Below are positions 1 to 64,000 of a stretch of DNA of 64,000 nt, piece after piece. Both the position numbers and the translations under genes were made by a program. Source of the DNA: Mycolicibacterium aurum (GTDB lineage: Bacteria; Actinomycetota; Actinomycetes; Mycobacteriales; Mycobacteriaceae); NCBI GenBank assembly GCA_900078775.1, contig LT549889.1, positions 1,612,001 through 1,676,000 of the forward strand. The letters are read 5' to 3'. Every line of letters begins with the position of its first letter. The first letter of the stretch is position 1. The notes under the pieces are model-generated. The model made no database searches. It worked only from the letters and a program-made list of their open reading frames with translations, and was not told the DNA's origin.

Positions 1-1
1 C

Positions 2-139
2 GACGCGCCGAACGATTCCGACACGCCGAAGCCGGTTTTGCACGATGATCGTTCCCTGACCGATCTTCCCCCCACCGACGAGCAACCCGTCCCGGACCGA
101 CCCAGAGAACAGATATCGGAGTGGCAGACCAGCGAATGA
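2..139 (+). CDS. C-terminal tail of a protein cut by the window edge, probably UvrC
   Basis: A reading frame enters from the left edge and ends at the TGA at 137-139, giving 45 residues rich in Asp, Pro and Ser with no recognisable domain. In mycobacteria uvrC lies directly upstream of rapZ, and the stop here overlaps the rapZ start region, as expected for a tightly packed operon. The assignment rests on position only. The fragment is too short and low in complexity to identify by sequence. Confidence 0.5.
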   Translation, partial: DAPNDSDTPKPVLHDDRSLTDLPPTDEQPVPDRPREQISEWQTSE

Positions 140-1011
140 GCGAGGAATCAGGCATTGAGGTCGTGCTGGTCACCGGATTGTCAGGCGCAGGCCGCGGCAC
201 CGCCGCCAAAGTCCTGGAGGACCTCGGCTGGTACGTGGCGGACAATCTGCCACCCGAACTGATCGCCCGGATGGTCGATCTCGGGTTGGACGCGGGATCG
301 CGGATCACCCAGCTGGCGCTGGTGATGGACGTCCGGTCACGCGGGTTCACTGGCGACCTGGACTCGGTACGCAACGAGCTGGCCACCCGCAGCATCCGCC
401 CCCGGGTGCTGTTCATGGAGGCCGCCGACGAGATCCTGGTCCGGCGCTACGAACAGAACCGGCGCAGCCACCCGCTGCAGGGCAAGGGCACCCTGGGCGA
501 GGGCATCGCCGCCGAGCGCGCCATGCTGGCCCCGGTGCGGGCGGCCGCGGACCTGGTGATCGACACCTCGACGTTGGCGGTGCCGGCGCTGCGGGAGAGC
601 ATCGAGCGCTCCTTCGGGGGCGAGACGGTCGCCTCCACCAATGTGACGGTGGAGTCGTTCGGCTACAAGTACGGGCTGCCGATGGACGCCGACACGGTGA
701 TGGACGTCCGCTTCATCCCCAACCCGCACTGGGTGGACGAACTGCGGCCGCACACCGGCCAGCACCCGGCCGTCCGGGACTTCGTGCTCGGACAGGAGGG
801 CGCCGCGGAGTTCCTCGATACCTATCATCGGCTGCTGGGGGTGGTGATCGATGGTTACCGCCGGGAGGGAAAGCGGTACATGACGGTGGCCATCGGCTGC
901 ACCGGGGGCAAGCACCGCAGCGTCGCGATCGCCGAGGCGCTCACGGAACGGTTGCGCAACGACGACCATCTGACGGTCCGGGCGCTGCACCGGGATCTGG
1001 GCCGCGAATGA
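121..1011 (+). CDS. rapZ: RapZ/YvcJ-family nucleotide-binding protein
   Basis: 296-residue RapZ-family P-loop protein. The N-terminal P-loop reads GLSGAGRGT (about residues 19-27), with Arg where Lys is usual, a variant I recall from actinobacterial members. The C-terminal domain carries the conserved GCTGGKHRSVA motif (about 258-268), which in RapZ forms the RNA- or amino-sugar-binding region. Enterobacterial RapZ controls amino-sugar synthesis; the mycobacterial role is less clear. The GTG at 121 is used, but the ATG at 136 would start the protein at MSEESGIEVV, closer to where family similarity begins. It is followed within 11 bases by cuvA and then whiA, the conserved actinobacterial and Firmicute trio. 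Confidence 0.95.
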   Translation: MADQRMSEESGIEVVLVTGLSGAGRGTAAKVLEDLGWYVADNLPPELIARMVDLGLDAGSRITQLALVMDVRSRGFTGDLDSVRNELATRSIRPRVLFMEAADEILVRRYEQNRRSHPLQGKGTLGEGIAAERAMLAPVRAAADLVIDTSTLAVPALRESIERSFGGETVASTNVTVESFGYKYGLPMDADTVMDVRFIPNPHWVDELRPHTGQHPAVRDFVLGQEGAAEFLDTYHRLLGVVIDGYRREGKRYMTVAIGCTGGKHRSVAIAEALTERLRNDDHLTVRALHRDLGRE

Positions 1012-1021
1012 GGGGCCCGCT

Positions 1022-2071
1022 GTGAGCACCATGGCCCCCCGCATCGTCGCACTCGGCGGCGGCCACGGCCTGTACGCGACGCTGTCCGCGGCCCGGCGGC
1101 TCACCCCGCACATCACCGCGGTGGTGACCGTCGCCGACGACGGCGGATCCTCGGGACGACTGCGCAGCGAACTCGACGTGGTGCCGCCCGGTGATCTGCG
1201 AATGGCATTGGCCGCATTGGCCTCCGACTCACCGCACGGCCGGCTGTGGGCCACCATCATCCAGCACCGGTTCGGCGGCAGCGGCGCGCTGGCCGGTCAC
1301 CCCATCGGCAACCTGATGCTGGCCGGGATCAGCGAGGTGCTGGCCGATCCGGTGGCCGCGCTCGACGAGCTGGGCCGCATCCTGGACCTCAAGGGCCGGG
1401 TGCTGCCGATGTGCCCGCTGGCCTTGCAGATCGAGGCCGATGTGGCCGGTCTGGAATCGGACCCGCGGATGTTCCGGGTGATCCGCGGGCAGGTGGCGGT
1501 CGCCACCACCGTCGGTCAGGTCCGCCGCGTCCGGCTGCTGCCCGGGGACCCGCCCGCCACCCGGCAGGCCGTCGACGCCATCATGGCCGCCGATCTGGTG
1601 GTGCTGGGCCCCGGCTCGTGGTTCACCAGCGTGATCCCGCACGTCCTGGTGCCCGGTCTGGCCGCGGCGCTACGGGAGACCACCGCGCGGCGTGCGCTGG
1701 TGCTCAACCTGGCGGCCGAGCCGGGGGAGACCGCCGGCTTCTCCGCCGAACGGCACATCCACGTGCTGGCTCAGCACGCCCCGGGATTTCAGGTCGACCA
1801 CATCATCGTCGACGCGTCGCGGGTGCCCAGCGACCGGGAGCGCGAACAGCTGGCCCGGACGGCTACGCTGCTCGGCGCCGACGTCGAATTTGCCGCCGTA
1901 TCGCGACCTGGTACACAGTTACATGACCCGTCGCTGCTGGCAGCAACTCTTGAAGAAGTGCGCCTGCGCGGCCGGGAATCCGGCTCGCCCGGCGGCCAGG
2001 AGGATCCCGGCGCGGCACACAGCGGGCAACGACCATTCGAGGCACCAAGGGGGGACCAGTCGTGGCAATGA
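1022..2071 (+). CDS. cuvA: YvcK/CuvA-family gluconeogenesis and cell-wall factor
   Basis: 349-residue protein of the YvcK (CofD-like) family. The nucleotide-binding N-terminus reads [12 protein letters not shown], followed by the [11 protein letters not shown] loop and [11 protein letters not shown]. The later segment [16 protein letters not shown] is also diagnostic. YvcK-type proteins bind UDP-sugars; the M. tuberculosis homologue CuvA is needed for cell shape and for growth on certain carbon sources. The C-terminal 35 residues after RLRGRES are low-complexity. Start GTG 1022 is used; ATG 1031 is an alternative. The stop overlaps the whiA start by 10 bases, suggesting coupled translation. 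Confidence 0.93.
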
Positions 2072-3045
2072 CGGCCGAGGTCAAGGACGAGCTGAGCCGC
2101 CTGGTCGTGAACTCGGTGAGCGCGCGTCGCGCCGAGGTGTCGGCCCTGTTGCGCTTCGCCGGCGGCCTGCACATCGTCGGCGGCCGGGTGGTCGTGGAGG
2201 CCGAGGTGGACCTCGGCATCATCGCGCGCCGGCTGCGTAAGGACATCTACGACCTGTACGGCTACAACGCGGTGGTGCACGTGCTCTCGGCCAGTGGGAT
2301 CCGCAAGAGCACCCGCTACGTGGTCCGGGTCGCCAAGGACGGGGAGGCGCTGGCCCGCCAGACCGGTCTGCTCGACCTACGCGGCCGGCCGGTGCGCGGG
2401 CTGCCCGCCCAGGTGGTCGGCGGCAGCGTTGCCGATGCCGAAGCCGCCTGGCGGGGCGCGTTTTTGGCGCACGGTTCACTCACCGAACCGGGCCGGTCCT
2501 CGGCGCTGGAGGTCAGCTGCCCGGGCCCGGAGGCGGCGCTGGCGCTGGTCGGTGCGGCGCGGCGACTCGGGATCAGTGCCAAGGCCCGCGAGGTGCGCGG
2601 TAGCGACCGGGTGGTGGTGCGCGACGGTGAGGCCATCGGCGCGCTGCTGACCCGGATGGGCGCCCAGGACACCAGGCTGACCTGGGAGGAGCGCCGGATG
2701 CGGCGCGAGGTGCGGGCCACCGCCAACCGACTGGCCAACTTCGACGATGCGAACCTGCGCCGCTCGGCGCGGGCCGCGGTGGCCGCCGCCGCCCGGGTGG
2801 AGCGCGCCCTGCACATCCTCGGCGACACCGTCCCCGATCACCTGGCCCAGGCCGGCCGGCTGCGGGTCGAGCACCGGCAGGCCTCGCTGGAGGAGCTGGG
2901 CCGGCTGGCCGATCCGCCGATGACCAAAGACGCAGTCGCAGGCCGGATTCGGCGCCTGCTGTCGATGGCCGACCGCAAGGCCAAGCAGGACGGCATCCCC
3001 GACACCGAGTCGGCCGTCACCCCGGATCTGCTCGAGGACGCCTGA
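2062..3045 (+). CDS. whiA: WhiA, sporulation/cell-division type DNA-binding regulator
   Basis: 327 residues, typical WhiA length. The N-terminal two thirds is the degenerate LAGLIDADG homing-endonuclease-like fold ([15 protein letters not shown] near the start, [19 protein letters not shown] in the second half). The C-terminus is a helix-turn-helix ([20 protein letters not shown], about 271-290). In Streptomyces WhiA controls division genes. The GTG start at 2062 is preceded by a purine-rich GGGGGGA ribosome-binding site around 2049-2055; an in-frame ATG lies at 2068. It is the last gene of the rapZ-cuvA-whiA operon and converges on the lipase gene with 3 bases between stops. Confidence 0.95.
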
Positions 3046-3048
3046 CCG

Positions 3049-4320
3049 CTACGCCGCGACCGGCTGCTGGTGCGTCAGCGGGTTGGCGGCCGGGTTGGCG
3101 GCCAGCGCCTCCAGCACCACCGTCCAGGTGCGCGGGCTGGTGACGACGTTCAGGTGGCCCAGGATCTGGCCGGGGTAGCGGTCCTGCAGGATGATGTTGG
3201 TGACGTTGTCGCCGTGTAGCGCGTTGTTGGTGTACGGGGTGGCGACCTCGTCGTAGATGGTGCTGATGGTGGTGTACAGCACCCCGGGCCGGGTGTCGCC
3301 GTTGCCGTAGATCTCGTCCTGGAACGGCGATCCCGCGGACTGCTGGTAGATGGCCGGCGCCAGTGCACGGAAGACCGAGATGAACAGCTGGCGCAGGATC
3401 GGGGTGCGCAGCACCCCGGAGACCAGGCCGTTGAAATCGGATCCGTCGTGGCCCGGTGAGATGCCGATGAGCTGTGACACCTTTGTGTGGCCGTCCATGT
3501 TGTTGATGTAGTACGAGGGCAGATTGCCCCCGCCCTGTGAGTGCCCGATCAGGATCACCTTCTCCGCACCGGTCTCGGCCAGCACCCGGTCGATCTCGGC
3601 CTCGAGTTCGAGGGCGGACTTGCGGATGTCACCGATGGACTGGATCGGGAAGTTCGGGTTGGTGGTGTTGTTGCCGTAGTTGAAGGTGTAGACCTTGTAG
3701 CCCGCGTTGGCCAGCACCGGTGCCCCCACCGCCCAGTTCAGGCCCTGGGTCAGCGCGGTCGGATTGAGCAGGATGACCGGCAGCGGATGCTCGGGGGTGA
3801 CCGTGATGGTCGGGTCGTTGGCGCCCGCCGGTGGCTTCTGCGGATTGAAGAACCCCAGCCCGTCGAGCAGGCCGTAGTTGACGGTGAACCGGCCGCCGGC
3901 GGGAGCGTGCAGCGACCCGCCGACCAGGGTGCGGCCGACCGCCGCCGCGGCGTTGGCGACCGAGGTGGCCAGCAGATAGGGCACGCCCAGCAGACGGTTC
4001 GGGCCGAAGGCCTGCGCGACGGCGGTGGCCGCGGAGTGCACCACCGACACCACGATCGTCCCGACATCGGAAAGCCCGCCGGTCAATTGGCGGCCGAGCT
4101 GGGCCACCTTGGCGATCGGCAGCGGGGTGCGGGCGGCGGCGGGGGCTTCGGCCGAGGCCGCCGCGGGTGCGGCCGGGGTGATGACCGGGGCGGCCGCTGC
4201 CAGCGGGTTCTCGGCCACCGCTTCCAGCGCGGCCGGGGCGCTGCGCTGCAGGGCCGGCCGGGTGGTCGCGGTCCGGTCGACCGCGGCCGGCGCATCGGTG
4301 TGCGAGCGGACCCGCTTCAT
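3049..4320 (-). CDS. Alpha/beta-hydrolase (lipase/esterase-like), downstream part of a frameshifted gene
   Basis: 423-residue open frame containing an alpha/beta-hydrolase domain. The nucleophile elbow is GHSQGG, with the Ser at about residue 261 of this frame, and a HPLPVILLNP strand precedes the oxyanion region. The first 90 residues are Ala/Pro-rich and it has no signal peptide of its own. The signal peptide lies in the other frame directly upstream (4317-4736). Adding one base to the G run at 4396-4399 joins the two into a protein of about 562 residues: signal peptide, acidic Pro/Thr linker, lipase domain. The ATG at 4320 is therefore probably an internal Met rather than the true start. 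The secreted form would act in the cell envelope; substrate unknown. Confidence 0.8.
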   Translation of the reverse strand: MKRVRSHTDAPAAVDRTATTRPALQRSAPAALEAVAENPLAAAAPVITPAAPAAASAEAPAAARTPLPIAKVAQLGRQLTGGLSDVGTIVVSVVHSAATAVAQAFGPNRLLGVPYLLATSVANAAAAVGRTLVGGSLHAPAGGRFTVNYGLLDGLGFFNPQKPPAGANDPTITVTPEHPLPVILLNPTALTQGLNWAVGAPVLANAGYKVYTFNYGNNTTNPNFPIQSIGDIRKSALELEAEIDRVLAETGAEKVILIGHSQGGGNLPSYYINNMDGHTKVSQLIGISPGHDGSDFNGLVSGVLRTPILRQLFISVFRALAPAIYQQSAGSPFQDEIYGNGDTRPGVLYTTISTIYDEVATPYTNNALHGDNVTNIILQDRYPGQILGHLNVVTSPRTWTVVLEALAANPAANPLTHQQPVAA

Positions 4321-4736
4321 GGCCCGCGGTGCGGTGGCGGGGGAGCCGGCAGTGTTCTCGGTCTCCGGTGCCTCGCTGTCAGGGGTCTCGGTGTCGGGGT
4401 CTCGGTGTCGGGGGTCTCGGTGTCGGGGGTCTGGGCCGCATCCTCTGCCTCGGGAGCCCTGGTGTCGACGGTTGCCCTGCGCGGCGGCCGGACGGCCGAG
4501 CGGGGCGCCTTCGTCTCCGCGTCCCGGGCCGACCGCGGGCCCCGGTTCGGTAGCGCGGAGCCGGCGTCGGCGCGGGTCGATGTCGCGGCCCGGTCCGGCT
4601 CACCGCCGGTGGATCCGGTGTCGTCCGCGTGCGCGACGGCGCCGGCCGCGCCGAACGTGCTGGTCAACGTCACCACCAGGACGGCGAGCAGAAACCGCAG
4701 GCCAACCACGAGATTCGGCGTTCGGATCGCAGACAT
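4317..4736 (-). pseudogene. N-terminal part (signal peptide and DTETP repeats) of the frameshifted lipase
   Basis: Starting at ATG 4736 (MSAIRTPNLV), this frame encodes a clear Sec signal peptide: a basic start, the hydrophobic core LRFLLAVLVVTLTS, and a likely cleavage after AVAHA. An acidic and Pro/Thr-rich linker with DTETP repeats follows. In the present frame the sequence then becomes Arg/Pro-rich and stops at 4317. One extra base in the repeat continues it as DTETPDSEAPETENTAGS and straight into the lipase ORF. An open frame extends upstream to 4898, but those residues look non-coding. Confidence 0.7.
4391..4429 (-). repeat. Short tandem repeat encoding DTETP, with one unit a base short
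   Basis: Repeats of a unit made of a G run plus TCTCGGTGTC (plus strand). The units with five Gs (4410-4414, 4425-4429) are 15 bp and keep the frame. The unit with the run at 4396-4399 has four Gs and is 14 bp, which breaks the lipase frame. G-run repeats of this kind are prone to slippage and to sequencing error. Confidence 0.75.
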
Positions 4737-4961
4737 TCGGACGGATGTCTCGGACAACAGCAGGCCTTCCCTCGGGTGCCTGGACGATAACGGCAGGCCA
4801 CCCCGGGTGTAGGCAACTTCGCCGATCTGTCTTTGGTGTCGGGCCTGGCGAACCGACCGGTCAGACCGCCGGAAGCGACCCGGCTGACCAGCGTGCACGG
4901 ACCGGAACCGGCACCATTAGGCTGGCCTGCGAGCAGTTCACCGCGATTTCCCCACAATTAG

Positions 4962-5993
<1,032 letters not shown>

Positions 5994-6002
5994 CTCGCGA
6001 TC

Positions 6003-7229
6003 ATGGCGATCAATTCACTGTCTGACCTGCTCGCCGAAGGTGTTGAAGGTCGGGGCGTCCTGGTGCGCTCCGACCTCAACGTCCCGCTCGACGACAACGG
6101 GAACATCACCGACCCGGGCCGCATCATCGCCTCGGTGCCCACCCTCAAGGCGCTCGCCGAGGCGGGGGCCAAGGTCGTGGTCACCGCGCACCTGGGCCGC
6201 CCCAAGGGCGAGCCCGATGCGAAGTTCTCGCTGGCACCGGTGGCCGCGGCGCTGTCCGAGCAGCTGGGCCGGCACGTCCAGCTGGCCGGTGACGTCGTCG
6301 GCACCGACGCGCTCGCCCGCGCCGAGGGCCTGACCGACGGCGATGTGCTGCTGCTGGAGAACATCCGCTTCGACGCGCGGGAGACCAGCAAGGACGACGC
6401 CGAGCGGCTGGCGCTGGCCAAGGCGCTGGCCGGTCTGGTCGAAGGGGCCGACGGTACGCCCGGCGCCTTCGTCTCCGACGGGTTCGGTGTGGTGCACCGC
6501 AAGCAGGCATCGGTCTATGACGTCGCCACCCTGCTGCCGCACTACGCGGGCACGCTGGTGGCCACCGAGGTCAAGGTGCTCGAGCAGCTGACCAGCTCGA
6601 CCGAGCGTCCGTACGCGGTGGTGCTCGGCGGTTCCAAGGTGTCCGACAAACTCGCGGTCATCGAGAACCTCGCCAACAGGTGCGACAGCATCGTCATCGG
6701 CGGCGGTATGTGTTTCACCTTCCTTGCCGCCCAAGGGGTTTCGGTCGGTTCCTCGCTGCTGCAGGAAGAGATGATCGACACCTGTAGGAAGCTGCTGGAA
6801 ACCTATGGTGACGTGATCCACCTGCCGGTCGACATCGTGGTCGCGGACAAGTTCGCCGCCGACGCGAACGCCGAAACCGTGGCCGCCGACCGGATCCCGG
6901 ACGGGAAGATGGGCCTGGACATCGGCCCGGAGTCGGTGAAGCGGTTCACCGCGCTGCTGTCCAACGCCAAGACGGTGTTCTGGAACGGCCCGATGGGTGT
7001 GTTCGAGTTCGAGGCGTTCTCGGCGGGCACCAAGGGTGTCGCCGAGGCGATCATCGGGGCCACCGGCAAGGGCGCGTTCAGTGTGGTCGGCGGCGGCGAT
7101 TCGGCCGCCGCGGTGCGCCTGCTCGGCCTGCCCGAGGACGGCTTCTCGCACATCTCCACCGGCGGTGGCGCATCGCTGGAGTACCTGGAGGGCAAGACCC
7201 TTCCCGGCATCGACGTACTGGAGTCCTGA
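6003..7229 (+). CDS. pgk: Phosphoglycerate kinase
   Basis: 408 residues, the normal length for bacterial PGK. It transfers phosphate from 1,3-bisphosphoglycerate to ADP. Diagnostic segments are [12 protein letters not shown] near the start, [11 protein letters not shown] (substrate binding), [27 protein letters not shown], and the C-terminal nucleotide loop [12 protein letters not shown] with [15 protein letters not shown]. Nine bases after gap and 3 before tpiA, so co-transcription is likely. Confidence 0.98.
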
Positions 7230-7232
7230 CAC

Positions 7233-8018
<786 letters not shown>

Positions 8019-8020
8019 GA

Positions 8021-8083
8021 CGCGGGTGATTTCGGCGCGATCACGTACTCCTGGAGCACGTTTTCGCGCCGAAATCACGCCCG
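8021..8083. repeat. Long interrupted palindrome between tpiA and secG
   Basis: Two perfect 15-base arms pair: 8026-8040 (GTGATTTCGGCGCGA) and 8064-8078. Inside, 8043-8051 and 8053-8061 pair again with one mismatch, so almost the whole 60 bases can fold into one hairpin or cruciform. There is no trailing U-tract, so it could be an intrinsic terminator of the mycobacterial kind, a REP-like dispersed element or a protein-binding site. It lies just upstream of the secG start. Confidence 0.7.
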
Positions 8084-8098
8084 TGTAGGCTGTCCGCC

Positions 8099-8335
8099 AT
8101 GGAACTCGCTCTGCAGATCGTGCTGATCATCACCAGTCTCTTGACGGTGTTGCTCGTGCTGCTGCATCGGGCCAAGGGCGGCGGCCTGTCCACCCTGTTC
8201 GGTGGCGGCGTGCAGTCCAGCCTGTCCGGCTCGACCGTGGTGGAGAAGAACCTGGACCGCCTGACGCTGTTCGTCGTCGGCATCTGGCTGGTGTCCATCA
8301 TCGGTATGGCACTGCGCATCAAGTACAACGCCTAG
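8099..8335 (+). CDS. secG: Preprotein translocase subunit SecG
   Basis: 78-residue SecG, a small inner-membrane partner of SecYE that aids protein export. Two hydrophobic segments (about residues 2-22 and 56-73) flank the conserved loop [14 protein letters not shown]. Its position between tpiA and ppc is the standard mycobacterial arrangement. ATG start; 80 bases separate it from tpiA. Confidence 0.96.
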
Positions 8336-8384
8336 GCCGGTCCCTCGTCCTGCGCAGCATGTGCGCGGGACGGATAATCGACTG

Positions 8385-11180
8385 ATGGCTGACGCACCGG
8401 ATTCTGTCCTCGCCCCCGTCGGATCGGTGCGTCGAACGCAGGTCGGCCGGGAGGCCACCGAGCCGATGCGTGAGGACATCCGGTTGCTCGGGTCCATTCT
8501 CGGTGACACCGTCCGGGACCAGAACGGCGACGCCGTCTTCGACCTGGTGGAACGTGCCCGGGTCGAGTCGTTCCGGGTACGCCGCTCCGAGATCGACCGG
8601 GGCGAGCTGGCCGACCTGTTCCGCGATGTCGATGTGCACCAGGCGATTCCGGTCATCCGGGCGTTCACCCACTTCGCGCTGCTGGCCAACGTGGCCGAGG
8701 ACATCCACCGGGAGCGGCGCCGGGCGATCCACGAAGCGGCCGGCGAGCCGCCCCAAGACAGCACCCTGGCCGCCACCTACCGCAAACTCGACGCCGCACG
8801 GCTGGACGCCGCGGAGGTCGCGAACGCGCTGACCGGCGCGCTGGTGTCCCCGGTGATCACCGCGCACCCCACCGAAACCCGGCGTCGCACCGTCTTCGAC
8901 ACTCAGCACCAGATCACCGAGCTGATGCGGGCACGGCTGCACGGCCACACCCGCACCGAGGCCGGCCGCGATATCGAGACCGAGCTGCGCCGGCACATCC
9001 TCACCCTGTGGCAGACCGCCCTGGTGCGGCTGTCCCGGCTGAAGATCTCCGACGAGATCGAGACCGGGCTGCGCTATTACCCGGCGGCCTTCCTCGACGT
9101 CATCCCACGGGTCAACGCCGAAGTGCGCGCGGCCCTGCAGGACCGGTTTCCGGACGCCGAGCTGCCGGCCGAGCCGATCCTGCGCCCGGGATCCTGGATC
9201 GGCGGTGACCGCGACGGCAACCCCAACGTCACCGCCGAGGTGGTGCGGCTGGCCACCGGCCGGGCCGCGTTCACCGCCTTCGACCACTACTTCGGTGAGA
9301 TCACCGCGCTGGAGGAGGAGCTGTCCATGTCGGCGCGGCTGGTGCGGGTCAGCGCTGCGCTGACCGCGCTGGCCGACGTGTGCGACGAGCCCGCCCGCAG
9401 CGATGAGCCCTACCGCCGGGCGCTGCGCGTCATCCACGCCCGGCTCACCAGCACCGCCGCCGCGATCCTGGACCGCCAGCCCGAACACGAACTCGACCTG
9501 GGACTGCCGGCCTACGAGACACCGGTCCAGCTGCTGCAGGATCTGGACATCGTCGACGAATCGTTGCGCGCCAACGGTTCTGCGGTACTCGCCGACGACC
9601 GGCTGGCGCGGCTGCGGGAAGCGGTGCGGGTCTTCGGGTTCCACCTGTCCGGGCTGGACATGCGGCAGAACTCCGAGGTGCACGAGAACGTCATCGCCGA
9701 GCTGCTGGCCTGGGCCGGGGTGCACGAGGACTACCTGTCGCTGCCCGAGCCGGACCGGGTGGCCCTGCTGGCAACCGAGATCGGCACCCGCCGGCCGCTG
9801 ATCGGCCCGGGTGCGCAGCTGTCGGAGCTGGCCGCCAAGGAACTCGGCATCGTGAAGGCCGCCGCGCGGGCGGTGAAAGTGTTCGGCCCGCAGGCGATCC
9901 AGAACTACATCATCTCGATGTGCCAGTCGGTGTCCGACATGCTGGAGGCCGCGGTGCTGCTCAAGGAGGCCGGCCTGTTCGACACCACCGGCGACGAGCC
10001 GTACGTGCCGGTGGGCATCGTGCCGCTGTTCGAGACCATCGACGACCTGCAACGCGGCTCCGCGATCCTGGAAGCGGCGCTGGACGTTCCGGTGTACGCG
10101 GCGGCGGTCGCCGCGCGCGGCGGACAGCAGGAGGTCATGCTCGGCTACTCGGACTCCAACAAGGACGGCGGCTATCTGGCCGCCAACTGGGCGCTCTACC
10201 GCGCCGAACTCGACCTCGTCGAGACCGCGGAGAAGACCGGGATCCGGTTGCGGCTGTTCCACGGTCGCGGCGGCACCGTGGGACGCGGTGGCGGCCCCAG
10301 CTATGACGCCATCCTGGCGCAGCCGCCCGGGGCGGTGCGCGGCTCGCTGCGCATCACCGAACAGGGCGAGGTGATCGCCGCCAAGTATGCCGAGCCGCGG
10401 ATCGCACACCGCAACCTGGAGACCCTGCTGGCGGCGACGCTGGAATCCACCCTGCTCGACATCGAGGGGCTGGGGGATTCGGCGGAGGAGGCCTACGCGG
10501 TGCTCGACGACCTCGCCGCCCGCGCCCAGCGCGCGTACGCCGAACTCGTGCACGAGACACCGGGATTCGTGGAGTACTTCAAGGAATCCACCCCGGTCAG
10601 CGAGATCGGTGCGCTCAACATCGGCAGCCGGCCGACCTCGCGTAAGCCGACGACGGCCATCTCCGATCTGCGGGCCATCCCTTGGGTGCTGGCGTGGAGC
10701 CAGTCCCGGGTGATGCTGCCCGGCTGGTACGGCACCGGCACGGCGTTCGAGGAGTTCGTCGCCGGCGGCGACGGCCGGCTCGAGGTGCTGCAGGACCTGT
10801 ACCGGCGGTGGCCGTTCTTCCGGACGGTGCTGTCCAACATGGCCCAGGTGCTCGCCAAATCGGATCTCGGTCTGGCGGCACGGTATTCGGAGCTGGTGGC
10901 CGACGAGGACCTGCGGGCCCGGGTGTTCGACAAGATCGTCGCCGAGCACGAGCGCACGGTCCGGATGCACGGACTGATCACCGGCCAGGACGATCTGCTG
11001 GCCGACAACCCGGCGCTGGCCCGCTCGGTGTTCAACCGGTTCCCGTACCTGGAACCGCTGAACCACCTGCAGGTGGAACTGCTGCGCCGGTACCGGTCCG
11101 GCGACGAGGACGAACTGGTGCAGCGTGGCATCCTGCTGACGATGAGCGGGCTGGCCAGCGCGCTGCGGAACTCCGGGTAG
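8385..11180 (+). CDS. ppc: Phosphoenolpyruvate carboxylase
   Basis: 931 residues from ATG 8385 (MADAPDSVL); an in-frame start 24 bases upstream exists but adds residues unlike the family. It makes oxaloacetate from PEP and bicarbonate, the anaplerotic step. Visible landmarks are [13 protein letters not shown] (catalytic His), [29 protein letters not shown], the glycine-rich [15 protein letters not shown] loop, and the C-terminus [15 protein letters not shown], where the family usually ends in NTG. Single gene, probably transcribed with or just after secG. Confidence 0.97.
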
Positions 11181-11181
11181 C

Positions 11182-11635
11182 GATGTCCTGATACATCACC
11201 TTGCGGGCCTTGCCTTTGTGGAGCCGAAGAAGAAGCCCCGCTCGGCGTGGCGGCGGTTTGTCTGTTCCGCTATCTCGACAAGCAGCCACTGGCCGAAACA
11301 CTGGCCGAGCTCCAAGCCCAGGTCGATGCGTTCGACCACATCTACAACACCGAGCGCCCCCACCAAGGACTGCCCGGACGCGTCACACCGCTGACGGCAT
11401 GGGAAGCGACCCCCAGGGCAGATTCACCCCGCCCCACATTCGACCGGCCGACCTATGTGTCGACGACAAGATCATCATGGCCGACCTGGACGGCGAAGTC
11501 CTCATCGAACACACCAAACCCGCAACGGGTGTGAAGTACGTCGGCAACGGACAACCACGCGGCCCACGCCCCAAAACCCGACAACCGTCACCGATGTCCT
11601 GATGCAGAACTGTCACCGATGTCCTGATACATCAC
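11182..11635 (+). mobile_element. Remnant of an IS481-type insertion sequence
   Basis: A 454-base decayed element between ppc and the 13E12 gene. It keeps only the 3' end of a transposase gene and a right end. The right end contains GTCACCGATGTCCTGAT twice (11587-11603 and 11612-11628, period 25). The 18-mer GATGTCCTGATACATCAC occurs at both boundaries (11182-11199 and 11618-11635) in the same orientation and is followed by similar CTTGCGG sequence. Intact IS481 elements have inverted ends, so the left junction looks like a second right end left after recombination or deletion. Confidence 0.65.
11247..11602 (+). pseudogene. Truncated, frameshifted IS481-family transposase (C-terminal part)
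   Basis: One frame reads PLAETLAELQAQVDAFDHI then YNTERPHQGLPGRVTPLTAWEA, the typical C-terminal rve-domain end of IS481-family transposases. Around 11420 coding similarity passes to another frame, which reads IIMADLDGEVLIEHTKPATG and GVKYVGNGQPRGPRPKTRQP before the TGA at 11600-11602. The DDE catalytic core and N-terminal HTH are missing. It is certainly inactive and of no cellular function. Confidence 0.7.
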
Positions 11636-11665
11636 ACTTGCGGAGCCCTCCTGGGCGGCGTAGAG

Positions 11666-11681
11666 TCGAATATAAGTTCGA
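11666..11681. promoter_or_regulatory. Candidate LexA (SOS) box upstream of the 13E12 gene
   Basis: The 16-mer TCGAATATAAGTTCGA differs by one base from the mycobacterial SOS consensus TCGAAC-N4-GTTCGA. It lies about 140 bases upstream of the DUF222/HNH gene. SOS boxes upstream of 13E12-family genes have been described in M. tuberculosis, so DNA-damage induction is plausible. Confidence 0.65.
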
Positions 11682-11822
11682 ATGCGATGTTGCTCCCACT
11701 GCTTCACGGTGAGCTTCAGACCGCGACTTCGGTCGCCGAGAGGTTCTTCTGTCCCGCGGGACTGGTCGAACCATGCTGCCTGATCGTGCCGGTGTGCACC
11801 TTCTGCGAAAGCGGTATCCATC

Positions 11823-13133
11823 ATGGACGCCACCCATCTCGACATGTTCGTCACAGCGCTCATCGATGACCTCGCCGCGGCGGCGGTCCCCGACGACGAT
11901 GCCGCGCGCACGTTGTTCCACCTTCTCGACAGTCCCCGCCGCGTAGTCGATGAACCCGCGCTGCTGGCGGTGCTGGCCGCCGCGGTGACGGCCCGCAATC
12001 TGTGCGATCACGTGATCGCCTCGGCGACCGCGGCCGCCGAGCGGCTGGGCATTCCGGCCCGCCGGCACCTGCGCTCGGGATCCGATCTGCTGACCATGCT
12101 CGGGATGGCGCCGGCCGCGGCGCAGCGGGCGGTGCGGGTGGGGTGGGCGGCGCACGCCCTGGCGGCGCTGACCTGCCGGCAGCGTCTCGGGGGTGTGGGG
12201 ATCGAGTTCGCCGACGCGGTCGGGCGGGGTGTCGCCCATGTCGGTGCCCGGGTTGCGTTGTCGGAGGAGGACACGGCAGCGGTGGTGCGCAAATTGATGA
12301 TTCAGACCACGCCGGCGGAGGTCGCCGAGAAGGCCCGGGCGATCGCCATCGAGCGCGCCGCCACGCAACCGGTCGGGGAGGGCGCGGTGCCGGTAGCGGA
12401 GAACACCGACCTCAACGAGATGACCCTGGCGCAAACCGACGAAGGACGGGTCAGCGCCACTCTCGATCTGGATGTGCTGACCGGGGAGGAACTGTTCGCC
12501 GCACTGGATCCGTTGTGCCGGCCGGTGCCGCTGCCGGACGGATCCCCGGACCCGCGCCCACCGGGTCGGCGGCGCGCGGATGCGTTCGGACAGGTCATGC
12601 GCACCTATCTGTCCAGCTCCGGGCGGCCGACCTCTGGTGGGGTGCTGCCGCACGTCACCTTGATTCGCCCGGCCGGTGCACCCGGTGTGGACATGCTCGG
12701 TTTTACCGGGCCGGTCAGTGCGGTCACCGCCGAGCTGGTGGGCTGTGACAGCACCCTCACTTCGGTGATCGTGGATGGTGCTGGTGCGCCGCTGGATGTC
12801 GGGCGTGCCGAGCGGTTGTTCACCTCCGCGATCCGTATAGGGCTCGCGGTGCGCGATGGGGGTTGCGCGTACCCCGGGTGTGGGCGGCCGGTGTCGTGGT
12901 GCGACGCCCACCACATCCGACCGTGGAACTGCGGAGGCACCACCTGTGTCGATAACGGAGTGCTGCTGTGCCGGGCACACCACACCCTGATCCACCGCGG
13001 CGGCTGGCAGGTCTACCTCGGCCCCGACCGCCACCCCTGGTTCATCCCACCCCACGACCCGGCCGGGCCCGAACCGGCACACCTACGCTCCCACGCCCGC
13101 CGCACCATGACCGCCCTACCCACCGCCGCCTAA
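11823..13133 (+). CDS. 13E12-repeat family DUF222 and HNH endonuclease domain protein
   Basis: 436-residue member of the REP13E12 family, which is scattered in many copies in mycobacterial genomes. The N-terminal 300 residues are the DUF222 domain. The C-terminus is an HNH nuclease-like module: CAYPGCGRPVSWCDAHHI, then LLCRAHHTLIHRGGW, with paired Cys/His ligands and the His-His catalytic pair. Function is unproven, and the family is linked to phage or mobile-element integration sites. It sits beside an IS remnant, and the ppc-pgl interval is not where I recall such a gene in M. tuberculosis, so this is probably a mobile insertion. ATG 11823 is used; upstream starts lack support. Confidence 0.9.
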   Translation: MDATHLDMFVTALIDDLAAAAVPDDDAARTLFHLLDSPRRVVDEPALLAVLAAAVTARNLCDHVIASATAAAERLGIPARRHLRSGSDLLTMLGMAPAAAQRAVRVGWAAHALAALTCRQRLGGVGIEFADAVGRGVAHVGARVALSEEDTAAVVRKLMIQTTPAEVAEKARAIAIERAATQPVGEGAVPVAENTDLNEMTLAQTDEGRVSATLDLDVLTGEELFAALDPLCRPVPLPDGSPDPRPPGRRRADAFGQVMRTYLSSSGRPTSGGVLPHVTLIRPAGAPGVDMLGFTGPVSAVTAELVGCDSTLTSVIVDGAGAPLDVGRAERLFTSAIRIGLAVRDGGCAYPGCGRPVSWCDAHHIRPWNCGGTTCVDNGVLLCRAHHTLIHRGGWQVYLGPDRHPWFIPPHDPAGPEPAHLRSHARRTMTALPTAA

Positions 13134-13168
13134 ACCCAGCCTTCAGGCACCTTGAAAACTGAACAGAG

Positions 13169-13187
13169 AACCCGTCTTTTCCGGGTT
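13169..13187 (+). terminator. Stem-loop downstream of the 13E12 gene
   Basis: AACCCG at 13169-13174 pairs with CGGGTT at 13182-13187 around a 7-base T-rich loop, 36 bases after the stop codon. There is no long U-tract, but the hairpin lies between convergent genes where a terminator is expected. Confidence 0.45.
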
Positions 13188-13237
13188 GGGCATTCGCGGC
13201 CGTCGGCGGCGGGCACTGCCGTCACCGACTCGGGACA

Positions 13238-13624
13238 CTAGATCCGGGCCGCCCGGCGCAGCTGGGTGATCGCGCCCCGCACGGCGCTCTCGACCGAGGC
13301 CAACGGGGCGGCGATCGCCTCGCCGATCTCCACCATTGCCTCCACCCGCGCCACGATCGACTCGAGCCGTTCCACCATGGCGATCAACCGCGGCGCGAGT
13401 TCGTCGATGCTGGTGATGGTGGCGTTGAACCGGTCCAGGGTGACGTCGAGGTCGCCGATCGAGTTGTTCAGCGTGACGACGGTCCGGTCCAGATCTACCA
13501 GCAGCGCCTCCACCTGCACGACGGTGGCGTCGGCGTTGAGCGCAGCCTGGGTCAGCGTCTTGATCCGCCGGCTCGCCGGACGGGTGCGACCGTCGCCCTT
13601 GTCTGCCGTCGCCCTGGTTGCCAT
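13238..13624 (-). CDS. Small coiled-coil protein of unknown function
   Basis: 128 residues from ATG 13624 (MATRATADKGDGRTRP). After a basic, polar 25-residue start it is almost continuous alpha helix with regular hydrophobic heptads. The segments LVDLDRTVVTLNNSIGDLD, IAMVERLESIVARVEAMV and VESAVRGAITQLRRA can be seen. There is no signal peptide or membrane span. It resembles mycobacterial coiled-coil hypothetical proteins with a scaffold-like or phasin-like look, but I cannot assign a role. A longer reading upstream to 14002 lacks coding character. Convergent with the 13E12 gene. Confidence 0.8.
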   Translation of the reverse strand: MATRATADKGDGRTRPASRRIKTLTQAALNADATVVQVEALLVDLDRTVVTLNNSIGDLDVTLDRFNATITSIDELAPRLIAMVERLESIVARVEAMVEIGEAIAAPLASVESAVRGAITQLRRAARI

Positions 13625-13689
13625 AGCGCCAGTATGTCGTCGCCCGGTACGGCACGGAACCGAAACGCCCGGACCTGCGTCTGAACTGT

Positions 13690-13833
13690 ATGGCGAACTT
13701 CTGCTGCGGGAGCCCGCGATCAGATACGGACACGGGTTCGGCCCGCGCGGTGGCCGACTATCTCGCCGGTTACGGGGAGGCGCTGGCCGACCGCGGCGCG
13801 GACCGTCGGCCCGAGCGGCTGGCCGACGACTGA
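13690..13833 (+). CDS. Possible 47-residue small protein
   Basis: ATG 13690 opens MANFCCGSPRSDTD and ends at the TGA at 13831-13833. The frame is high in third-position G/C and reads naturally (ARAVADYLAGYGEALADRG), lying in an otherwise empty 244-base gap. It ends 35 bases before the aldolase-like gene and could be its leader gene. There is no clear ribosome-binding site and no recognised homologue, so it is a candidate only. Confidence 0.35.
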   Translation: MANFCCGSPRSDTDTGSARAVADYLAGYGEALADRGADRRPERLADD

Positions 13834-13871
13834 CCTCGTCGGGCACGACGCAGTTCGGTACTGTCCGTGTG

Positions 13872-14936
13872 ATGCTGGACATCGAGACTCCGGCGCTGGT
13901 GGTCGACCGCGCACGGTTGAGGTCCAATGTGGCGGCGATGGCGGACACCGCCCGGAGCAAGGGTATGGCACTGCGGCCACACGCCAAGACGCACAAGAGC
14001 ATTCACATCGCGAACCTCCAGATCGGTGCCGGCGCGGACGGTCTCACCGTGGCCACCGTGTCCGAGGCCGCGGCCTTCGCCGAGCACGGTGTCGACGACC
14101 TGCTGATCGCGTATCCCATCGTGCCGATCGGTGCGAAGGCCGGCCGATTCCGCGACCTCCTCGACCGCGTCACGCTGCGGGTCGGGGTGGACAGTGCCGC
14201 GGGCGCCGCGGCGATCGCCGCGGCCGCCGCCGGCCGAGCGGTGTCGGTGCTGATCGAGATCGACAGTGGGCAGCACCGGACCGGGGTCCCCGCTTCGGAG
14301 GCGGCGGCACTGGCCGCCGAATGTGACCGCCTCGGCCTGACGGTGGACGGGGTGTTCACCCACGGCGGGCACGCGTACGCCGGCCCGGAGGCGCCCACCG
14401 GGGCCGGGATCGATGAGGGAGATCAGCTTTCGCTGGCCGCGCACGCGTTGCGGGATGCGGGGCACGTCATCTCGGTGGTGAGCGCCGGATCGACCCCGAC
14501 CTGGCGGTCACCCCGTCCGCCCGCGGTCACCGAGGAACGTCCCGGCACCTATGTGTTCGGGGACCGGCAACAGGTCGCCCTCGGCGCCCAGGACCCGGGT
14601 GACTGCGCTGCGTGGATCGCGGCCACAGTGGTCGGCGTCCGCGACGGCCGGATCGTTCTGGACGCCGGATCGAAGGCACTCACCGCCGAACGACCGGAGT
14701 GGCTCGCCGGGTACGGCACCGTACCCGAACTCGGTGGTGCCCTGATCACCCGGATTTCCGAGCACCACGGCGTCCTCGACGATGTGCCGACCGCGGGGGT
14801 GTGCGTCGGCGATCAGGTGTCGGTGATCCCCAACCACATCTGTACCGCGGTCAACCTTTTCGACGAATACGTGGTGGTCGAGGCAGACCGGGTGGTCGAC
14901 CGGTGGCCGCTGATCGCCCGCGGCCGGAACTGCTAG
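13872..14936 (+). CDS. D-threonine aldolase-like / alanine racemase N-terminal domain PLP enzyme
   Basis: 354 residues of the fold-type III PLP family (alanine racemase barrel followed by a D-serine dehydratase-like C-terminal domain). The PLP-binding Lys is in RPHAKTHKS, after [16 protein letters not shown]. The C-terminus carries the metal-site pattern of D-threonine aldolases and D-serine deaminases ([15 protein letters not shown]), with an HxC pair. Expected reaction: PLP- and metal-dependent cleavage or deamination of a D-beta-hydroxy amino acid; substrate unknown. ATG 13872 is chosen (GTG 13869 is in frame just before); the open frame to 13266 is antisense to the coiled-coil gene. The stop overlaps that of pgl. 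Confidence 0.88.
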
Positions 14937-15652
14937 CCGGGCAGTTTGGCGGCGGCGGCCCGGTCCAGCAGCCAGACGGTGGCCTCCTTGCCGATGGCGC
15001 CGGCCGCTGGGATGTCCACCGGGTCCGCGCCGCCGATCGCCGCGGCCACCGCATCGGCCTTCTCCGCCCCGGCCACCACCAGCCACACCTCGCGGGCGCG
15101 GCGCACCGCCGGCAGGGTCAGCGTGATACGCCGCGGCGGCGGCTTGGGGGAGTCGGTCACCGCGACCACCAACCGGCTGCGCTCGCGCACCGCGTCGGTG
15201 TCCGGGAACAGCGAGTTGATGTGACCCTCGCCGCCCATCCCGAGCAGGTGCACGTCGAACTCGTCGGGTAGTAGCTTCTCGTAGGCGGCCGCGGCCTCGT
15301 CGATGGCATCCCCGAACTCCCCGTCGCTGGGCGCCATCGCGTGCACGTTGGCCGCCGGGATGGAGATCGACTCCAGCAGTGCCTCATAGGCCTGGCGGTG
15401 ATTGCGCTCGTCATCCCGGGCGGGCACGAAACGGTCGTCGCCCCAGAAGAACTGCACCTTCGACCAGTCGATATCGGGTGCGTAGGCGGCCACGTGGCGC
15501 AGCAGCGCGATACCGACGGTGCCACCGGTCAGCACCACGACCGCCCGCCCGCGGGTCGCGATCGCCGAGGTGATGCTGCCCACCAGTCGGGCACCCGCGG
15601 CCGCGGCGAGCTCCTTCGCGTCGAGGTAGGTCTCCAGTACGCGCTCAGACAT
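14933..15652 (-). CDS. pgl: 6-phosphogluconolactonase
   Basis: 239-residue member of the glucosamine-6-phosphate isomerase/6-phosphogluconolactonase family. It hydrolyses 6-phosphogluconolactone in the oxidative pentose-phosphate pathway. Diagnostic segments: [15 protein letters not shown] (phosphate loop), [23 protein letters not shown] and [18 protein letters not shown]. Its start overlaps the end of opcA by 8 bases. It is the last gene of the leftward tkt-tal-zwf-opcA-pgl operon and overlaps the convergent aldolase-like gene by 3 to 4 bases. Confidence 0.96.
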
Positions 15653-16556
15653 ATGTCACCCTGTCGATTCCCTGTAGTGCTTCGAAGTAGATCTCGTCGG
15701 CGTCGAGGCGCCGCATGTCCTCGGCCAGGCAGTCGCGGGTCTCCCTGCGGGCCAACGGGATCTGGGCGTCCGGCTTCCCGGTGCGGGTCAGGGTCGCGGT
15801 GACGCCGTCCTGCGGGCGGCTCAGCGTGATGACCTCACTGGGCCGGGTCATCTCGACCTTGAGGTCACCGACCTGCCGGGTGACCGGGCAGTCGAGCCGA
15901 CCGGCCAGCCAGCCGGCCAGCATGTCGAGGGCCGGTTCGTCCTTGAGGCCGGAGACCACCACCGAGGTGATCGGTTCGTGCGGGGGCTGGTCGACGGCGG
16001 CGGTCAGCAGCGCCCGCCAATAGGTGATCCGGCTCCACGCCAGATCGGTGTCCCCGGCGCTGTACCCGGCCAGCCGGCTCTTGATGCAGTCCAGCGGGTT
16101 CGCCCCATTGGTGGCGTCGGTGATGCGCCGGATCGCCAAGCGGCCCAGCGGATCCTCGGCCGGGACCGGCGGTGCGAGCTCCGGCCACCAGGTCACCACC
16201 GGGGTATCGGGCAGCAGGAACGGGATCACCACGCTGCTGGCGTGATCGGCCAGCGGCCCGGACAGCCGCAGCACCACCACCTCATTGGCGCCGGCGTCGC
16301 TGCCGACCCGCAGTTGGGCGTCCAGCCGGGCGTCGGCGGCCTCGCGATCGGCGGGGATCACCACGACGACCCGGCAGGGGTGCTCCCGGCTGGCCGCGTT
16401 CGCGGCCTCGATCGACTCCTCCAGCGTCATCTCGGAGCTGGGCGCGACGACCAGGGTCAGCACCCGGCCCAGGGTGATGGCGCCGCCCTCTTCGCGCAGC
16501 GCGATGATCTTCTTGTTGATGGCACCGGTATTGGTGTCGGGCAGATCGATGATCAT
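15645..16556 (-). CDS. opcA: OpcA, glucose-6-phosphate dehydrogenase assembly protein
   Basis: 303 residues from ATG 16556 ([20 protein letters not shown]). The frame is open further upstream, but those residues overlap the end of zwf and look non-coding. OpcA is an actinobacterial and cyanobacterial partner that promotes assembly and activity of glucose-6-phosphate dehydrogenase. Conserved features include [48 protein letters not shown] and the C-terminal [13 protein letters not shown]. Its place between zwf and pgl is the standard order. Confidence 0.95.
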
Positions 16557-16587
16557 CGGAGTCCTCGGTTCTTCGCGGGAGCGCTCA

Positions 16588-18129
16588 TCACGGCCGCCGC
16601 CATTCCCGGCCGGTGCGGTGCAGCATCTCGAACGCCGACTCCGGCCCCCAGGTCCCCGATGCGTAGCTGTCCGGTTTGCCGTGCGAGGCCCAGTACTGCA
16701 GCGCGGGATCCAGGATCTTCCAGGACAATTCGACCTCGTCGTTGACCGGGAACAGGGACGGCTCACCGAGCAGCACGTCCAGGATCAGCCGCTCGTAGGC
16801 CTCCGGGGACTCCTCGGCGAACGCCGAACCGTAGGAGAAGTCCATGCTGACGTCGCGGACCTCCATGGCGTTGCCGGGCACCTTGGAGCCGAAGCGCAGG
16901 GTGATGCCCTCGTCCGGTTGCACCCGGATCACCAGCGCGTTCTTGCCCAGCTCCTCGGTCATGGTGGCGTCGAACGGCAGATGCGGCGCCCGCTTGAACA
17001 CCAGTGCGATCTCGGTCACCCTGCGGCCCAACCGTTTTCCGGTCCGCAGATAGAACGGCACACCGGCCCAGCGTCGGGTGTCGACGTCGACGGTGATGGC
17101 GGCGAACGTCTCGGTGGTCGAGGTCTTGGAGAAGCCCTCCTCGTCGAGCAGGCCGACCACCTCCTCGCCGCCCTGCCAGCCGGCCGCGTACTGGCCGCGC
17201 GAGGTGGTCTGGTCCAGCGGTTCGGCCAGCCGGCTCGCGGCGAGCACCTTGATCTTCTCGGCCTGCAACTCGGCGGGGGAGAAGCTGACCGGTTCCTCCA
17301 TCGCGGTCAACGCCAACAACTGGATCAGGTGATTCTGGATGACGTCGCGGGCCGCGCCGACCCCGTCGTAGTACCCGCCGCGGCCCCCGAGCCCGATGTC
17401 CTCGGCCATGGTGATCTGCACGTGGTCCACGTAGTTCGCGTTCCAGACCGGTTCGAACATCTCGTTGGCGAAGCGCAGCGCCAGGATGTTCTGCACCGTC
17501 TCCTTGCCGAGGTAGTGGTCGATGCGGAACACCGACGACTCCGGGAACACGCTGTTGACCAGGGCGTTGAGCTCCTCGGCGCTGGCCAGGTCGTGCCCGA
17601 ACGGCTTCTCGATGACGACCCGGCTCCAGCTGCCGTCGACCTTCTCGGCCAGCCCGGTGCGGGACAGCTGCTGCAACACCTGCGGGAACGCCTTCGGCGG
17701 GATCGACAGGTAGAAGGCGTGATTGCCGCCGGTGCCGCGTTCGACGTCCAGGGTGTGCAGGGTCTCGGCGAGCCGGCCGAACGCGTCGTCATCGTCGAAA
17801 GAGCCCTGCACGAACCGGAATCCCTCGGCGAGGCGGTCCCACACCTCCTGCCGGAACGGGGTGCGGGCGTACTGCTTGACCGCCTCGTAGACCACCTGGC
17901 CGAAGTCCTCGTCCGCCCAGTCCCGCCGGGCGAACCCGACCAGGGCGAAACTGGGAGGCAGCAGGCCGCGATTGGCCAGATCGTAGATCGCCGGCATCAG
18001 CTTCTTGCGGGCGAGATCGCCCGTGACGCCGAAGATCACCACCGCGCACGGCCCGGCGATGCGGGGCATGCGCTTATCGCGTTTGTCCCGCAGCGGGTTT
18101 CGCCAGGCAGGAGCGTCGGTCGTGCGCAT
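16588..18129 (-). CDS. zwf: Glucose-6-phosphate 1-dehydrogenase
   Basis: 513 residues, typical length. It oxidises glucose 6-phosphate with NADP+ as the entry step of the oxidative pentose-phosphate pathway. The N-terminal dinucleotide loop is VIFGVTGDLARKKL; the active-site motif is FRIDHYLGKETVQN. EKPFGHDLASAEELN (coenzyme/substrate site) and RTGKRLGRRVTEI are also visible. Start ATG 18129 (MRTTDAPAWRNP). It lies 51 bases downstream of tal and 31 bases upstream of opcA. Confidence 0.97.
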   Translation of the reverse strand: MRTTDAPAWRNPLRDKRDKRMPRIAGPCAVVIFGVTGDLARKKLMPAIYDLANRGLLPPSFALVGFARRDWADEDFGQVVYEAVKQYARTPFRQEVWDRLAEGFRFVQGSFDDDDAFGRLAETLHTLDVERGTGGNHAFYLSIPPKAFPQVLQQLSRTGLAEKVDGSWSRVVIEKPFGHDLASAEELNALVNSVFPESSVFRIDHYLGKETVQNILALRFANEMFEPVWNANYVDHVQITMAEDIGLGGRGGYYDGVGAARDVIQNHLIQLLALTAMEEPVSFSPAELQAEKIKVLAASRLAEPLDQTTSRGQYAAGWQGGEEVVGLLDEEGFSKTSTTETFAAITVDVDTRRWAGVPFYLRTGKRLGRRVTEIALVFKRAPHLPFDATMTEELGKNALVIRVQPDEGITLRFGSKVPGNAMEVRDVSMDFSYGSAFAEESPEAYERLILDVLLGEPSLFPVNDEVELSWKILDPALQYWASHGKPDSYASGTWGPESAFEMLHRTGREWRRP

Positions 18130-18180
18130 CGCGGTTCCTCTGCTCGTCGTCGCGGCTGCTGAGCTGCCTCGAGAGGCGGG

Positions 18181-19296
18181 CTACTTGTTGGCGGCGTCCA
18201 GCTGGCCCTGGGTGGCCTCCAGCAGTTCGGCCCAGGACTTCTCGAACTTCTCCACGCCCTCCTCTTCGAGGGCGATGAACACGTCGTCCTTGTCGATGCC
18301 GACCGCGACCAGCGCATCGAACACGCCCTGGGCCGCCTCGGCGGTGCCGCTGACGGTGTCGCCGGTGACCACGCCGTGGTCGGCGACGGCCTCCAGCGTC
18401 TTCTCCGGCATGGTGTTGACGGTGTTCGGGGCGACCAGCTCGGTGACGTACAGGGTGTCCGAGTAGTCCGGGTTCTTCACCCCGGTCGACGCCCACAGCG
18501 GACGCTGGGCACGCGCACCCGCGGCCGCCAAGGCGGCGAACCGCTCGCCACCGAAGAGCTCCTCATAGGCGGCGTAGGCGAGCCGCGCATTGGCCACGCC
18601 GGCCTGGCCGCGCAGGTCCAGCGCCTCCGGTGAGCCGATCTTCTCCAGCCGGGCGTCGATCTCGGTGTCCACCCGGGACACGAAGAACGAAGCGACGGAA
18701 TGGATCTTGGACAGATCGTGGCCGGCCTGCTTGGCCTTCTCCAGCCCGGCCAGGTACGCGTCGATGACGGCGCGGTGGCGCTCCACCGAGAAGATCAGCG
18801 TCACGTTCACCGAGATGCCCTCGGCGATCACCGCGGTGATGGCGGGCAGCCCGGCCAGCGTCGCGGGGATCTTGATCAGCAGGTTGGGGCGATCGACGAT
18901 CTTCCACAGCTCGATGGCCTGCAGGACGGTCTTGTCGGTGTCGTGCGCCAGGCGCGGGTCGACCTCGATGGACACCCGGCCGTCCACACCGTCGGTCGCC
19001 TCGTAGACCTTGGCCAGCACATCGCAGGCGTTTCGGACGTCGTCGGTGGTGACGGTGCGGATGGTGGCATCCACATCGGCGCCCCGGGCGGCCAACTCGT
19101 TGACCTGATCGTCGTAGGCGTGGCCCTTGGACAGGGCGGCCTGGAAGATCGACGGGTTGGTGGTGACGCCCACGACGCTCTTGGTGGCGATCAGATCGGC
19201 GAGGTTGCCGGTCTGCAGCCGCTCACGGGACAGGTCGTCGAGCCACACCGATACGCCTGCGGCGGACAGTGCTGCGAGATTTGCGTTCTGGGACAT
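18181..19296 (-). CDS. tal: Transaldolase
   Basis: 371-residue transaldolase of the longer actinobacterial type. It moves a dihydroxyacetone unit between sugar phosphates. Visible are [17 protein letters not shown] near the start, [14 protein letters not shown], the Schiff-base Lys in [16 protein letters not shown], and [17 protein letters not shown]. The start [10 protein letters not shown] follows a GGAG/AAGGCG stretch. It lies 17 bases downstream of tkt. Confidence 0.96.
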
Positions 19297-19313
19297 AACT
19301 TTTCGCCTTACTC

Positions 19314-21404
19314 CTAGTTATCGAGAGTGCGTTCGGCGGCAGCGACGACGGCTTCAGCGGTGAAACCGAACTCACGGAACAGCGTCTTGTCATCGGCGGA
19401 TTCGCCGTAGTGCTCGATCGAGATGATCTCGCCGGTGTCGCCGACCAGCTTGTGCCACGGCTGTGCGATACCGGCCTCCACCGCGACACGGGCCGAGACG
19501 TCCGGCGGCAGCACCGAATCGCGGTACTCCTTGGGTTGCGACTCGAACCACTCCACACACGGCATCGAGACCACCGCGGCGACGATGTCCTTGTCGGCCA
19601 GCAGCTTCTTGGCCTCGACGGCCAGCTGCAGTTCCGAGCCGGTGGCGATGATGATCACGTCGGCGTCGGTCGCGTCGTCCCCGCCCAGGACGTAGCCGCC
19701 CTTGGCGACCCCGTCGGAGTCGGTGCCGTCGAGCACCGGGACGCCCTGCCGGGTCAGGATGAAACCGACCGGGCCGCTGCCGTTTCCGCGGGCGATGATG
19801 CTGCGCCAGGCGTACGCGGTCTCGTTCGGGTCGCCGGGGCGCACCACCGAGAGGTTCGGGATGGCGCGCAGCGCGGCGAGGTGCTCGATGGGCTGGTGGG
19901 TGGGGCCGTCCTCGCCCAGACCGATGGAATCATGGGTCCAGATGTAGATGGTGTCGATGTCCATCAGCGAGGCCAACCGCACCGCGGGGCGCATGTAGTC
20001 GGAGAACTGCAGGAAGGTTCCGCCGAAGGCACGGGTCGGACCGTGCAGCACGATGCCGGACAGGATCGATCCCATCGCGTGCTCGCGGATGCCGAAGTGC
20101 AGCACCCGGCCGTAGGGGTCCGCGGTGAAGTCGTCGGTGGAGATGCTCGGCGGGCCGAACGACTTCACACCCTTGATGGTGGTGTTGTTGCTGCCGGCGA
20201 GATCGGCCGAGCCGCCCCACAGTTCGGGCAGCTTCGGGGCGACGTCGTTGAGCACCTGGCCGAAGGCGGCGCGGGTGGCGACGGCCTTGGAGCCGGGCTC
20301 CCAGTAGGTCAGGTCGGCGTCCCAGCCGTCGGGCAGCTCCTCGGCGGTCAGCCGGTCGAGCAGCTTCTTGCGCTCGGGCTCGCGCTCGGCCCACGCGTCG
20401 AACTCGGTCTGCCACTTCTGGTGCGCCTCGCGGCCGCGGTCGACCAGCTTGCGGGTGTGCTCGATGACCTCGTCGCGGACCTCGAAGTTCTTCTCGGGGT
20501 CGAAGCCGAGGATCTTCTTGGTGGCCGCGACCTCGTCGGCGCCGAGCGCCGAGCCGTGCACGCCGCCGGTGTTCATCTTGGTGGGGGCCGGATAGCCGAT
20601 GATGGTGCGGATCGAGATGAACGACGGCCTGTCGGTCACCTTCTTGGCCTCGGCGATCGCCTCCTCGATGCCGACGACGTTCTCGCCGCCGACGATCTCC
20701 TGGACGTGCCAGCCGTAGGCGCGGTAGCGGTCGGCGACGTTCTCGCTGAGCGCGATGTCGGTGTCGTGCTCGATGGAGATGTGGTTCTTGTCATAGAAGA
20801 CGATGAGATTGCCCAGCTGCTGGGTGCCGGCCAGCGAGGACGCCTCACCGGTGACGCCCTCTTCGATGTCGCCGTCGGAGGCGATCACGTAGATGTAGTG
20901 GTCGAACGGGCTCTCACCGGCGGGGGCGTCCGGGTCGAACAGGCCGCGCTCGTAGCGGGCGGCCATCGCCATGCCGACGGCCGACGCCAGGCCCTGACCC
21001 AGCGGGCCGGTGGTGATCTCGACGCCCTTGGTGTGCCGGAACTCGGGGTGCCCGGGGGTCTTGGACTTGAAGGTGCGCAGCGCCTCGATGTCTTCGAGCT
21101 CGAGCCCGAAGCCGCCCAAGTACAGCTGCAGGTAGATGGTCAGGCTGGAATGTCCACAGGACAGGATGAACCGGTCGCGCCCGAGCCAGTGGGTGTCGGA
21201 CGGGTCGTGCCGGAGCTGACGCTGGAACAGCGTGTAGGCCAGCGGCGCCAGGCTCATCGCGGTACCGGGATGGCCGTTGCCCACCTTCTGGACCGCATCG
21301 GCGGCCAGCACGCGCACGGTATCCACCGCGACGGTATCCAGGTCGGTCCAGTCATCGGGATGGTTCGGTTGCGTGAGGGCAGTTATCTCTTCGGCGGTGG
21401 TCAC
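19314..21404 (-). CDS. tkt: Transketolase
   Basis: 696 residues from GTG 21404 ([13 protein letters not shown]), chosen because AGGAG lies 8 bases upstream and the start matches known mycobacterial transketolases; the in-frame GTG at 21413 overlaps that ribosome-binding site. Thiamine-diphosphate enzyme transferring two-carbon units between sugar phosphates. Motifs: [29 protein letters not shown], the ThDP/metal segment [14 protein letters not shown] through YDKNHISIE, and later [15 protein letters not shown] and [19 protein letters not shown]. First gene of the tkt-tal-zwf-opcA-pgl operon, divergent from ctaB. Confidence 0.97.
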
Positions 21405-21622
21405 TACCGTCACTCCTAAATTTTCTCTGCACTGCGGACTTCACTACGACAAACACCCTAGTGCCGCGGAGTCATCCGCTGCAGACCGGTTCCTGCAGGT
21501 TCGGGTACCCGCAACTCCACGTTTTCCACGAACCCACCCTGCGGTGTCGGGTCCGGTCCGGGTGCGGTCTACCATCGTCTGTAGTAGAAGCCCGCGTGAC
21601 CGCTGCCCGAGGAGTTATTTGC

Positions 21623-22549
21623 GTGAGCATTAGCGAGCGCCGGCATGTCAGTGGCGCCCCCCACCGGATCCGATCCACGTTCCTGGCGTACGTGGCGCTG
21701 ACAAAGCCGCGTGTGATCGAGTTGTTGCTGGTCACGACGATTCCGGCGATGTTGCTGGCCGACCGTGGCATCGTCGATCCACTGCTCATCCTGAACACGC
21801 TGATCGGCGGCATGATGGCCGCCGCCGGCGCCAACACGCTCAACTGCGTGGCCGACGCCGACATCGACAAGGTGATGAAGCGGACCGCGCTGCGGCCGCT
21901 GGCCCGGGCCTCGGTGCCGACCCGGCACGCGCTGATCTTCGGCCTGCTGCTCACCGTCGGCTCGTTCGCCTGGCTGTGGTGGACCACCAACCTGCTCTCC
22001 GGCGTGCTCGCCGTCGCGACCATCGCGTTCTACGTGTTCATCTACACGCTGCTGCTCAAGCGCCGCACCTCACAGAACGTGGTGTGGGGCGGAGCGGCCG
22101 GCTGTATGCCGGTGATGATCGGCTGGTCCGCGGTGACCGGGACGATCGGGTGGCAGGCGCTGGTGATGTTCCTGATCATCTTCTTCTGGACACCGCCGCA
22201 CACCTGGGCGCTGGCCATGCGCTACAAGGAAGACTACAAAGCCGCCGGTGTCCCGATGCTGCCCGTGGTGGCCACCGAACGCGAGGTCACCAAGCAGATC
22301 CTGATCTACACCTGGGCGACCGTGCTGGCCACGCTGGCGCTCGTGCTGGCCACCGGATGGCTGTACGCCGCGGTCGCGGTGCTCGCCGGTGTCTGGTTCC
22401 TGGTGATGGCGCATCAGCTGTATTCCGGGGTGAAGAAGGGCCGGCCGGTGAAGCCGCTGCGGCTGTTCCTGCAGTCCAACAACTACCTCGCGGTGGTGTT
22501 CTGCGCGCTGGCCGTCGACTCGGCCCTGGCGCTGCCGCAGCTGTTCTAG
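21623..22549 (+). CDS. ctaB: Protoheme IX farnesyltransferase (haem O synthase)
   Basis: 308 residues from GTG 21623, which follows AGGAG at 21610-21614; the open frame to 21461 lacks coding character. A polytopic UbiA-family prenyltransferase with about eight to nine membrane spans that farnesylates haem B to haem O for cytochrome aa3 oxidase. The two Asp-rich motifs are [15 protein letters not shown] and [15 protein letters not shown], and [13 protein letters not shown] opens the first helix. CtaA (35442-36380) performs the next step. Its divergence from tkt is conserved in related genomes. Confidence 0.96.
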
Positions 22550-22568
22550 CACCCGTTAGGGTTCGGGG

Positions 22569-23513
22569 ATGCCCCTCCCCGTGAGTCCCGACAACTTCGC
22601 CCGCGCCGAATCCGACCTGTACTTCGGCGGCATCGTGGCCGACGGCGGTTTCGGAGCGCTGAACCATTTCCGAGAACTCAGCCCGATCGACAATCAACTG
22701 GTGATCCGGCAGAACCGGGACACGCTGTATTCGCCCGGGGTGTTCGACCTGGATGCCGGGCCGGTGACCATCGTCCTGCCCGACGGCGCCGGTCGGTTCC
22801 TGTCGGCGCAGATCGTCAACCAGGATCACTACACGACCGAGGTCGCCTACGCCCCGGCCACGCTGACGCTGACCCGCGAGACCGTCGGGACCCGGTACGT
22901 GATGGCGGCCATCCGGATCCTGGTGGACCCGAACGATCCGGCCGATCTGGCGGCGGTGCACGCGCTGCAGGACGCGATCACGGTGACTCAGCCCGGTGGT
23001 CCCGGCAGCTTCGCGGTGCCGGACTGGGATCCGGCGAGCCAGAAGACGGTGCGCGATGCACTGATCACGCTGTCGACGACGCTGGCGGACACCAAGAACA
23101 CCTTCGGCCCGCGGGACGAGGTCGACCCGGTGCGCCACCTCATCGGATCGGCCTACGCCTGGGGCGGCAATCCGGAACGCGATGCGCTGTATCTGACCGT
23201 GGTGCCCGACGCCAACGACGGTGCCACCGTGCACCGGCTCGTCGTCGGGGACGTCCCGGTGGACGGATTCTGGTCGATCACGGTGTACAACGAGGACGGT
23301 TACTTCGAGCCGAACCCGCGGAACGCCTACTCGGTGAACAACATCACCGCGGCCGCGGAACCGGACGGCAGCACGGTGATCCAATTCGGCGGCACCGGCG
23401 CGGCGAACCTGCTGCCGGTCACCCCGGGCTGGAACTACCTGGTGCGGTTGTACCGGCCGCGCCCGGAGATCCTGGACGGCAGCTGGGTCTTCCCGGCGGC
23501 CCGGCCGGTGTAG
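22569..23513 (+). CDS. DUF1254/DUF1214 domain protein
   Basis: 314 residues with an N-terminal DUF1254 region (about 10-130: RQNRDTLYSPGVFDLDAGPV, then VNQDHYTTEVAY) and a C-terminal DUF1214 region (about 200-305: GFWSITVYNEDGYFEPN, NYLVRLYRPRPEILDGSW). Proteins of this pair are widespread in mycobacteria and resemble the bacteriophage or Agrobacterium VirJ/porin-associated families; no function is established. It has no signal peptide. Nineteen bases after ctaB, so possibly co-transcribed. Confidence 0.88.
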   Translation: MPLPVSPDNFARAESDLYFGGIVADGGFGALNHFRELSPIDNQLVIRQNRDTLYSPGVFDLDAGPVTIVLPDGAGRFLSAQIVNQDHYTTEVAYAPATLTLTRETVGTRYVMAAIRILVDPNDPADLAAVHALQDAITVTQPGGPGSFAVPDWDPASQKTVRDALITLSTTLADTKNTFGPRDEVDPVRHLIGSAYAWGGNPERDALYLTVVPDANDGATVHRLVVGDVPVDGFWSITVYNEDGYFEPNPRNAYSVNNITAAAEPDGSTVIQFGGTGAANLLPVTPGWNYLVRLYRPRPEILDGSWVFPAARPV

Positions 23514-23574
23514 GGGAACACGACCGAAACCCTGAGTCGCCCGGTTTGCGGCAGCCGTGTCGCTACCATGCGTT

Positions 23575-24453
23575 ATGACCTTGGGGTGGGTGGTCCGGGC
23601 GCTGGCGGGCCTCATCGTGTTGGCTGCTCTGGTCGGCTCGGCCGCGTGTTCGACGGGTTCGCCACCGGGAGCCACCGACAGCGTCGAGCAGCCCCGGTCC
23701 GGCGGCGGATCGGGTTCGGGCCCGCACGAGATGCCCCTGACCGGCCCGGTGCCGCAGGACGCCCCGAAGGCCCCGCCCACCGTGCAGCGCGACGTGGTCA
23801 AGACCGCGAGCATCACGGTGACCGCCGAGGATCCACCGGCGGCCGCCGACCGCGCCGAGACCGTGGCCACCGATGCGGGCGGGCGGATCGACGGGCGCAC
23901 CGAGTACGGCGGTTCGGTGCTCGACCGGGCCCGGATCACGCTCACCCTGCGGGTGCCGGCCGACAAGCTCGACGGTGTCATCGACGAACTCAAACACCTG
24001 GGCACCGTGGAATCGCTGGATATGCGCGCCGAGGACGTCACCAGCCAGCGGGTCGACCTCGATGCCCGCATCACGGCGTTGCAGACCTCGGTGGACCGGC
24101 TGCTGGCGATCATGCGCGACGCCGAGGACCCGAGCGCGCTGATCGAGGCCGAGAACGCGCTGTCGCAGCGCCAGGCCGACCTGGACAGCCTGCGGGCGCA
24201 GCGCGCCGCACTGGGGGAGCAGATCTCCTATAGCACCGTCACCGTCGAGCTCATCGCCCCGGTCGCCGGTGGCCCGGCGCCCGAGCGCTATCAGGGTTTC
24301 CTCGGCCAGGTCGAACGCGGTTGGGATGCCCTGGTGGACACCGGGTCTCACGTGCTGCTGTTGTTCGGCCTGCTGCTGCCCTGGATGGCCGCGGCGGTGC
24401 TGGGGCTGGCGCTGCTGTACGGGGTCTACCGGTTGGTGCGGGCGCGCCGTTAG
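23575..24453 (+). CDS. DUF4349 membrane-anchored (possibly lipo-) protein
   Basis: 292 residues from ATG 23575 (MTLGWVVRALAG); GTG 23557 is an in-frame alternative. The N-terminal signal ends VGSAAC, a weak lipobox with Ser at -3, so a lipoprotein is possible but uncertain. A low-complexity Pro/Gly linker is followed by the DUF4349 domain. That domain has the strand pair VKTASITVTAEDPPAAADRA, a long coiled coil (ITALQTSVDRLLAIMRDAED) and a C-terminal membrane helix LLLFGLLLPWMAAAVLGLAL with a basic tail. An envelope protein of unknown role. Its end overlaps the convergent qor stop by 4 bases. Confidence 0.88.
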   Translation: MTLGWVVRALAGLIVLAALVGSAACSTGSPPGATDSVEQPRSGGGSGSGPHEMPLTGPVPQDAPKAPPTVQRDVVKTASITVTAEDPPAAADRAETVATDAGGRIDGRTEYGGSVLDRARITLTLRVPADKLDGVIDELKHLGTVESLDMRAEDVTSQRVDLDARITALQTSVDRLLAIMRDAEDPSALIEAENALSQRQADLDSLRAQRAALGEQISYSTVTVELIAPVAGGPAPERYQGFLGQVERGWDALVDTGSHVLLLFGLLLPWMAAAVLGLALLYGVYRLVRARR

Positions 24454-25421
24454 GGCACCAGCACCACCGAGCCGACGGTGCGGCGGCCCTGCAGGTCGGT
24501 GTGGGCACGGGCGGCCTCGGCCAGCGGGTAGCGCTCGCTGACCGTGATGGTGATCGACCCGTCGGCGATCGCGTTGATCAATTCCCCAGCCCGCCAAGAG
24601 AATTCATCGGCGGTGCTGGTGTGGTGCCCGAGGTTGGGCCGGGTGAGGAACACCGACCCGGCGGTGTTGAGGCGCTGTGGGTCCACCGGCGGCACCGGGC
24701 CGCTGGCCGCCCCGAACAGCGCCAGCGTGCCGCGCACCCGCAGACTGGCCAGGCTGGCGTCGAAGGTGGAGGCGCCCACACCGTCGTACACCGCGGCCAC
24801 CCCGCCGTTGCTCAGCCGCTTGACCGTGGCGCCGAACTCCTCGGCGTCCTGTGGGTATTCCAGCACCTCGACCGCCCCGGCCTGCCGGGACAGTTCGGCC
24901 TTCTCCGGCGTCGAGGCGGTGGTGATCACCTGGGTACCCAGGCTGGTGGCCCACTGGGTCAGGATCAGCCCGACGCCGCCGGCCCCGGCGTGCACCAGGA
25001 TGGTGTCACCCGGTTGTACCGGGTACGTCGACTTCAGCAGATAGTGCGCCGTCATGCCCTTGAGCAGCGCCGAGGCGATCGCGTCCGGGGCCACGGTCTC
25101 GGGCACATAGGCCACGAAGTCCGCCGGTGCGACGCTGTACTCGGCGTACGCGCCGACCGCATTGGCGGTGACCACCCGGTCGCCGACCGACAGCGCGGCG
25201 ACCTCGTCGCCGACGGCGGCCACCGTCCCGCACACCTCGCTGCCCACCACGAACGGCACCTCACGCGGATACAGCCCGGAGCGGAAATAGGTGTCGATGA
25301 AGTTGACGCCGATCGCCTCGGCCTTGATCAGCACCTCACCGGGGCCGGGTGTGGGCACCTCCTTGTCCACGGAGGTCAGAACTTCGGGTCCGCCGGTGCG
25401 GGCGATTTCGATGGCATGCAT
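24450..25421 (-). CDS. qor: Quinone oxidoreductase (zinc-independent medium-chain dehydrogenase)
   Basis: 323 residues from ATG 25421 (MHAIEIARTGGPEVL); an ATG five codons upstream also exists. NADPH:quinone reductase of the medium-chain dehydrogenase/reductase family. Landmarks: KAEAIGVNFIDTYFRSGLYP, PFVVGSEVCGTV, the nucleotide-binding VHAGAGGVGLILTQWA and YDGVGASTFDASLASL. The zinc ligands of alcohol dehydrogenases are missing, as in quinone reductases. It diverges from the ATP-grasp gene with only 17 bases between starts. Confidence 0.93.
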   Translation of the reverse strand: MHAIEIARTGGPEVLTSVDKEVPTPGPGEVLIKAEAIGVNFIDTYFRSGLYPREVPFVVGSEVCGTVAAVGDEVAALSVGDRVVTANAVGAYAEYSVAPADFVAYVPETVAPDAIASALLKGMTAHYLLKSTYPVQPGDTILVHAGAGGVGLILTQWATSLGTQVITTASTPEKAELSRQAGAVEVLEYPQDAEEFGATVKRLSNGGVAAVYDGVGASTFDASLASLRVRGTLALFGAASGPVPPVDPQRLNTAGSVFLTRPNLGHHTSTADEFSWRAGELINAIADGSITITVSERYPLAEAARAHTDLQGRRTVGSVVLVP

Positions 25422-25438
25422 GTACCTATCATCCATGT

Positions 25439-26377
25439 GTGAAGCTGGCCCGTCCCGACCTGTTCCATCCGCGCATCGTGTTCGCCAGTTGCGCCGCCCT
25501 TCCGGCGGGCGACAGCGACGACGACGGCCTGGTCGAGGCGCTGCGGGCCCGCGGGCTGCACGTGCAGTGGAAGTCCTGGGACGATCCGGCCACCCTGCAG
25601 GCCGATCTGGTGGTGCTGCGCGCGACCTGGGACTACACCGAACGCCTCGAGGAGTTCCTGACCTGGACCCGGGCGGTGCGCAATCTGCTGAACCCAGCGG
25701 ACCTGGTGGCCTGGAACACCGACAAGCACTATCTGCTCGACCTGGCCGAGGACGGTCTGCCGATCGTGCCCACCCGGTACTTCCCGGTGGGCGCCACGGT
25801 GCGCATCCCGGAGGGTGAGGTCGTGGTCAAACCCGCCGTCGGCGCGGGATCGGTCGGCGCACAGCGCTTCGTCGACCGGGCGGCGGCGACCGCGCACGCG
25901 AAAGCGCTGCAGGGCAACGGCCGCGCGGTGCTGGTGCAGCCATACGATCCGCGCATCGCGGCGGGGGAGACCGCGCTGGTGTTCCTCAACGGGCAACCCT
26001 CGCACGCGTTCACCAAGGGCCCGATCCTGCCGCCGGCCGGGTCGGCACCCGAATTCGAGGAGACCGGGACGTTCGCGGCGGAGAAACTCGGCGCCGCCGA
26101 TCCCGACGACGAGATATGGGAGGTCGGGCGGGCCGCGGTGGCCGCCGCGACCGAGCGCTTCGGCATCCCGACCCGCGATCTGCTCTACGCCCGCGTCGAC
26201 GTCATCGGGGGGGTGGAGAATCCGCGGCTGCTCGAACTGGAACTGGTGGAGCCCTCACTGGGGTTCCGGCAGTTGCGTCCGGCCGAGAAGCGGCGCGCCG
26301 AAAGGGATTACGCGCGTGGCGTCGAGTCCGCGCTGGAGCGGCTGGGGCTCGGGCCGCTGTCGCATCGCACGCCGTAG
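25439..26377 (+). CDS. ATP-grasp domain protein
   Basis: 312 residues from GTG 25439; the longer frame to 25349 runs antisense through qor. The architecture resembles glutathione-synthetase-type ATP-grasp enzymes. There is an N-terminal pre-ATP domain (VVLRATWDYTERLEEFL), a central Lys-bearing strand (EGEVVVKPAVGAGSVGAQRF), a VLVQPYDPRIAAGETALVFL segment, and a C-terminal metal-binding LLELELVEPSLGF with two acidic ligands. It should form an amide or thioester bond with ATP; substrates unknown. Close homologues are annotated only as ATP-grasp proteins. The start lies 17 bases from the qor start, so one or both transcripts may be leaderless. Confidence 0.85.
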   Translation: MKLARPDLFHPRIVFASCAALPAGDSDDDGLVEALRARGLHVQWKSWDDPATLQADLVVLRATWDYTERLEEFLTWTRAVRNLLNPADLVAWNTDKHYLLDLAEDGLPIVPTRYFPVGATVRIPEGEVVVKPAVGAGSVGAQRFVDRAAATAHAKALQGNGRAVLVQPYDPRIAAGETALVFLNGQPSHAFTKGPILPPAGSAPEFEETGTFAAEKLGAADPDDEIWEVGRAAVAAATERFGIPTRDLLYARVDVIGGVENPRLLELELVEPSLGFRQLRPAEKRRAERDYARGVESALERLGLGPLSHRTP

Positions 26378-26382
26378 CCGGC

Positions 26383-27432
26383 TCAGCCCTCGATACGGAC
26401 TCCGCTGCGCACGTCGAACCGGTGGGCGTCGCGGGCGGACAATGTGACGGTGGTGCCGGTACTCATGGTGCTCAGCGCCGCGGCCTCCACCACACTGGTC
26501 AGCTGCTGATCGGCGGCCCGCACGGTGATGATGGCGCGGGGCCCGAGCAGCTCCACCAGTTCGACGGTCGCGGCACCGTCGGCGGCGGGAGTGAGGATCA
26601 GGTCGTCGGCGCGTACACCGACGGTCACCGACGCAGCGTCGGGGCCGCCGACGGTCATCCGAACCCCGGACTCGGTGCGCAGTTCGCCTGCGCTGACCGC
26701 CCCGTCGATCAGGTTCATCTTCGGGCTTCCGACGAAGGTGGCGACGAAGGTGTCGGCCGGCCGGCGGTAGACCTCCTCGGGTGGGCCGGCCTGGGCGATG
26801 TGGCCGTCGCGCATCACCACGATCCGGTCCGACAGCGTCATCGCCTCCTCCTGGTCGTGCGTGACGTAGAGCGAGGTGATGCCGAGCTTGCGCTGCAGGC
26901 GCAGCAATTCGGTGCGGGTCTCCACCCGCAGCTTGGCGTCCAGGTTGGACAACGGCTCGTCGAACAGGAACACCGCGGGTTCCCGGATGATGGCCCGGCC
27001 GATCGCGACGCGCTGCTGCTGACCGCCGGACAGGTCCTTGGGTTTGCGTTCCATGAGCTTGCCCAGACCCAGCGACTCGCCGATCTCGTCCGCCCGCCGG
27101 TGCGCCTCGGCACGACCGACCTTCTTGGCCCGCAACGGGAATGCGATGTTCTCCCGGACCGTCAGGTGTGGGTAGAGGGCGTAGTTCTGGAACACCATGG
27201 CGATGTCGCGGTCCTTGGGTTCCAACGCGGTGACGTCACGATCCCCGATGTGGATGCTGCCGGAGGTGACGTCCTCCAGACCGGCCAGCATGCGCAGGGA
27301 GGTGGTCTTACCGCACCCGGACGGACCGACCAGCACCGTGAGGGCGCCGTCGGCCAGTTCCAGGTCCAGATCCGCGACCACAGTCGTTGCCCCGTAGGAC
27401 TTTCCGACCTGGGAGAATTTCACCGATGCCAT
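26383..27432 (-). CDS. Sugar ABC transporter ATP-binding protein (UgpC/MalK type)
   Basis: 349-residue MalK/UgpC-type ATPase. Walker A GPSGCGKTT, signature LSGGQQQRVAIG, Walker B VFLFDEPLSNLD, and a switch His in VTHDQEEAM. The C-terminal TOBE domains (from about 235) bind regulators or sugar ligands in relatives. It would energise the two permeases encoded just upstream on the same strand. It ends the leftward kinase-SDR-transporter operon and its stop is 5 bases from the convergent ATP-grasp stop. Confidence 0.93.
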   Translation of the reverse strand: MASVKFSQVGKSYGATTVVADLDLELADGALTVLVGPSGCGKTTSLRMLAGLEDVTSGSIHIGDRDVTALEPKDRDIAMVFQNYALYPHLTVRENIAFPLRAKKVGRAEAHRRADEIGESLGLGKLMERKPKDLSGGQQQRVAIGRAIIREPAVFLFDEPLSNLDAKLRVETRTELLRLQRKLGITSLYVTHDQEEAMTLSDRIVVMRDGHIAQAGPPEEVYRRPADTFVATFVGSPKMNLIDGAVSAGELRTESGVRMTVGGPDAASVTVGVRADDLILTPAADGAATVELVELLGPRAIITVRAADQQLTSVVEAAALSTMSTGTTVTLSARDAHRFDVRSGVRIEG

Positions 27433-27448
27433 AACTGTGTCCTCGTTC

Positions 27449-28276
27449 CTAGTACTTGACCGCGCCGCCGCTGATCCCCTGGACCAGGCGTCGCTGGATG
27501 AAGAAGCTGGCGATCACGACGGGGATGATCGCGATCATGATCGCCGCGCTCATGGTGCCGATCTGCACACCGCGGAAGGTGTTGAAGTTGGCGATCGCGA
27601 CCGGCAGGATCGCGGCGTTGCCGGGGGCCAGGATCAACCCGTAGAACAGGTCGTTCCAGGACAACGTGAAGCCGAAGATGCCAGCCGCGCCGATCCCCGG
27701 GTACACCTGCGGCAGCACCACCATCCGGAAGGCCTGCCAGCGGGTCAGCCCGTCGACTCGGGCCTGCTCCTCCAGGGAGGCGGGCACCGCTTCGAAGAAG
27801 CCGATCAGAAACCAGGTCACCAGCGGCAGCACGAAGGACAGATGGGCGAAGATCACCGGCACGATGGTGTCGGTCATCCGCAGCGCGTGCGCCATGGTCA
27901 GGAACGGGAACACCATCACCGCGGGCGGCACCACCTGGGCGGCCAGCATGCCGAACCGGGTCAGCGACCCGCCGGCCCGGTACTTGGCGATGACGTAGGC
28001 ACCCATGCTGCCGACCACCAGGCTGATGGCCACCGTGATGACGCCGACCAGTGCGCTGCGACCGGCGGCGGCGAACACCCCGGAGTCCAACACATTTCGC
28101 CAGTTGTCCAGGTTGGGGGAGAACAGCAGCAGGAACGGTTCCGACATCTGTTCGGGCGTCTTGAAGCTCGCCAGTGCCACCCAGACGATGGGGAAGAGCA
28201 CGAAGACGAAGGCGGCGGCCAGCACCGCGATGCGCAGCGCCTCCAGACCGCGGCCGGAGGAGGTGGGTCGGCTCAT
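27449..28276 (-). CDS. Sugar ABC transporter permease (MalG-like)
   Basis: 275 residues from ATG 28276 (MSRPTSSGRG). Six membrane spans, beginning LRIAVLAAAFVFVLFPIVWV, and the permease EAA loop EEQARVDGLTRWQAFRMVV typical of binding-protein-dependent carbohydrate importers. It lacks a large periplasmic loop, as in the MalG/UgpE branch. Its start overlaps the stop of the other permease by 4 bases (ATGA), so translation is probably coupled and the two form a heterodimer. Confidence 0.93.
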   Translation of the reverse strand: MSRPTSSGRGLEALRIAVLAAAFVFVLFPIVWVALASFKTPEQMSEPFLLLFSPNLDNWRNVLDSGVFAAAGRSALVGVITVAISLVVGSMGAYVIAKYRAGGSLTRFGMLAAQVVPPAVMVFPFLTMAHALRMTDTIVPVIFAHLSFVLPLVTWFLIGFFEAVPASLEEQARVDGLTRWQAFRMVVLPQVYPGIGAAGIFGFTLSWNDLFYGLILAPGNAAILPVAIANFNTFRGVQIGTMSAAIMIAIIPVVIASFFIQRRLVQGISGGAVKY

Positions 28277-29139
28277 CGGGCGGTCCCTTCGGCGACGCGG
28301 CTGCGTTCCATGGCGCGGAACGCGATCACGATCACCGCCAGTACCACCGCGAGCACCACGAACGCCATCGCACTGGCCTGTGCGAGCCGGAAGAATTGAA
28401 TGCCCTCGAGATACATGTAGTACTGCAGGGTCTGGGTCTCGGTGCCCGGCCCGCCGCGGGTGGTGGCGTAGACGTATTCGAACACCCGCAGGGCATCCAG
28501 TCCGCGCAGCACCACCGCCACCGTGAGCACCGGCGCGAGCATCGGGATCAGCACCCGGCGCAACCGGTACACCGGCCCGGCACCGTCGACCCTGGCCGCC
28601 TCCATGGGCGAGGTGGGCAGCGACTCCAGGCCGGCCAGGATCAGCAGCACCATGAACGGAGTCCACTGCCAGACGTCGATGAAGGCCAGCGTCAGCAGCG
28701 CCTTGCCGGCACCGAAGAAGTCGTAATCGGCGCCCACCGCGTGCAGCAGGGCGGGCACCGCACCGATCTGATCGTTGAGCAGGAACCGGAAGATCAACCC
28801 GACCGCGATGGGGGTGATGAACATCGGCGCCAGCACGATGGCGCGAGACAGGTCCTTGGCCCAGCGCTGCTTGTGCAGTGCCAGCGCCAAGCTGAAACCG
28901 AGCACCAGTTCCAGCGTCACCGCGATCACCACGTAGGTGGCGGTGGTGGCAAAAGCCTCCCAGAATGCCGGGTTCGACAGCGCCGAGACGAAGTTGTCCG
29001 CGCCGACGAAACCGGGTTGCTTGCGGTCGGTGAGTTTGTAATCGGTCACTGAGAGATATGCCGCGTAGCAGAGCGGGAATCCGACGGCCACCGCGAAGAG
29101 GGCGAGCAGCGGCGCGAGCATGCCGTATCTGAACTTCAT
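28273..29139 (-). CDS. Sugar ABC transporter permease (MalF-like)
   Basis: 288 residues from ATG 29139 (MKFRYGMLAPLLALFAV). Six membrane helices with the EAA motif MEAARVDGAGPVYRLRRVLI and the carbohydrate-permease landmark RGLDALRVFEYVY plus GGPGTETQTLQYYMY. It is the MalF/UgpA-type partner of the downstream permease. Fifty-five bases downstream of the binding-protein gene. Confidence 0.93.
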   Translation of the reverse strand: MKFRYGMLAPLLALFAVAVGFPLCYAAYLSVTDYKLTDRKQPGFVGADNFVSALSNPAFWEAFATTATYVVIAVTLELVLGFSLALALHKQRWAKDLSRAIVLAPMFITPIAVGLIFRFLLNDQIGAVPALLHAVGADYDFFGAGKALLTLAFIDVWQWTPFMVLLILAGLESLPTSPMEAARVDGAGPVYRLRRVLIPMLAPVLTVAVVLRGLDALRVFEYVYATTRGGPGTETQTLQYYMYLEGIQFFRLAQASAMAFVVLAVVLAVIVIAFRAMERSRVAEGTAR

Positions 29140-29194
29140 CGCCGGTGCCCTCGCCGTCCCGATGTGCTGGCGGTGGCCGCCGGATTCCCTACCC

Positions 29195-30523
29195 TCACTG
29201 CTGGATCCGCTCCACGGCTGCCTGCGCATCGCGCAGCGCGTCGGCGACGCTCTTGTTGCCGGCGGCGGCATCGTTGAGCTCGGTGCCGACGGCCTGGATC
29301 ATCTCCTCGCCGCCCTTGCCCTGGGTCAGCGGCGCGGCGTCGGCCAGGATCTCACCGACGGTCTTGTAGTAGTCGGCGCCGTAGCCGTCGGCGAGCACCT
29401 TCGGGTCGGTCAGCGAGCTCTGCCGGATCACCGCGCCACCGTCGGCGACGCGCAGCGCGTCGATCTCCGGGGAGGTCACCCAGGAGGCGAAGGCCCACGC
29501 GGCGTCGGCGGCACCGGAGTTGGCCGGGATGGCCCAGCTCCACGAACCGAGAGCCGACTTCCCGCCGGGGATCGGAGCCAGGGCGAACTGGCCGGCACGC
29601 TGCCCGGAGGCGCCCTCGGGATCGTTGAGGGCGGGCAGGTTCCAGTTGTAGCCGATCATCGAGGCCGACTTCCCGCTGGAGACCGAACGGAAGGCCTCAT
29701 CGAAGCCCCACGACAGGCTGTTGGCCGGTGCGGCGGTCTTGTAGGTCTCGATGTACGCCTCCAGGGCCCGGGCGGCCTCCGGGGTGTCCAGGGTGGGCTT
29801 GCCGTCCTCGTCGTAGATGGAACCACCGGCGGCGAACAGCCAGTTGGCCCATTCCTCGAAGATCTTGTAGCCGCGCTGGGGCTGCATGGCGATACCGGCC
29901 CGGTCGGCGGTCTTGAGCCTCTGCGAGGTGGAGACCAGGGCGTCCAGATCGCCGGGCGCGGCCAGTCCGGCCGCGGTGAGGTCGGCGGTGTTGTAGATGT
30001 AGCCCAGGGCGTAGTTGTAGAACGGGACCCCGTAGGTGCTGCCGTCGACTTCGGTGATGTCGGTCAGCGACTCGAAGAAGTCCTCGGGCCGATAGTCGGT
30101 GGTCGAGGCGATCCGGTCGTCCAGCGGCTCCAGGAAGCCGGCGTCGGCGAAGTCGTCCATCCAGGGGTTGTCCACCACGATGAGGTCGTAGGCGGGCGAG
30201 GAGGCCTGGAACGAGGACACCAGACGGTCGCGCATCTGGTCGAAGGTCATGGTCTCGATCTGGACGTCGACGTCGGGATACTTCTGGTTGAACTGTCCGA
30301 CAAGACCTTTGACGATATCGGTGTCGGGCACGTTCTCCATCAGCACCCGCACGGTGGCGGCGGTGTCGGTGGGGACGTCACCAAGACCGGAGGACGTCTG
30401 CTCACCGGAGCCACCGGAGCCGGCACATCCGGACAGGGTCAGGCCGGCGGCGGCGACGATCGCAGGCAACCAACGGGTTGCTTTCGACCGACCCGCGGGC
30501 CGGCTCGACATCGGAATTTTCAT
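29195..30523 (-). CDS. Extracellular sugar-binding lipoprotein of the ABC importer
   Basis: 442 residues. The signal sequence ends in a good lipobox, LTLSGC, so the mature protein is lipid-anchored outside the membrane. It belongs to the family 1 solute-binding proteins (MalE-like). After the anchor come VRVLMENVPDTDIVKGLVGQ, LIVVDNPWMDDFADAGFL, and the conserved MIGYNWNLPALND and AWAFASWVTSPEIDALR. Ligand unknown; the neighbouring kinase and SDR suggest a sugar or sugar alcohol. Start ATG 30523, with ATG 30511 as an alternative. Confidence 0.92.
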   Translation of the reverse strand: MKIPMSSRPAGRSKATRWLPAIVAAAGLTLSGCAGSGGSGEQTSSGLGDVPTDTAATVRVLMENVPDTDIVKGLVGQFNQKYPDVDVQIETMTFDQMRDRLVSSFQASSPAYDLIVVDNPWMDDFADAGFLEPLDDRIASTTDYRPEDFFESLTDITEVDGSTYGVPFYNYALGYIYNTADLTAAGLAAPGDLDALVSTSQRLKTADRAGIAMQPQRGYKIFEEWANWLFAAGGSIYDEDGKPTLDTPEAARALEAYIETYKTAAPANSLSWGFDEAFRSVSSGKSASMIGYNWNLPALNDPEGASGQRAGQFALAPIPGGKSALGSWSWAIPANSGAADAAWAFASWVTSPEIDALRVADGGAVIRQSSLTDPKVLADGYGADYYKTVGEILADAAPLTQGKGGEEMIQAVGTELNDAAAGNKSVADALRDAQAAVERIQQ

Positions 30524-30579
30524 ACGTGCTCACTTTTCTGGGGTGGGGTGGGGTGAATCTTCCATGAACCGAGTTGGGG

Positions 30580-31365
30580 TCAGTCCATGTAGGCACCGCC
30601 GTTGACGGACAGCGCCTCTCCGGTGATGAAGCGGGCATCTTCGGAGACCAGGAACGCCACGGCGCGCGCGACGTCATCGGGGGTCTGCAGCCGGCCCAGC
30701 GGGGTGGCGTCGATCCAGGACTGCCGCACCCCCTCCGGCGTGGAACCGCTCAGCTTCGCCTCCCATTCGAGTTCCCGGCTCTGCATCGGCGTGGCGACGA
30801 AGCCGGGACACACGCTGTTGACCGTGATGTGGTGTGCGGCAAGTTCGAAGGCCATCGCCTGGGTCAGTCCCAGGACGCCGAACTTGGAGGCCACATAGTC
30901 CGCCAGGAACGGCACCCGGCCCTGTTTGGCGGCCATCGACGCGGTGTTGACGATGGTGCCGCGCACGCCGGTGCGGATCATCGCGCGGGCAGCGGCCTGC
31001 CCGCACAGGAACACACCCTTGAGGTTGATGTCGAGGCTGCGATCCAGCTGTTCGACGGAGACGTCGACGAAGCTGGCCATCGCGGAGATCCCGGCGTTGC
31101 TCACCCAGGCGTGCAGTCCGGTGCGGTCGGCCACGTCATCGGCCAGCCGGCTCGCGCCGGCGGCGTCGGTGACATCGAGTTGGGCGGATTCGTGCCCGGT
31201 CCCGGTGAGCCCCGCGCGGGTCTGTTCGGCGGCCGTGGCGTCGATATCGGAGACCACCACCCGCCAGCCGCGTTCGGCGAGCGTGGTGGCGATGGCCCGG
31301 CCGATGCCTGATCCCGCGCCGGTGACGACGACCGTCTGGGTGGAGGGGGTGTTCGGGGAGGTCAT
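30580..31365 (-). CDS. Short-chain dehydrogenase/reductase, probable polyol dehydrogenase
   Basis: 261 residues from ATG 31365 (MTSPNTPSTQTVVVTG), preceded by AAAGG. Classical SDR: cofactor loop TGAGSGIGRAIA, Asp in SDIDATAAEQ suggesting NAD preference, NAG motif WVSNAGISAM, catalytic Ser in NTASMAAKQG and YVASK. The C-terminus EDARFITGEALSVNGGAYMD is typical of sorbitol or ribitol type SDRs. In context it would oxidise an imported polyol to a ketose for the kinase next door. Its start overlaps the kinase stop by 4 bases. Confidence 0.92.
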   Translation of the reverse strand: MTSPNTPSTQTVVVTGAGSGIGRAIATTLAERGWRVVVSDIDATAAEQTRAGLTGTGHESAQLDVTDAAGASRLADDVADRTGLHAWVSNAGISAMASFVDVSVEQLDRSLDINLKGVFLCGQAAARAMIRTGVRGTIVNTASMAAKQGRVPFLADYVASKFGVLGLTQAMAFELAAHHITVNSVCPGFVATPMQSRELEWEAKLSGSTPEGVRQSWIDATPLGRLQTPDDVARAVAFLVSEDARFITGEALSVNGGAYMD

Positions 31366-32849
31366 GTCCGGGCCTTTCGGGCGATGCGATGGGAGATGGG
31401 GGTGAGGACGTCGCCGAGCTCGCGCCACTGGGCGTAGGACTCGGCGTAGCGCTCGACGTTTCCGGGGTTGGGCAGGACGGCTTCACCGATGGTCTGGAAA
31501 CTCTCGGTGCTGTCCCAGCCGTCGAGCAGTCCGGTGCCGACCGCGGCGATCACCGCGGCACCCAGCGAGGCGCCGGGGTGCCCGACGATCGGCGACAGGG
31601 GGGTGCCGAGCACGTCGGCGAGGATCTGCTTCCACAGCACCGAACGGCTGCCACCGTTGGTGACCAGCGCCCGGCGCAGCGGCACGCCCATGGAGGCGAA
31701 CACCTCGGTGTGGTGTTTGAAACCGTAGGCGATGGCCTCCAGTACCGAGCGGTACATGTCGGCCCGGTTGTGCGCCAGATCGAGGCCGACGAACGCACCC
31801 CGCAGGTCGGGGTCGTGCAGCGGACTCTTCTCGCCGAGAAAGTAGGGCAGGCACAGAATTTCGGCGGGCCGGCGGGTCTGCGCCTCATCGTCGAGCGCGA
31901 CCAGATCGTGACCCCCGGACAGGGTCTGGAACCACCGGATCAGGCTCCCGCTGGTGGCCATGCAGCCGTTGGGCAGCCAGCGGCCCGGCACCGGGTGCGC
32001 GTCGAGGTAGAGCCGGGCGTCGATCACCGGGGTGTCGGCGGCGGCCAGGATGTCCCCGGCCCCACCGAGTTTCACCAGCCAGTCGCCCTCGGCGTTGATC
32101 CCGGCCGCGTAGGCCGACAGTACGTGGTCGGCACCACCCACGATCAGTGGCAGGCCGGCGGGCAGGCCGGTGGCGGCAGCCGCGGCGGCACTCAACTCAC
32201 CGGCCCGGGTGCCCGGCGCCAGCACCGGGGGCACCAGCGCGGGGTCCAGTCCGGCCGCGGTGTACATCGGCTCGAAGCGCTGCCCGTCCACGGTGCCCAG
32301 CCCGGACTCCAGCGCCCAGTTCAGTTCCACGTGGGCGGGTGCGCCGAGTGCCATCAGCACCCAGTCATAGGAGCCGACCAATGCGGCGGTGGCACGCCAG
32401 TTCTCGGGTTCGTGGCGTTGCAGCCACAGTGCCGTGGGGCCGACCGACTGCTGGGTGACCGCGGAACCGGTGGCACGCAGCACCGTGTCGGCGTCGAGGG
32501 ACTCCTTGAGCTCGATGATCTCCGCCGTCGCGCGGGCATCGTTCTGCAGCATGGCGCGCCGGACCGGGATGCCGTTGGCGTCGACCGGGACGACGGCCGG
32601 GACCATACCGGTGGTCGACAGCGCCCCGATCCGGTCGGGGGAGACCCCGGATTCGGCGAGCACGGCGCGGATACCGGCGTGCACATTGTCCAGCCACTGG
32701 GCGGGATCGGCCTCGGCCCGGCCCGGCGCGTCGGAGTACAGGCGCGCCTCGCCGGTGGCCTGGGCGACGATACGTGCGCGGCCGATGTCGACGAGCACGG
32801 TCTTGGTCCCCGTGGTGCCGATGTCGATGCCGATGGTGAACTCCGGCAT
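31362..32849 (-). CDS. FGGY-family carbohydrate kinase (xylulokinase-like)
   Basis: 495 residues from ATG 32849 (MPEFTIGIDIGTTGTKTVLV), the phosphate-1 motif of the FGGY family. Further motifs are IGALSTTGMVPAVVPVDANG, VGGADHVLSAYAAG, the adenosine motif ALVTNGGSRSVLWKQILADV and GASLGAAVIAAVGTG. Xylulokinase is the best guess; ribulokinase or another ketose kinase is possible. First gene of the leftward operon. Its product would enter the pentose-phosphate pathway, whose genes lie about 10 kb away. Upstream are palindromes likely to bind the DeoR regulator. Confidence 0.9.
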   Translation of the reverse strand: MPEFTIGIDIGTTGTKTVLVDIGRARIVAQATGEARLYSDAPGRAEADPAQWLDNVHAGIRAVLAESGVSPDRIGALSTTGMVPAVVPVDANGIPVRRAMLQNDARATAEIIELKESLDADTVLRATGSAVTQQSVGPTALWLQRHEPENWRATAALVGSYDWVLMALGAPAHVELNWALESGLGTVDGQRFEPMYTAAGLDPALVPPVLAPGTRAGELSAAAAAATGLPAGLPLIVGGADHVLSAYAAGINAEGDWLVKLGGAGDILAAADTPVIDARLYLDAHPVPGRWLPNGCMATSGSLIRWFQTLSGGHDLVALDDEAQTRRPAEILCLPYFLGEKSPLHDPDLRGAFVGLDLAHNRADMYRSVLEAIAYGFKHHTEVFASMGVPLRRALVTNGGSRSVLWKQILADVLGTPLSPIVGHPGASLGAAVIAAVGTGLLDGWDSTESFQTIGEAVLPNPGNVERYAESYAQWRELGDVLTPISHRIARKART

Positions 32850-32928
32850 ACCGTCCCTTCTGTGCGTTTCGGCGGCGAGCGGAGGTGCGCTCGCCAAGTC
32901 CGACTAGATTAACCGACGATGTTAGATT

Positions 32929-32972
32929 CTCACATCTTATGTGGGATAGTCACGGTATCTCACGAAAATGTG
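32929..32972. promoter_or_regulatory. Candidate DeoR operators in the divergent kinase-btpA promoter region
   Basis: CACAT-CTT-ATGTG at 32931-32943 is a perfect palindrome; CAC-GAAA-ATGTG at 32961-32972 is a related imperfect copy. The flanking 9-mer CTCACATCT (32929-32937) occurs inverted upstream of the DeoR gene at 35393-35401. The sites lie in the 191-base AT-richer gap between the kinase (leftward) and the BtpA gene (rightward). One regulator could therefore control both transcripts. Confidence 0.55.
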
Positions 32973-33040
32973 TACGATGGCTGTGATTTAGTAACAGTCG
33001 TTGATCGAGTGATTCGAAGAACGAGAGCGGAGAGGCGCCC

Positions 33041-33856
33041 ATGACCAACTGGCTTGACGAAGTATTTGCGGTACAGAAGCCCGTGATCGCGATGCTGCAT
33101 CTGTCGGCGCTGCCGGGTGATCCCGGGTTCGACTCCACCGCCGGGATCCGCGCGGTCGTGGATCGGGCCCGCGGCGAACTCGCCGCCCTGCAGGAGGGCG
33201 GCGTGGACGGGGTGATGATCTCCAACGAGTTCAGCCTGCCGTACCTGACCAAGACCGAACCGATCACCGCGATCACCATGGCCCGGATCATCGGTGAACT
33301 GCTGCCCGACTTCTCCGTGCCCTACGGCGTGAACGTGCTGTGGGACGGCCGCGCCTCGATCGATCTCGCGGTCGCCACCGGCGCGCGGTGGGTCCGGGAG
33401 ATCTTCACCGGTGTGTACGCCAGCGATTTCGGCCTGTGGAACACCAACGTCGGCGAGGTCGCCCGGCACCGGCACCGGATCGGCGGCGGTGCCGTCAAGC
33501 TGCTGTTCAACATCGTCCCGGAGTCCGCGGTCTACCTGGCCGAGCGTGATCTCGCCTCGATCGCGGCGACCACGGTGTTCGCCACCAAGCCCGACGGCAT
33601 CTGCGTGTCGGGGCTGACCGCCGGTGCGCCCACCGACGCCCAGGCGCTGCGGGTGGTCAAGGACCACGCCGGCTCGGTGCCGGTGTTCGTCAACACCGGT
33701 GTGCGGGCACACAATGCGGCCGAGCAGTTGGCGGTCGCCGACGGCGCCATCGTCGGCACCTACTTCAAGGAGGACGGCGTGTTCGAGAACCGCGCGGTGG
33801 CCTCGCGGGCGGCTGAACTCATGGACGCCGTCAAGGAATTCCGCAAGACACTGTGA
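33041..33856 (+). CDS. BtpA/SgcQ-family TIM-barrel protein
   Basis: 271 residues, matching the BtpA/SgcQ family length. Diagnostic stretches: KPVIAMLHLSALPGDPGFDS at the start, GVDGVMISNEFSLPYLTK, VPYGVNVLWDGRAS, GARWVREIFTGVYASDFGLW and VNTGVRAHNAAEQLAVADG followed by GTYFKEDGVFEN. Family members were named for photosystem I assembly in cyanobacteria. In heterotrophs they sit in sugar operons such as E. coli sgc and probably act on sugar phosphates. GGAGAGG lies 9 bases before the ATG. Its stop overlaps the next gene by 4 bases. Confidence 0.9.
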   Translation: MTNWLDEVFAVQKPVIAMLHLSALPGDPGFDSTAGIRAVVDRARGELAALQEGGVDGVMISNEFSLPYLTKTEPITAITMARIIGELLPDFSVPYGVNVLWDGRASIDLAVATGARWVREIFTGVYASDFGLWNTNVGEVARHRHRIGGGAVKLLFNIVPESAVYLAERDLASIAATTVFATKPDGICVSGLTAGAPTDAQALRVVKDHAGSVPVFVNTGVRAHNAAEQLAVADGAIVGTYFKEDGVFENRAVASRAAELMDAVKEFRKTL

Positions 33857-34590
33857 ACGAATCACTGCGTCAGCTGGCGGTCGAGGCGGCCCGGGCCGGC
33901 GCGGCGGTCTGTCTGCGGCACTGGGGTGAACAGGTCCAGGTGGCCACCAAGAGCGCGGCCGGCGATGTGGTGACCGCGGTGGACCGGGCCGCCGAGGACA
34001 CCGTGCGCGCGGTGCTGTTGGCGGCCAGGCCCGACGACGGTGTGCTCGGCGAGGAACTGGCCGAGCACATCGGTAGCGGGGCGGTGCAGTGGGTGGTCGA
34101 CCCGCTGGACGGCACCACCAACTACACCCGGCGGCTCCCACACTTCGCCACCTCGGTGGCGGCGCGGTCGGTGGCCGACGGCAGCTGGCTGGCCGGCGCG
34201 GTGTGTGCGCCGGCCCTCGGGCAGACCTGGAGTGCGGCCGAAGGGCTTGGCGCCCAAGTTGATTCGGGGACAGGCGGCCAGGTCCTGCCGCTGGCGATGG
34301 TGGAGTCCTCGGCCCGGCTGGTAGGTACCGGCCTGTCCTACGATGCCGCGCACCGGCGCGGGCAACTGGATCGACTGCCCGCCCTGCTGGCCGGCTACAC
34401 CGACATGCGGCGCTTCGGCGCGGCGGCGGTGGATCTGTGCCTGGTGGCACAGGGCAGTCTCGACGCCTTCACCGAGGACGATCTGGCCGTCCACGATTGG
34501 GCCGCCGGGGCGCTCATCGCGGAAGAGGCGGGCGCGCTCGTCATCCGTCCGGGCGAGCACGGCGGCGCGATGTCAGCGCGCCGACGCTGA
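33853..34590 (+). CDS. Inositol-monophosphatase-family phosphatase
   Basis: 245 residues from GTG 33853, overlapping the BtpA stop (GTGA). It carries the family metal-site motifs: DVVTAVDRAAED, GEEL in DDGVLGEELAEH, VDPLDGTTNYTRRLPHFA and VHDWAAGALIAEEAGA. It should remove phosphate from inositol-1-phosphate, a sugar phosphate or a similar molecule. The C-terminus is about 20 to 30 residues shorter than usual and runs 18 bases into the convergent DeoR gene. The coupling to BtpA suggests a shared sugar-phosphate substrate. Confidence 0.9.
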   Translation: MNESLRQLAVEAARAGAAVCLRHWGEQVQVATKSAAGDVVTAVDRAAEDTVRAVLLAARPDDGVLGEELAEHIGSGAVQWVVDPLDGTTNYTRRLPHFATSVAARSVADGSWLAGAVCAPALGQTWSAAEGLGAQVDSGTGGQVLPLAMVESSARLVGTGLSYDAAHRRGQLDRLPALLAGYTDMRRFGAAAVDLCLVAQGSLDAFTEDDLAVHDWAAGALIAEEAGALVIRPGEHGGAMSARRR

Positions 34591-35376
34591 CCGGTCGGCG
34601 TTCACACACACCACCGAGACCCCGGCCGCGCGCAGCGACTCGACCGTCGGGTGGGAGCTCGGACCGTCGGTGACCAGAATCGAGATCGCCGATACCGGAG
34701 CGACATTGATCAACTGCACGCGTCCGAGCTTGGTGGCGTCGGCGGCCACGATCACCCGGTCGGCGGACCGCATGGCCGCCTGTTTCACATTGCCTTCCTC
34801 ACGGTGGTACTCCGAGGCACCGCGTTTCCCGTCGATGCCGGCGATACCCATCACATAGGTGTCGCAGTTGTAGCGAAGGTAGAAGTCCTCGGCCTCGGCG
34901 CCGATCAGGCTGAGTTCACCGGGCCGGATCTTCCCGCCGGTCAGCAGGATGGTGGTGTCGGGCTCGTCCGCCAATTCGACGGCCACCAGCACGCTCGGGG
35001 TGATCACGGTCAGGCCCAGATTACGGCCCTTGATGGCCCGCGCCACCGCGAGCACCGTGCTCCCGCTGTCCAAAATCACGGTCTCCCGCGGCGTGAGCAG
35101 ATCGGCGACCCCGCGGGCGATGTGCAGCTTCTCGTCCGCGGCGTCGGCGGCCCGTGCCGCGAAGGAGGGTTCGGTGGACTTACCTCCGAAGGCGATGGCA
35201 CCGCCGAGGACCCGGCGGGCGATACCCTGTTCCTCCAGCCGCTCGATATCCCGGCGGATGGTCATCTCGGAAACGCCGAACTCGTCGGCCAGATTGGCGA
35301 AGTCCACTTCGCGATCGGTGTGGATGCGTGCGGCGATCGCCGTCCGACGGGTACTGGCGTTCATGCCGGGAGCCAT
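34573..35376 (-). CDS. DeoR/GlpR-family transcriptional regulator
   Basis: 267 residues. N-terminal winged HTH (FANLADEFGVSEMTIRRDIE, about 26-45) and C-terminal DeoR sensor domain binding sugar phosphates: VILDSGSTVLAVARA, LTGGKIRPGELSLIGAEAED, YHREEGNVKQAAMRSADR and VAADATKLGR. It is the likely repressor of the adjacent sugar island, released by a phosphorylated sugar. The first Met (35376) and a second at 35364 are both possible starts. A palindrome sits just upstream of its start, consistent with autoregulation. Confidence 0.93.
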   Translation of the reverse strand: MAPGMNASTRRTAIAARIHTDREVDFANLADEFGVSEMTIRRDIERLEEQGIARRVLGGAIAFGGKSTEPSFAARAADAADEKLHIARGVADLLTPRETVILDSGSTVLAVARAIKGRNLGLTVITPSVLVAVELADEPDTTILLTGGKIRPGELSLIGAEAEDFYLRYNCDTYVMGIAGIDGKRGASEYHREEGNVKQAAMRSADRVIVAADATKLGRVQLINVAPVSAISILVTDGPSSHPTVESLRAAGVSVVCVNADRSASAR

Positions 35377-35392
35377 CCGGCCAGCCTAAACG

Positions 35393-35410
35393 AGATGTGA
35401 GTGATTCACA
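35393..35410. promoter_or_regulatory. Candidate autoregulatory operator upstream of the DeoR gene
   Basis: TGTGA-GTGAT-TCACA at 35396-35410 is a perfect inverted repeat 20 bases upstream of the DeoR start. It overlaps AGATGTGAG (35393-35401), the inverse of the 9-mer at 32929-32937 in the divergent promoter of the island. Confidence 0.5.
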
Positions 35411-35441
35411 CTGGTCACAGCGTGCTGTCGCGGGATTGTGA

Positions 35442-36380
35442 TCAGTGCACACGTTCCCGCATCGATGCCCACAGCGCGGCGGTGGCCGCGGTGCAGGCGC
35501 CGGCCCCGGCCACGTGCAGGGCCACCAGGGCCTCGGGGACGCCGGTGAAGAACTGCACCGCGCCGAGCACACCCTGGGCGGCCACCAGCACCACGAGCAC
35601 ACCGAGGCGGGTCAGCACCGGACGCGGTGCGGCCACGGCCAGCAGCGCGAAGCCGAGCGCCACCAGCAGCGACAGATAGCCGATCAGCAGCGACGAGTGC
35701 ATGTGCACCAGCGTGGTGATCTCGAGCTCGAGGCGGGGGACCGGCCGGTCCAGGCTCTTGTCACCGGCGTGCGGGCCGGCGCCGGTGACCATGGTCCCGG
35801 TGACCAGCACCGCCGACAGCGCCACGCCGCTCAGGATGGTCAGCTGGCGCAGCGGTTTCGGCACCACCGGGGTGGGGACGCCATCGTCGGGTTCGCCGAT
35901 CTTGACGTACAGCAGCACCGCCAGCCACACCATGGCCATCGACACCAGCAGGTGGATGGCGACGGTCCACCAGAGCAGGCCGGTCAGCACGGTGATGCCG
36001 CCGATGACGGCCTGGACCACCGTGGAGGCCGGCATCAGCCAGGCGTACCCGAGTACTTCCCGTCGGCGCCGGGCCCGGGTGACGGCGATGACGGCGGCCG
36101 CCGCGGTCAGCACGACCAGGAAGGTCAGCATCCGGTTGCCGAACTCGACGGCCTGATGGATGCCGGCGACCTCGGGATGCGGCACCGGGGTGAAGCTGCC
36201 CGGGAAGCACTGCGGCCAGGTGGGGCAGCCCAGTCCGGAGGCGGTGACGCGGACGATGGCGCCGGTCACGGCGATGCCGCCCTGGGTGAGGATCACGAAG
36301 GCGGCGATGATGCGCTGGGTGCGCAGGCTGGGCACGGGCAACGTGTCGACCAGTCGCAGGAAAAGTCGTCCGACAGCCAC
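35442..36380 (-). CDS. ctaA: Haem A synthase (COX15/CtaA)
   Basis: 312 residues, polytopic with about eight helices. It oxidises the haem O methyl group to make haem A for the aa3-type oxidase, following CtaB. Characteristic segments: VTASGLGCPTWPQCFPGSF (the paired Cys loop), EFGNRMLTFLVVL with a haem-ligand His nearby (VAGIHQAVEFGNR), HLLVSMAMVWLAVLL, and VHMHSSLLIGYLSLL. Transcribed leftward. The gene next to it here is the sugar island, which I do not recall at this site in M. tuberculosis. Confidence 0.95.
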   Translation of the reverse strand: MAVGRLFLRLVDTLPVPSLRTQRIIAAFVILTQGGIAVTGAIVRVTASGLGCPTWPQCFPGSFTPVPHPEVAGIHQAVEFGNRMLTFLVVLTAAAAVIAVTRARRRREVLGYAWLMPASTVVQAVIGGITVLTGLLWWTVAIHLLVSMAMVWLAVLLYVKIGEPDDGVPTPVVPKPLRQLTILSGVALSAVLVTGTMVTGAGPHAGDKSLDRPVPRLELEITTLVHMHSSLLIGYLSLLVALGFALLAVAAPRPVLTRLGVLVVLVAAQGVLGAVQFFTGVPEALVALHVAGAGACTAATAALWASMRERVH

Positions 36381-36428
36381 GGCCCCGATCGTAGAGCAGT
36401 GCGAACTACGTTCCGTAGTAGGGCCGCC

Positions 36429-37109
36429 TCAGCACCAGATCGCCAGCCGCTGACCCCGCGCGTTGACCTGCGGCGGATCCGGTAGGCAGAACGCCGCGCC
36501 GGTGGCGATGCGGTGTGCGCTCCAGGCCGCGGCCCCGGCGTCGAGCACATCGTCGGCGGCGACCGCGGCCACCGCGGCGCCCAGATCCTCGGGCAGCTCG
36601 ATGCCGTGTTCGGCCAGGACACGCAGCCGGGCACGCTGCCCGCGCCAGCTCTTCTTCCTGCCGTCGGAGCCGAGCAGACCCATCTCGCGGAAGGACAGTT
36701 CCGGATGCACCTCGCACATCAGGCCCGGCGACTCGACGTGCACCCGCTCGGCCTCCAGGAACTTCGCCCGCAGATTCCAGGTCTGGATGCTGATGCCCGC
36801 GCCGGTCAGGTCCCGGGCCACGGCGGTGGCCGAGGCGTGGTCGGCGGCGTCGAAAACCGGGCGCGGCGGCATCACGAACAGGCTCGAGGACCGGGCGCCG
36901 AGGCGGCGCCTGGCCGCCCGGTCGCTCGCGCGCACCTCGTAGTCCAGCAGGCCCAGTGGGATGTCCACCCCCGCGACGACGGCGTCGGGCACCGCGTCGA
37001 GCAGGTCGCGCAATCCGGCGTGTGCATGCGCCGCGGCGAACCGACCGTCCCGCAGTTCGACGCCGACCCAGCCGAGCTTGCAGCCGTCGACGCCGAGCAC
37101 GGTGCTCAT
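36429..37109 (-). CDS. DUF429 domain protein
   Basis: 226 residues from ATG 37109 (MSTVLGVDGCKLGWVGVEL). The DUF429 fold is RNase H-like, as in RuvC-type nucleases. GVDGCKLGWVG, AGVDIPLGLLD and CEVHPELSF carry the conserved acidic residues. Biological role unknown. Thirteen bases downstream of the ABC permease gene, so probably in that operon. The open frame upstream to 37169 overlaps the permease. Confidence 0.88.
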   Translation of the reverse strand: MSTVLGVDGCKLGWVGVELRDGRFAAAHAHAGLRDLLDAVPDAVVAGVDIPLGLLDYEVRASDRAARRRLGARSSSLFVMPPRPVFDAADHASATAVARDLTGAGISIQTWNLRAKFLEAERVHVESPGLMCEVHPELSFREMGLLGSDGRKKSWRGQRARLRVLAEHGIELPEDLGAAVAAVAADDVLDAGAAAWSAHRIATGAAFCLPDPPQVNARGQRLAIWC

Positions 37110-37122
37110 CGCGACGGCGCGC

Positions 37123-37896
37123 TCAGGTGAACCGGAACCAGCGCAGCGCGGCCAGCGCCGACAGCACACCCCAGACCGCCAGCACCGCGAGGCCGAACCA
37201 GTCCACCGACAGCGTCATGGCCTGGGTCAGCGATTCGGTCAGCGCGCCCGACGGGGTCAGCCGCGCCACCCAACGCAGCGCGGCGGGCACCGGCCCGCCC
37301 TCCAGCGTCAGCGCACCGAGGGCGGCGAAGACGAACCACAGCAGGTTGGCCAGCGCCAGCACGATCTCCGAGCGCAGCGTGCCGCCGAGCAGCAGGCCCA
37401 GGGCGGCGAATGTGGCGGTACCGATCGCGATCACCACCGCACCCAACAGCAGGCCGAGCAGAGCGGGGCGCCAGCCCAGCGCAAAACCGATGGCGCCCAA
37501 CAGGATCGCCTGCAGGAACACCACGGTGACCACGGCCAGCGCCTTGCCGGCGATGATGCCCCACACCGGAAGTGCGGTGGCGCCCAACCGTTTCAATGCC
37601 CCGTAGCGCCGGTCGAAGGCCACCGCTATGGCCTGGCCGGTGAAGGCGGTCGAGATGACCGCCAGCGCCATGATCGCCGGGACGAAGGTGCCGACCCGGT
37701 CCTCCCCGAAGTCGCCGAGGGGCAGCAGGGTCAGCCCGACCAGCAGCGTGATCGGGATGAACATGGTGAGCAGCAACTGCTCGCCGTTGCGCAGCAGCAG
37801 CCGCAGCTCCAGTCCGTACTGGGCGGTGAGCATCTGGCGGACCCCGGCGGGGCGCGGGTCGGGGGAGAAGGTGCCCGCGGCGAAACGATTGGTCAC
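37123..37896 (-). CDS. ABC-2 type exporter permease
   Basis: 257 residues from GTG 37896 (VTNRFAAGTFSPDPRP), overlapping the ATPase stop by 4 bases. Six membrane spans, beginning LLLTMFIPITLLVGLTLLPL, with the ABC-2 permease segment SGALTESLTQAMTLSVDWF near the end. With the upstream ATPase it forms a DrrAB-like exporter. In M. tuberculosis the equivalent pair (Rv1457c-Rv1458c) is annotated as an antibiotic-transport ABC system; substrate unproven. Confidence 0.92.
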   Translation of the reverse strand: MTNRFAAGTFSPDPRPAGVRQMLTAQYGLELRLLLRNGEQLLLTMFIPITLLVGLTLLPLGDFGEDRVGTFVPAIMALAVISTAFTGQAIAVAFDRRYGALKRLGATALPVWGIIAGKALAVVTVVFLQAILLGAIGFALGWRPALLGLLLGAVVIAIGTATFAALGLLLGGTLRSEIVLALANLLWFVFAALGALTLEGGPVPAALRWVARLTPSGALTESLTQAMTLSVDWFGLAVLAVWGVLSALAALRWFRFT

Positions 37897-38849
37897 GAAC
37901 GAAGCTCCCGGCCGGTGAGATCGAGGAACACGTCCTCGAGGCTGCGTTGCTCGACGCGCATGTCGGTGGCCAGCACGTTCACCCGGGCGCACCAGGCGGT
38001 CACGGTGGCCAGCACCTGCGGATCGATCTGCCCCTCGACCAGGTACTCGCCCGGGGCGGCCTCGCCGGCCCGGTAGTTCTCCGGCAGCGCCGAGATCAGC
38101 AGGGACAGGTCCAGTTTCGGCGGGGCGGTGAAGCGCAGCTGATTCTCCGCGCCGCTGCGCATCAGCTCGGCCGGGGTGCCCGCGGCCACGGTCGTGCCGT
38201 GGTCGATGATCATCAACCGGTCGGCCAGCTCCTCGGCCTCGGACAGCTGATGGGTGGTCAGCACCACCGTCACCCCGTCCCGGCGCAGCGCGTCGATGAG
38301 TTCCCACACCACGATCCGGGCGTGCGCGTCCATACCGGCCGTCGGCTCGTCGAGGAAAACCAGCTCGGGGCGGCCGACGACGGCGCAGGCCAGCGCGAGG
38401 CGCTGCTGCTGACCGCCGGAGAGCCGGCGGTAGGTGGTCTTGGCGGCGTCGGCCAGCCCCAGGATGTCCAGCAACCACTGCGGGTCCAGCGGATCGGCCG
38501 CGTAGGCGGCCACCAGGTTGAGCATCTCGCCGGCACGGGCCGCCGGGTAACCGCCGCCGCCCTGCAGCATCACCCCGATCCGCTCGCGCAGCCGGGCGTA
38601 GTCGGTGGTCGGGTCCAGGCCGAGGATCTCGATGCTGCCCGAGTCGGGGCGCAGGAAGCCCTCGCACATCTCGATGGTGGTGGTCTTACCGGCGCCGTTG
38701 GGGCCGAGCAGCGCGAACACCTCGGCGCGGTGCACGTCGAGATCGAGGTTGTCCACCGCCGCGGGCGCCGAAGCGGGCCCGTATCTCTTGGTCACGCCGC
38801 GCAGGCGTACGACGGCTTCCCCCGAGGAAGCTCCAGAACCGGTGGTCAC
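37893..38849 (-). CDS. ABC exporter ATP-binding protein (DrrA-like)
   Basis: 318 residues. Walker A LGPNGAGKTTT, signature RLSGGQQQRLALA, Walker B LVFLDEPTAGMD, and the switch region VVLTTHQLSEAEELADR. The C-terminal 90 residues form the extra domain seen in DrrA/CcmA-type exporters. Partner of the following permease. Its start overlaps the mptB stop by 4 bases, so mptB, the exporter pair and the DUF429 gene are probably one transcript. Confidence 0.93.
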   Translation of the reverse strand: MTTGSGASSGEAVVRLRGVTKRYGPASAPAAVDNLDLDVHRAEVFALLGPNGAGKTTTIEMCEGFLRPDSGSIEILGLDPTTDYARLRERIGVMLQGGGGYPAARAGEMLNLVAAYAADPLDPQWLLDILGLADAAKTTYRRLSGGQQQRLALACAVVGRPELVFLDEPTAGMDAHARIVVWELIDALRRDGVTVVLTTHQLSEAEELADRLMIIDHGTTVAAGTPAELMRSGAENQLRFTAPPKLDLSLLISALPENYRAGEAAPGEYLVEGQIDPQVLATVTAWCARVNVLATDMRVEQRSLEDVFLDLTGRELRS

Positions 38850-40510
38850 GGGGATTCAGCGTAGGCGTCGGGTTTGGCCGCCGGTGGCTCTGGTCCGGGT
38901 CTGTGGCCGTCCGGGCCGGGATCGGGCCCGCCCGCGGGCAGTCCGCGCCACGGCAACCGGCGGTAGGTGATCGCGATCAGCAACAACACGATGACGGCAC
39001 TGGCCACGGTCGCGTCGACGATCTGGAACAGGGCGAACCGGTCACCGTTCGCCGTCGGCCCGAATATGCCCACCACCAGCGTCATCGCGATGGCCGAACC
39101 GCGGAATCCGGGGCGGGTCGCCCAGGCGGCCAGCGGGATGATCGCCCACAGCAGGTACCAGGGCTGTACCACCGGGAACAGCAACACGGTGGCGCCCAGC
39201 GCGACGCCCAGACCGCCGACCGGGTGCAGACGACCCCGGAACACCGCCAGCAGCAGCCAGCTGACCAGGATTGCGATGATGATCACACCGATGCCGCGGG
39301 TCAGGCCCAGCACCGAGGTGGTGTGGTCGCCCAGGCCGAGCAGGATGCCGACCTGACCGGTGCCCAGCGCGACCAGCGTCGGCGGCGACATCCAGGACCG
39401 CACCACGTTGGCGGTGCCCAGGGTGAACAGCCAGCCGAACCCGAGGCCGGAGGCCCAGCCGATCACCGCCATCACCGCCAGCGACAGCGTCCCCAACGAC
39501 AGGCTCGCCGCCAGGAATGCCTTGACGGTGCCGCCCCAGCGCCACGCCAGCGCCATCCCGATGAACCCGAGCGCCAGCAGCGAGGGCAGCTTGACCTGCG
39601 AGGACATCGTCACCAGCACGGTGCCCACGGCCAGCATCCCGGCGGCCTGGGCCGGCAGCCGCCAGCTGCCGTCGCGAACCCCGTCGACCCCGCGCAGCGC
39701 GAACTCGGTGCCGGCCAGCATCAGACCCAGCATCAGGGCCTCGTTGTGGATGCCGGCCACCAGGTGCATGAACAGCAACGGATTGCACGGGCCCAGCCAC
39801 AGCGCGCTGACCTCGTGCACGCCGCACCGCTGGGCCAGCCGCGGAGTGGCCCACACGATCAGCCCGACGCCGACCAACACCACCAACCGGTGGCACAGTA
39901 CGGCGGCGACGATGTTCTCCCCGGTCAACGCCGAGATGCCCTCACCGATCCACAGGAACAGCGGCCCGTAGGGGGCCGGCGTCTCCCGCCACAGGCTGGG
40001 CACCGACAGGGTGAATACGTGGTCCAGGCCGAGTCCGGGGGCCGGGCCGACCTGGTACGGGTCCAGGCCCAACCGGGCGATCTGGCTCTGCGCCAGGTAG
40101 GAGTAGACGTCCTTGCTGTACATCGGCGGGGCGAGCAGCAGCGGTAGCAGCCACAGCATCAGGGTGCGGTCGAGCTGGCTGCGCGACATCCGGTGCGGAC
40201 CGAGCGCAAATCGGCCGAGCATCAGCCAGGCCAGCGCCATCATCACGGCGCCGGTGGTGGTCATGGTCAGCGATACCGTCTGGATGCGCGACGGCAGGTT
40301 GAGCAGCCGGACCCCGAAGGTGGGGTCCTGGACGACCGGGCGCGCACCGGCGCCCAGGGCGCCGATGGCCATGAGTACGGTTCCGGTCGCACCGAACACC
40401 CGGGTGCGGCGCATCGAGATGATCTCGGCGCCGTTCAGCGGGGAGCCGACCGACCGTTCGTCGGCGTGCCATCGGGCGACCGCCGAGCTGAAGGACCCGA
40501 GGGCGGTCAT
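38846..40510 (-). CDS. mptB: Alpha-(1->6)-mannopyranosyltransferase MptB
   Basis: 554 residues from ATG 40510 (MTALGSFSSAVARWHADE). A GT-C type integral-membrane glycosyltransferase with about 12 to 13 helices. It builds the alpha-1,6-mannan core of lipomannan/lipoarabinomannan from polyprenyl-phosphomannose. The conserved extracytoplasmic loop PMYSKDVYSYLAQSQIA contains the catalytic acidic residue. YQVGPAPGL, PYGPLFLWIGEG and VVQPWYLLWAIIPLAAW are also typical. The Pro/Gly-rich C-terminal tail is cytosolic. It diverges from sufR with about 90 bases between starts, as in M. tuberculosis (Rv1459c). Confidence 0.92.
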   Translation of the reverse strand: MTALGSFSSAVARWHADERSVGSPLNGAEIISMRRTRVFGATGTVLMAIGALGAGARPVVQDPTFGVRLLNLPSRIQTVSLTMTTTGAVMMALAWLMLGRFALGPHRMSRSQLDRTLMLWLLPLLLAPPMYSKDVYSYLAQSQIARLGLDPYQVGPAPGLGLDHVFTLSVPSLWRETPAPYGPLFLWIGEGISALTGENIVAAVLCHRLVVLVGVGLIVWATPRLAQRCGVHEVSALWLGPCNPLLFMHLVAGIHNEALMLGLMLAGTEFALRGVDGVRDGSWRLPAQAAGMLAVGTVLVTMSSQVKLPSLLALGFIGMALAWRWGGTVKAFLAASLSLGTLSLAVMAVIGWASGLGFGWLFTLGTANVVRSWMSPPTLVALGTGQVGILLGLGDHTTSVLGLTRGIGVIIIAILVSWLLLAVFRGRLHPVGGLGVALGATVLLFPVVQPWYLLWAIIPLAAWATRPGFRGSAIAMTLVVGIFGPTANGDRFALFQIVDATVASAVIVLLLIAITYRRLPWRGLPAGGPDPGPDGHRPGPEPPAAKPDAYAESP

Positions 40511-40587
40511 GCGAGCAGCGTAGCCGCCGCCGTTCAGCGGCCCGACGCGGTTAGGGTTGCCTTGCTGGAACCGCTGAACGAATTCCG

Positions 40588-40604
40588 TCACAATGGTGTT
40601 GTGA
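40588..40604. promoter_or_regulatory. Candidate SufR operator overlapping the sufR start codon
   Basis: TCACAA-TGGTG-TTGTGA is a perfect inverted repeat whose right arm contains the GTG start codon of sufR (40601-40603). It resembles the ACACT-N5-TGTGA type site reported, as I recall, for M. tuberculosis SufR. Binding here would block initiation of the whole suf transcript, giving autoregulation by cluster supply. Confidence 0.6.
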
Positions 40605-41377
40605 AATTCGGCTCGGAGGCTTCGGGCGCGGCGACCGCCGCGCTCGCTTCTTCTGTGCCCGCCGAAGGTCACACCCGCGGTGCCATCGTCCAGCTGCTGC
40701 TGGAAGGGCCCGTCACCGCCGGGGACATCGGCCATCGTCTCGGCATCTCCGCCGCGGGCGTCCGCCGTCACCTCGACGCGCTGATCGACGCCGGGGACGC
40801 CGAGGCCAGCGCCGCGGCCGCCTGGCAGCATCACGGCCGGGGCAGGCCGGCCAAGCGCTACCGGCTGACCGCCGCCGGCCGGGCCAAGCTGTCGCACGCC
40901 TACGACGATCTGGCCGTTGCCGCGATGCGCCAGCTCCGCGAGATCGGCGGGGACGAGGCGGTGCGCACCTTCGCGCGGCGCCGCATCGACAGCATCCTGG
41001 CCGGGGTTGCGCAGGTCGGGGACGCCGAGGCGGTCGAACAGGCGACCGATCGGGTCGCCGCCGCACTGACCGACGCCGGTTACGCGACCACCACCGCTCC
41101 GGTGGCCGGCCCGCTGCCCGGAGTGCAGATCTGTCAGCATCACTGTCCGGTGTCACACGTCGCCGAGGAATTTCCCGAGCTCTGTGACGCTGAACAAGAG
41201 GCGTTCGTCGAGATCCTGGGCACCCACGTCCAGCGGCTGGCCACCATCGTCAACGGCGACTTCGCCTGCACCACCCACGTTCCACTGGGCATCACTCCGG
41301 CCGAGCCGGGCAAGCCCACCACCGTTCGGCACGCAGCCCGCGCCGAATCCACCACCACACAAGGAGTGTCGCGATGA
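40601..41377 (+). CDS. sufR: SufR, iron-sulfur-responsive repressor of the suf operon
   Basis: 258 residues from GTG 40601 (VKFGSEASG). No ribosome-binding site precedes it, so the transcript may be leaderless. The N-terminal winged HTH of the ArsR/DeoR type reads [20 protein letters not shown]. The C-terminal sensor carries the Fe-S ligands CQHHC and ELCDAEQ around residue 180-200. With its cluster bound it represses suf. The longer open frame to 40193 runs antisense to mptB. The stop overlaps the sufB start by 4 bases. Confidence 0.92.
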
Positions 41378-42804
41378 CCCTCACCCCGGAGACCCCGCTG
41401 ACTCAGGAAGAGACCATTGCGTCCCTGGGGAAGTACGGCTACGGCTGGTCGGATTCCGATGTCGCCGGCGCCAGCGCCCAGCGCGGCCTGAACGAGGCGG
41501 TGGTCCGCGATATCTCGGCGAAGAAGAGCGAGCCCGAATGGATGCTCGACATCCGCCTCAAGGCGCTGCGCACCTTCGACAAGAAGCCGATGCCGAACTG
41601 GGGTTCGGACCTCGACGGCATCTTCTTCGACAACATCAAGTACTTCGTGCGCTCCAGCGAGAAGCAGGCCGCCACCTGGGACGACCTGCCCGCAGACATC
41701 AAGAACACCTACGACAAGCTGGGCATCCCGGAGGCCGAGAAGCAGCGCCTGGTCTCCGGCGTCGCCGCCCAGTACGAGTCCGAGGTGGTCTACCACTCGA
41801 TCCGTGAGGATCTGGAGGCCCAGGGTGTCATCTTCCTGGACACCGACTCCGGCCTGCGCGAGCATCCCGAACTGTTCCGCAAGTACTTCGGCACCGTCAT
41901 CCCGGCCGGGGACAACAAGTTCTCCGCGCTGAACACCGCGGTGTGGTCGGGTGGCTCGTTCATCTACGTGCCGCCGGGCGTGCACGTCGACATCCCGTTG
42001 CAGGCCTATTTCCGGATCAACACCGAGAACATGGGCCAGTTCGAGCGCACCCTGATCATCGTCGACGAGGGCGCCTACGTGCACTACGTCGAGGGCTGCA
42101 CCGCGCCGATCTACAAGTCCGACTCGCTGCACTCCGCGGTCGTCGAGATCATCGTCAAGCCCGGTGGCCGGTGCCGCTACACGACCATTCAGAACTGGTC
42201 GAACAACGTCTACAACCTGGTGACCAAGCGTGCCCGCGCCGAGGCCGGCGCCACCATGGAGTGGGTCGACGGCAACATCGGGTCCAAGGTCACCATGAAG
42301 TACCCGGCGGTCTGGATGACCGGTGAGTACGCCAAGGGCGAGGTGCTCTCGGTGGCATTCGCCGGTGAGGGCCAGCACCAGGACACCGGTGCCAAGATGC
42401 TGCATCTGGCGCCGCACACGTCGAGCAACATCGTGTCCAAGTCGGTGGCCCGCGGTGGTGGCCGCGCCTCCTACCGCGGCCTGGTCCAGGTGAACAAGGG
42501 CGCGCACGGGTCGCGCTCTAGCGTGAAATGCGATGCGCTGCTGGTGGATACCATCAGCCGCAGCGACACCTACCCGTACGTCGACATCCGCGAGGACGAC
42601 GTCACGATGGGCCACGAGGCCACCGTGTCGAAGGTCAGCGAGGATCAGCTGTTCTACCTGATGAGCCGCGGCCTCACCGAGGACGAGGCGATGGCGATGG
42701 TGGTGCGCGGCTTCGTCGAACCGATCGCCAAGGAACTGCCGATGGAATACGCGCTTGAGCTCAACCGGCTCATCGAACTGCAGATGGAAGGGGCCGTGGG
42801 TTAG
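41374..42804 (+). CDS. sufB: Fe-S cluster scaffold protein SufB
   Basis: 476 residues, the length of an uninterrupted SufB. It is the scaffold of the SufBCD complex on which clusters form. Characteristic stretches are [59 protein letters not shown] (with the scaffold Cys) and [20 protein letters not shown]. The M. tuberculosis homologue carries an intein; none is present here. ATG 41374 overlaps the sufR stop. Confidence 0.97.
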
Positions 42805-44003
42805 TGGCTTCGCAACTCACTCAGGCGTCCGAAGGCGCCGCCAAGCCCGGCTCGGTGCTCAACCTGAACAAGGGCGAACTGTTCGCCTCCTACGACGTCA
42901 ACGCCTTCGAGGTGCCCGGCGGCCGTGATGAGCTGTGGCGGTTCACCCCGCTCAAGCGGCTGCGCGGCCTGCACGACGGGTCTGCCGTCGCGACAGGTTC
43001 CGCGCTGATCGAGGTGACCGAGCGTCCCGGCGTCACGGTGGAGACCGTCGGTCGCGACGACGAGCGCCTCGGTAAGGCCGGCGTACCCACCGATCGTGTT
43101 GCCGCCCAGGCCTATTCGTCCTTCGGTAACGCGACCGTGGTGACCGTGGCCCGCGACACCGAGGTGGCCGAGCCGATCGAGATCGTGGTCAACGGTCCCG
43201 GCGAGGGGAACGTCGCCTACGGGCATCTGCAGATCCGGGTCGAGGAACTGTCCCGCGCCATCGTGGTGGTGGACCTGCGGGGCAGCGGAACCTACGCCGA
43301 CAACGTCGAGATCATTGTCGGCGACTCCGCCGGTCTCGGGGTCATCTGGATCGCCGACTGGGCCGACGACGCCGTGCATGTCAGCGCGCACCACGCCAAG
43401 CTGGGCAAGGATGCCACCCTCGGGCACGTCAACGTCACCCTCGGTGGCGATGTGGTGCGTACCTCGGCCACCGTGCGGTTCACCGCCCCCGGCGGTGACG
43501 CCAAGATGCTGGGCACCTACTTCGCCGACGCCGGCCAGCATTTCGAGTCGCGACTGCTCGTCGACCACGCGGTGCCCAACTGCAAGTCCGACGTGCTGTA
43601 CAAGGGTGCGCTGCAAGGGGATCCGGACTCCGACAAGCCCGATGCACACACCGTGTGGATCGGCGACGTGCTGATCCGGGCCGAGGCCACCGGCACCGAC
43701 ACCTACGAGGCGAACCGCAACCTGGTGCTCACCGACGGGGCCCGCGCCGACTCGGTTCCCAACCTGGAGATCGAGACCGGCGAGATCGTGGGCGCCGGGC
43801 ACGCCAGCGCGACGGGGCGTTTCGACGATGAGCAGCTGTTCTACCTGCGTGCCCGCGGTATCCCCGAGGACCAGGCCCGCCGGCTGGTGGTGCGCGGTTT
43901 CTTCAACGAGATCATCGCGAAGATCGCCGTGCCCGCCGTGCGCGAACGCCTCACCGAAGCCATCGAACGAGAACTAGAAATCACGGAATCGAGAACCGCT
44001 TAA
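42804..44003 (+). CDS. sufD: Fe-S cluster assembly protein SufD
   Basis: 399 residues from GTG 42804, overlapping the sufB stop by one base. SufD is a paralogue of SufB sharing the beta-helix core. LKRLRGLHDGSAV opens the domain and HVNVTLGGDVVRTSATVRF lies mid-core. The C-terminal helix reads LFYLRARGIPEDQARRLVV and GFFNEIIAKIAVPAVRERL. It pairs with SufB on the SufC dimer and is needed for iron delivery. Confidence 0.96.
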   Translation: MASQLTQASEGAAKPGSVLNLNKGELFASYDVNAFEVPGGRDELWRFTPLKRLRGLHDGSAVATGSALIEVTERPGVTVETVGRDDERLGKAGVPTDRVAAQAYSSFGNATVVTVARDTEVAEPIEIVVNGPGEGNVAYGHLQIRVEELSRAIVVVDLRGSGTYADNVEIIVGDSAGLGVIWIADWADDAVHVSAHHAKLGKDATLGHVNVTLGGDVVRTSATVRFTAPGGDAKMLGTYFADAGQHFESRLLVDHAVPNCKSDVLYKGALQGDPDSDKPDAHTVWIGDVLIRAEATGTDTYEANRNLVLTDGARADSVPNLEIETGEIVGAGHASATGRFDDEQLFYLRARGIPEDQARRLVVRGFFNEIIAKIAVPAVRERLTEAIERELEITESRTA

Positions 44004-44005
44004 TC

Positions 44006-46052
<2,047 letters not shown>

Positions 46053-46056
46053 TCTG

Positions 46057-46545
46057 ATGAGACTGGAACAGATGTACCAGGAAGTGATCCTGGACCACTA
46101 CAAGCACCCGCACCACCGCGGGTTGCGCGAACCGTTCGGCGCCGAGGTGCACCACGTCAACCCCACTTGCGGGGACGAGGTGACGCTGCGGGTCGCGCTG
46201 TCGGCGGACGGCGAGAGTGTCGAGGACGTCTCCTACGACGGCCAGGGCTGTTCGATCAGCCAGGCCGCGACCTCGGTGCTCACCGATCAGGTGATCGGGC
46301 AGACCGTCGGCGACGCGCTCAAGACCGTCGCCGCCTTCACCGAGATGATCTCCTCGCGCGGCAACGTCGAGGGCGACGAAGATGTGATCGGGGACGGGAT
46401 CGCCTTCGCGGGCGTCTCCAAGTACCCCGCCCGGGTGAAATGCGCCCTACTGGGCTGGTTGGCGTTCAAGGCTGCCCTGGCCGAGGCCAGGCCATTGACC
46501 GAAGCGCTGGTCGAGGCCAGCCACGATGTGGAGGACAAACGATGA
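46057..46545 (+). CDS. sufU: SufU sulfur-transfer protein
   Basis: 162 residues, the SufU type found with SufS in Gram-positive bacteria. The three zinc/sulfur-acceptor Cys are in NPTCGDEVTL, GQGCSISQAATS and RVKCALLGWLAFK. LDHYKHPHHRG near the start is a family mark. It accepts persulfide from SufS through a zinc-ligand swap. Its stop overlaps the sufT start (ATGA). Confidence 0.96.
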   Translation: MRLEQMYQEVILDHYKHPHHRGLREPFGAEVHHVNPTCGDEVTLRVALSADGESVEDVSYDGQGCSISQAATSVLTDQVIGQTVGDALKTVAAFTEMISSRGNVEGDEDVIGDGIAFAGVSKYPARVKCALLGWLAFKAALAEARPLTEALVEASHDVEDKR

Positions 46546-46910
46546 GTGACGCCGCCGAAGGAACCCAGCCCGCCCCTGCGGCCGACCAGGCCTTCCTGGC
46601 CGACGTCGAAGAGGCCATGCGCGATGTGGTCGACCCCGAACTCGGGATCAACGTCGTGGACCTCGGTCTGGTGTACGGACTCGACGTCGAGGAGGGGGAG
46701 AGCGGCCCGGTGGCGCGCATCGATATGACCCTCACCTCGGCGGCCTGCCCGCTCACCGATGTCATCGAGGATCAGACCCGCACCGCGCTGGTGGGTGCCG
46801 GCCTGGTCAACGACATCAAACTCAACTGGGTGTGGAACCCGCCGTGGGGCCCGGACAAGATCACCGACGACGGCCGCGAGCAGCTGCGTGCCCTCGGCTT
46901 CACCGTCTGA
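46542..46910 (+). CDS. sufT: SufT (DUF59/MIP18-like) Fe-S cluster maturation factor
   Basis: 122 residues from ATG 46542. DUF59 domain with the conserved VVDPELGINVVDLGLVYGL start, the single cluster-handling Cys in LTSAACPLTDVIEDQ, and the C-terminal WNPPWGPDKITDDGREQLR. SufT proteins help deliver clusters to target enzymes, possibly including aconitase, encoded 9 kb downstream. The longer frame to 46167 is a shadow of sufU. Confidence 0.94.
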   Translation: MSDAAEGTQPAPAADQAFLADVEEAMRDVVDPELGINVVDLGLVYGLDVEEGESGPVARIDMTLTSAACPLTDVIEDQTRTALVGAGLVNDIKLNWVWNPPWGPDKITDDGREQLRALGFTV

Positions 46911-46986
46911 TCGAATCCGACGTTACGGTCCGGCGTGTTCGGGCAATACTGGGAATTGGCAGCATCGCCCCAACGTTAGGAAAAGC

Positions 46987-47340
46987 GTGAGTACAAAGGA
47001 CATCACCGCAGCCGAGTTCCAGGCACTCGTCGAGGAGAACGAGATCGTTCTGCTCGACTTCTGGGCGTCGTGGTGCGGTCCGTGCCGCGCCTTCGCCCCG
47101 ACGTTCGGTGCGTCGGCCGAGAAGCATCCCGATGTGGTGCACGCGAAGGTCGACACCGAGGCCGAGCCCGAACTCGCCCAGGCCGCCGAGATCCAGGCGA
47201 TCCCGACGCTGATGGCGTTCAAGAAGGGCAAGCAGGTGTTCCGGCAGTCCGGTGCGCTGGGTCCGGCCCAGCTCGAAGAGCTGATCACCAAGATCAAGGA
47301 ATTCGACATCGACGCCGCGATCGCGGCGCAGGAGAACTGA
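46987..47340 (+). CDS. trxB1: Thioredoxin
   Basis: 117 residues from GTG 46987, with AGGAAAA six bases before it. Classic thioredoxin: LLDFWASWCGPCRAFAPTF with the redox CGPC, the cis-Pro in AIPTLMAFKKGK, and VHAKVDTEAEPELAQAA. The match to the M. tuberculosis Rv1471 type is by sequence and by its place after the suf operon. Seventy-six bases separate it from sufT, so it probably has its own promoter. Confidence 0.93.
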   Translation: MSTKDITAAEFQALVEENEIVLLDFWASWCGPCRAFAPTFGASAEKHPDVVHAKVDTEAEPELAQAAEIQAIPTLMAFKKGKQVFRQSGALGPAQLEELITKIKEFDIDAAIAAQEN

Positions 47341-47350
47341 GCCGCTCCGC

Positions 47351-47791
47351 TCACAGGGCGGCAAGTGCGGCCCGCAAGCGCCCCTCGAGATCTCCGCGGC
47401 CGGTCAGGTAGAGCGGGCCGGCGCCGTCGGCCAGCAGTCTGCGCAGCCGGGCGACTCCTCTGGCACCGACGGCCCGGGGTGAATGCAGCCGTTCGATGAG
47501 CTCGTCGATGGCGCCCTCGGATGCCCGGATGTTCGCCTCGTGGACGGGTATCGGTGCGATCCGCCGGACCCGTCCGCGGCGTACATCGGTGACCACTCCG
47601 CTCAGTGCCCGCGCGATGCACCGACGTTCCCGATCGGACTCCAGCCGCGCGGCGTGCACGGCCGAGGCACTACCGGGTTCACCGAAGAAGCCGAGCGACA
47701 GTTGGCCGTCGAGCCGGGAAGCGCGCAGCCGCGCGGTGATCCGGGCGGCTACCGGACGCATCGCCACCGCGACACCCGTTCGGCGCTTCAC
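47351..47791 (-). CDS. Small protein of unknown function coupled to the acyl-CoA synthetase
   Basis: 146 residues from GTG 47791, which overlaps the synthetase stop (GTGA). It is basic, with the segments ITARLRASRLDGQLSLGFFG, HEANIRASEGAIDELIERL and GAGPLYLTGRGDLEGRLRAA. No catalytic motif, signal peptide or membrane span is visible. Helical content and Arg-rich repeats might suggest a partner protein, but I do not recognise the family. It lies between trxB1 and echA12, genes I recall as adjacent in M. tuberculosis, so it is part of an insertion. Confidence 0.75.
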   Translation of the reverse strand: MKRRTGVAVAMRPVAARITARLRASRLDGQLSLGFFGEPGSASAVHAARLESDRERRCIARALSGVVTDVRRGRVRRIAPIPVHEANIRASEGAIDELIERLHSPRAVGARGVARLRRLLADGAGPLYLTGRGDLEGRLRAALAAL

Positions 47792-49476
47792 TTCATCACC
47801 GCCCCGGTGCGTCTGGCCGCGTACAACTCCTCGATCTGCCCGGCATACTTCTCCACGATCTTGGCGCGCCGGAGTTTCATGGTCGGGGTGAGCTCGTCGG
47901 ATCCGGGGCGCCAGGGCCCGGGCAGCACGGTGAACCGCTTGACCTGTTCGACTCTGGCCAACCGTTGATTCGCGCGGTCGATATGCGCCCACAATGCCAC
48001 GGTCAGTTCGTCCAGTCCCGGGAAGGTCTCTGCCGCAACCGGATCGACGACGATGAGTGCCACATTGTAGGGACGGCCATCTCCGATCACGCAGGCGTGA
48101 TCGATGAGATGGCCACTCTCGCGCAGTCGCGCTTCGATGTTGGCTGGGGACATGTTCTTACCGCTGGAGTTGATGATGAGATCTTTCTTGCGGTCGACGA
48201 TCCGGATCCTCCCGTCGCCGTCGATCTGCCCGACATCGCCGGTGTGCAGCCAGCCGGCACCGTCGAGTGCGGCCGCCGTCGCGTCCGGGCGGTCGCGGTA
48301 CCCGACCATCACCGACGGGCCGCGCACCAGCAGTTCGCCGTCGTCGGCGAGGCGAACCTCGGTGCCCGGAAACGGTTTTCCGACGGATCCGATATCGCCG
48401 ACCTCGCTCAGCGAGATGACGCCGGATGTTTCGGACATTCCGTAGATCTCGCGTAGCGGGACACCGATGCCATGGAAGTACTCGATGACGCCGGGCGGGC
48501 AGGGAGCCGCGCCGGTGAGGGCGACCTCGGAGCGGGCCAGGCCGATGCCACGACGGATGTGTACATGGTCGGTCCCGGCCGCACGCTCACCCGCGGTGAG
48601 TGCTTGCAGCTTCTCCCAGATGCGTGGCGGGGCGAAGAAGATCTCCGGTTGCACGTCTTTGAGAACCGGAATCAGCCGGGCCTGATCCGGGCAGCAGACC
48701 ACGGTGGAGCCGACCAGGATGTGCGAATAATGAGTGGAGATCCGCTCGGCGATATGGGCCATCGGCAGGTAGGAGACCGACCAGTTGTCGCGGCGCATCC
48801 CGAGGCGCTCCGCCAGCACGGTGGTGGTACTCATGATGCTCTGGTGGGTCAGGACAACGCCTTTGGGCGCACCCGTCGTTCCGGAGGTGTAGATCACCGT
48901 CGCAGCGTCGGTCGGGCAGGGCGGGGTTCGGGATGTGCCTGAGGCGGCGAGAAGGCCGGTGCCGGTGTCGGACAACAGTCGGCCCCAGGACTCGGTTCCG
49001 ACGGTGACGACGTGCTGCACCGGTACGTCGTCGAGATCGAGGGCCGCGTCGAGTGCGCGGGCCAGACCGGCTTCGGTGATCACGACGCGGCAGTTCGCGT
49101 TTCGCAGGATCTCCGCCAGTTGTTCCGGTGCGCAGGTTTGATACAGCGAGAACGGGGTGGCGCCGGCCAGCAGGGCAGCGACGTCGGCGACGTGGAATTC
49201 GGGTCGATTGCTCAACAGCAGGCCGACCGTGTCACCCGGGACCACGCCCGCGGCCCGCAGTCCCGCGGCGGCGCGGTGTGCCATCGCTCCGTACTCCCGC
49301 CAGGTCAGGGCGGGGTCGAGGTGTTGATCCCGAATGGCGACCGCGTCGCCGAGGTCGCGGACTCGGGAAACGAAGGCCTCCACCACCGTGGCGGGAGTGA
49401 CTTCGTCGCATTCGTTGTACGAAATATCCTGATCCAGCACTGGATTCGGGTCGGGTCGACAATGTGACGATGGCAT
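47788..49476 (-). CDS. Acyl-CoA synthetase / AMP-dependent ligase (FadD-like)
   Basis: 562 residues from ATG 49476, preceded by AGGAGCG at 7 bases. Adenylate-forming enzyme: P-loop YTSGTTGAPKGVVLTHQS, EIYGMSETSGVISLSE, the hinge motif DGRIRIVDRKKDLIINSSGK, and the acceptor Lys in LTPTMKLRRAKIVEKY. The DRKKDLI and EIFFAPPRIWEKL features are typical of long-chain fatty acyl-CoA synthetases. It would activate a fatty acid with ATP and CoA. The frame is open upstream to 50082, but that part runs antisense through the echA12 fragment. Confidence 0.92.
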   Translation of the reverse strand: MPSSHCRPDPNPVLDQDISYNECDEVTPATVVEAFVSRVRDLGDAVAIRDQHLDPALTWREYGAMAHRAAAGLRAAGVVPGDTVGLLLSNRPEFHVADVAALLAGATPFSLYQTCAPEQLAEILRNANCRVVITEAGLARALDAALDLDDVPVQHVVTVGTESWGRLLSDTGTGLLAASGTSRTPPCPTDAATVIYTSGTTGAPKGVVLTHQSIMSTTTVLAERLGMRRDNWSVSYLPMAHIAERISTHYSHILVGSTVVCCPDQARLIPVLKDVQPEIFFAPPRIWEKLQALTAGERAAGTDHVHIRRGIGLARSEVALTGAAPCPPGVIEYFHGIGVPLREIYGMSETSGVISLSEVGDIGSVGKPFPGTEVRLADDGELLVRGPSVMVGYRDRPDATAAALDGAGWLHTGDVGQIDGDGRIRIVDRKKDLIINSSGKNMSPANIEARLRESGHLIDHACVIGDGRPYNVALIVVDPVAAETFPGLDELTVALWAHIDRANQRLARVEQVKRFTVLPGPWRPGSDELTPTMKLRRAKIVEKYAGQIEELYAARRTGAVMK

Positions 49477-49553
49477 CGGTTCACGCTCCTGATGTGATGG
49501 GGTGGAAGTCTGGGTGCGCGCTGAGCGCTTGGGCCCCGGTGGCCGCGACTGCG

Positions 49554-49667
49554 TCAGATCATGACCAACGTGACCGCCGCCACGGCGGTGATCAGTACGA
49601 GGGTCGACAGGATCGACACGAGGGTGCGCTTGACCAGGTCGAGGTCTGGGATCGGATCTCTTGTCAC
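49554..49667 (-). CDS. Possible 37-residue membrane micro-protein divergent from echA12
   Basis: GTG 49667 opens VTRDPIPDLDLVKR, then the hydrophobic stretch TLVSILSTLVLITAVAAVTL and a stop at 49554-49556. That predicts a short cytosolic head and one membrane helix. The same head, read as VTKDFLPGTEPVKR, is encoded in the second copy of this region at 52434-52493, where nucleotide identity is low but the pattern VT-D-P-VKR is kept. That conservation is the main support. No strong ribosome-binding site. Confidence 0.4.
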   Translation of the reverse strand: MTRDPIPDLDLVKRTLVSILSTLVLITAVAAVTLVMI

Positions 49668-50098
49668 CAGACGATCGTCTGGCCATCTCGATGTCCCAAC
49701 CAGGCCGAACTTCTCCTGGCCCTGGAAGGGCCACACTCACGCGCGGGGCGATAACCTGCTTCTCGTGTCTGAGAACAGCGAATTCATCCGCGTCGAGAGC
49801 CCCGAACCCGGCGTGGCGTTGGTCACCCTCAACCGGCCGGAGCGGATGAATTCGATGGCGTTCGACGTCATGGTCCCGCTGCGCGCGGTGATCGCCGACC
49901 TGCACCACGACACCTCGGTGCGGGTGGTGATCCTCACAGGCGCGGGCCGCGGATTCTCCTCGGGAGCCGACCACAAGTCGGCCGGATCGGTGCCGCACGT
50001 CGACGGTCTGACCCGCCCGTCGTATGCGCTGCGATCCATGGAAGTGCTCGACGAGGTCATCCTGGGCCTGCGCCGGTTGCACCAGCCGGTGATCGCCG
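49629..50098 (+). repeat. Left copy of a diverged direct repeat (micro-ORF head, promoter, echA12 start)
   Basis: This segment is repeated at 52452-52949. The coding parts look about 90 percent identical and differ mostly at third positions; the promoter part has indels (right copy about 28 bases longer). Homology stops abruptly at CTTGACC on the left and GATCGCCG on the right. The repeats flank the acyltransferase gene. Confidence 0.8.
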
Positions 50099-50109
50099 AA
50101 ATCCGTTGA
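49765..50109 (+). pseudogene. Truncated 5' copy of echA12 (enoyl-CoA hydratase)
   Basis: GTG 49765 starts 114 residues matching the first 111 of the full gene at 52616 with about ten substitutions, then AEIR and a stop at 50107-50109. It contains LNRPERMNSMAFDV and the oxyanion-hole stretch GAGRGFSSGADHKSAG but lacks the second half of the crotonase fold, including the glycine-rich active-site loop. A TAACCT -10-like hexamer lies before the start, as in the intact copy. It could still be transcribed but should not give an active enzyme. Confidence 0.8.
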
Positions 50110-50230
50110 GAAATCCCGGACGCCGTGGGAGTAACCGCTTCACACCGCACCGCCACCCGGCCCGCGGAAGCACACCGGTTCCGTCGACTCCGGCATCTGA
50201 CGGCGCCGGTACCGACCAAACCGGGCGGGC

Positions 50231-50640
50231 TCAGGCGTGGGCCAACGCCCGGTCGATCAAGGCGCCCAAGGCCGGCCCCAGCGCTGTGGCGTACTGCTTC
50301 GTCATGTGGCTCGCGTCGTAGAACACCATGGTGTCCTCGACCACCGGAGGGCACCGATCACCTGAACAGAACAGATCGACGGTGCTCGCATACTGCCCAC
50401 CGTTCTTTTCGACGATCGCGGACTCGGCCTCGATGCCGGGATTGTTGGACGGACGCCACTGCGCCTCGCATACCTTTGCGTCGTCCAGGTGTGCCGACAG
50501 GCAGTTGGTGGCCACCGAGGCGAGCTTCGGTTCGGGTCCCAGGATCAGTACCTGCGAACCGTAACTGCGGAGCTCACGTACCAACTCACCCAATCCGTCG
50601 ATCCACGCCGAGTTGAACGGGTCGAATCCTGCCTTGCCCA
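50231..50640 (-). pseudogene. C-terminal SGNH part of the frameshifted acyltransferase
   Basis: In the frame ending at 50231-50233, the sequence from about 50640 reads GKAGFDPFNSAWIDGLGELV and later MVFYDASHMTKQYATALGPA. It ends the SGNH domain and supplies the Asp-x-x-His catalytic pair. It is joined to the upstream acyltransferase frame by adding one base to the CCC run at 50637-50639 (plus strand). As it stands it has no start of its own. Confidence 0.7.
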
Positions 50641-52437
50641 GACCGTGACGCCGTCCGCACCGTAGCTCCGCACCGCGGAGAGAACTACCAGTTGCGGTGG
50701 CTCGGCACGCATCCTCGACATGATTCCGGTTCGCCACTCCGCACAGCGCTGGAACTTCTCGGACATGCCGTTCAGGTGGGTGGTCAGCGGGAGGTCGACA
50801 ATCGGGCAGGACGCCTTGGCCATCAGCAGCATCCGCCAATTCCGCTCGTCGACCGCCCGCTGCAGTGCCGGGTGCCACATCGCGGCGTGTGAGTCACCGA
50901 TCAGGGCGATCGTCGTATCCGACCCGCGGTTACCGGTGATGCAATCGGGATGACTGCTGTCGAACGGCATTGACCGCAGACATCCGTTGGCGATTATCGA
51001 CTTGACTTGTTCGACGGTGCCGGTGAGCGGCGGCGTCAGATTCGACGGAACTGCCATCAGCCCGATCGAGGCCGCGACATCGGCATTCACCTGGGCGAAG
51101 ACATCGTCCACCGCGGCGTCGTACTCCTGCAGGGGCCGACCCTGCGGGGTGGGCTCCGCGGTGATGATCAACGGACGGGCGGCCGGTCCGGTACCGACCG
51201 GCGCTGGCCCCGCCCCCATCGTGGCAGCTCCGGCAGCCACCGCCACCGCGGTGACCGCGGCGCCGAGCAGCAGGCTGTTGCGCGGCGAGTCGCGGAAGCG
51301 TGGGGAGAATCGCACGGGATTCTCGACAAACCGCAGCGTCAACGCAGCAAGACCGGCAGACAGTGTCATCAGGGCCAGCCTCCCGACCAGGCCGACCTGA
51401 TGTCCCAGGGCTGCCGGGATCAGCACCAGCACCGGCCAGTGCCATAGGTACCACGAGTAGGAGATCCGGCCGATCGCGCGCATCGGTGCCGTCCCCAAGA
51501 ACTGACCGCATCCCCGGTCCCCGTTCGAGCACCCTGCGGCGATGACCATGGCGGTGGCCAGCGTGGGAAGCAGCGCCGTCACACCGGGGTAGTCGGCGCG
51601 GCCGTTCACCCAGAAGCACGCGAACACCAAGGCGCCCAGTCCGGCCCACCCGAGCACCGTGGCCAGCCCTCGCCCGAGCCGCTGCCAGTACACGACGGTG
51701 AGCGCCACCAGACCACCGACGGCCATTTGCCAGGCGCGGGTGGGCAGTGACAGGTAGGCCGCCGGCGGCATGATCAAGGTCAGCACCAGCGACAGCGAGA
51801 AGGACACCACCACGATCAGCGCGAGAACGACCACGTAGGGCGTCACCGACGGCGCAGATCCGCTCAGGTCGGTAAACATACGTCGGGCCCGGAGTATGCA
51901 CCAGGCCGTCGCGATCATCAGCACCGGCCACAGCAGGTAGAACTGTTCCTCGACGCCCAGCGACCAGTAGTGCTGGAACGGTGACGGGGTGGTCAGGCTG
52001 TCCTTGCCGAAATAGTTCATCCCCGAGGCGATGAACCAGAAGTTGCTCACGTAGAGCGCGCTGGTGATGGCGTCCATGGAGACGGTCTTCACCTGCAACG
52101 GGGACAGGATGAACGCCGAGGCAATCATCGTGACGACACCCACCAGGGCCGAGGCCGGCAGCAGTCGACGCGCCCGGGCCGCCCAGAATTTGCGCAGGCT
52201 GACCGTTCCCGATGTGCCGACCTGGCGCCACAGCAGGCCGGTGATCAGGAACCCCGAGATGACGAAGAAGACGTCGACGCCGATGAACCCACCCTGAATC
52301 CCGGGTATACCGGCGTGGAAGAGGACGACGGCCATCACGGCAACGGCGCGCAGTCCCTCGATGTCGGGACGAAAACCACTCGGCACCGTCGTAGCGGTGT
52401 GCAGAGAGGCTCCGCGCTCCCGGACCGGTGAGCTCAC
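50545..52437 (-). CDS. Acyltransferase-3/SGNH membrane O-acetyltransferase, frameshifted near its end
   Basis: 630 residues in the open frame from GTG 52437. The OafA/YrhL-like acyltransferase-3 domain occupies about 20-375, with ten to eleven membrane helices. FRPDIEGLRAVAVMAVVLFH carries the usual RxxD/His features, and GGFIGVDVFFVISGFLIT and HYWSLGVEEQFYLLWPVL follow. After about residue 455 comes an SGNH domain (TTIALIGDSHAAMWHPAL). At about 50637 the frame breaks and ends in unrelated residues; restoring one base gives about 735 residues with the missing catalytic Asp/His. Such proteins acetylate cell-surface glycans or lipids. The gene is flanked by direct repeats. Confidence 0.85.
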   Translation of the reverse strand: MSSPVRERGASLHTATTVPSGFRPDIEGLRAVAVMAVVLFHAGIPGIQGGFIGVDVFFVISGFLITGLLWRQVGTSGTVSLRKFWAARARRLLPASALVGVVTMIASAFILSPLQVKTVSMDAITSALYVSNFWFIASGMNYFGKDSLTTPSPFQHYWSLGVEEQFYLLWPVLMIATAWCILRARRMFTDLSGSAPSVTPYVVVLALIVVVSFSLSLVLTLIMPPAAYLSLPTRAWQMAVGGLVALTVVYWQRLGRGLATVLGWAGLGALVFACFWVNGRADYPGVTALLPTLATAMVIAAGCSNGDRGCGQFLGTAPMRAIGRISYSWYLWHWPVLVLIPAALGHQVGLVGRLALMTLSAGLAALTLRFVENPVRFSPRFRDSPRNSLLLGAAVTAVAVAAGAATMGAGPAPVGTGPAARPLIITAEPTPQGRPLQEYDAAVDDVFAQVNADVAASIGLMAVPSNLTPPLTGTVEQVKSIIANGCLRSMPFDSSHPDCITGNRGSDTTIALIGDSHAAMWHPALQRAVDERNWRMLLMAKASCPIVDLPLTTHLNGMSEKFQRCAEWRTGIMSRMRAEPPQLVVLSAVRSYGADGVTVWARQDSTRSTRRGSTDWVSWYVSSAVTVRRY

Positions 52438-52493
52438 CGGACGTCCAGTCTCTTGACCGGTTCGGTGCCCGGCAGGAAATCTTTGGTCACCAT
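52434..52493 (-). pseudogene. Truncated second copy of the micro-ORF, overlapping the acyltransferase start
   Basis: ATG 52493 opens MVTKDFLPGTEPVKRLDVR and stops with a GTGA overlap on the acyltransferase GTG at 52437. Its first 14 residues parallel the head of the micro-protein at 49554-49667, while the membrane helix is lost at the repeat boundary. It may now act as a leader peptide that couples translation to the acyltransferase. Confidence 0.4.
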
Positions 52494-52949
52494 GAAATCG
52501 TCTTGTCTTCTCGGCGGCCCAACCAGGCCGCGCTTCTCATGGCCCCGGCAGGACCACGCACCGGCTGCGGCCATCGCGCCGCCGTGGTCGCCGGTCGCGC
52601 GATAACGTGCCTCACGTGTCTGAGCGCAGCGAGTTCGTCCTCGTCGATCACCCCGAGCCCGGCGTGGCGTTGGTCACCCTGAACCGTCCCGAACGGATGA
52701 ACTCGATGGCGTTCGACGTCATGGTTCCGTTGCGTGCGGTGATCGACGACCTGCACAACGACAACTCGGTGCGGGTGGTGATCCTCACAGGCGCGGGCCG
52801 CGGGTTCTCCTCCGGAGCCGACCACAAGTCGGCCGGGTCGGTCCCGCACGTCGAGGGTCTGACCCGCCCGTCGTACGCGCTGCGCTCCATGGAGGTGCTC
52901 GACGAGGTGATCCTGGGGCTGCGCCGGCTACACCAGCCGGTGATCGCCG
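52452..52949 (+). repeat. Right copy of the diverged direct repeat
   Basis: Counterpart of 49629-50098. It runs from the head of the truncated micro-ORF, through the promoter, into the first 330 bases of the intact echA12. The pair of repeats encloses 50099-52451, almost exactly the acyltransferase gene. Confidence 0.8.
52603..52608 (+). promoter_or_regulatory. Probable -10 element for a leaderless echA12 transcript
   Basis: TAACGT fits the mycobacterial TANNNT -10 pattern and ends 7 bases before the GTG at 52616, placing the transcript start at or next to the start codon. The equivalent TAACCT is kept in the truncated copy upstream, while most of the surrounding promoter has diverged. Confidence 0.45.
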
Positions 52950-53437
52950 CGGTCAACGGTGCGGCCATCGGCGGGGGCCTGTGCCTGGCACTGGCCTGCG
53001 ATATCAGGCTTGCCGCCGACGGCGCGTACTTCCGGGCCGCCGGCATCAACAACGGCCTGACGGCGAGCGAACTGGGCCTGTCGTATCTGCTGCCCCGAGC
53101 GATCGGGGCGTCGCGGGCCTTCGAGATCATGCTCACCGGTCGCGACGTCGCCGCCGCCGAGGCCGAACGGATCGGTCTGGTGTCCAGCGTCACCCCCGGG
53201 GATGAGCTGCTGGCGCGCTGTCTGGAGATGGCCCGCGGCATCGCGGCGTTCTCCCGGCCGGGAATCGAATTGACCAAGCGGACTCTTTGGAGTGGACTAG
53301 ACGCCGGTAGCCTGGAAGGCCACATGCAGGCCGAGGGCCTGGGCCAGCTCTACGTGCGTCTACTCACCGCCAATTTCGAGGAAGCGGTTGCCGCGCGCGC
53401 GGAGAACCGGCCCCCGGCCTTCACCGACGACAAGTAG
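52616..53437 (+). CDS. echA12: Enoyl-CoA hydratase (crotonase family)
   Basis: 273 residues from GTG 52616 (VSERSEFVLV). GTG 52607 is in frame, but the -10 element and similarity favour 52616. Crotonase fold hydrating trans-2-enoyl-CoA in fatty-acid oxidation. Oxyanion hole GAGRGFSSGADHKSAGS, the second loop NGAAIGGGLCLALACDIRLA and AAGINNGLTASELGLSYLLP. The usual active-site Glu pair is not obvious to me, as in several EchA paralogues, so the exact reaction is open. Followed 28 bases later by the ABC-F gene. Confidence 0.92.
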   Translation: MSERSEFVLVDHPEPGVALVTLNRPERMNSMAFDVMVPLRAVIDDLHNDNSVRVVILTGAGRGFSSGADHKSAGSVPHVEGLTRPSYALRSMEVLDEVILGLRRLHQPVIAAVNGAAIGGGLCLALACDIRLAADGAYFRAAGINNGLTASELGLSYLLPRAIGASRAFEIMLTGRDVAAAEAERIGLVSSVTPGDELLARCLEMARGIAAFSRPGIELTKRTLWSGLDAGSLEGHMQAEGLGQLYVRLLTANFEEAVAARAENRPPAFTDDK

Positions 53438-53465
53438 TTCACGACAGACATGAGGAGGTAGTTGC

Positions 53466-55094
53466 GTGATCACCGCAACGGACCTGGAGGTCCGCGCCGG
53501 GGCGCGCACACTGCTGTCCATCGAGGGATCGGCGCTGCGGATCCAGCCCGGCGACCGGATCGGCCTGGTCGGCCGCAACGGCGCAGGCAAGACCACCACG
53601 ATGCGCATCCTGGCCGGTGAGGGTGAGCCCTACGCCGGGAAGGTCGAGTCCACCGGGGAGATCGGCTACCTGCCCCAGGATCCGCGCGAGGGCGACCTGA
53701 GCGTGCTCGCCCGCGACCGGGTGCTCTCCGCGCGCGGCCTGGACACCCTGCTGGCGGATCTGGAGAAGCAGCAGGCGCTGATGGCCGAGGTCGCCGACGA
53801 CGCCGCCCGGGACAAGGCGGTCCGGCGCTACGGCCAGTTGGAGGAACGATTCTCCGCGCTCGGCGGCTACGCGGCCGAGAGTGAGGCCGGGCGGATCTGC
53901 GCGAGCCTGGGCCTGCCCGACCGGGTGCTCACTCAGCAGCTGCGCACGCTGTCCGGTGGTCAGCGCCGCCGGGTGGAGCTGGCCCGGATCCTGTTCGCGG
54001 CGTCGGATACCGGTTCCGGGTCGGCGACTACGCTATTGCTCGACGAGCCCACCAACCACCTCGATGCCGACTCGATCGGGTGGCTGCGCGGCTTCCTGCA
54101 GAACCACTCCGGCGGCCTCGTGGTGATCAGCCACGATGTGGACCTGCTGGCCGATGTGGTGAACCGGGTGTGGTTCCTGGACGCGGTGCGCGGTGAGGCC
54201 GACGTCTACAACATGGGCTGGCAGAAGTACCTGGATGCCCGCGCCACCGACGAGCAGCGGCGGCGCCGGGAACGCGCCAACGCCGAGAAGAAGGCGGGCG
54301 CCCTGCGCGCCCAGGCCGCCAAGATGGGCGCCAAAGCCACCAAAGCCGTTGCCGCCCAGAACATGTTGCGCCGTGCCGAGCGGATGATCGCTGAGCTCGA
54401 TGATGAGCGGGTGGCCGACAAGGTGGCCCGGATCAAGTTCCCGACCCCGGCCCCGTGCGGTAAGACGCCGCTGGTGGCCAAGGGTTTGACCAAGACCTAC
54501 GGCTCGCTGGAGATCTTCACCGGGGTGGACCTGGCCATCGACCGCGGCTCGCGGGTCGTGGTGCTCGGGCTCAACGGCGCCGGCAAGACCACGTTGCTGC
54601 GCCTGCTGGCCGGCACCGAATCGGCCGACGCGGGCGCCATCGAACCCGGGCACGGCCTCAAGATCGGGTACTTCGCCCAGGAGCACGACACTCTCGACAA
54701 CGAGGCGACGGTCTGGGAGAACATCCGGCACGCCGCCCCGGACACCGGGGAACAGGATCTGCGAGGTCTGTTGGGCGCGTTCATGTTCACCGGCCCGCAG
54801 CTCGAGCAGCCGGCCGGCACCCTGTCCGGCGGCGAGAAGACCCGCCTTGCCCTGGCCGGTCTGGTCGCCTCCACCGCCAACGTGTTGCTGCTCGACGAGC
54901 CGACCAACAACCTGGACCCCGCATCGCGCGAGCAGGTGCTCGACGCGCTGCGCAGCTACCAGGGTGCGGTGGTGCTGGTGACCCACGATCCGGGGGCGGC
55001 CGAGGCGCTGGACCCGCAGCGGGTGGTATTGCTGCCCGACGGCACCGAGGACTTCTGGTCCACCGAGTACCGGGATCTCATCGAACTGGCATAG
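53466..55094 (+). CDS. ABC-F family ATPase (ribosome-associated type)
   Basis: 542 residues from GTG 53466, with AGGAGG at 53453-53458. Two ABC domains without membrane spans. Domain 1 has GRNGAGKTTTMRILAG, LSGGQRRRVELARILF and LLLDEPTNHLDADS. Domain 2 has GLNGAGKTTLLRLLAG, LSGGEKTRLALAGLV and LLLDEPTNNLDPAS. Between them (about 250-320) is a basic alpha-helical linker rich in Arg/Lys. ABC-F proteins bind the ribosomal E site; the M. tuberculosis homologue (Rv1473) is annotated as a macrolide-transport ATPase, probably a misnomer. Confidence 0.94.
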   Translation: MITATDLEVRAGARTLLSIEGSALRIQPGDRIGLVGRNGAGKTTTMRILAGEGEPYAGKVESTGEIGYLPQDPREGDLSVLARDRVLSARGLDTLLADLEKQQALMAEVADDAARDKAVRRYGQLEERFSALGGYAAESEAGRICASLGLPDRVLTQQLRTLSGGQRRRVELARILFAASDTGSGSATTLLLDEPTNHLDADSIGWLRGFLQNHSGGLVVISHDVDLLADVVNRVWFLDAVRGEADVYNMGWQKYLDARATDEQRRRRERANAEKKAGALRAQAAKMGAKATKAVAAQNMLRRAERMIAELDDERVADKVARIKFPTPAPCGKTPLVAKGLTKTYGSLEIFTGVDLAIDRGSRVVVLGLNGAGKTTLLRLLAGTESADAGAIEPGHGLKIGYFAQEHDTLDNEATVWENIRHAAPDTGEQDLRGLLGAFMFTGPQLEQPAGTLSGGEKTRLALAGLVASTANVLLLDEPTNNLDPASREQVLDALRSYQGAVVLVTHDPGAAEALDPQRVVLLPDGTEDFWSTEYRDLIELA

Positions 55095-55193
55095 CCCTGT
55101 TCGCAAGACAATTCGTTCGTTCCCACCCGGTCTGTTTGTGGGCTTCCTAGTGTGGGTATGCGCACACCTGCATCGCGAAGTGGGGAGATGTCG

Positions 55194-55382
55194 ATGAAGG
55201 AAACGAACAAGTCGCGTGAACAACTTCTGACCGACCTGCGCAGCGCGTACGAGCGTGGAGCGAGTATCAGGTCGCTGGTAGCAGAGACCGGGCGATCGTA
55301 CGGATCCGTGCACAGCATGCTGCGTGAGTCCGGCGCCCGAATGCGCAGCCGGGGTGGGCCGAACCACCGGAAGGCCAGCTAG
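55194..55382 (+). CDS. Small helix-turn-helix protein
   Basis: 62 residues from ATG 55194; GGGGAG at 55182-55187 sits 6 bases before it, while the ATG at 55188 (MSMKET) is immediately after that site. The sequence LTDLRSAYERGASIRSLVAE followed by TGRSYGSVHSMLRESGARM forms a HTH of the transposase/regulator type, with a basic tail. It matches the conserved mycobacterial small regulator after the ABC-F gene (Rv1473A type). Targets are unknown. Confidence 0.85.
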   Translation: MKETNKSREQLLTDLRSAYERGASIRSLVAETGRSYGSVHSMLRESGARMRSRGGPNHRKAS

Positions 55383-55410
55383 CTGCCGACCTCTCCAGGG
55401 TGGCGCCACA

Positions 55411-55986
55411 TCACTGGGCCCCACCGGGGTGGCGCACGGAATCCTCGACGAGGTCCAGGACCGCGCGCAGCGATTCGGTGTCCTCCCCGGATGCCATCCG
55501 GGCCACCAACCCGTCCAGCACCAGATCCAGGTAGGTCTGCAGCACCGCGCCGGGCACATCGTCGCGCAACCGGCCGGCCTGCTTCTGCTGACGTAACCGT
55601 TCGGTGGTGGCGGCCGACAACTCTGCCGACCGTTCGGCCCAACCTCGTTGGAACGCAGGGTCGTTACGCAGTTTGCGGGCGATCTCCAGACGCGTGACCA
55701 ACCAGTCGAACTGATCGGGCGCGGCCAGCAGATCCCGCATCACCTGAATCAAGCCCTCGCGCGCCGCCACTTCGGCCATCCGTTCGGCGTCCTCGCGGGC
55801 GAGTTCGAAGAACAGGGTGTCCTTGTCGCGGAAGTGATGGAAGATGGCGCCGCGCGACAGCCCGATGGTTTCTTCGAGCCGCCGCACGGTCGCCTTCTCA
55901 TATCCGTATTCGGCGAAGCAACGCCGCGCGCCGTCGAGGATCTGACGGCGGCGGGCCGCCAGATGATCCTCGGTGACCCGAGGCAT
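55411..55986 (-). CDS. acnR: TetR-family repressor AcnR
   Basis: 191 residues. The N-terminal TetR HTH reads TVRRLEETIGLSRGAIFHHF (about 38-57), followed by an all-helical ligand domain. It is transcribed just downstream of acn (stop to start 3 bases), as in corynebacteria and mycobacteria where AcnR represses aconitase. A 16-mer fitting the AcnR consensus lies upstream of acn at 58869-58884, supporting the name. In Corynebacterium citrate-Mg acts as effector. Confidence 0.92.
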   Translation of the reverse strand: MPRVTEDHLAARRRQILDGARRCFAEYGYEKATVRRLEETIGLSRGAIFHHFRDKDTLFFELAREDAERMAEVAAREGLIQVMRDLLAAPDQFDWLVTRLEIARKLRNDPAFQRGWAERSAELSAATTERLRQQKQAGRLRDDVPGAVLQTYLDLVLDGLVARMASGEDTESLRAVLDLVEDSVRHPGGAQ

Positions 55987-55989
55987 GGG

Positions 55990-58821
<2,832 letters not shown>

Positions 58822-58861
58822 CTAGATCTCGCCGCGACGGGCTGTGTCGACGGCGGTGGTG

Positions 58862-58867
58862 ATCCTA
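58862..58867 (-). promoter_or_regulatory. Probable -10 element of acn
   Basis: On the minus strand the hexamer reads TAGGAT, fitting TANNNT, 53 bases upstream of the acn start and one base downstream of the AcnR box. Repressor on the box would cover the -35/-10 spacer. Confidence 0.4.
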
Positions 58868-58868
58868 A

Positions 58869-58884
58869 CAGTACGCTTGTCCTG
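58869..58884 (-). promoter_or_regulatory. AcnR operator upstream of acn
   Basis: On the minus strand the 16-mer is CAGGACAAGCGTACTG. It agrees at every fixed position with the AcnR motif CAGNACnnncGTACTG that I recall from corynebacterial and mycobacterial work. It lies 60-75 bases upstream of the acn start, next to a -10-like hexamer. Confidence 0.75.
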
Positions 58885-59035
58885 CAATGTGCTGTGGGTC
58901 GGGTCCAGTCTTCCCTTGTTCGGCCCTGGGTGCGACCCCGTTGGCCAGATCGTGGGATCACGGCGCCGTCACGCGGTCATGACGACCCGTGCGTCGGTTT
59001 CGGTCGTGACCAGGGCGCGGCGGTACGGTGCCTGT

Positions 59036-59569
59036 GTGACCGGACCGCACGTACTCCCGCACATCCCCGGCTATATCCCGCCCGATGTGGACATCGACCT
59101 GGTCAAGGCGGAGGTGGCCGACGGCGGTGTCAGCGCACCCGCCGGCGCGGATGTCGAGGGGCTGCGCCAGGTCGTCGCCGACGCCAACCGGGACGGGATC
59201 GACCTCAAGATCGTCGTCATCGAGACCAACCCGCCGATCGACACCCCGCTGCGCGACATCGCCACCGAGGTCGGCGCCGCCTACCCGGGATCGACGGTGC
59301 TGGCCATCAGCCCGTTCTACGCCGGCACCTACAGTCCGGTGTTCGACCGGGTCACTCTGGAGGCCGGTCAGGACCTCGCTAAAACCGGTGATCCGGTGCA
59401 ATCTTCCAAGAATTTCGTGGCCGAGTTGCAGACGCCGGACTTTCCCTGGATGCCGTTTACCATCCTCCTCGTTCTCGGCGTTGCGGTGGCCGCGGTTTTC
59501 ACCCGTGTCCTGCAGGTTCGTGCCAAGTGCACGGTTGCTGAAGGAGAGTCCGCAGCTCCTGCGGAGTAA
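59036..59569 (+). CDS. Membrane protein of unknown function (Rv1476 type)
   Basis: 177 residues from GTG 59036. TACGGT at 59024-59029 is a good -10, so the gene may be leaderless; longer frames to 58844 have no coding character. The N-terminal 135 residues form a soluble domain (YIPPDVDIDLVKAEVADGGV, IDLKIVVIETNPPIDTPLRD, GSTVLAISPFYAGTYSPVFD). A single C-terminal membrane helix MPFTILLVLGVAVAAVFTRV and a short polar tail follow. By orientation the domain probably lies outside the cell membrane or at its inner face; no family function known. Precedes ripA in all mycobacteria I recall. Confidence 0.85.
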   Translation: MTGPHVLPHIPGYIPPDVDIDLVKAEVADGGVSAPAGADVEGLRQVVADANRDGIDLKIVVIETNPPIDTPLRDIATEVGAAYPGSTVLAISPFYAGTYSPVFDRVTLEAGQDLAKTGDPVQSSKNFVAELQTPDFPWMPFTILLVLGVAVAAVFTRVLQVRAKCTVAEGESAAPAE

Positions 59570-59640
59570 TCCCCGAACCGTTATTGGCGAATTCGAATAT
59601 CACTATTCGATAACGCCGGATTCAATTACATTCGTGTAAT

Positions 59641-59674
59641 TTGTGACTAAAGTTTCTTTAGCGCGTGATGTGAC
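59641..59674. promoter_or_regulatory. AT-rich region upstream of ripA with a perfect palindrome and direct repeats
   Basis: The 210-base gap before ripA is unusually AT-rich for this genome. CTAAAG-TTT-CTTTAG at 59647-59661 is a perfect inverted repeat, flanked by direct repeats of TGTGAC at 59642-59647 and 59669-59674. It could terminate the upstream gene or bind a regulator of ripA. I saw no recognisable riboswitch. Confidence 0.35.
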
Positions 59675-59779
59675 GTACGGTGCAAACAGTGCTCGTGTTG
59701 CAGGTGTGATTCCTGTGGCCCGAGACACGTATGTGATGTGCCAACACGTTGGCGTTGAGCCCTAGGAGACCTGAGTCGA

Positions 59780-61216
59780 ATGAGACGCACCCCTGGCGCC
59801 TCCGCTACCCGGACGTACGGGCGAATCTGCGCGGTCCCGGTCACGTTGGGCGTGCTGTTCGCCGCCGCTCTGCCCAACGGCGCGATTTCGATCGCCGACC
59901 CGGTGGGCCCGGAGGGCGTGGCCGCCCTCGTCGCCGCGGTCGCCGAGGCCAATCAAAAGCTGCAGGACCTCGGCGCGGCCGTGCAGACCGAGCAGGAGAG
60001 CGTCAACAAGGCGCTCGTCGAGGTGGCGGACGCGCGCGATGCCGCCGTGACCGCGGCGCAACAGGTCGAGGCCAGCCACCGCGCGGTGGCCGACGCCAAC
60101 GCCGCGATCTCCGACGCGCAGCAGCGGTTCGACACCTACGCGGTGGCCGCCTACGTCAACGGCCCCGCCGCCTCCTACCTCAGCGCCACCGACCCCGCCG
60201 AGGCGCTCAAGACCGCCGCCGCCGGCCAGGCGATGGCGATCAGTTCCCAGCGCGTGATGGACGATCTGCAGCGCGCGCGCACCGAGCAGGTGAACCGGGA
60301 GTCCGCTGCGCGACTGGCCAAGGAGAACGCCGACAAGGCGGCCGCCGACGCCCAGGCCAGCCAGGACGCCGCGGTCGCCAGCCTCACCGAGGCGCAGCAG
60401 GTCTTCAAATCCCAGCAGTCCGAACTGGACCGGCTCAGCGCGGAACGCACTGCGGCGCAGGCGAAGCTGGACGCCGCCCGCCCTGTCGCGGCGCCGGTGA
60501 CCAAGCAGGCCGCATCGGTGCCCGGCGCCGCCCCGAGCCCGGGAGCCGCGACCGCCCCGGCCGCGGACTGGGACCGCAAGCCCGGCGCCGTGCCGGCCGG
60601 CGCCCAGGCCAGCCAGTGGGACCTGACCCTGCCCGCCATCCCGAGCGCCTTCGTCAGCGGCGACCCGATAGCGATCATCAACGCCATCCTCGGGATCGCG
60701 CAGACCTCGGCGCAGCTCACCGCGGACATGGGCAAGAAGTTCCTGCAGAAGCTCGGCATCCTGCCCACGCCCACCGGCTACACCAACAACGGGGCGATCC
60801 CGCGGGTGCACGGCTACCAGGCCTCCGAGTACGTCATCAAGCGCGCCATGGCCGAGATCGGCGTGCCCTACTCGTGGGGCGGCGGCAACGCCGCGGGCAA
60901 GAGCCGCGGTATCGACTCCGGCGCCGGCACAGTCGGATTCGACTGCTCGGGCCTGGTGCTCTACGCGTTCGCCGGCGTCGGCATCAAGCTGCCGCACTAC
61001 TCGGGCTCGCAGTACGACATGGGGCGCAAGATCCCGACCGCGCAGATGCGTCGCGGTGACGTCCTGTTCTGGGGTCCGGGCGGCAGCCAGCACGTCGCCA
61101 TCTACCTGGGTAACAACCAGATGATCGAAGCCCCCTACACCGGCTCGCACGTGAAGATCTCGCCCGTGCGCACCAGCGGCATGACGCCGTTCGCCGTCCG
61201 TTACATCGAGTACTGA
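59780..61216 (+). CDS. ripA: RipA, peptidoglycan endopeptidase (NlpC/P60)
   Basis: 478 residues. Signal peptide (TYGRICAVPVTLGVLFAAAL) cleaved near residue 39, then a long coiled coil (about 45-235, EANQKLQDLGAAVQTEQESV) that autoinhibits in homologues, a Pro/Ala linker, and a C-terminal NlpC/P60 domain. Catalytic Cys is in FDCSGLVLYAF (about C389), His in GGSQHVAIYLG (about H438), spaced 49 apart as in M. tuberculosis RipA. It cleaves D-Glu-meso-DAP stem peptides during daughter-cell separation. The ATG is preceded by AGGAGACC at 59764-59771. Confidence 0.96.
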   Translation: MRRTPGASATRTYGRICAVPVTLGVLFAAALPNGAISIADPVGPEGVAALVAAVAEANQKLQDLGAAVQTEQESVNKALVEVADARDAAVTAAQQVEASHRAVADANAAISDAQQRFDTYAVAAYVNGPAASYLSATDPAEALKTAAAGQAMAISSQRVMDDLQRARTEQVNRESAARLAKENADKAAADAQASQDAAVASLTEAQQVFKSQQSELDRLSAERTAAQAKLDAARPVAAPVTKQAASVPGAAPSPGAATAPAADWDRKPGAVPAGAQASQWDLTLPAIPSAFVSGDPIAIINAILGIAQTSAQLTADMGKKFLQKLGILPTPTGYTNNGAIPRVHGYQASEYVIKRAMAEIGVPYSWGGGNAAGKSRGIDSGAGTVGFDCSGLVLYAFAGVGIKLPHYSGSQYDMGRKIPTAQMRRGDVLFWGPGGSQHVAIYLGNNQMIEAPYTGSHVKISPVRTSGMTPFAVRYIEY

Positions 61217-61230
61217 CCGTTGGGAACTCC

Positions 61231-61938
61231 TTGAACTCCAATCGCTTTCGCAGCCTCACCCGCATCCTGGCCGCCATCGCCGTGGCCGGGGCGATGGCCG
61301 TCGGCACCGCTTCACCGGCGGCCGCGGCCCCGGAATGGGATCCGACGCTGCCCGCGCGGCCGAGTTCGGGTGCGCCCGGGGACCCGGTGGCCATCGCCAA
61401 CGCGTCCTTCGAGGTGAGCAAGATCGCGTTGGAGACCACTCAGAGCCTGGGGTCGAAGTTCCTGCAGTCCATCGGGCTGGCGCCCGCCCCGGCGGCATCC
61501 ACCGGCGGGTTGCCGATGGGTGCCAGGGTGCGCGGACCGCAGGCCATCGAGTACGTCATCCGGCGCGGCGGGTCCCAGCTGGGCGTGCCCTACTCCTGGG
61601 GTGGCGGCACGCTGACCGGTCCCGGCCCGGGCGTCGACTACGACCACGGCAAGATCGGCTACGACTGCTCGGGCTTCACCCGCTACGCCTTCGCCGGTGT
61701 GGGCGTTCAGATCCCGAAGTACTCCGGCGACCAGTACAAGGCCGGCCGGGCCATCTCGCCGTCCCAGGCCAAGCGCGGCGACCTCATCTTCTGGGGTCCC
61801 GGCGGCAGCCAGCACGTCGCCATCTATCTGGGCGGCGGCAAGATGCTGGAGGCCTCCGGCAGCGCGGACAAGGTGACCGTCAGCCCGCTGCGCACGGCGG
61901 GGATGTCACCGCACCTGGTTCGTATCATCGAGTCCTGA
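61231..61938 (+). CDS. ripB: RipB, peptidoglycan endopeptidase (NlpC/P60)
   Basis: 235 residues. It starts at TTG 61231 (NSNRFRSLTRIL); no better start is in frame. A signal peptide (ILAAIAVAGAMAVGTASPAA) leads into a short linker and an NlpC/P60 domain. Catalytic Cys is in GYDCSGFTRYAF (about C146) and His in GGSQHVAIYLG (about H195), the same 49-residue spacing as RipA. It lacks the coiled-coil autoinhibitory region, so it should be active once secreted. Fifteen bases after ripA and probably co-transcribed. Confidence 0.95.
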   Translation: MNSNRFRSLTRILAAIAVAGAMAVGTASPAAAAPEWDPTLPARPSSGAPGDPVAIANASFEVSKIALETTQSLGSKFLQSIGLAPAPAASTGGLPMGARVRGPQAIEYVIRRGGSQLGVPYSWGGGTLTGPGPGVDYDHGKIGYDCSGFTRYAFAGVGVQIPKYSGDQYKAGRAISPSQAKRGDLIFWGPGGSQHVAIYLGGGKMLEASGSADKVTVSPLRTAGMSPHLVRIIES

Positions 61939-62073
61939 CGGCCCGGCGCGCGGGCGGGCAACGTCGACGGATTCCGAACTGCCTGGAATAGTTGACGGCG
62001 GACGCCCCACCGCTGCGGTGGACGACCGCGAGTACCAGCGAGTTTGGACAAAGCAACCGTGGGAGGAAGCTAG

Positions 62074-63210
62074 ATGACGTCACCGAGTGGGCCGCCGCAG
62101 GGCGCCGGAGGCTTTCCAGGCCCCGCCCCGACGCAGGGATACCCGCCCGGCACGCAGAGCACGCCGCCCGTCAGCTCGAACCTGCAGAACGAAGTGCACA
62201 CCCTGGAACGGGCGATCTTCGAGGTCAAGCGCATCATCGTCGGGCAGGACCAGCTCGTCGAGCGGATGCTCGTCGGCCTGCTCGCCAAGGGGCACGTGCT
62301 CCTCGAAGGTGTGCCCGGCGTCGCCAAGACGCTGGCGGTGGAGACCTTCGCCAAGGTGGTCGGCGGTACCTTCGCGCGCATCCAGTTCACCCCCGACCTG
62401 GTGCCCACCGACATCGTCGGTACCCGCATCTACCGGCAGGGCAAGGAGGAGTTCGACATCGAACTCGGCCCCGTGGTGGTCAACTTCCTGCTCGCCGACG
62501 AGATCAACCGCGCGCCGGCCAAGGTGCAGTCCGCGCTGCTCGAGGTGATGGCCGAGCGCAAGATCTCCGTCGGCGGTAAGACCTTCCCGCTGCCCAATCC
62601 GTTCCTGGTGATGGCCACCCAGAACCCGATCGAGCAGGAGGGCGTCTACCAGCTGCCCGAGGCGCAGCGCGACCGCTTCCTGTTCAAGCTCAACGTCGAC
62701 TACCCGTCGCCGGAGGAAGAGCGCGAGATCATCTACCGGATGGGTGTGAAACCGCCGGAGGCCAAGCAGATCCTGAACACCGGTGATCTGCTGCGGCTGC
62801 AGGACGTGGCGGCCAACAACTTCGTGCACCACGCGCTGGTGGACTACGTGGTGCGCATCGTCAGCGCGACCCGCGAGCCGGAGAAGTTCGGCATGCCCGA
62901 CGCCAAGTCGTGGATCGCCTACGGCGCCTCGCCGCGTGCCTCGCTGGGCATCATCTCGGCCTCCCGCGCGCTGGCGCTGGTGCGTGGCCGTGACTACGTC
63001 GTCCCGCAGGACGTCGTCGAGGTGATCCCGGACGTGCTGCGGCACCGCCTGGTGCTCACCTACGACGCGCTGGCCGATGAGATCTCCGCCGAGACGGTGA
63101 TCAACCGGATCATGCAGACCGTCGGGCTGCCGCAGGTGAATGCGATTCCGCAGCAAGGCCATTCGGCGCCTCCCGGGGTGCCCGCCGCCGCGGCGGCCGG
63201 CGGTCGGTGA
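62074..63210 (+). CDS. moxR1: MoxR-family AAA+ ATPase
   Basis: 378 residues. The AAA+ core has Walker A GVPGVAKTLAVETFAK (Ala in place of the last Gly, usual in MoxR), Walker B NFLLADEINRAP, sensor 1 in LVMATQNPIEQEG and the arginine-finger region LPEAQRDRFLFKL. The first 35 residues are Gly/Pro-rich. MoxR proteins act as chaperones, often activating a VWA-domain partner encoded in the same operon; the DUF58 gene follows with a GTGA overlap. AGGAAG lies just upstream of the ATG. Confidence 0.95.
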   Translation: MTSPSGPPQGAGGFPGPAPTQGYPPGTQSTPPVSSNLQNEVHTLERAIFEVKRIIVGQDQLVERMLVGLLAKGHVLLEGVPGVAKTLAVETFAKVVGGTFARIQFTPDLVPTDIVGTRIYRQGKEEFDIELGPVVVNFLLADEINRAPAKVQSALLEVMAERKISVGGKTFPLPNPFLVMATQNPIEQEGVYQLPEAQRDRFLFKLNVDYPSPEEEREIIYRMGVKPPEAKQILNTGDLLRLQDVAANNFVHHALVDYVVRIVSATREPEKFGMPDAKSWIAYGASPRASLGIISASRALALVRGRDYVVPQDVVEVIPDVLRHRLVLTYDALADEISAETVINRIMQTVGLPQVNAIPQQGHSAPPGVPAAAAAGGR

Positions 63211-64000
63211 CCGGCACCGGCGGCCGCGCGGTCGATCTGCCCTCGCTCAAGCGCGGCGAGATCCGTGACCCGGCGCTGTCCGCCGCGCTGCGCAAGCTCG
63301 AGCTGACGGTCCGCCGCAAGCTCGACGGTGTGCTGCACGGCGACCACCTCGGCCTGATCCCCGGCCCGGGCTCCGAGCCGGGGGAGTCGCGGATCTACCA
63401 GCCCGGCGACGATGTGCGCCGGATGGACTGGTCGGTGACCGCGCGGACCACCCAGCCGCACGTGCGGCAGATGATCGCCGACCGCGAGTTGGAGACCTGG
63501 CTGGTGGTCGACGTGTCGGCCAGTCTGGACTTCGGCACCGCCGGCTGCGAGAAGCGCGACCTCGCGGTGGCGGCGGCCGCGGCCATCGCCTTCCTCAACA
63601 GCGGCGGCGGCAACCGGATCGGCGCGATCATCTCCAACGGCGACACCATGCGCCGGGTGCCGGCACTGTCCGGCCGGCTGCACGAGCAGGAACTGCTGAG
63701 GGCCATCGCGACCACTCCGCAGGCCCCGATGGGGGTGCGCGGTGACCTGGCCGCGGCGATCGACGCGCTGCGCCGCCCGGAACGGCGCCGCGGCATGGCG
63801 GTGATCATCAGCGACTTCCTCGGGCCGATCGACTGGATGCGCCCGCTTCGGGCGATCGCCGGCCGGCACGAGGTGCTCGGCATCGAGATCATCGACCCGC
63901 GCGATGTGGAACTGCCCGACGTCGGTGACGTGGTGCTGCAGGACACCGAGACCGGGGTGACCCGCGAATTCACCATCGACGAGAAGTTGCGCGACGACTT
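63207..64000 (+). CDS. DUF58 domain protein, cut by the window end
   Basis: Begins at GTG 63207, overlapping the moxR1 stop (GTGA), and stays open to the last base, so 264 residues are visible. The start reads VTGTGGRAVDLPSLKRGEIR. The DUF58 signature lies at about residues 68-78 (YQPGDDVRRMDWSVTARTTQ). A VWA-like strand with a MIDAS-type DVSASLD (about 98-104) and IISDFLGPIDWMRPLRAIAG follow. In mycobacteria this gene (Rv1480 type) sits with moxR1 and is thought to be its client or co-chaperone. Confidence 0.92.
   Translation, partial: MTGTGGRAVDLPSLKRGEIRDPALSAALRKLELTVRRKLDGVLHGDHLGLIPGPGSEPGESRIYQPGDDVRRMDWSVTARTTQPHVRQMIADRELETWLVVDVSASLDFGTAGCEKRDLAVAAAAAIAFLNSGGGNRIGAIISNGDTMRRVPALSGRLHEQELLRAIATTPQAPMGVRGDLAAAIDALRRPERRRGMAVIISDFLGPIDWMRPLRAIAGRHEVLGIEIIDPRDVELPDVGDVVLQDTETGVTREFTIDEKLRDD

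What the first reader, a model, noticed from the sequence alone, without database searches (positions are those of the whole stretch)
49629..52949. Acyltransferase gene flanked by diverged direct repeats: footprint of a Campbell-type integration
The order is full micro-ORF, promoter, truncated echA12, acyltransferase, truncated micro-ORF, promoter, full echA12. Direct repeats 49629-50098 and 52452-52949 enclose the acyltransferase. Single-crossover insertion of a circular molecule carrying an internal fragment of this locus gives exactly this pattern: left gene complete and right gene cut in one copy, reversed in the other. The copies differ by roughly 10 percent with mainly synonymous changes, so the incoming fragment looks like a homologue from a related species rather than a recent tandem duplication. 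This would be a natural trace of how surface-modification genes move between mycobacteria without an integrase.
Basis: partly seen in the sequence, partly recalled or inferred. Interest (0 to 1): 0.72.

Follow-up and report, generated by a model that had tools for sequence, protein, structure and literature searches.

The report
Acyltransferase gene between mismatched echA12 copies
In this mycobacterial chromosome a predicted cell-surface acyltransferase gene sits between two unequal copies of the start of the echA12 gene, where the closest relative found has one copy and no such gene; it was likely added when DNA from a sister lineage joined the chromosome by one crossover and one end-join, without an integrase.

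Summary
Direct repeats 49629-50098 and 52452-52949 flank a minus-strand AT3-SGNH acyltransferase gene (50231-52437, frameshifted here). The sister genome G200 (flanks about 92% identical) has the segment once and no acyltransferase there; its alignment to the window breaks at the repeat ends. In the 80 relatives fetched, the trx-echA12 gap is at most 498 bp.

The repeats behave as alleles, not a fresh duplication. Coding parts differ by 9.6%, upstream parts by about 28%. The truncated left echA12 changed under purifying selection (14 of 19 private changes synonymous), so it diverged as part of a whole gene. Upstream, the left copy resembles G200 more; in the coding part, the right copy does. 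A crossover inside the repeat predicts this, but support is modest (p about 0.01-0.03) and the three-way tree is unresolved.

The acyltransferase is not exotic: its four closest matches among 396 genus genomes all lie between sufT and trx, a few kilobases away, in the opposite orientation.

Campbell-type integration is therefore the leading reading, not a proven one. A one-sided linear import and an old full-length duplication remain possible. It is a well-preserved instance of known recombination, of moderate interest.

The parts
46542..46910 (+). sufT-like gene (FeS_assembly_P; the name sufT is recalled); window and G200 are sisters here (100/99)
   Evidence: tree
46987..47340 (+). thioredoxin gene (trx); in the relatives fetched it lies directly upstream of echA12
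   Evidence: dS to G200 0.457
47744..47811 (-). remnant of the 5' end of a phytase-like gene kept whole in G200
47788..49476 (-). fadD-type AMP-binding acyl-CoA ligase gene
   Evidence: Pfam PF00501 E 3.7e-74
49554..49736 (-). full micro-ORF, 60 aa
   Evidence: homologue in G200 at 66%
49629..50098 (.). left repeat copy
49765..50109 (+). truncated echA12 (114 codons), ECH_1 fragment
50099..50230 (.). 132 bp between the left repeat end and the acyltransferase stop; no convincing relative among the sequences held; 50098|50099 is the inferred end-join
50231..52437 (-). AT3-SGNH acyltransferase gene, frameshifted (ORFs 50545-52437 and 50231-50878)
   Evidence: 735-aa homologue
52452..52949 (.). 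right repeat copy
52434..52556 (-). cut micro-ORF: codons 2-37 align to the full one, then four codons and a TGA overlapping the acyltransferase GTG start
   Evidence: alignment; end read
52598..52610 (+). conserved element CGCGATAACGTGC before echA12, present in the right copy and G200, altered in the left copy
52607..53437 (+). full echA12 as listed (276 codons); likely start at GTG 52616
53466..55094 (+). gene for an ATPase with two ABC domains (ABC-F type by recall), conserved neighbour

Best explanation
The acyltransferase gene was likely added by a Campbell-type event: a small DNA molecule from a sister lineage, predicted to have been closed into a circle by end-joining, would have integrated by one crossover inside the shared micro-ORF/echA12 promoter segment. 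Shown: two diverged copies flank the gene, the sister genome has one copy and no gene there, and each copy lacks the opposite end. Inferred: the donor carried the acyltransferase just downstream of its own micro-ORF start (a cargo gene on the left arm of the divergent promoter); its echA12 end was joined to sequence 132 bp beyond the acyltransferase stop; the crossover fell near the echA12 start, so the left copy is native then foreign and the right copy foreign then native. The consequence would be that both arms keep a promoter: the left one for the micro-ORF and fadD, the right one for the acyltransferase and for echA12 with the ABC gene. Ku, part of mycobacterial end-joining (recalled), is encoded and no MutS domain V was found, which would favour both the join and crossover between sequences 10-28% apart.
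For: Empty single-copy site in G200 with breakpoints at the repeat ends; trx-echA12 gap 8-498 bp in 80 of 80 relatives fetched (the best 80 of 431 found), 78 of them at or under 96 bp. Left echA12 private changes 14 synonymous, 5 not, against 27-31% synonymous expected without selection (p 2e-5 to 1.4e-4; with a stricter label 12 of 19, p 9e-4 to 3.5e-3). Reciprocal mosaic: upstream 23 sites join left to G200 and 10 join right to G200; coding 12 and 20 (Fisher p 0.013; break near the echA12 start, permutation p 0.029; upstream against synonymous coding sites p 0.0096). Distances fit one native and one foreign lineage: native-G200 0.165 (micro-ORF part, all sites) and dS 0.149 (coding), foreign-G200 0.277 and 0.251, native-foreign 0.347 and 0.285. 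Ku present, MutS_V absent. The two cargo genes seem to occur together in another strain: a 99% acyltransferase and a 97% fadD both list 8878 bases as their longest contig (that it is one contig is inferred).
Against: No donor or circular molecule was found. The tree of the coding part does not reject left+right as sisters (p-AU 0.49). The mosaic test rests on few sites, and the right upstream part could have changed faster after its micro-ORF was cut. The 132 bp at the join gave no convincing match, so the join cannot be examined for microhomology. The thioredoxin gene of the window groups outside G200 and its kin (92/90, p-AU 0.104 for window+G200) with dS 0.457, which the circle does not explain and which fits a longer linear import on the left. 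Flank dS to G200 varies from 0.109 to 0.457, so neither copy stands out as native by distance alone.
Confidence: 0.42

Rival explanations
1. One-sided import of linear chromosomal DNA (homology-facilitated illegitimate recombination, for instance after distributive conjugal transfer): one end of the incoming stretch recombined by homology and the other was end-joined at 50098|50099. No circle is needed; either the left part (trx to echA12 fragment) or the right part (acyltransferase to echA12) is the newcomer.
For: Needs only linear DNA, one homologous end and one illegitimate join, as described for other bacteria (start of the abstract of PMC3240628; passages of PMC5361080). Window trx falls outside G200+L004+L011+L001 (92/90) while sufT groups window+G200 at 100/99, and trx dS is 0.457: a foreign left stretch would do this.
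Against: Predicts one copy native throughout and the other foreign throughout the repeat, not the reciprocal change seen near the echA12 start. The grouping of trx is not significant (p-AU 0.104).
Confidence: 0.28
2. Old tandem duplication inside this lineage of a longer unit holding a whole echA12, one copy later cut back when the acyltransferase came in or by deletion.
For: Left and right copies are not rejected as sisters (p-AU 0.49); constraint on the left copy is also expected if it was whole until recently.
Against: Needs a whole duplicate kept for about as long as the window-G200 split and lost in G200, which has one copy; the 80 relatives fetched have at most 498 bp between trx and echA12. 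A short duplicate that decayed since is contradicted by 14 of 19 synonymous private changes.
Confidence: 0.18
3. Template switching during replication: the acyltransferase was copied from its usual sufT-trx position, in reverse, with a 490-bp duplication of the landing site.
For: The four closest matches lie between sufT and trx in the opposite orientation, and duplication with an inverted insert is a usual product of such events (recalled).
Against: Copies made in one event start identical; dS 0.285 between them and constraint on the cut copy do not fit. No acyltransferase remains between sufT and trx in the window (76-bp gap, from coordinates).
Confidence: 0.08
4. Assembly artefact or recent duplication.
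For: The acyltransferase has a frameshift, which can be a sequencing error.
Against: The copies differ by about 10-28%, so they cannot be a collapse or a misjoin of one sequence; both cargo genes recur at 97-99% with the same longest contig length of 8878.
Confidence: 0.02

Closest known systems
Campbell-type (single-crossover, insertion-duplication) integration (recalled)
   Same: Direct repeats of the homologous segment flank the insert; each copy lacks the opposite end; the empty site has one copy.
   Different: Natural, the repeats are about 10-28% diverged, the acyltransferase frames fill the insert and leave no room for a replicon or integrase gene, and the circle is only inferred.
Homology-facilitated illegitimate recombination (PMC3240628, start of abstract seen in a listing; Vibrio cholerae effector displacement PMC5361080, passages seen)
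   Same: One homologous anchor, one illegitimate join, new gene added and an old gene left as a fragment.
   Different: Here the anchor is a divergent promoter segment that is duplicated, and the copies look reciprocally mosaic.
Distributive conjugal transfer in mycobacteria (PMC3706393, passages seen)
   Same: Known route for chromosomal DNA between mycobacteria, with microcomplex recombination tracts.
   Different: The passages seen describe exchanges and in/dels, not additive insertions with a duplicated anchor ('duplicat' occurs 0 times in its main text); the route here is untested.
Merodiploids formed by transformation in Streptococcus pneumoniae (PMC3784515, passages seen)
   Same: A short donor fragment leads to duplicated chromosomal sequence.
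   Different: The duplications in the passages seen are mostly long (107-936 kb; one of 3.3 kb) and made of the cell's own sequence; here 490 bp and diverged.

Membership tests
Campbell-type integration | Homologous segment present as direct repeats on both sides of the insert | tested here: met
Campbell-type integration | Single-copy empty site in a close relative | tested here: met
   G200; trx-echA12 gap at most 498 bp in 80 of 80 relatives fetched
Campbell-type integration | Genes cut at opposite ends in the two copies | tested here: met
Campbell-type integration | Both copies switch ancestry at one crossover point | tested here: inconclusive
   Fisher p 0.013, max-chi-square p 0.029; few sites
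Campbell-type integration | Circular donor molecule | not testable with these tools
   no donor found; no plasmid record covers 80% of 47300-53440 at one place
Homology-facilitated illegitimate recombination | One homologous end, one illegitimate join | tested here: inconclusive
   sequence beyond one join has no convincing relative; ancestry of the copies unresolved
Simple tandem duplication | The two copies are each other's closest relatives | tested here: inconclusive
   best tree has right+G200 at 58/13; left+right p-AU 0.49
Simple tandem duplication | Truncated copy decays without selection | tested here: not met
   14 of 19 private changes synonymous; no stop in 111 codons
AT3-SGNH acyltransferases | PF01757 and PF19040 domains over the curated cut-offs | tested here: met
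   N-terminal and C-terminal pieces searched apart
AT3-SGNH acyltransferases | One intact reading frame | tested here: not met
   frame broken in this assembly; a 735-aa homologue exists
Site-specific or transposon insertion | Integrase or transposase gene inside the insert | tested here: not met
   acyltransferase frames fill 50231-52437 of 50099-52451, leaving 132 and 14 bp; IS ends were not searched for
Distributive conjugal transfer | Donor segments from a mating partner across the genome | not tested
   no genome-wide ancestry scan was made

The most novel reading that the evidence does not exclude
The micro-ORF/echA12 divergent promoter acts as a homology anchor at which mycobacteria stack cargo operons without an integrase: chromosomal fragments closed by Ku-dependent end-joining integrate by one crossover, and each integration duplicates the promoter, so old cargo, new cargo and the conserved right-hand genes all stay expressed.
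Probability: 0.2. Interest if true: 0.62.

Novelty: new member of a known kind. Interest (0 to 1): 0.42.

Why it matters
Additive recombination is best known from experiments with selectable markers (recalled). Here a wild mycobacterial chromosome seems to keep both copies made by such an event, diverged enough for the crossover and the join to be located. If confirmed with sister strains, it would show how single accessory genes, here a predicted surface-modifying acyltransferase, can be added next to conserved genes without mobile elements and without losing the neighbours' promoters.

Tried and rejected
Phage or plasmid carriage: the viral collection gave 75 loci encoding relatives of the acyltransferase N-terminal piece, best segments at 26-41% identity but for two short ones at 51 and 53%; 157 plasmid records matched somewhere in 47300-53440 but none covered 80% of it. 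Rejected as a near source. Rfam: 0 matches in 46000-54000. A wider hunt for the donor: micro-ORF searches found a clear match only in the own genome and G200 (2 of 297 at E 0.001; 4 of 396 at E 0.01, the two extra being weak at 0.007-0.009; 1 of 401, the own genome, a draw that listed no match for G200). The protein database gave one 37-aa near-identical fragment for the micro-ORF. A first promoter pattern before echA12 was found in only 2 of 80 relatives; a pattern fitted to the sequences printed there then gave 56 of 80, so that element is fitted after the fact. In one search the thioredoxin row used a wrong reading frame and is void; one search replaces it. Literature searches: in their listings I saw no report of this locus or of a natural Campbell-type footprint in mycobacteria; I read passages of three papers only. 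One of the 80 relatives (L025) bears a Bifidobacterium title but its echA12 is mycobacterial-like (83%); it was kept in the counts and in the trees. The trees used selected rows: 22, 30 and 29.
Full report
WHAT IS THERE. The window holds suf-type genes ending in a sufT-like gene (46542-46910), a thioredoxin gene (46987-47340), a fadD-type ligase on the minus strand (47788-49476), a 60-aa micro-ORF on the minus strand (49554-49736), the first 114 codons of an echA12 frame (49765-50109), an AT3-SGNH acyltransferase on the minus strand (50231-52437), a cut micro-ORF, the whole echA12 (52607-53437 as listed; likely start 52616) and a gene with two ABC domains. Two direct repeats, 49629-50098 and 52452-52949, enclose the acyltransferase. 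Pfam places the two acyltransferase pieces in PF01757 and PF19040, the ligase in PF00501, the echA12 pieces in PF00378, trx in PF00085 and the sufT-like protein in PF01883; the micro-ORF has no family. The gene names echA12, fadD, suf and ABC-F are recalled or taken from the finding. The acyltransferase frame is broken in this assembly; a 735-aa homologue at 99% over the 590-aa N-terminal piece exists.

EMPTY SITE. Of 297 genus genomes only G200, besides the own genome, shares the micro-ORF clearly (66%). Its locus (L122) aligns at about 92% with both flanks (40796-46913 and 52452-58000). One G200 stretch, 10454-10943, appears in the window twice, and the two alignments stop at 50098 and start at 52452. 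So G200 shows the site without the acyltransferase (none in L122). In the 80 named relatives kept by the echA12 scan (the best 80 of 431), the gap between trx and echA12 is 8-498 bp in 80 of 80, at or under 96 bp in 78. The gap between sufT and trx, measurable in 61 of the 80, is 43-6120 bp: that interval, not trx-echA12, is the usual cargo slot.

WHERE THE ACYLTRANSFERASE COMES FROM. Among 396 genus genomes the four closest matches are G389 (78%), G348 (72%), G286 (70%) and G260 (69%); the next, including a copy elsewhere in G200, are at 60% or below in the list shown. In all four the gene lies between sufT and trx, reading toward trx (in G260 the contig ends inside trx, so echA12 is not seen). 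DNA homology to G389 covers 50231-52422 at 80%, in reverse orientation. The window gene is thus the counterpart of a gene that other species keep next door, moved about 5 kb and inverted. None of these four is close enough to be the direct donor (inference). The 132 bp between its stop and the left repeat gave no convincing match in the sequences held. None of the 80 named relatives showed it within the stretch fetched.

ALLELES, NOT A FRESH DUPLICATION. Over 334 coding nt left and right are 90.4% identical; right-G200 93.1%, left-G200 90.4%; the next relative L004 is at 85.6% (left) and 87.4% (right). dS is 0.285 left-right, 0.149 right-G200, 0.251 left-G200; flanking genes between window and G200 range from 0.109 to 0.457. 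A tree of 22 chosen rows joins left, right and G200 at 100/97 but leaves their order open: right+G200 58/13, left+right not rejected (p-AU 0.49), left+G200 p-AU 0.195. The tree alone therefore neither supports nor refutes transfer. The kind of change is more telling: of 19 changes private to the left copy, 14 are synonymous (p 2e-5 to 1.4e-4 against 27-31% expected without selection); counting by the stricter codon label 12 of 19 still gives p 9e-4 to 3.5e-3. The left piece has diverged while part of a whole echA12. Either it comes from another lineage, or it was whole here until recently.

A RECIPROCAL MOSAIC. Upstream of column 150 of the repeat alignment, 23 sites join left with G200 and 10 join right with G200; after it, 12 and 20 (Fisher p 0.013). 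The best break lies at columns 174-185, just inside echA12 (permutation p 0.029). Upstream sites against synonymous coding sites alone give p 0.0096. Faster change of the cut right micro-ORF could imitate the first half of the pattern; but the micro-ORF shows little constraint in any copy (private changes syn:non 2:7 left, 4:14 right, 0:4 G200; left-G200 dN 0.205, dS 0.105), so loss of constraint explains little, and it also casts doubt on whether the micro-ORF is a protein gene. Three distances describe both halves: native-G200 0.165/0.149, foreign-G200 0.277/0.251, native-foreign 0.347/0.285 (the first of each pair is all sites of the micro-ORF part, the second dS of the coding part). The spacer adds right-G200 18 of 49 and left-G200 3 of 29 differences. 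This is what a crossover inside the repeat would leave.

MECHANISM. Best reading: a fragment of a sister lineage with the acyltransferase placed on the left arm of its micro-ORF/echA12 divergent promoter was closed on itself by end-joining (50098|50099) and integrated by one crossover near the echA12 start. Shown: anatomy, empty site, constraint on the left piece. Moderately supported: the mosaic. Inferred: circle, donor, order of events. The genome has Ku and no detectable MutS domain V (the MutS search rings in 11 of 14 control genomes, Ku in 1 of 14). Passages of PMC3706393 say that mycobacteria have non-homologous end-joining and no known mismatch repair system. Predicted consequence: both arms keep promoters. 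A 13-bp element before echA12, defined after looking at these sequences, is found in 56 of 80 relatives, against 62 same-strand hits in the whole 1.10 Mb of their loci; it is present in the right copy and G200 and altered in the left. The cut micro-ORF frame ends in a TGA overlapping the GTG of the acyltransferase, which would allow translational coupling.

RIVALS. A one-sided linear import explains the trx result (window trx outside G200, L004, L011, L001 at 92/90, p-AU 0.104, against sufT 100/99) but not the reciprocal mosaic. An old whole-gene tandem duplication cut recently is not excluded. Template switching and assembly error fit badly.

HISTORY OF THE LEFT ARM. In G077 the closest fadD among 396 genomes (67%) is followed by a phytase-like gene (PF13449). 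The window keeps fadD and the first codons of that gene; G200 keeps the phytase-like gene behind sequence matching the fadD start region. This suggests an ancestral pair that the two sisters halved in opposite ways.

VERDICT. The footprint is real and the transfer reading is better supported than simple duplication; the circular, Campbell form leads without being proven. Known kinds of recombination suffice, so novelty is low and interest moderate.

Noticed in passing
47744-49476 in the window; L122 10101-10223; L161 1327-4349: Reciprocal decay of a fadD and phytase-like gene pair: the window kept fadD and a stub of the phytase-like gene, G200 kept the phytase-like gene and a stub like the fadD start; G077 has both in tandem.
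   Followed up: partly
46911-46986 in the window; L001-L080, L122, L156-L159: The sufT-trx interval is highly variable (43-6120 bp in the 61 of 80 relatives where it could be measured) and carries different genes, such as the AT3 acyltransferase in four genomes and a GH16 hydrolase in G200.
   Followed up: partly
46987-47340: The thioredoxin gene is more diverged from G200 (dS 0.457) than the other genes measured here and groups outside G200 and its kin (not significant), suggesting a separate import in one of the two.
   Followed up: partly
52598-52610; upstream of echA12 in L001-L080: A near-palindromic element like CGCGATAGCGTGC precedes echA12 in 56 of 80 relatives and is otherwise rare in these loci; a promoter or operator candidate, defined after the fact.
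   Followed up: partly
50545-50878: The acyltransferase frame is broken in this assembly while a 99% homologue of 735 aa exists; real mutation or sequencing error is open.
   Followed up: partly
49554-49736: The 60-aa micro-ORF keeps its length and a hydrophobic end in G200 but shows dN above dS, so it may not be a protein gene.
   Followed up: partly
L025: A contig titled Bifidobacterium breve (metagenome bin) carries a mycobacterial-type trx-echA12-ABC locus, likely a binning error.
   Followed up: no
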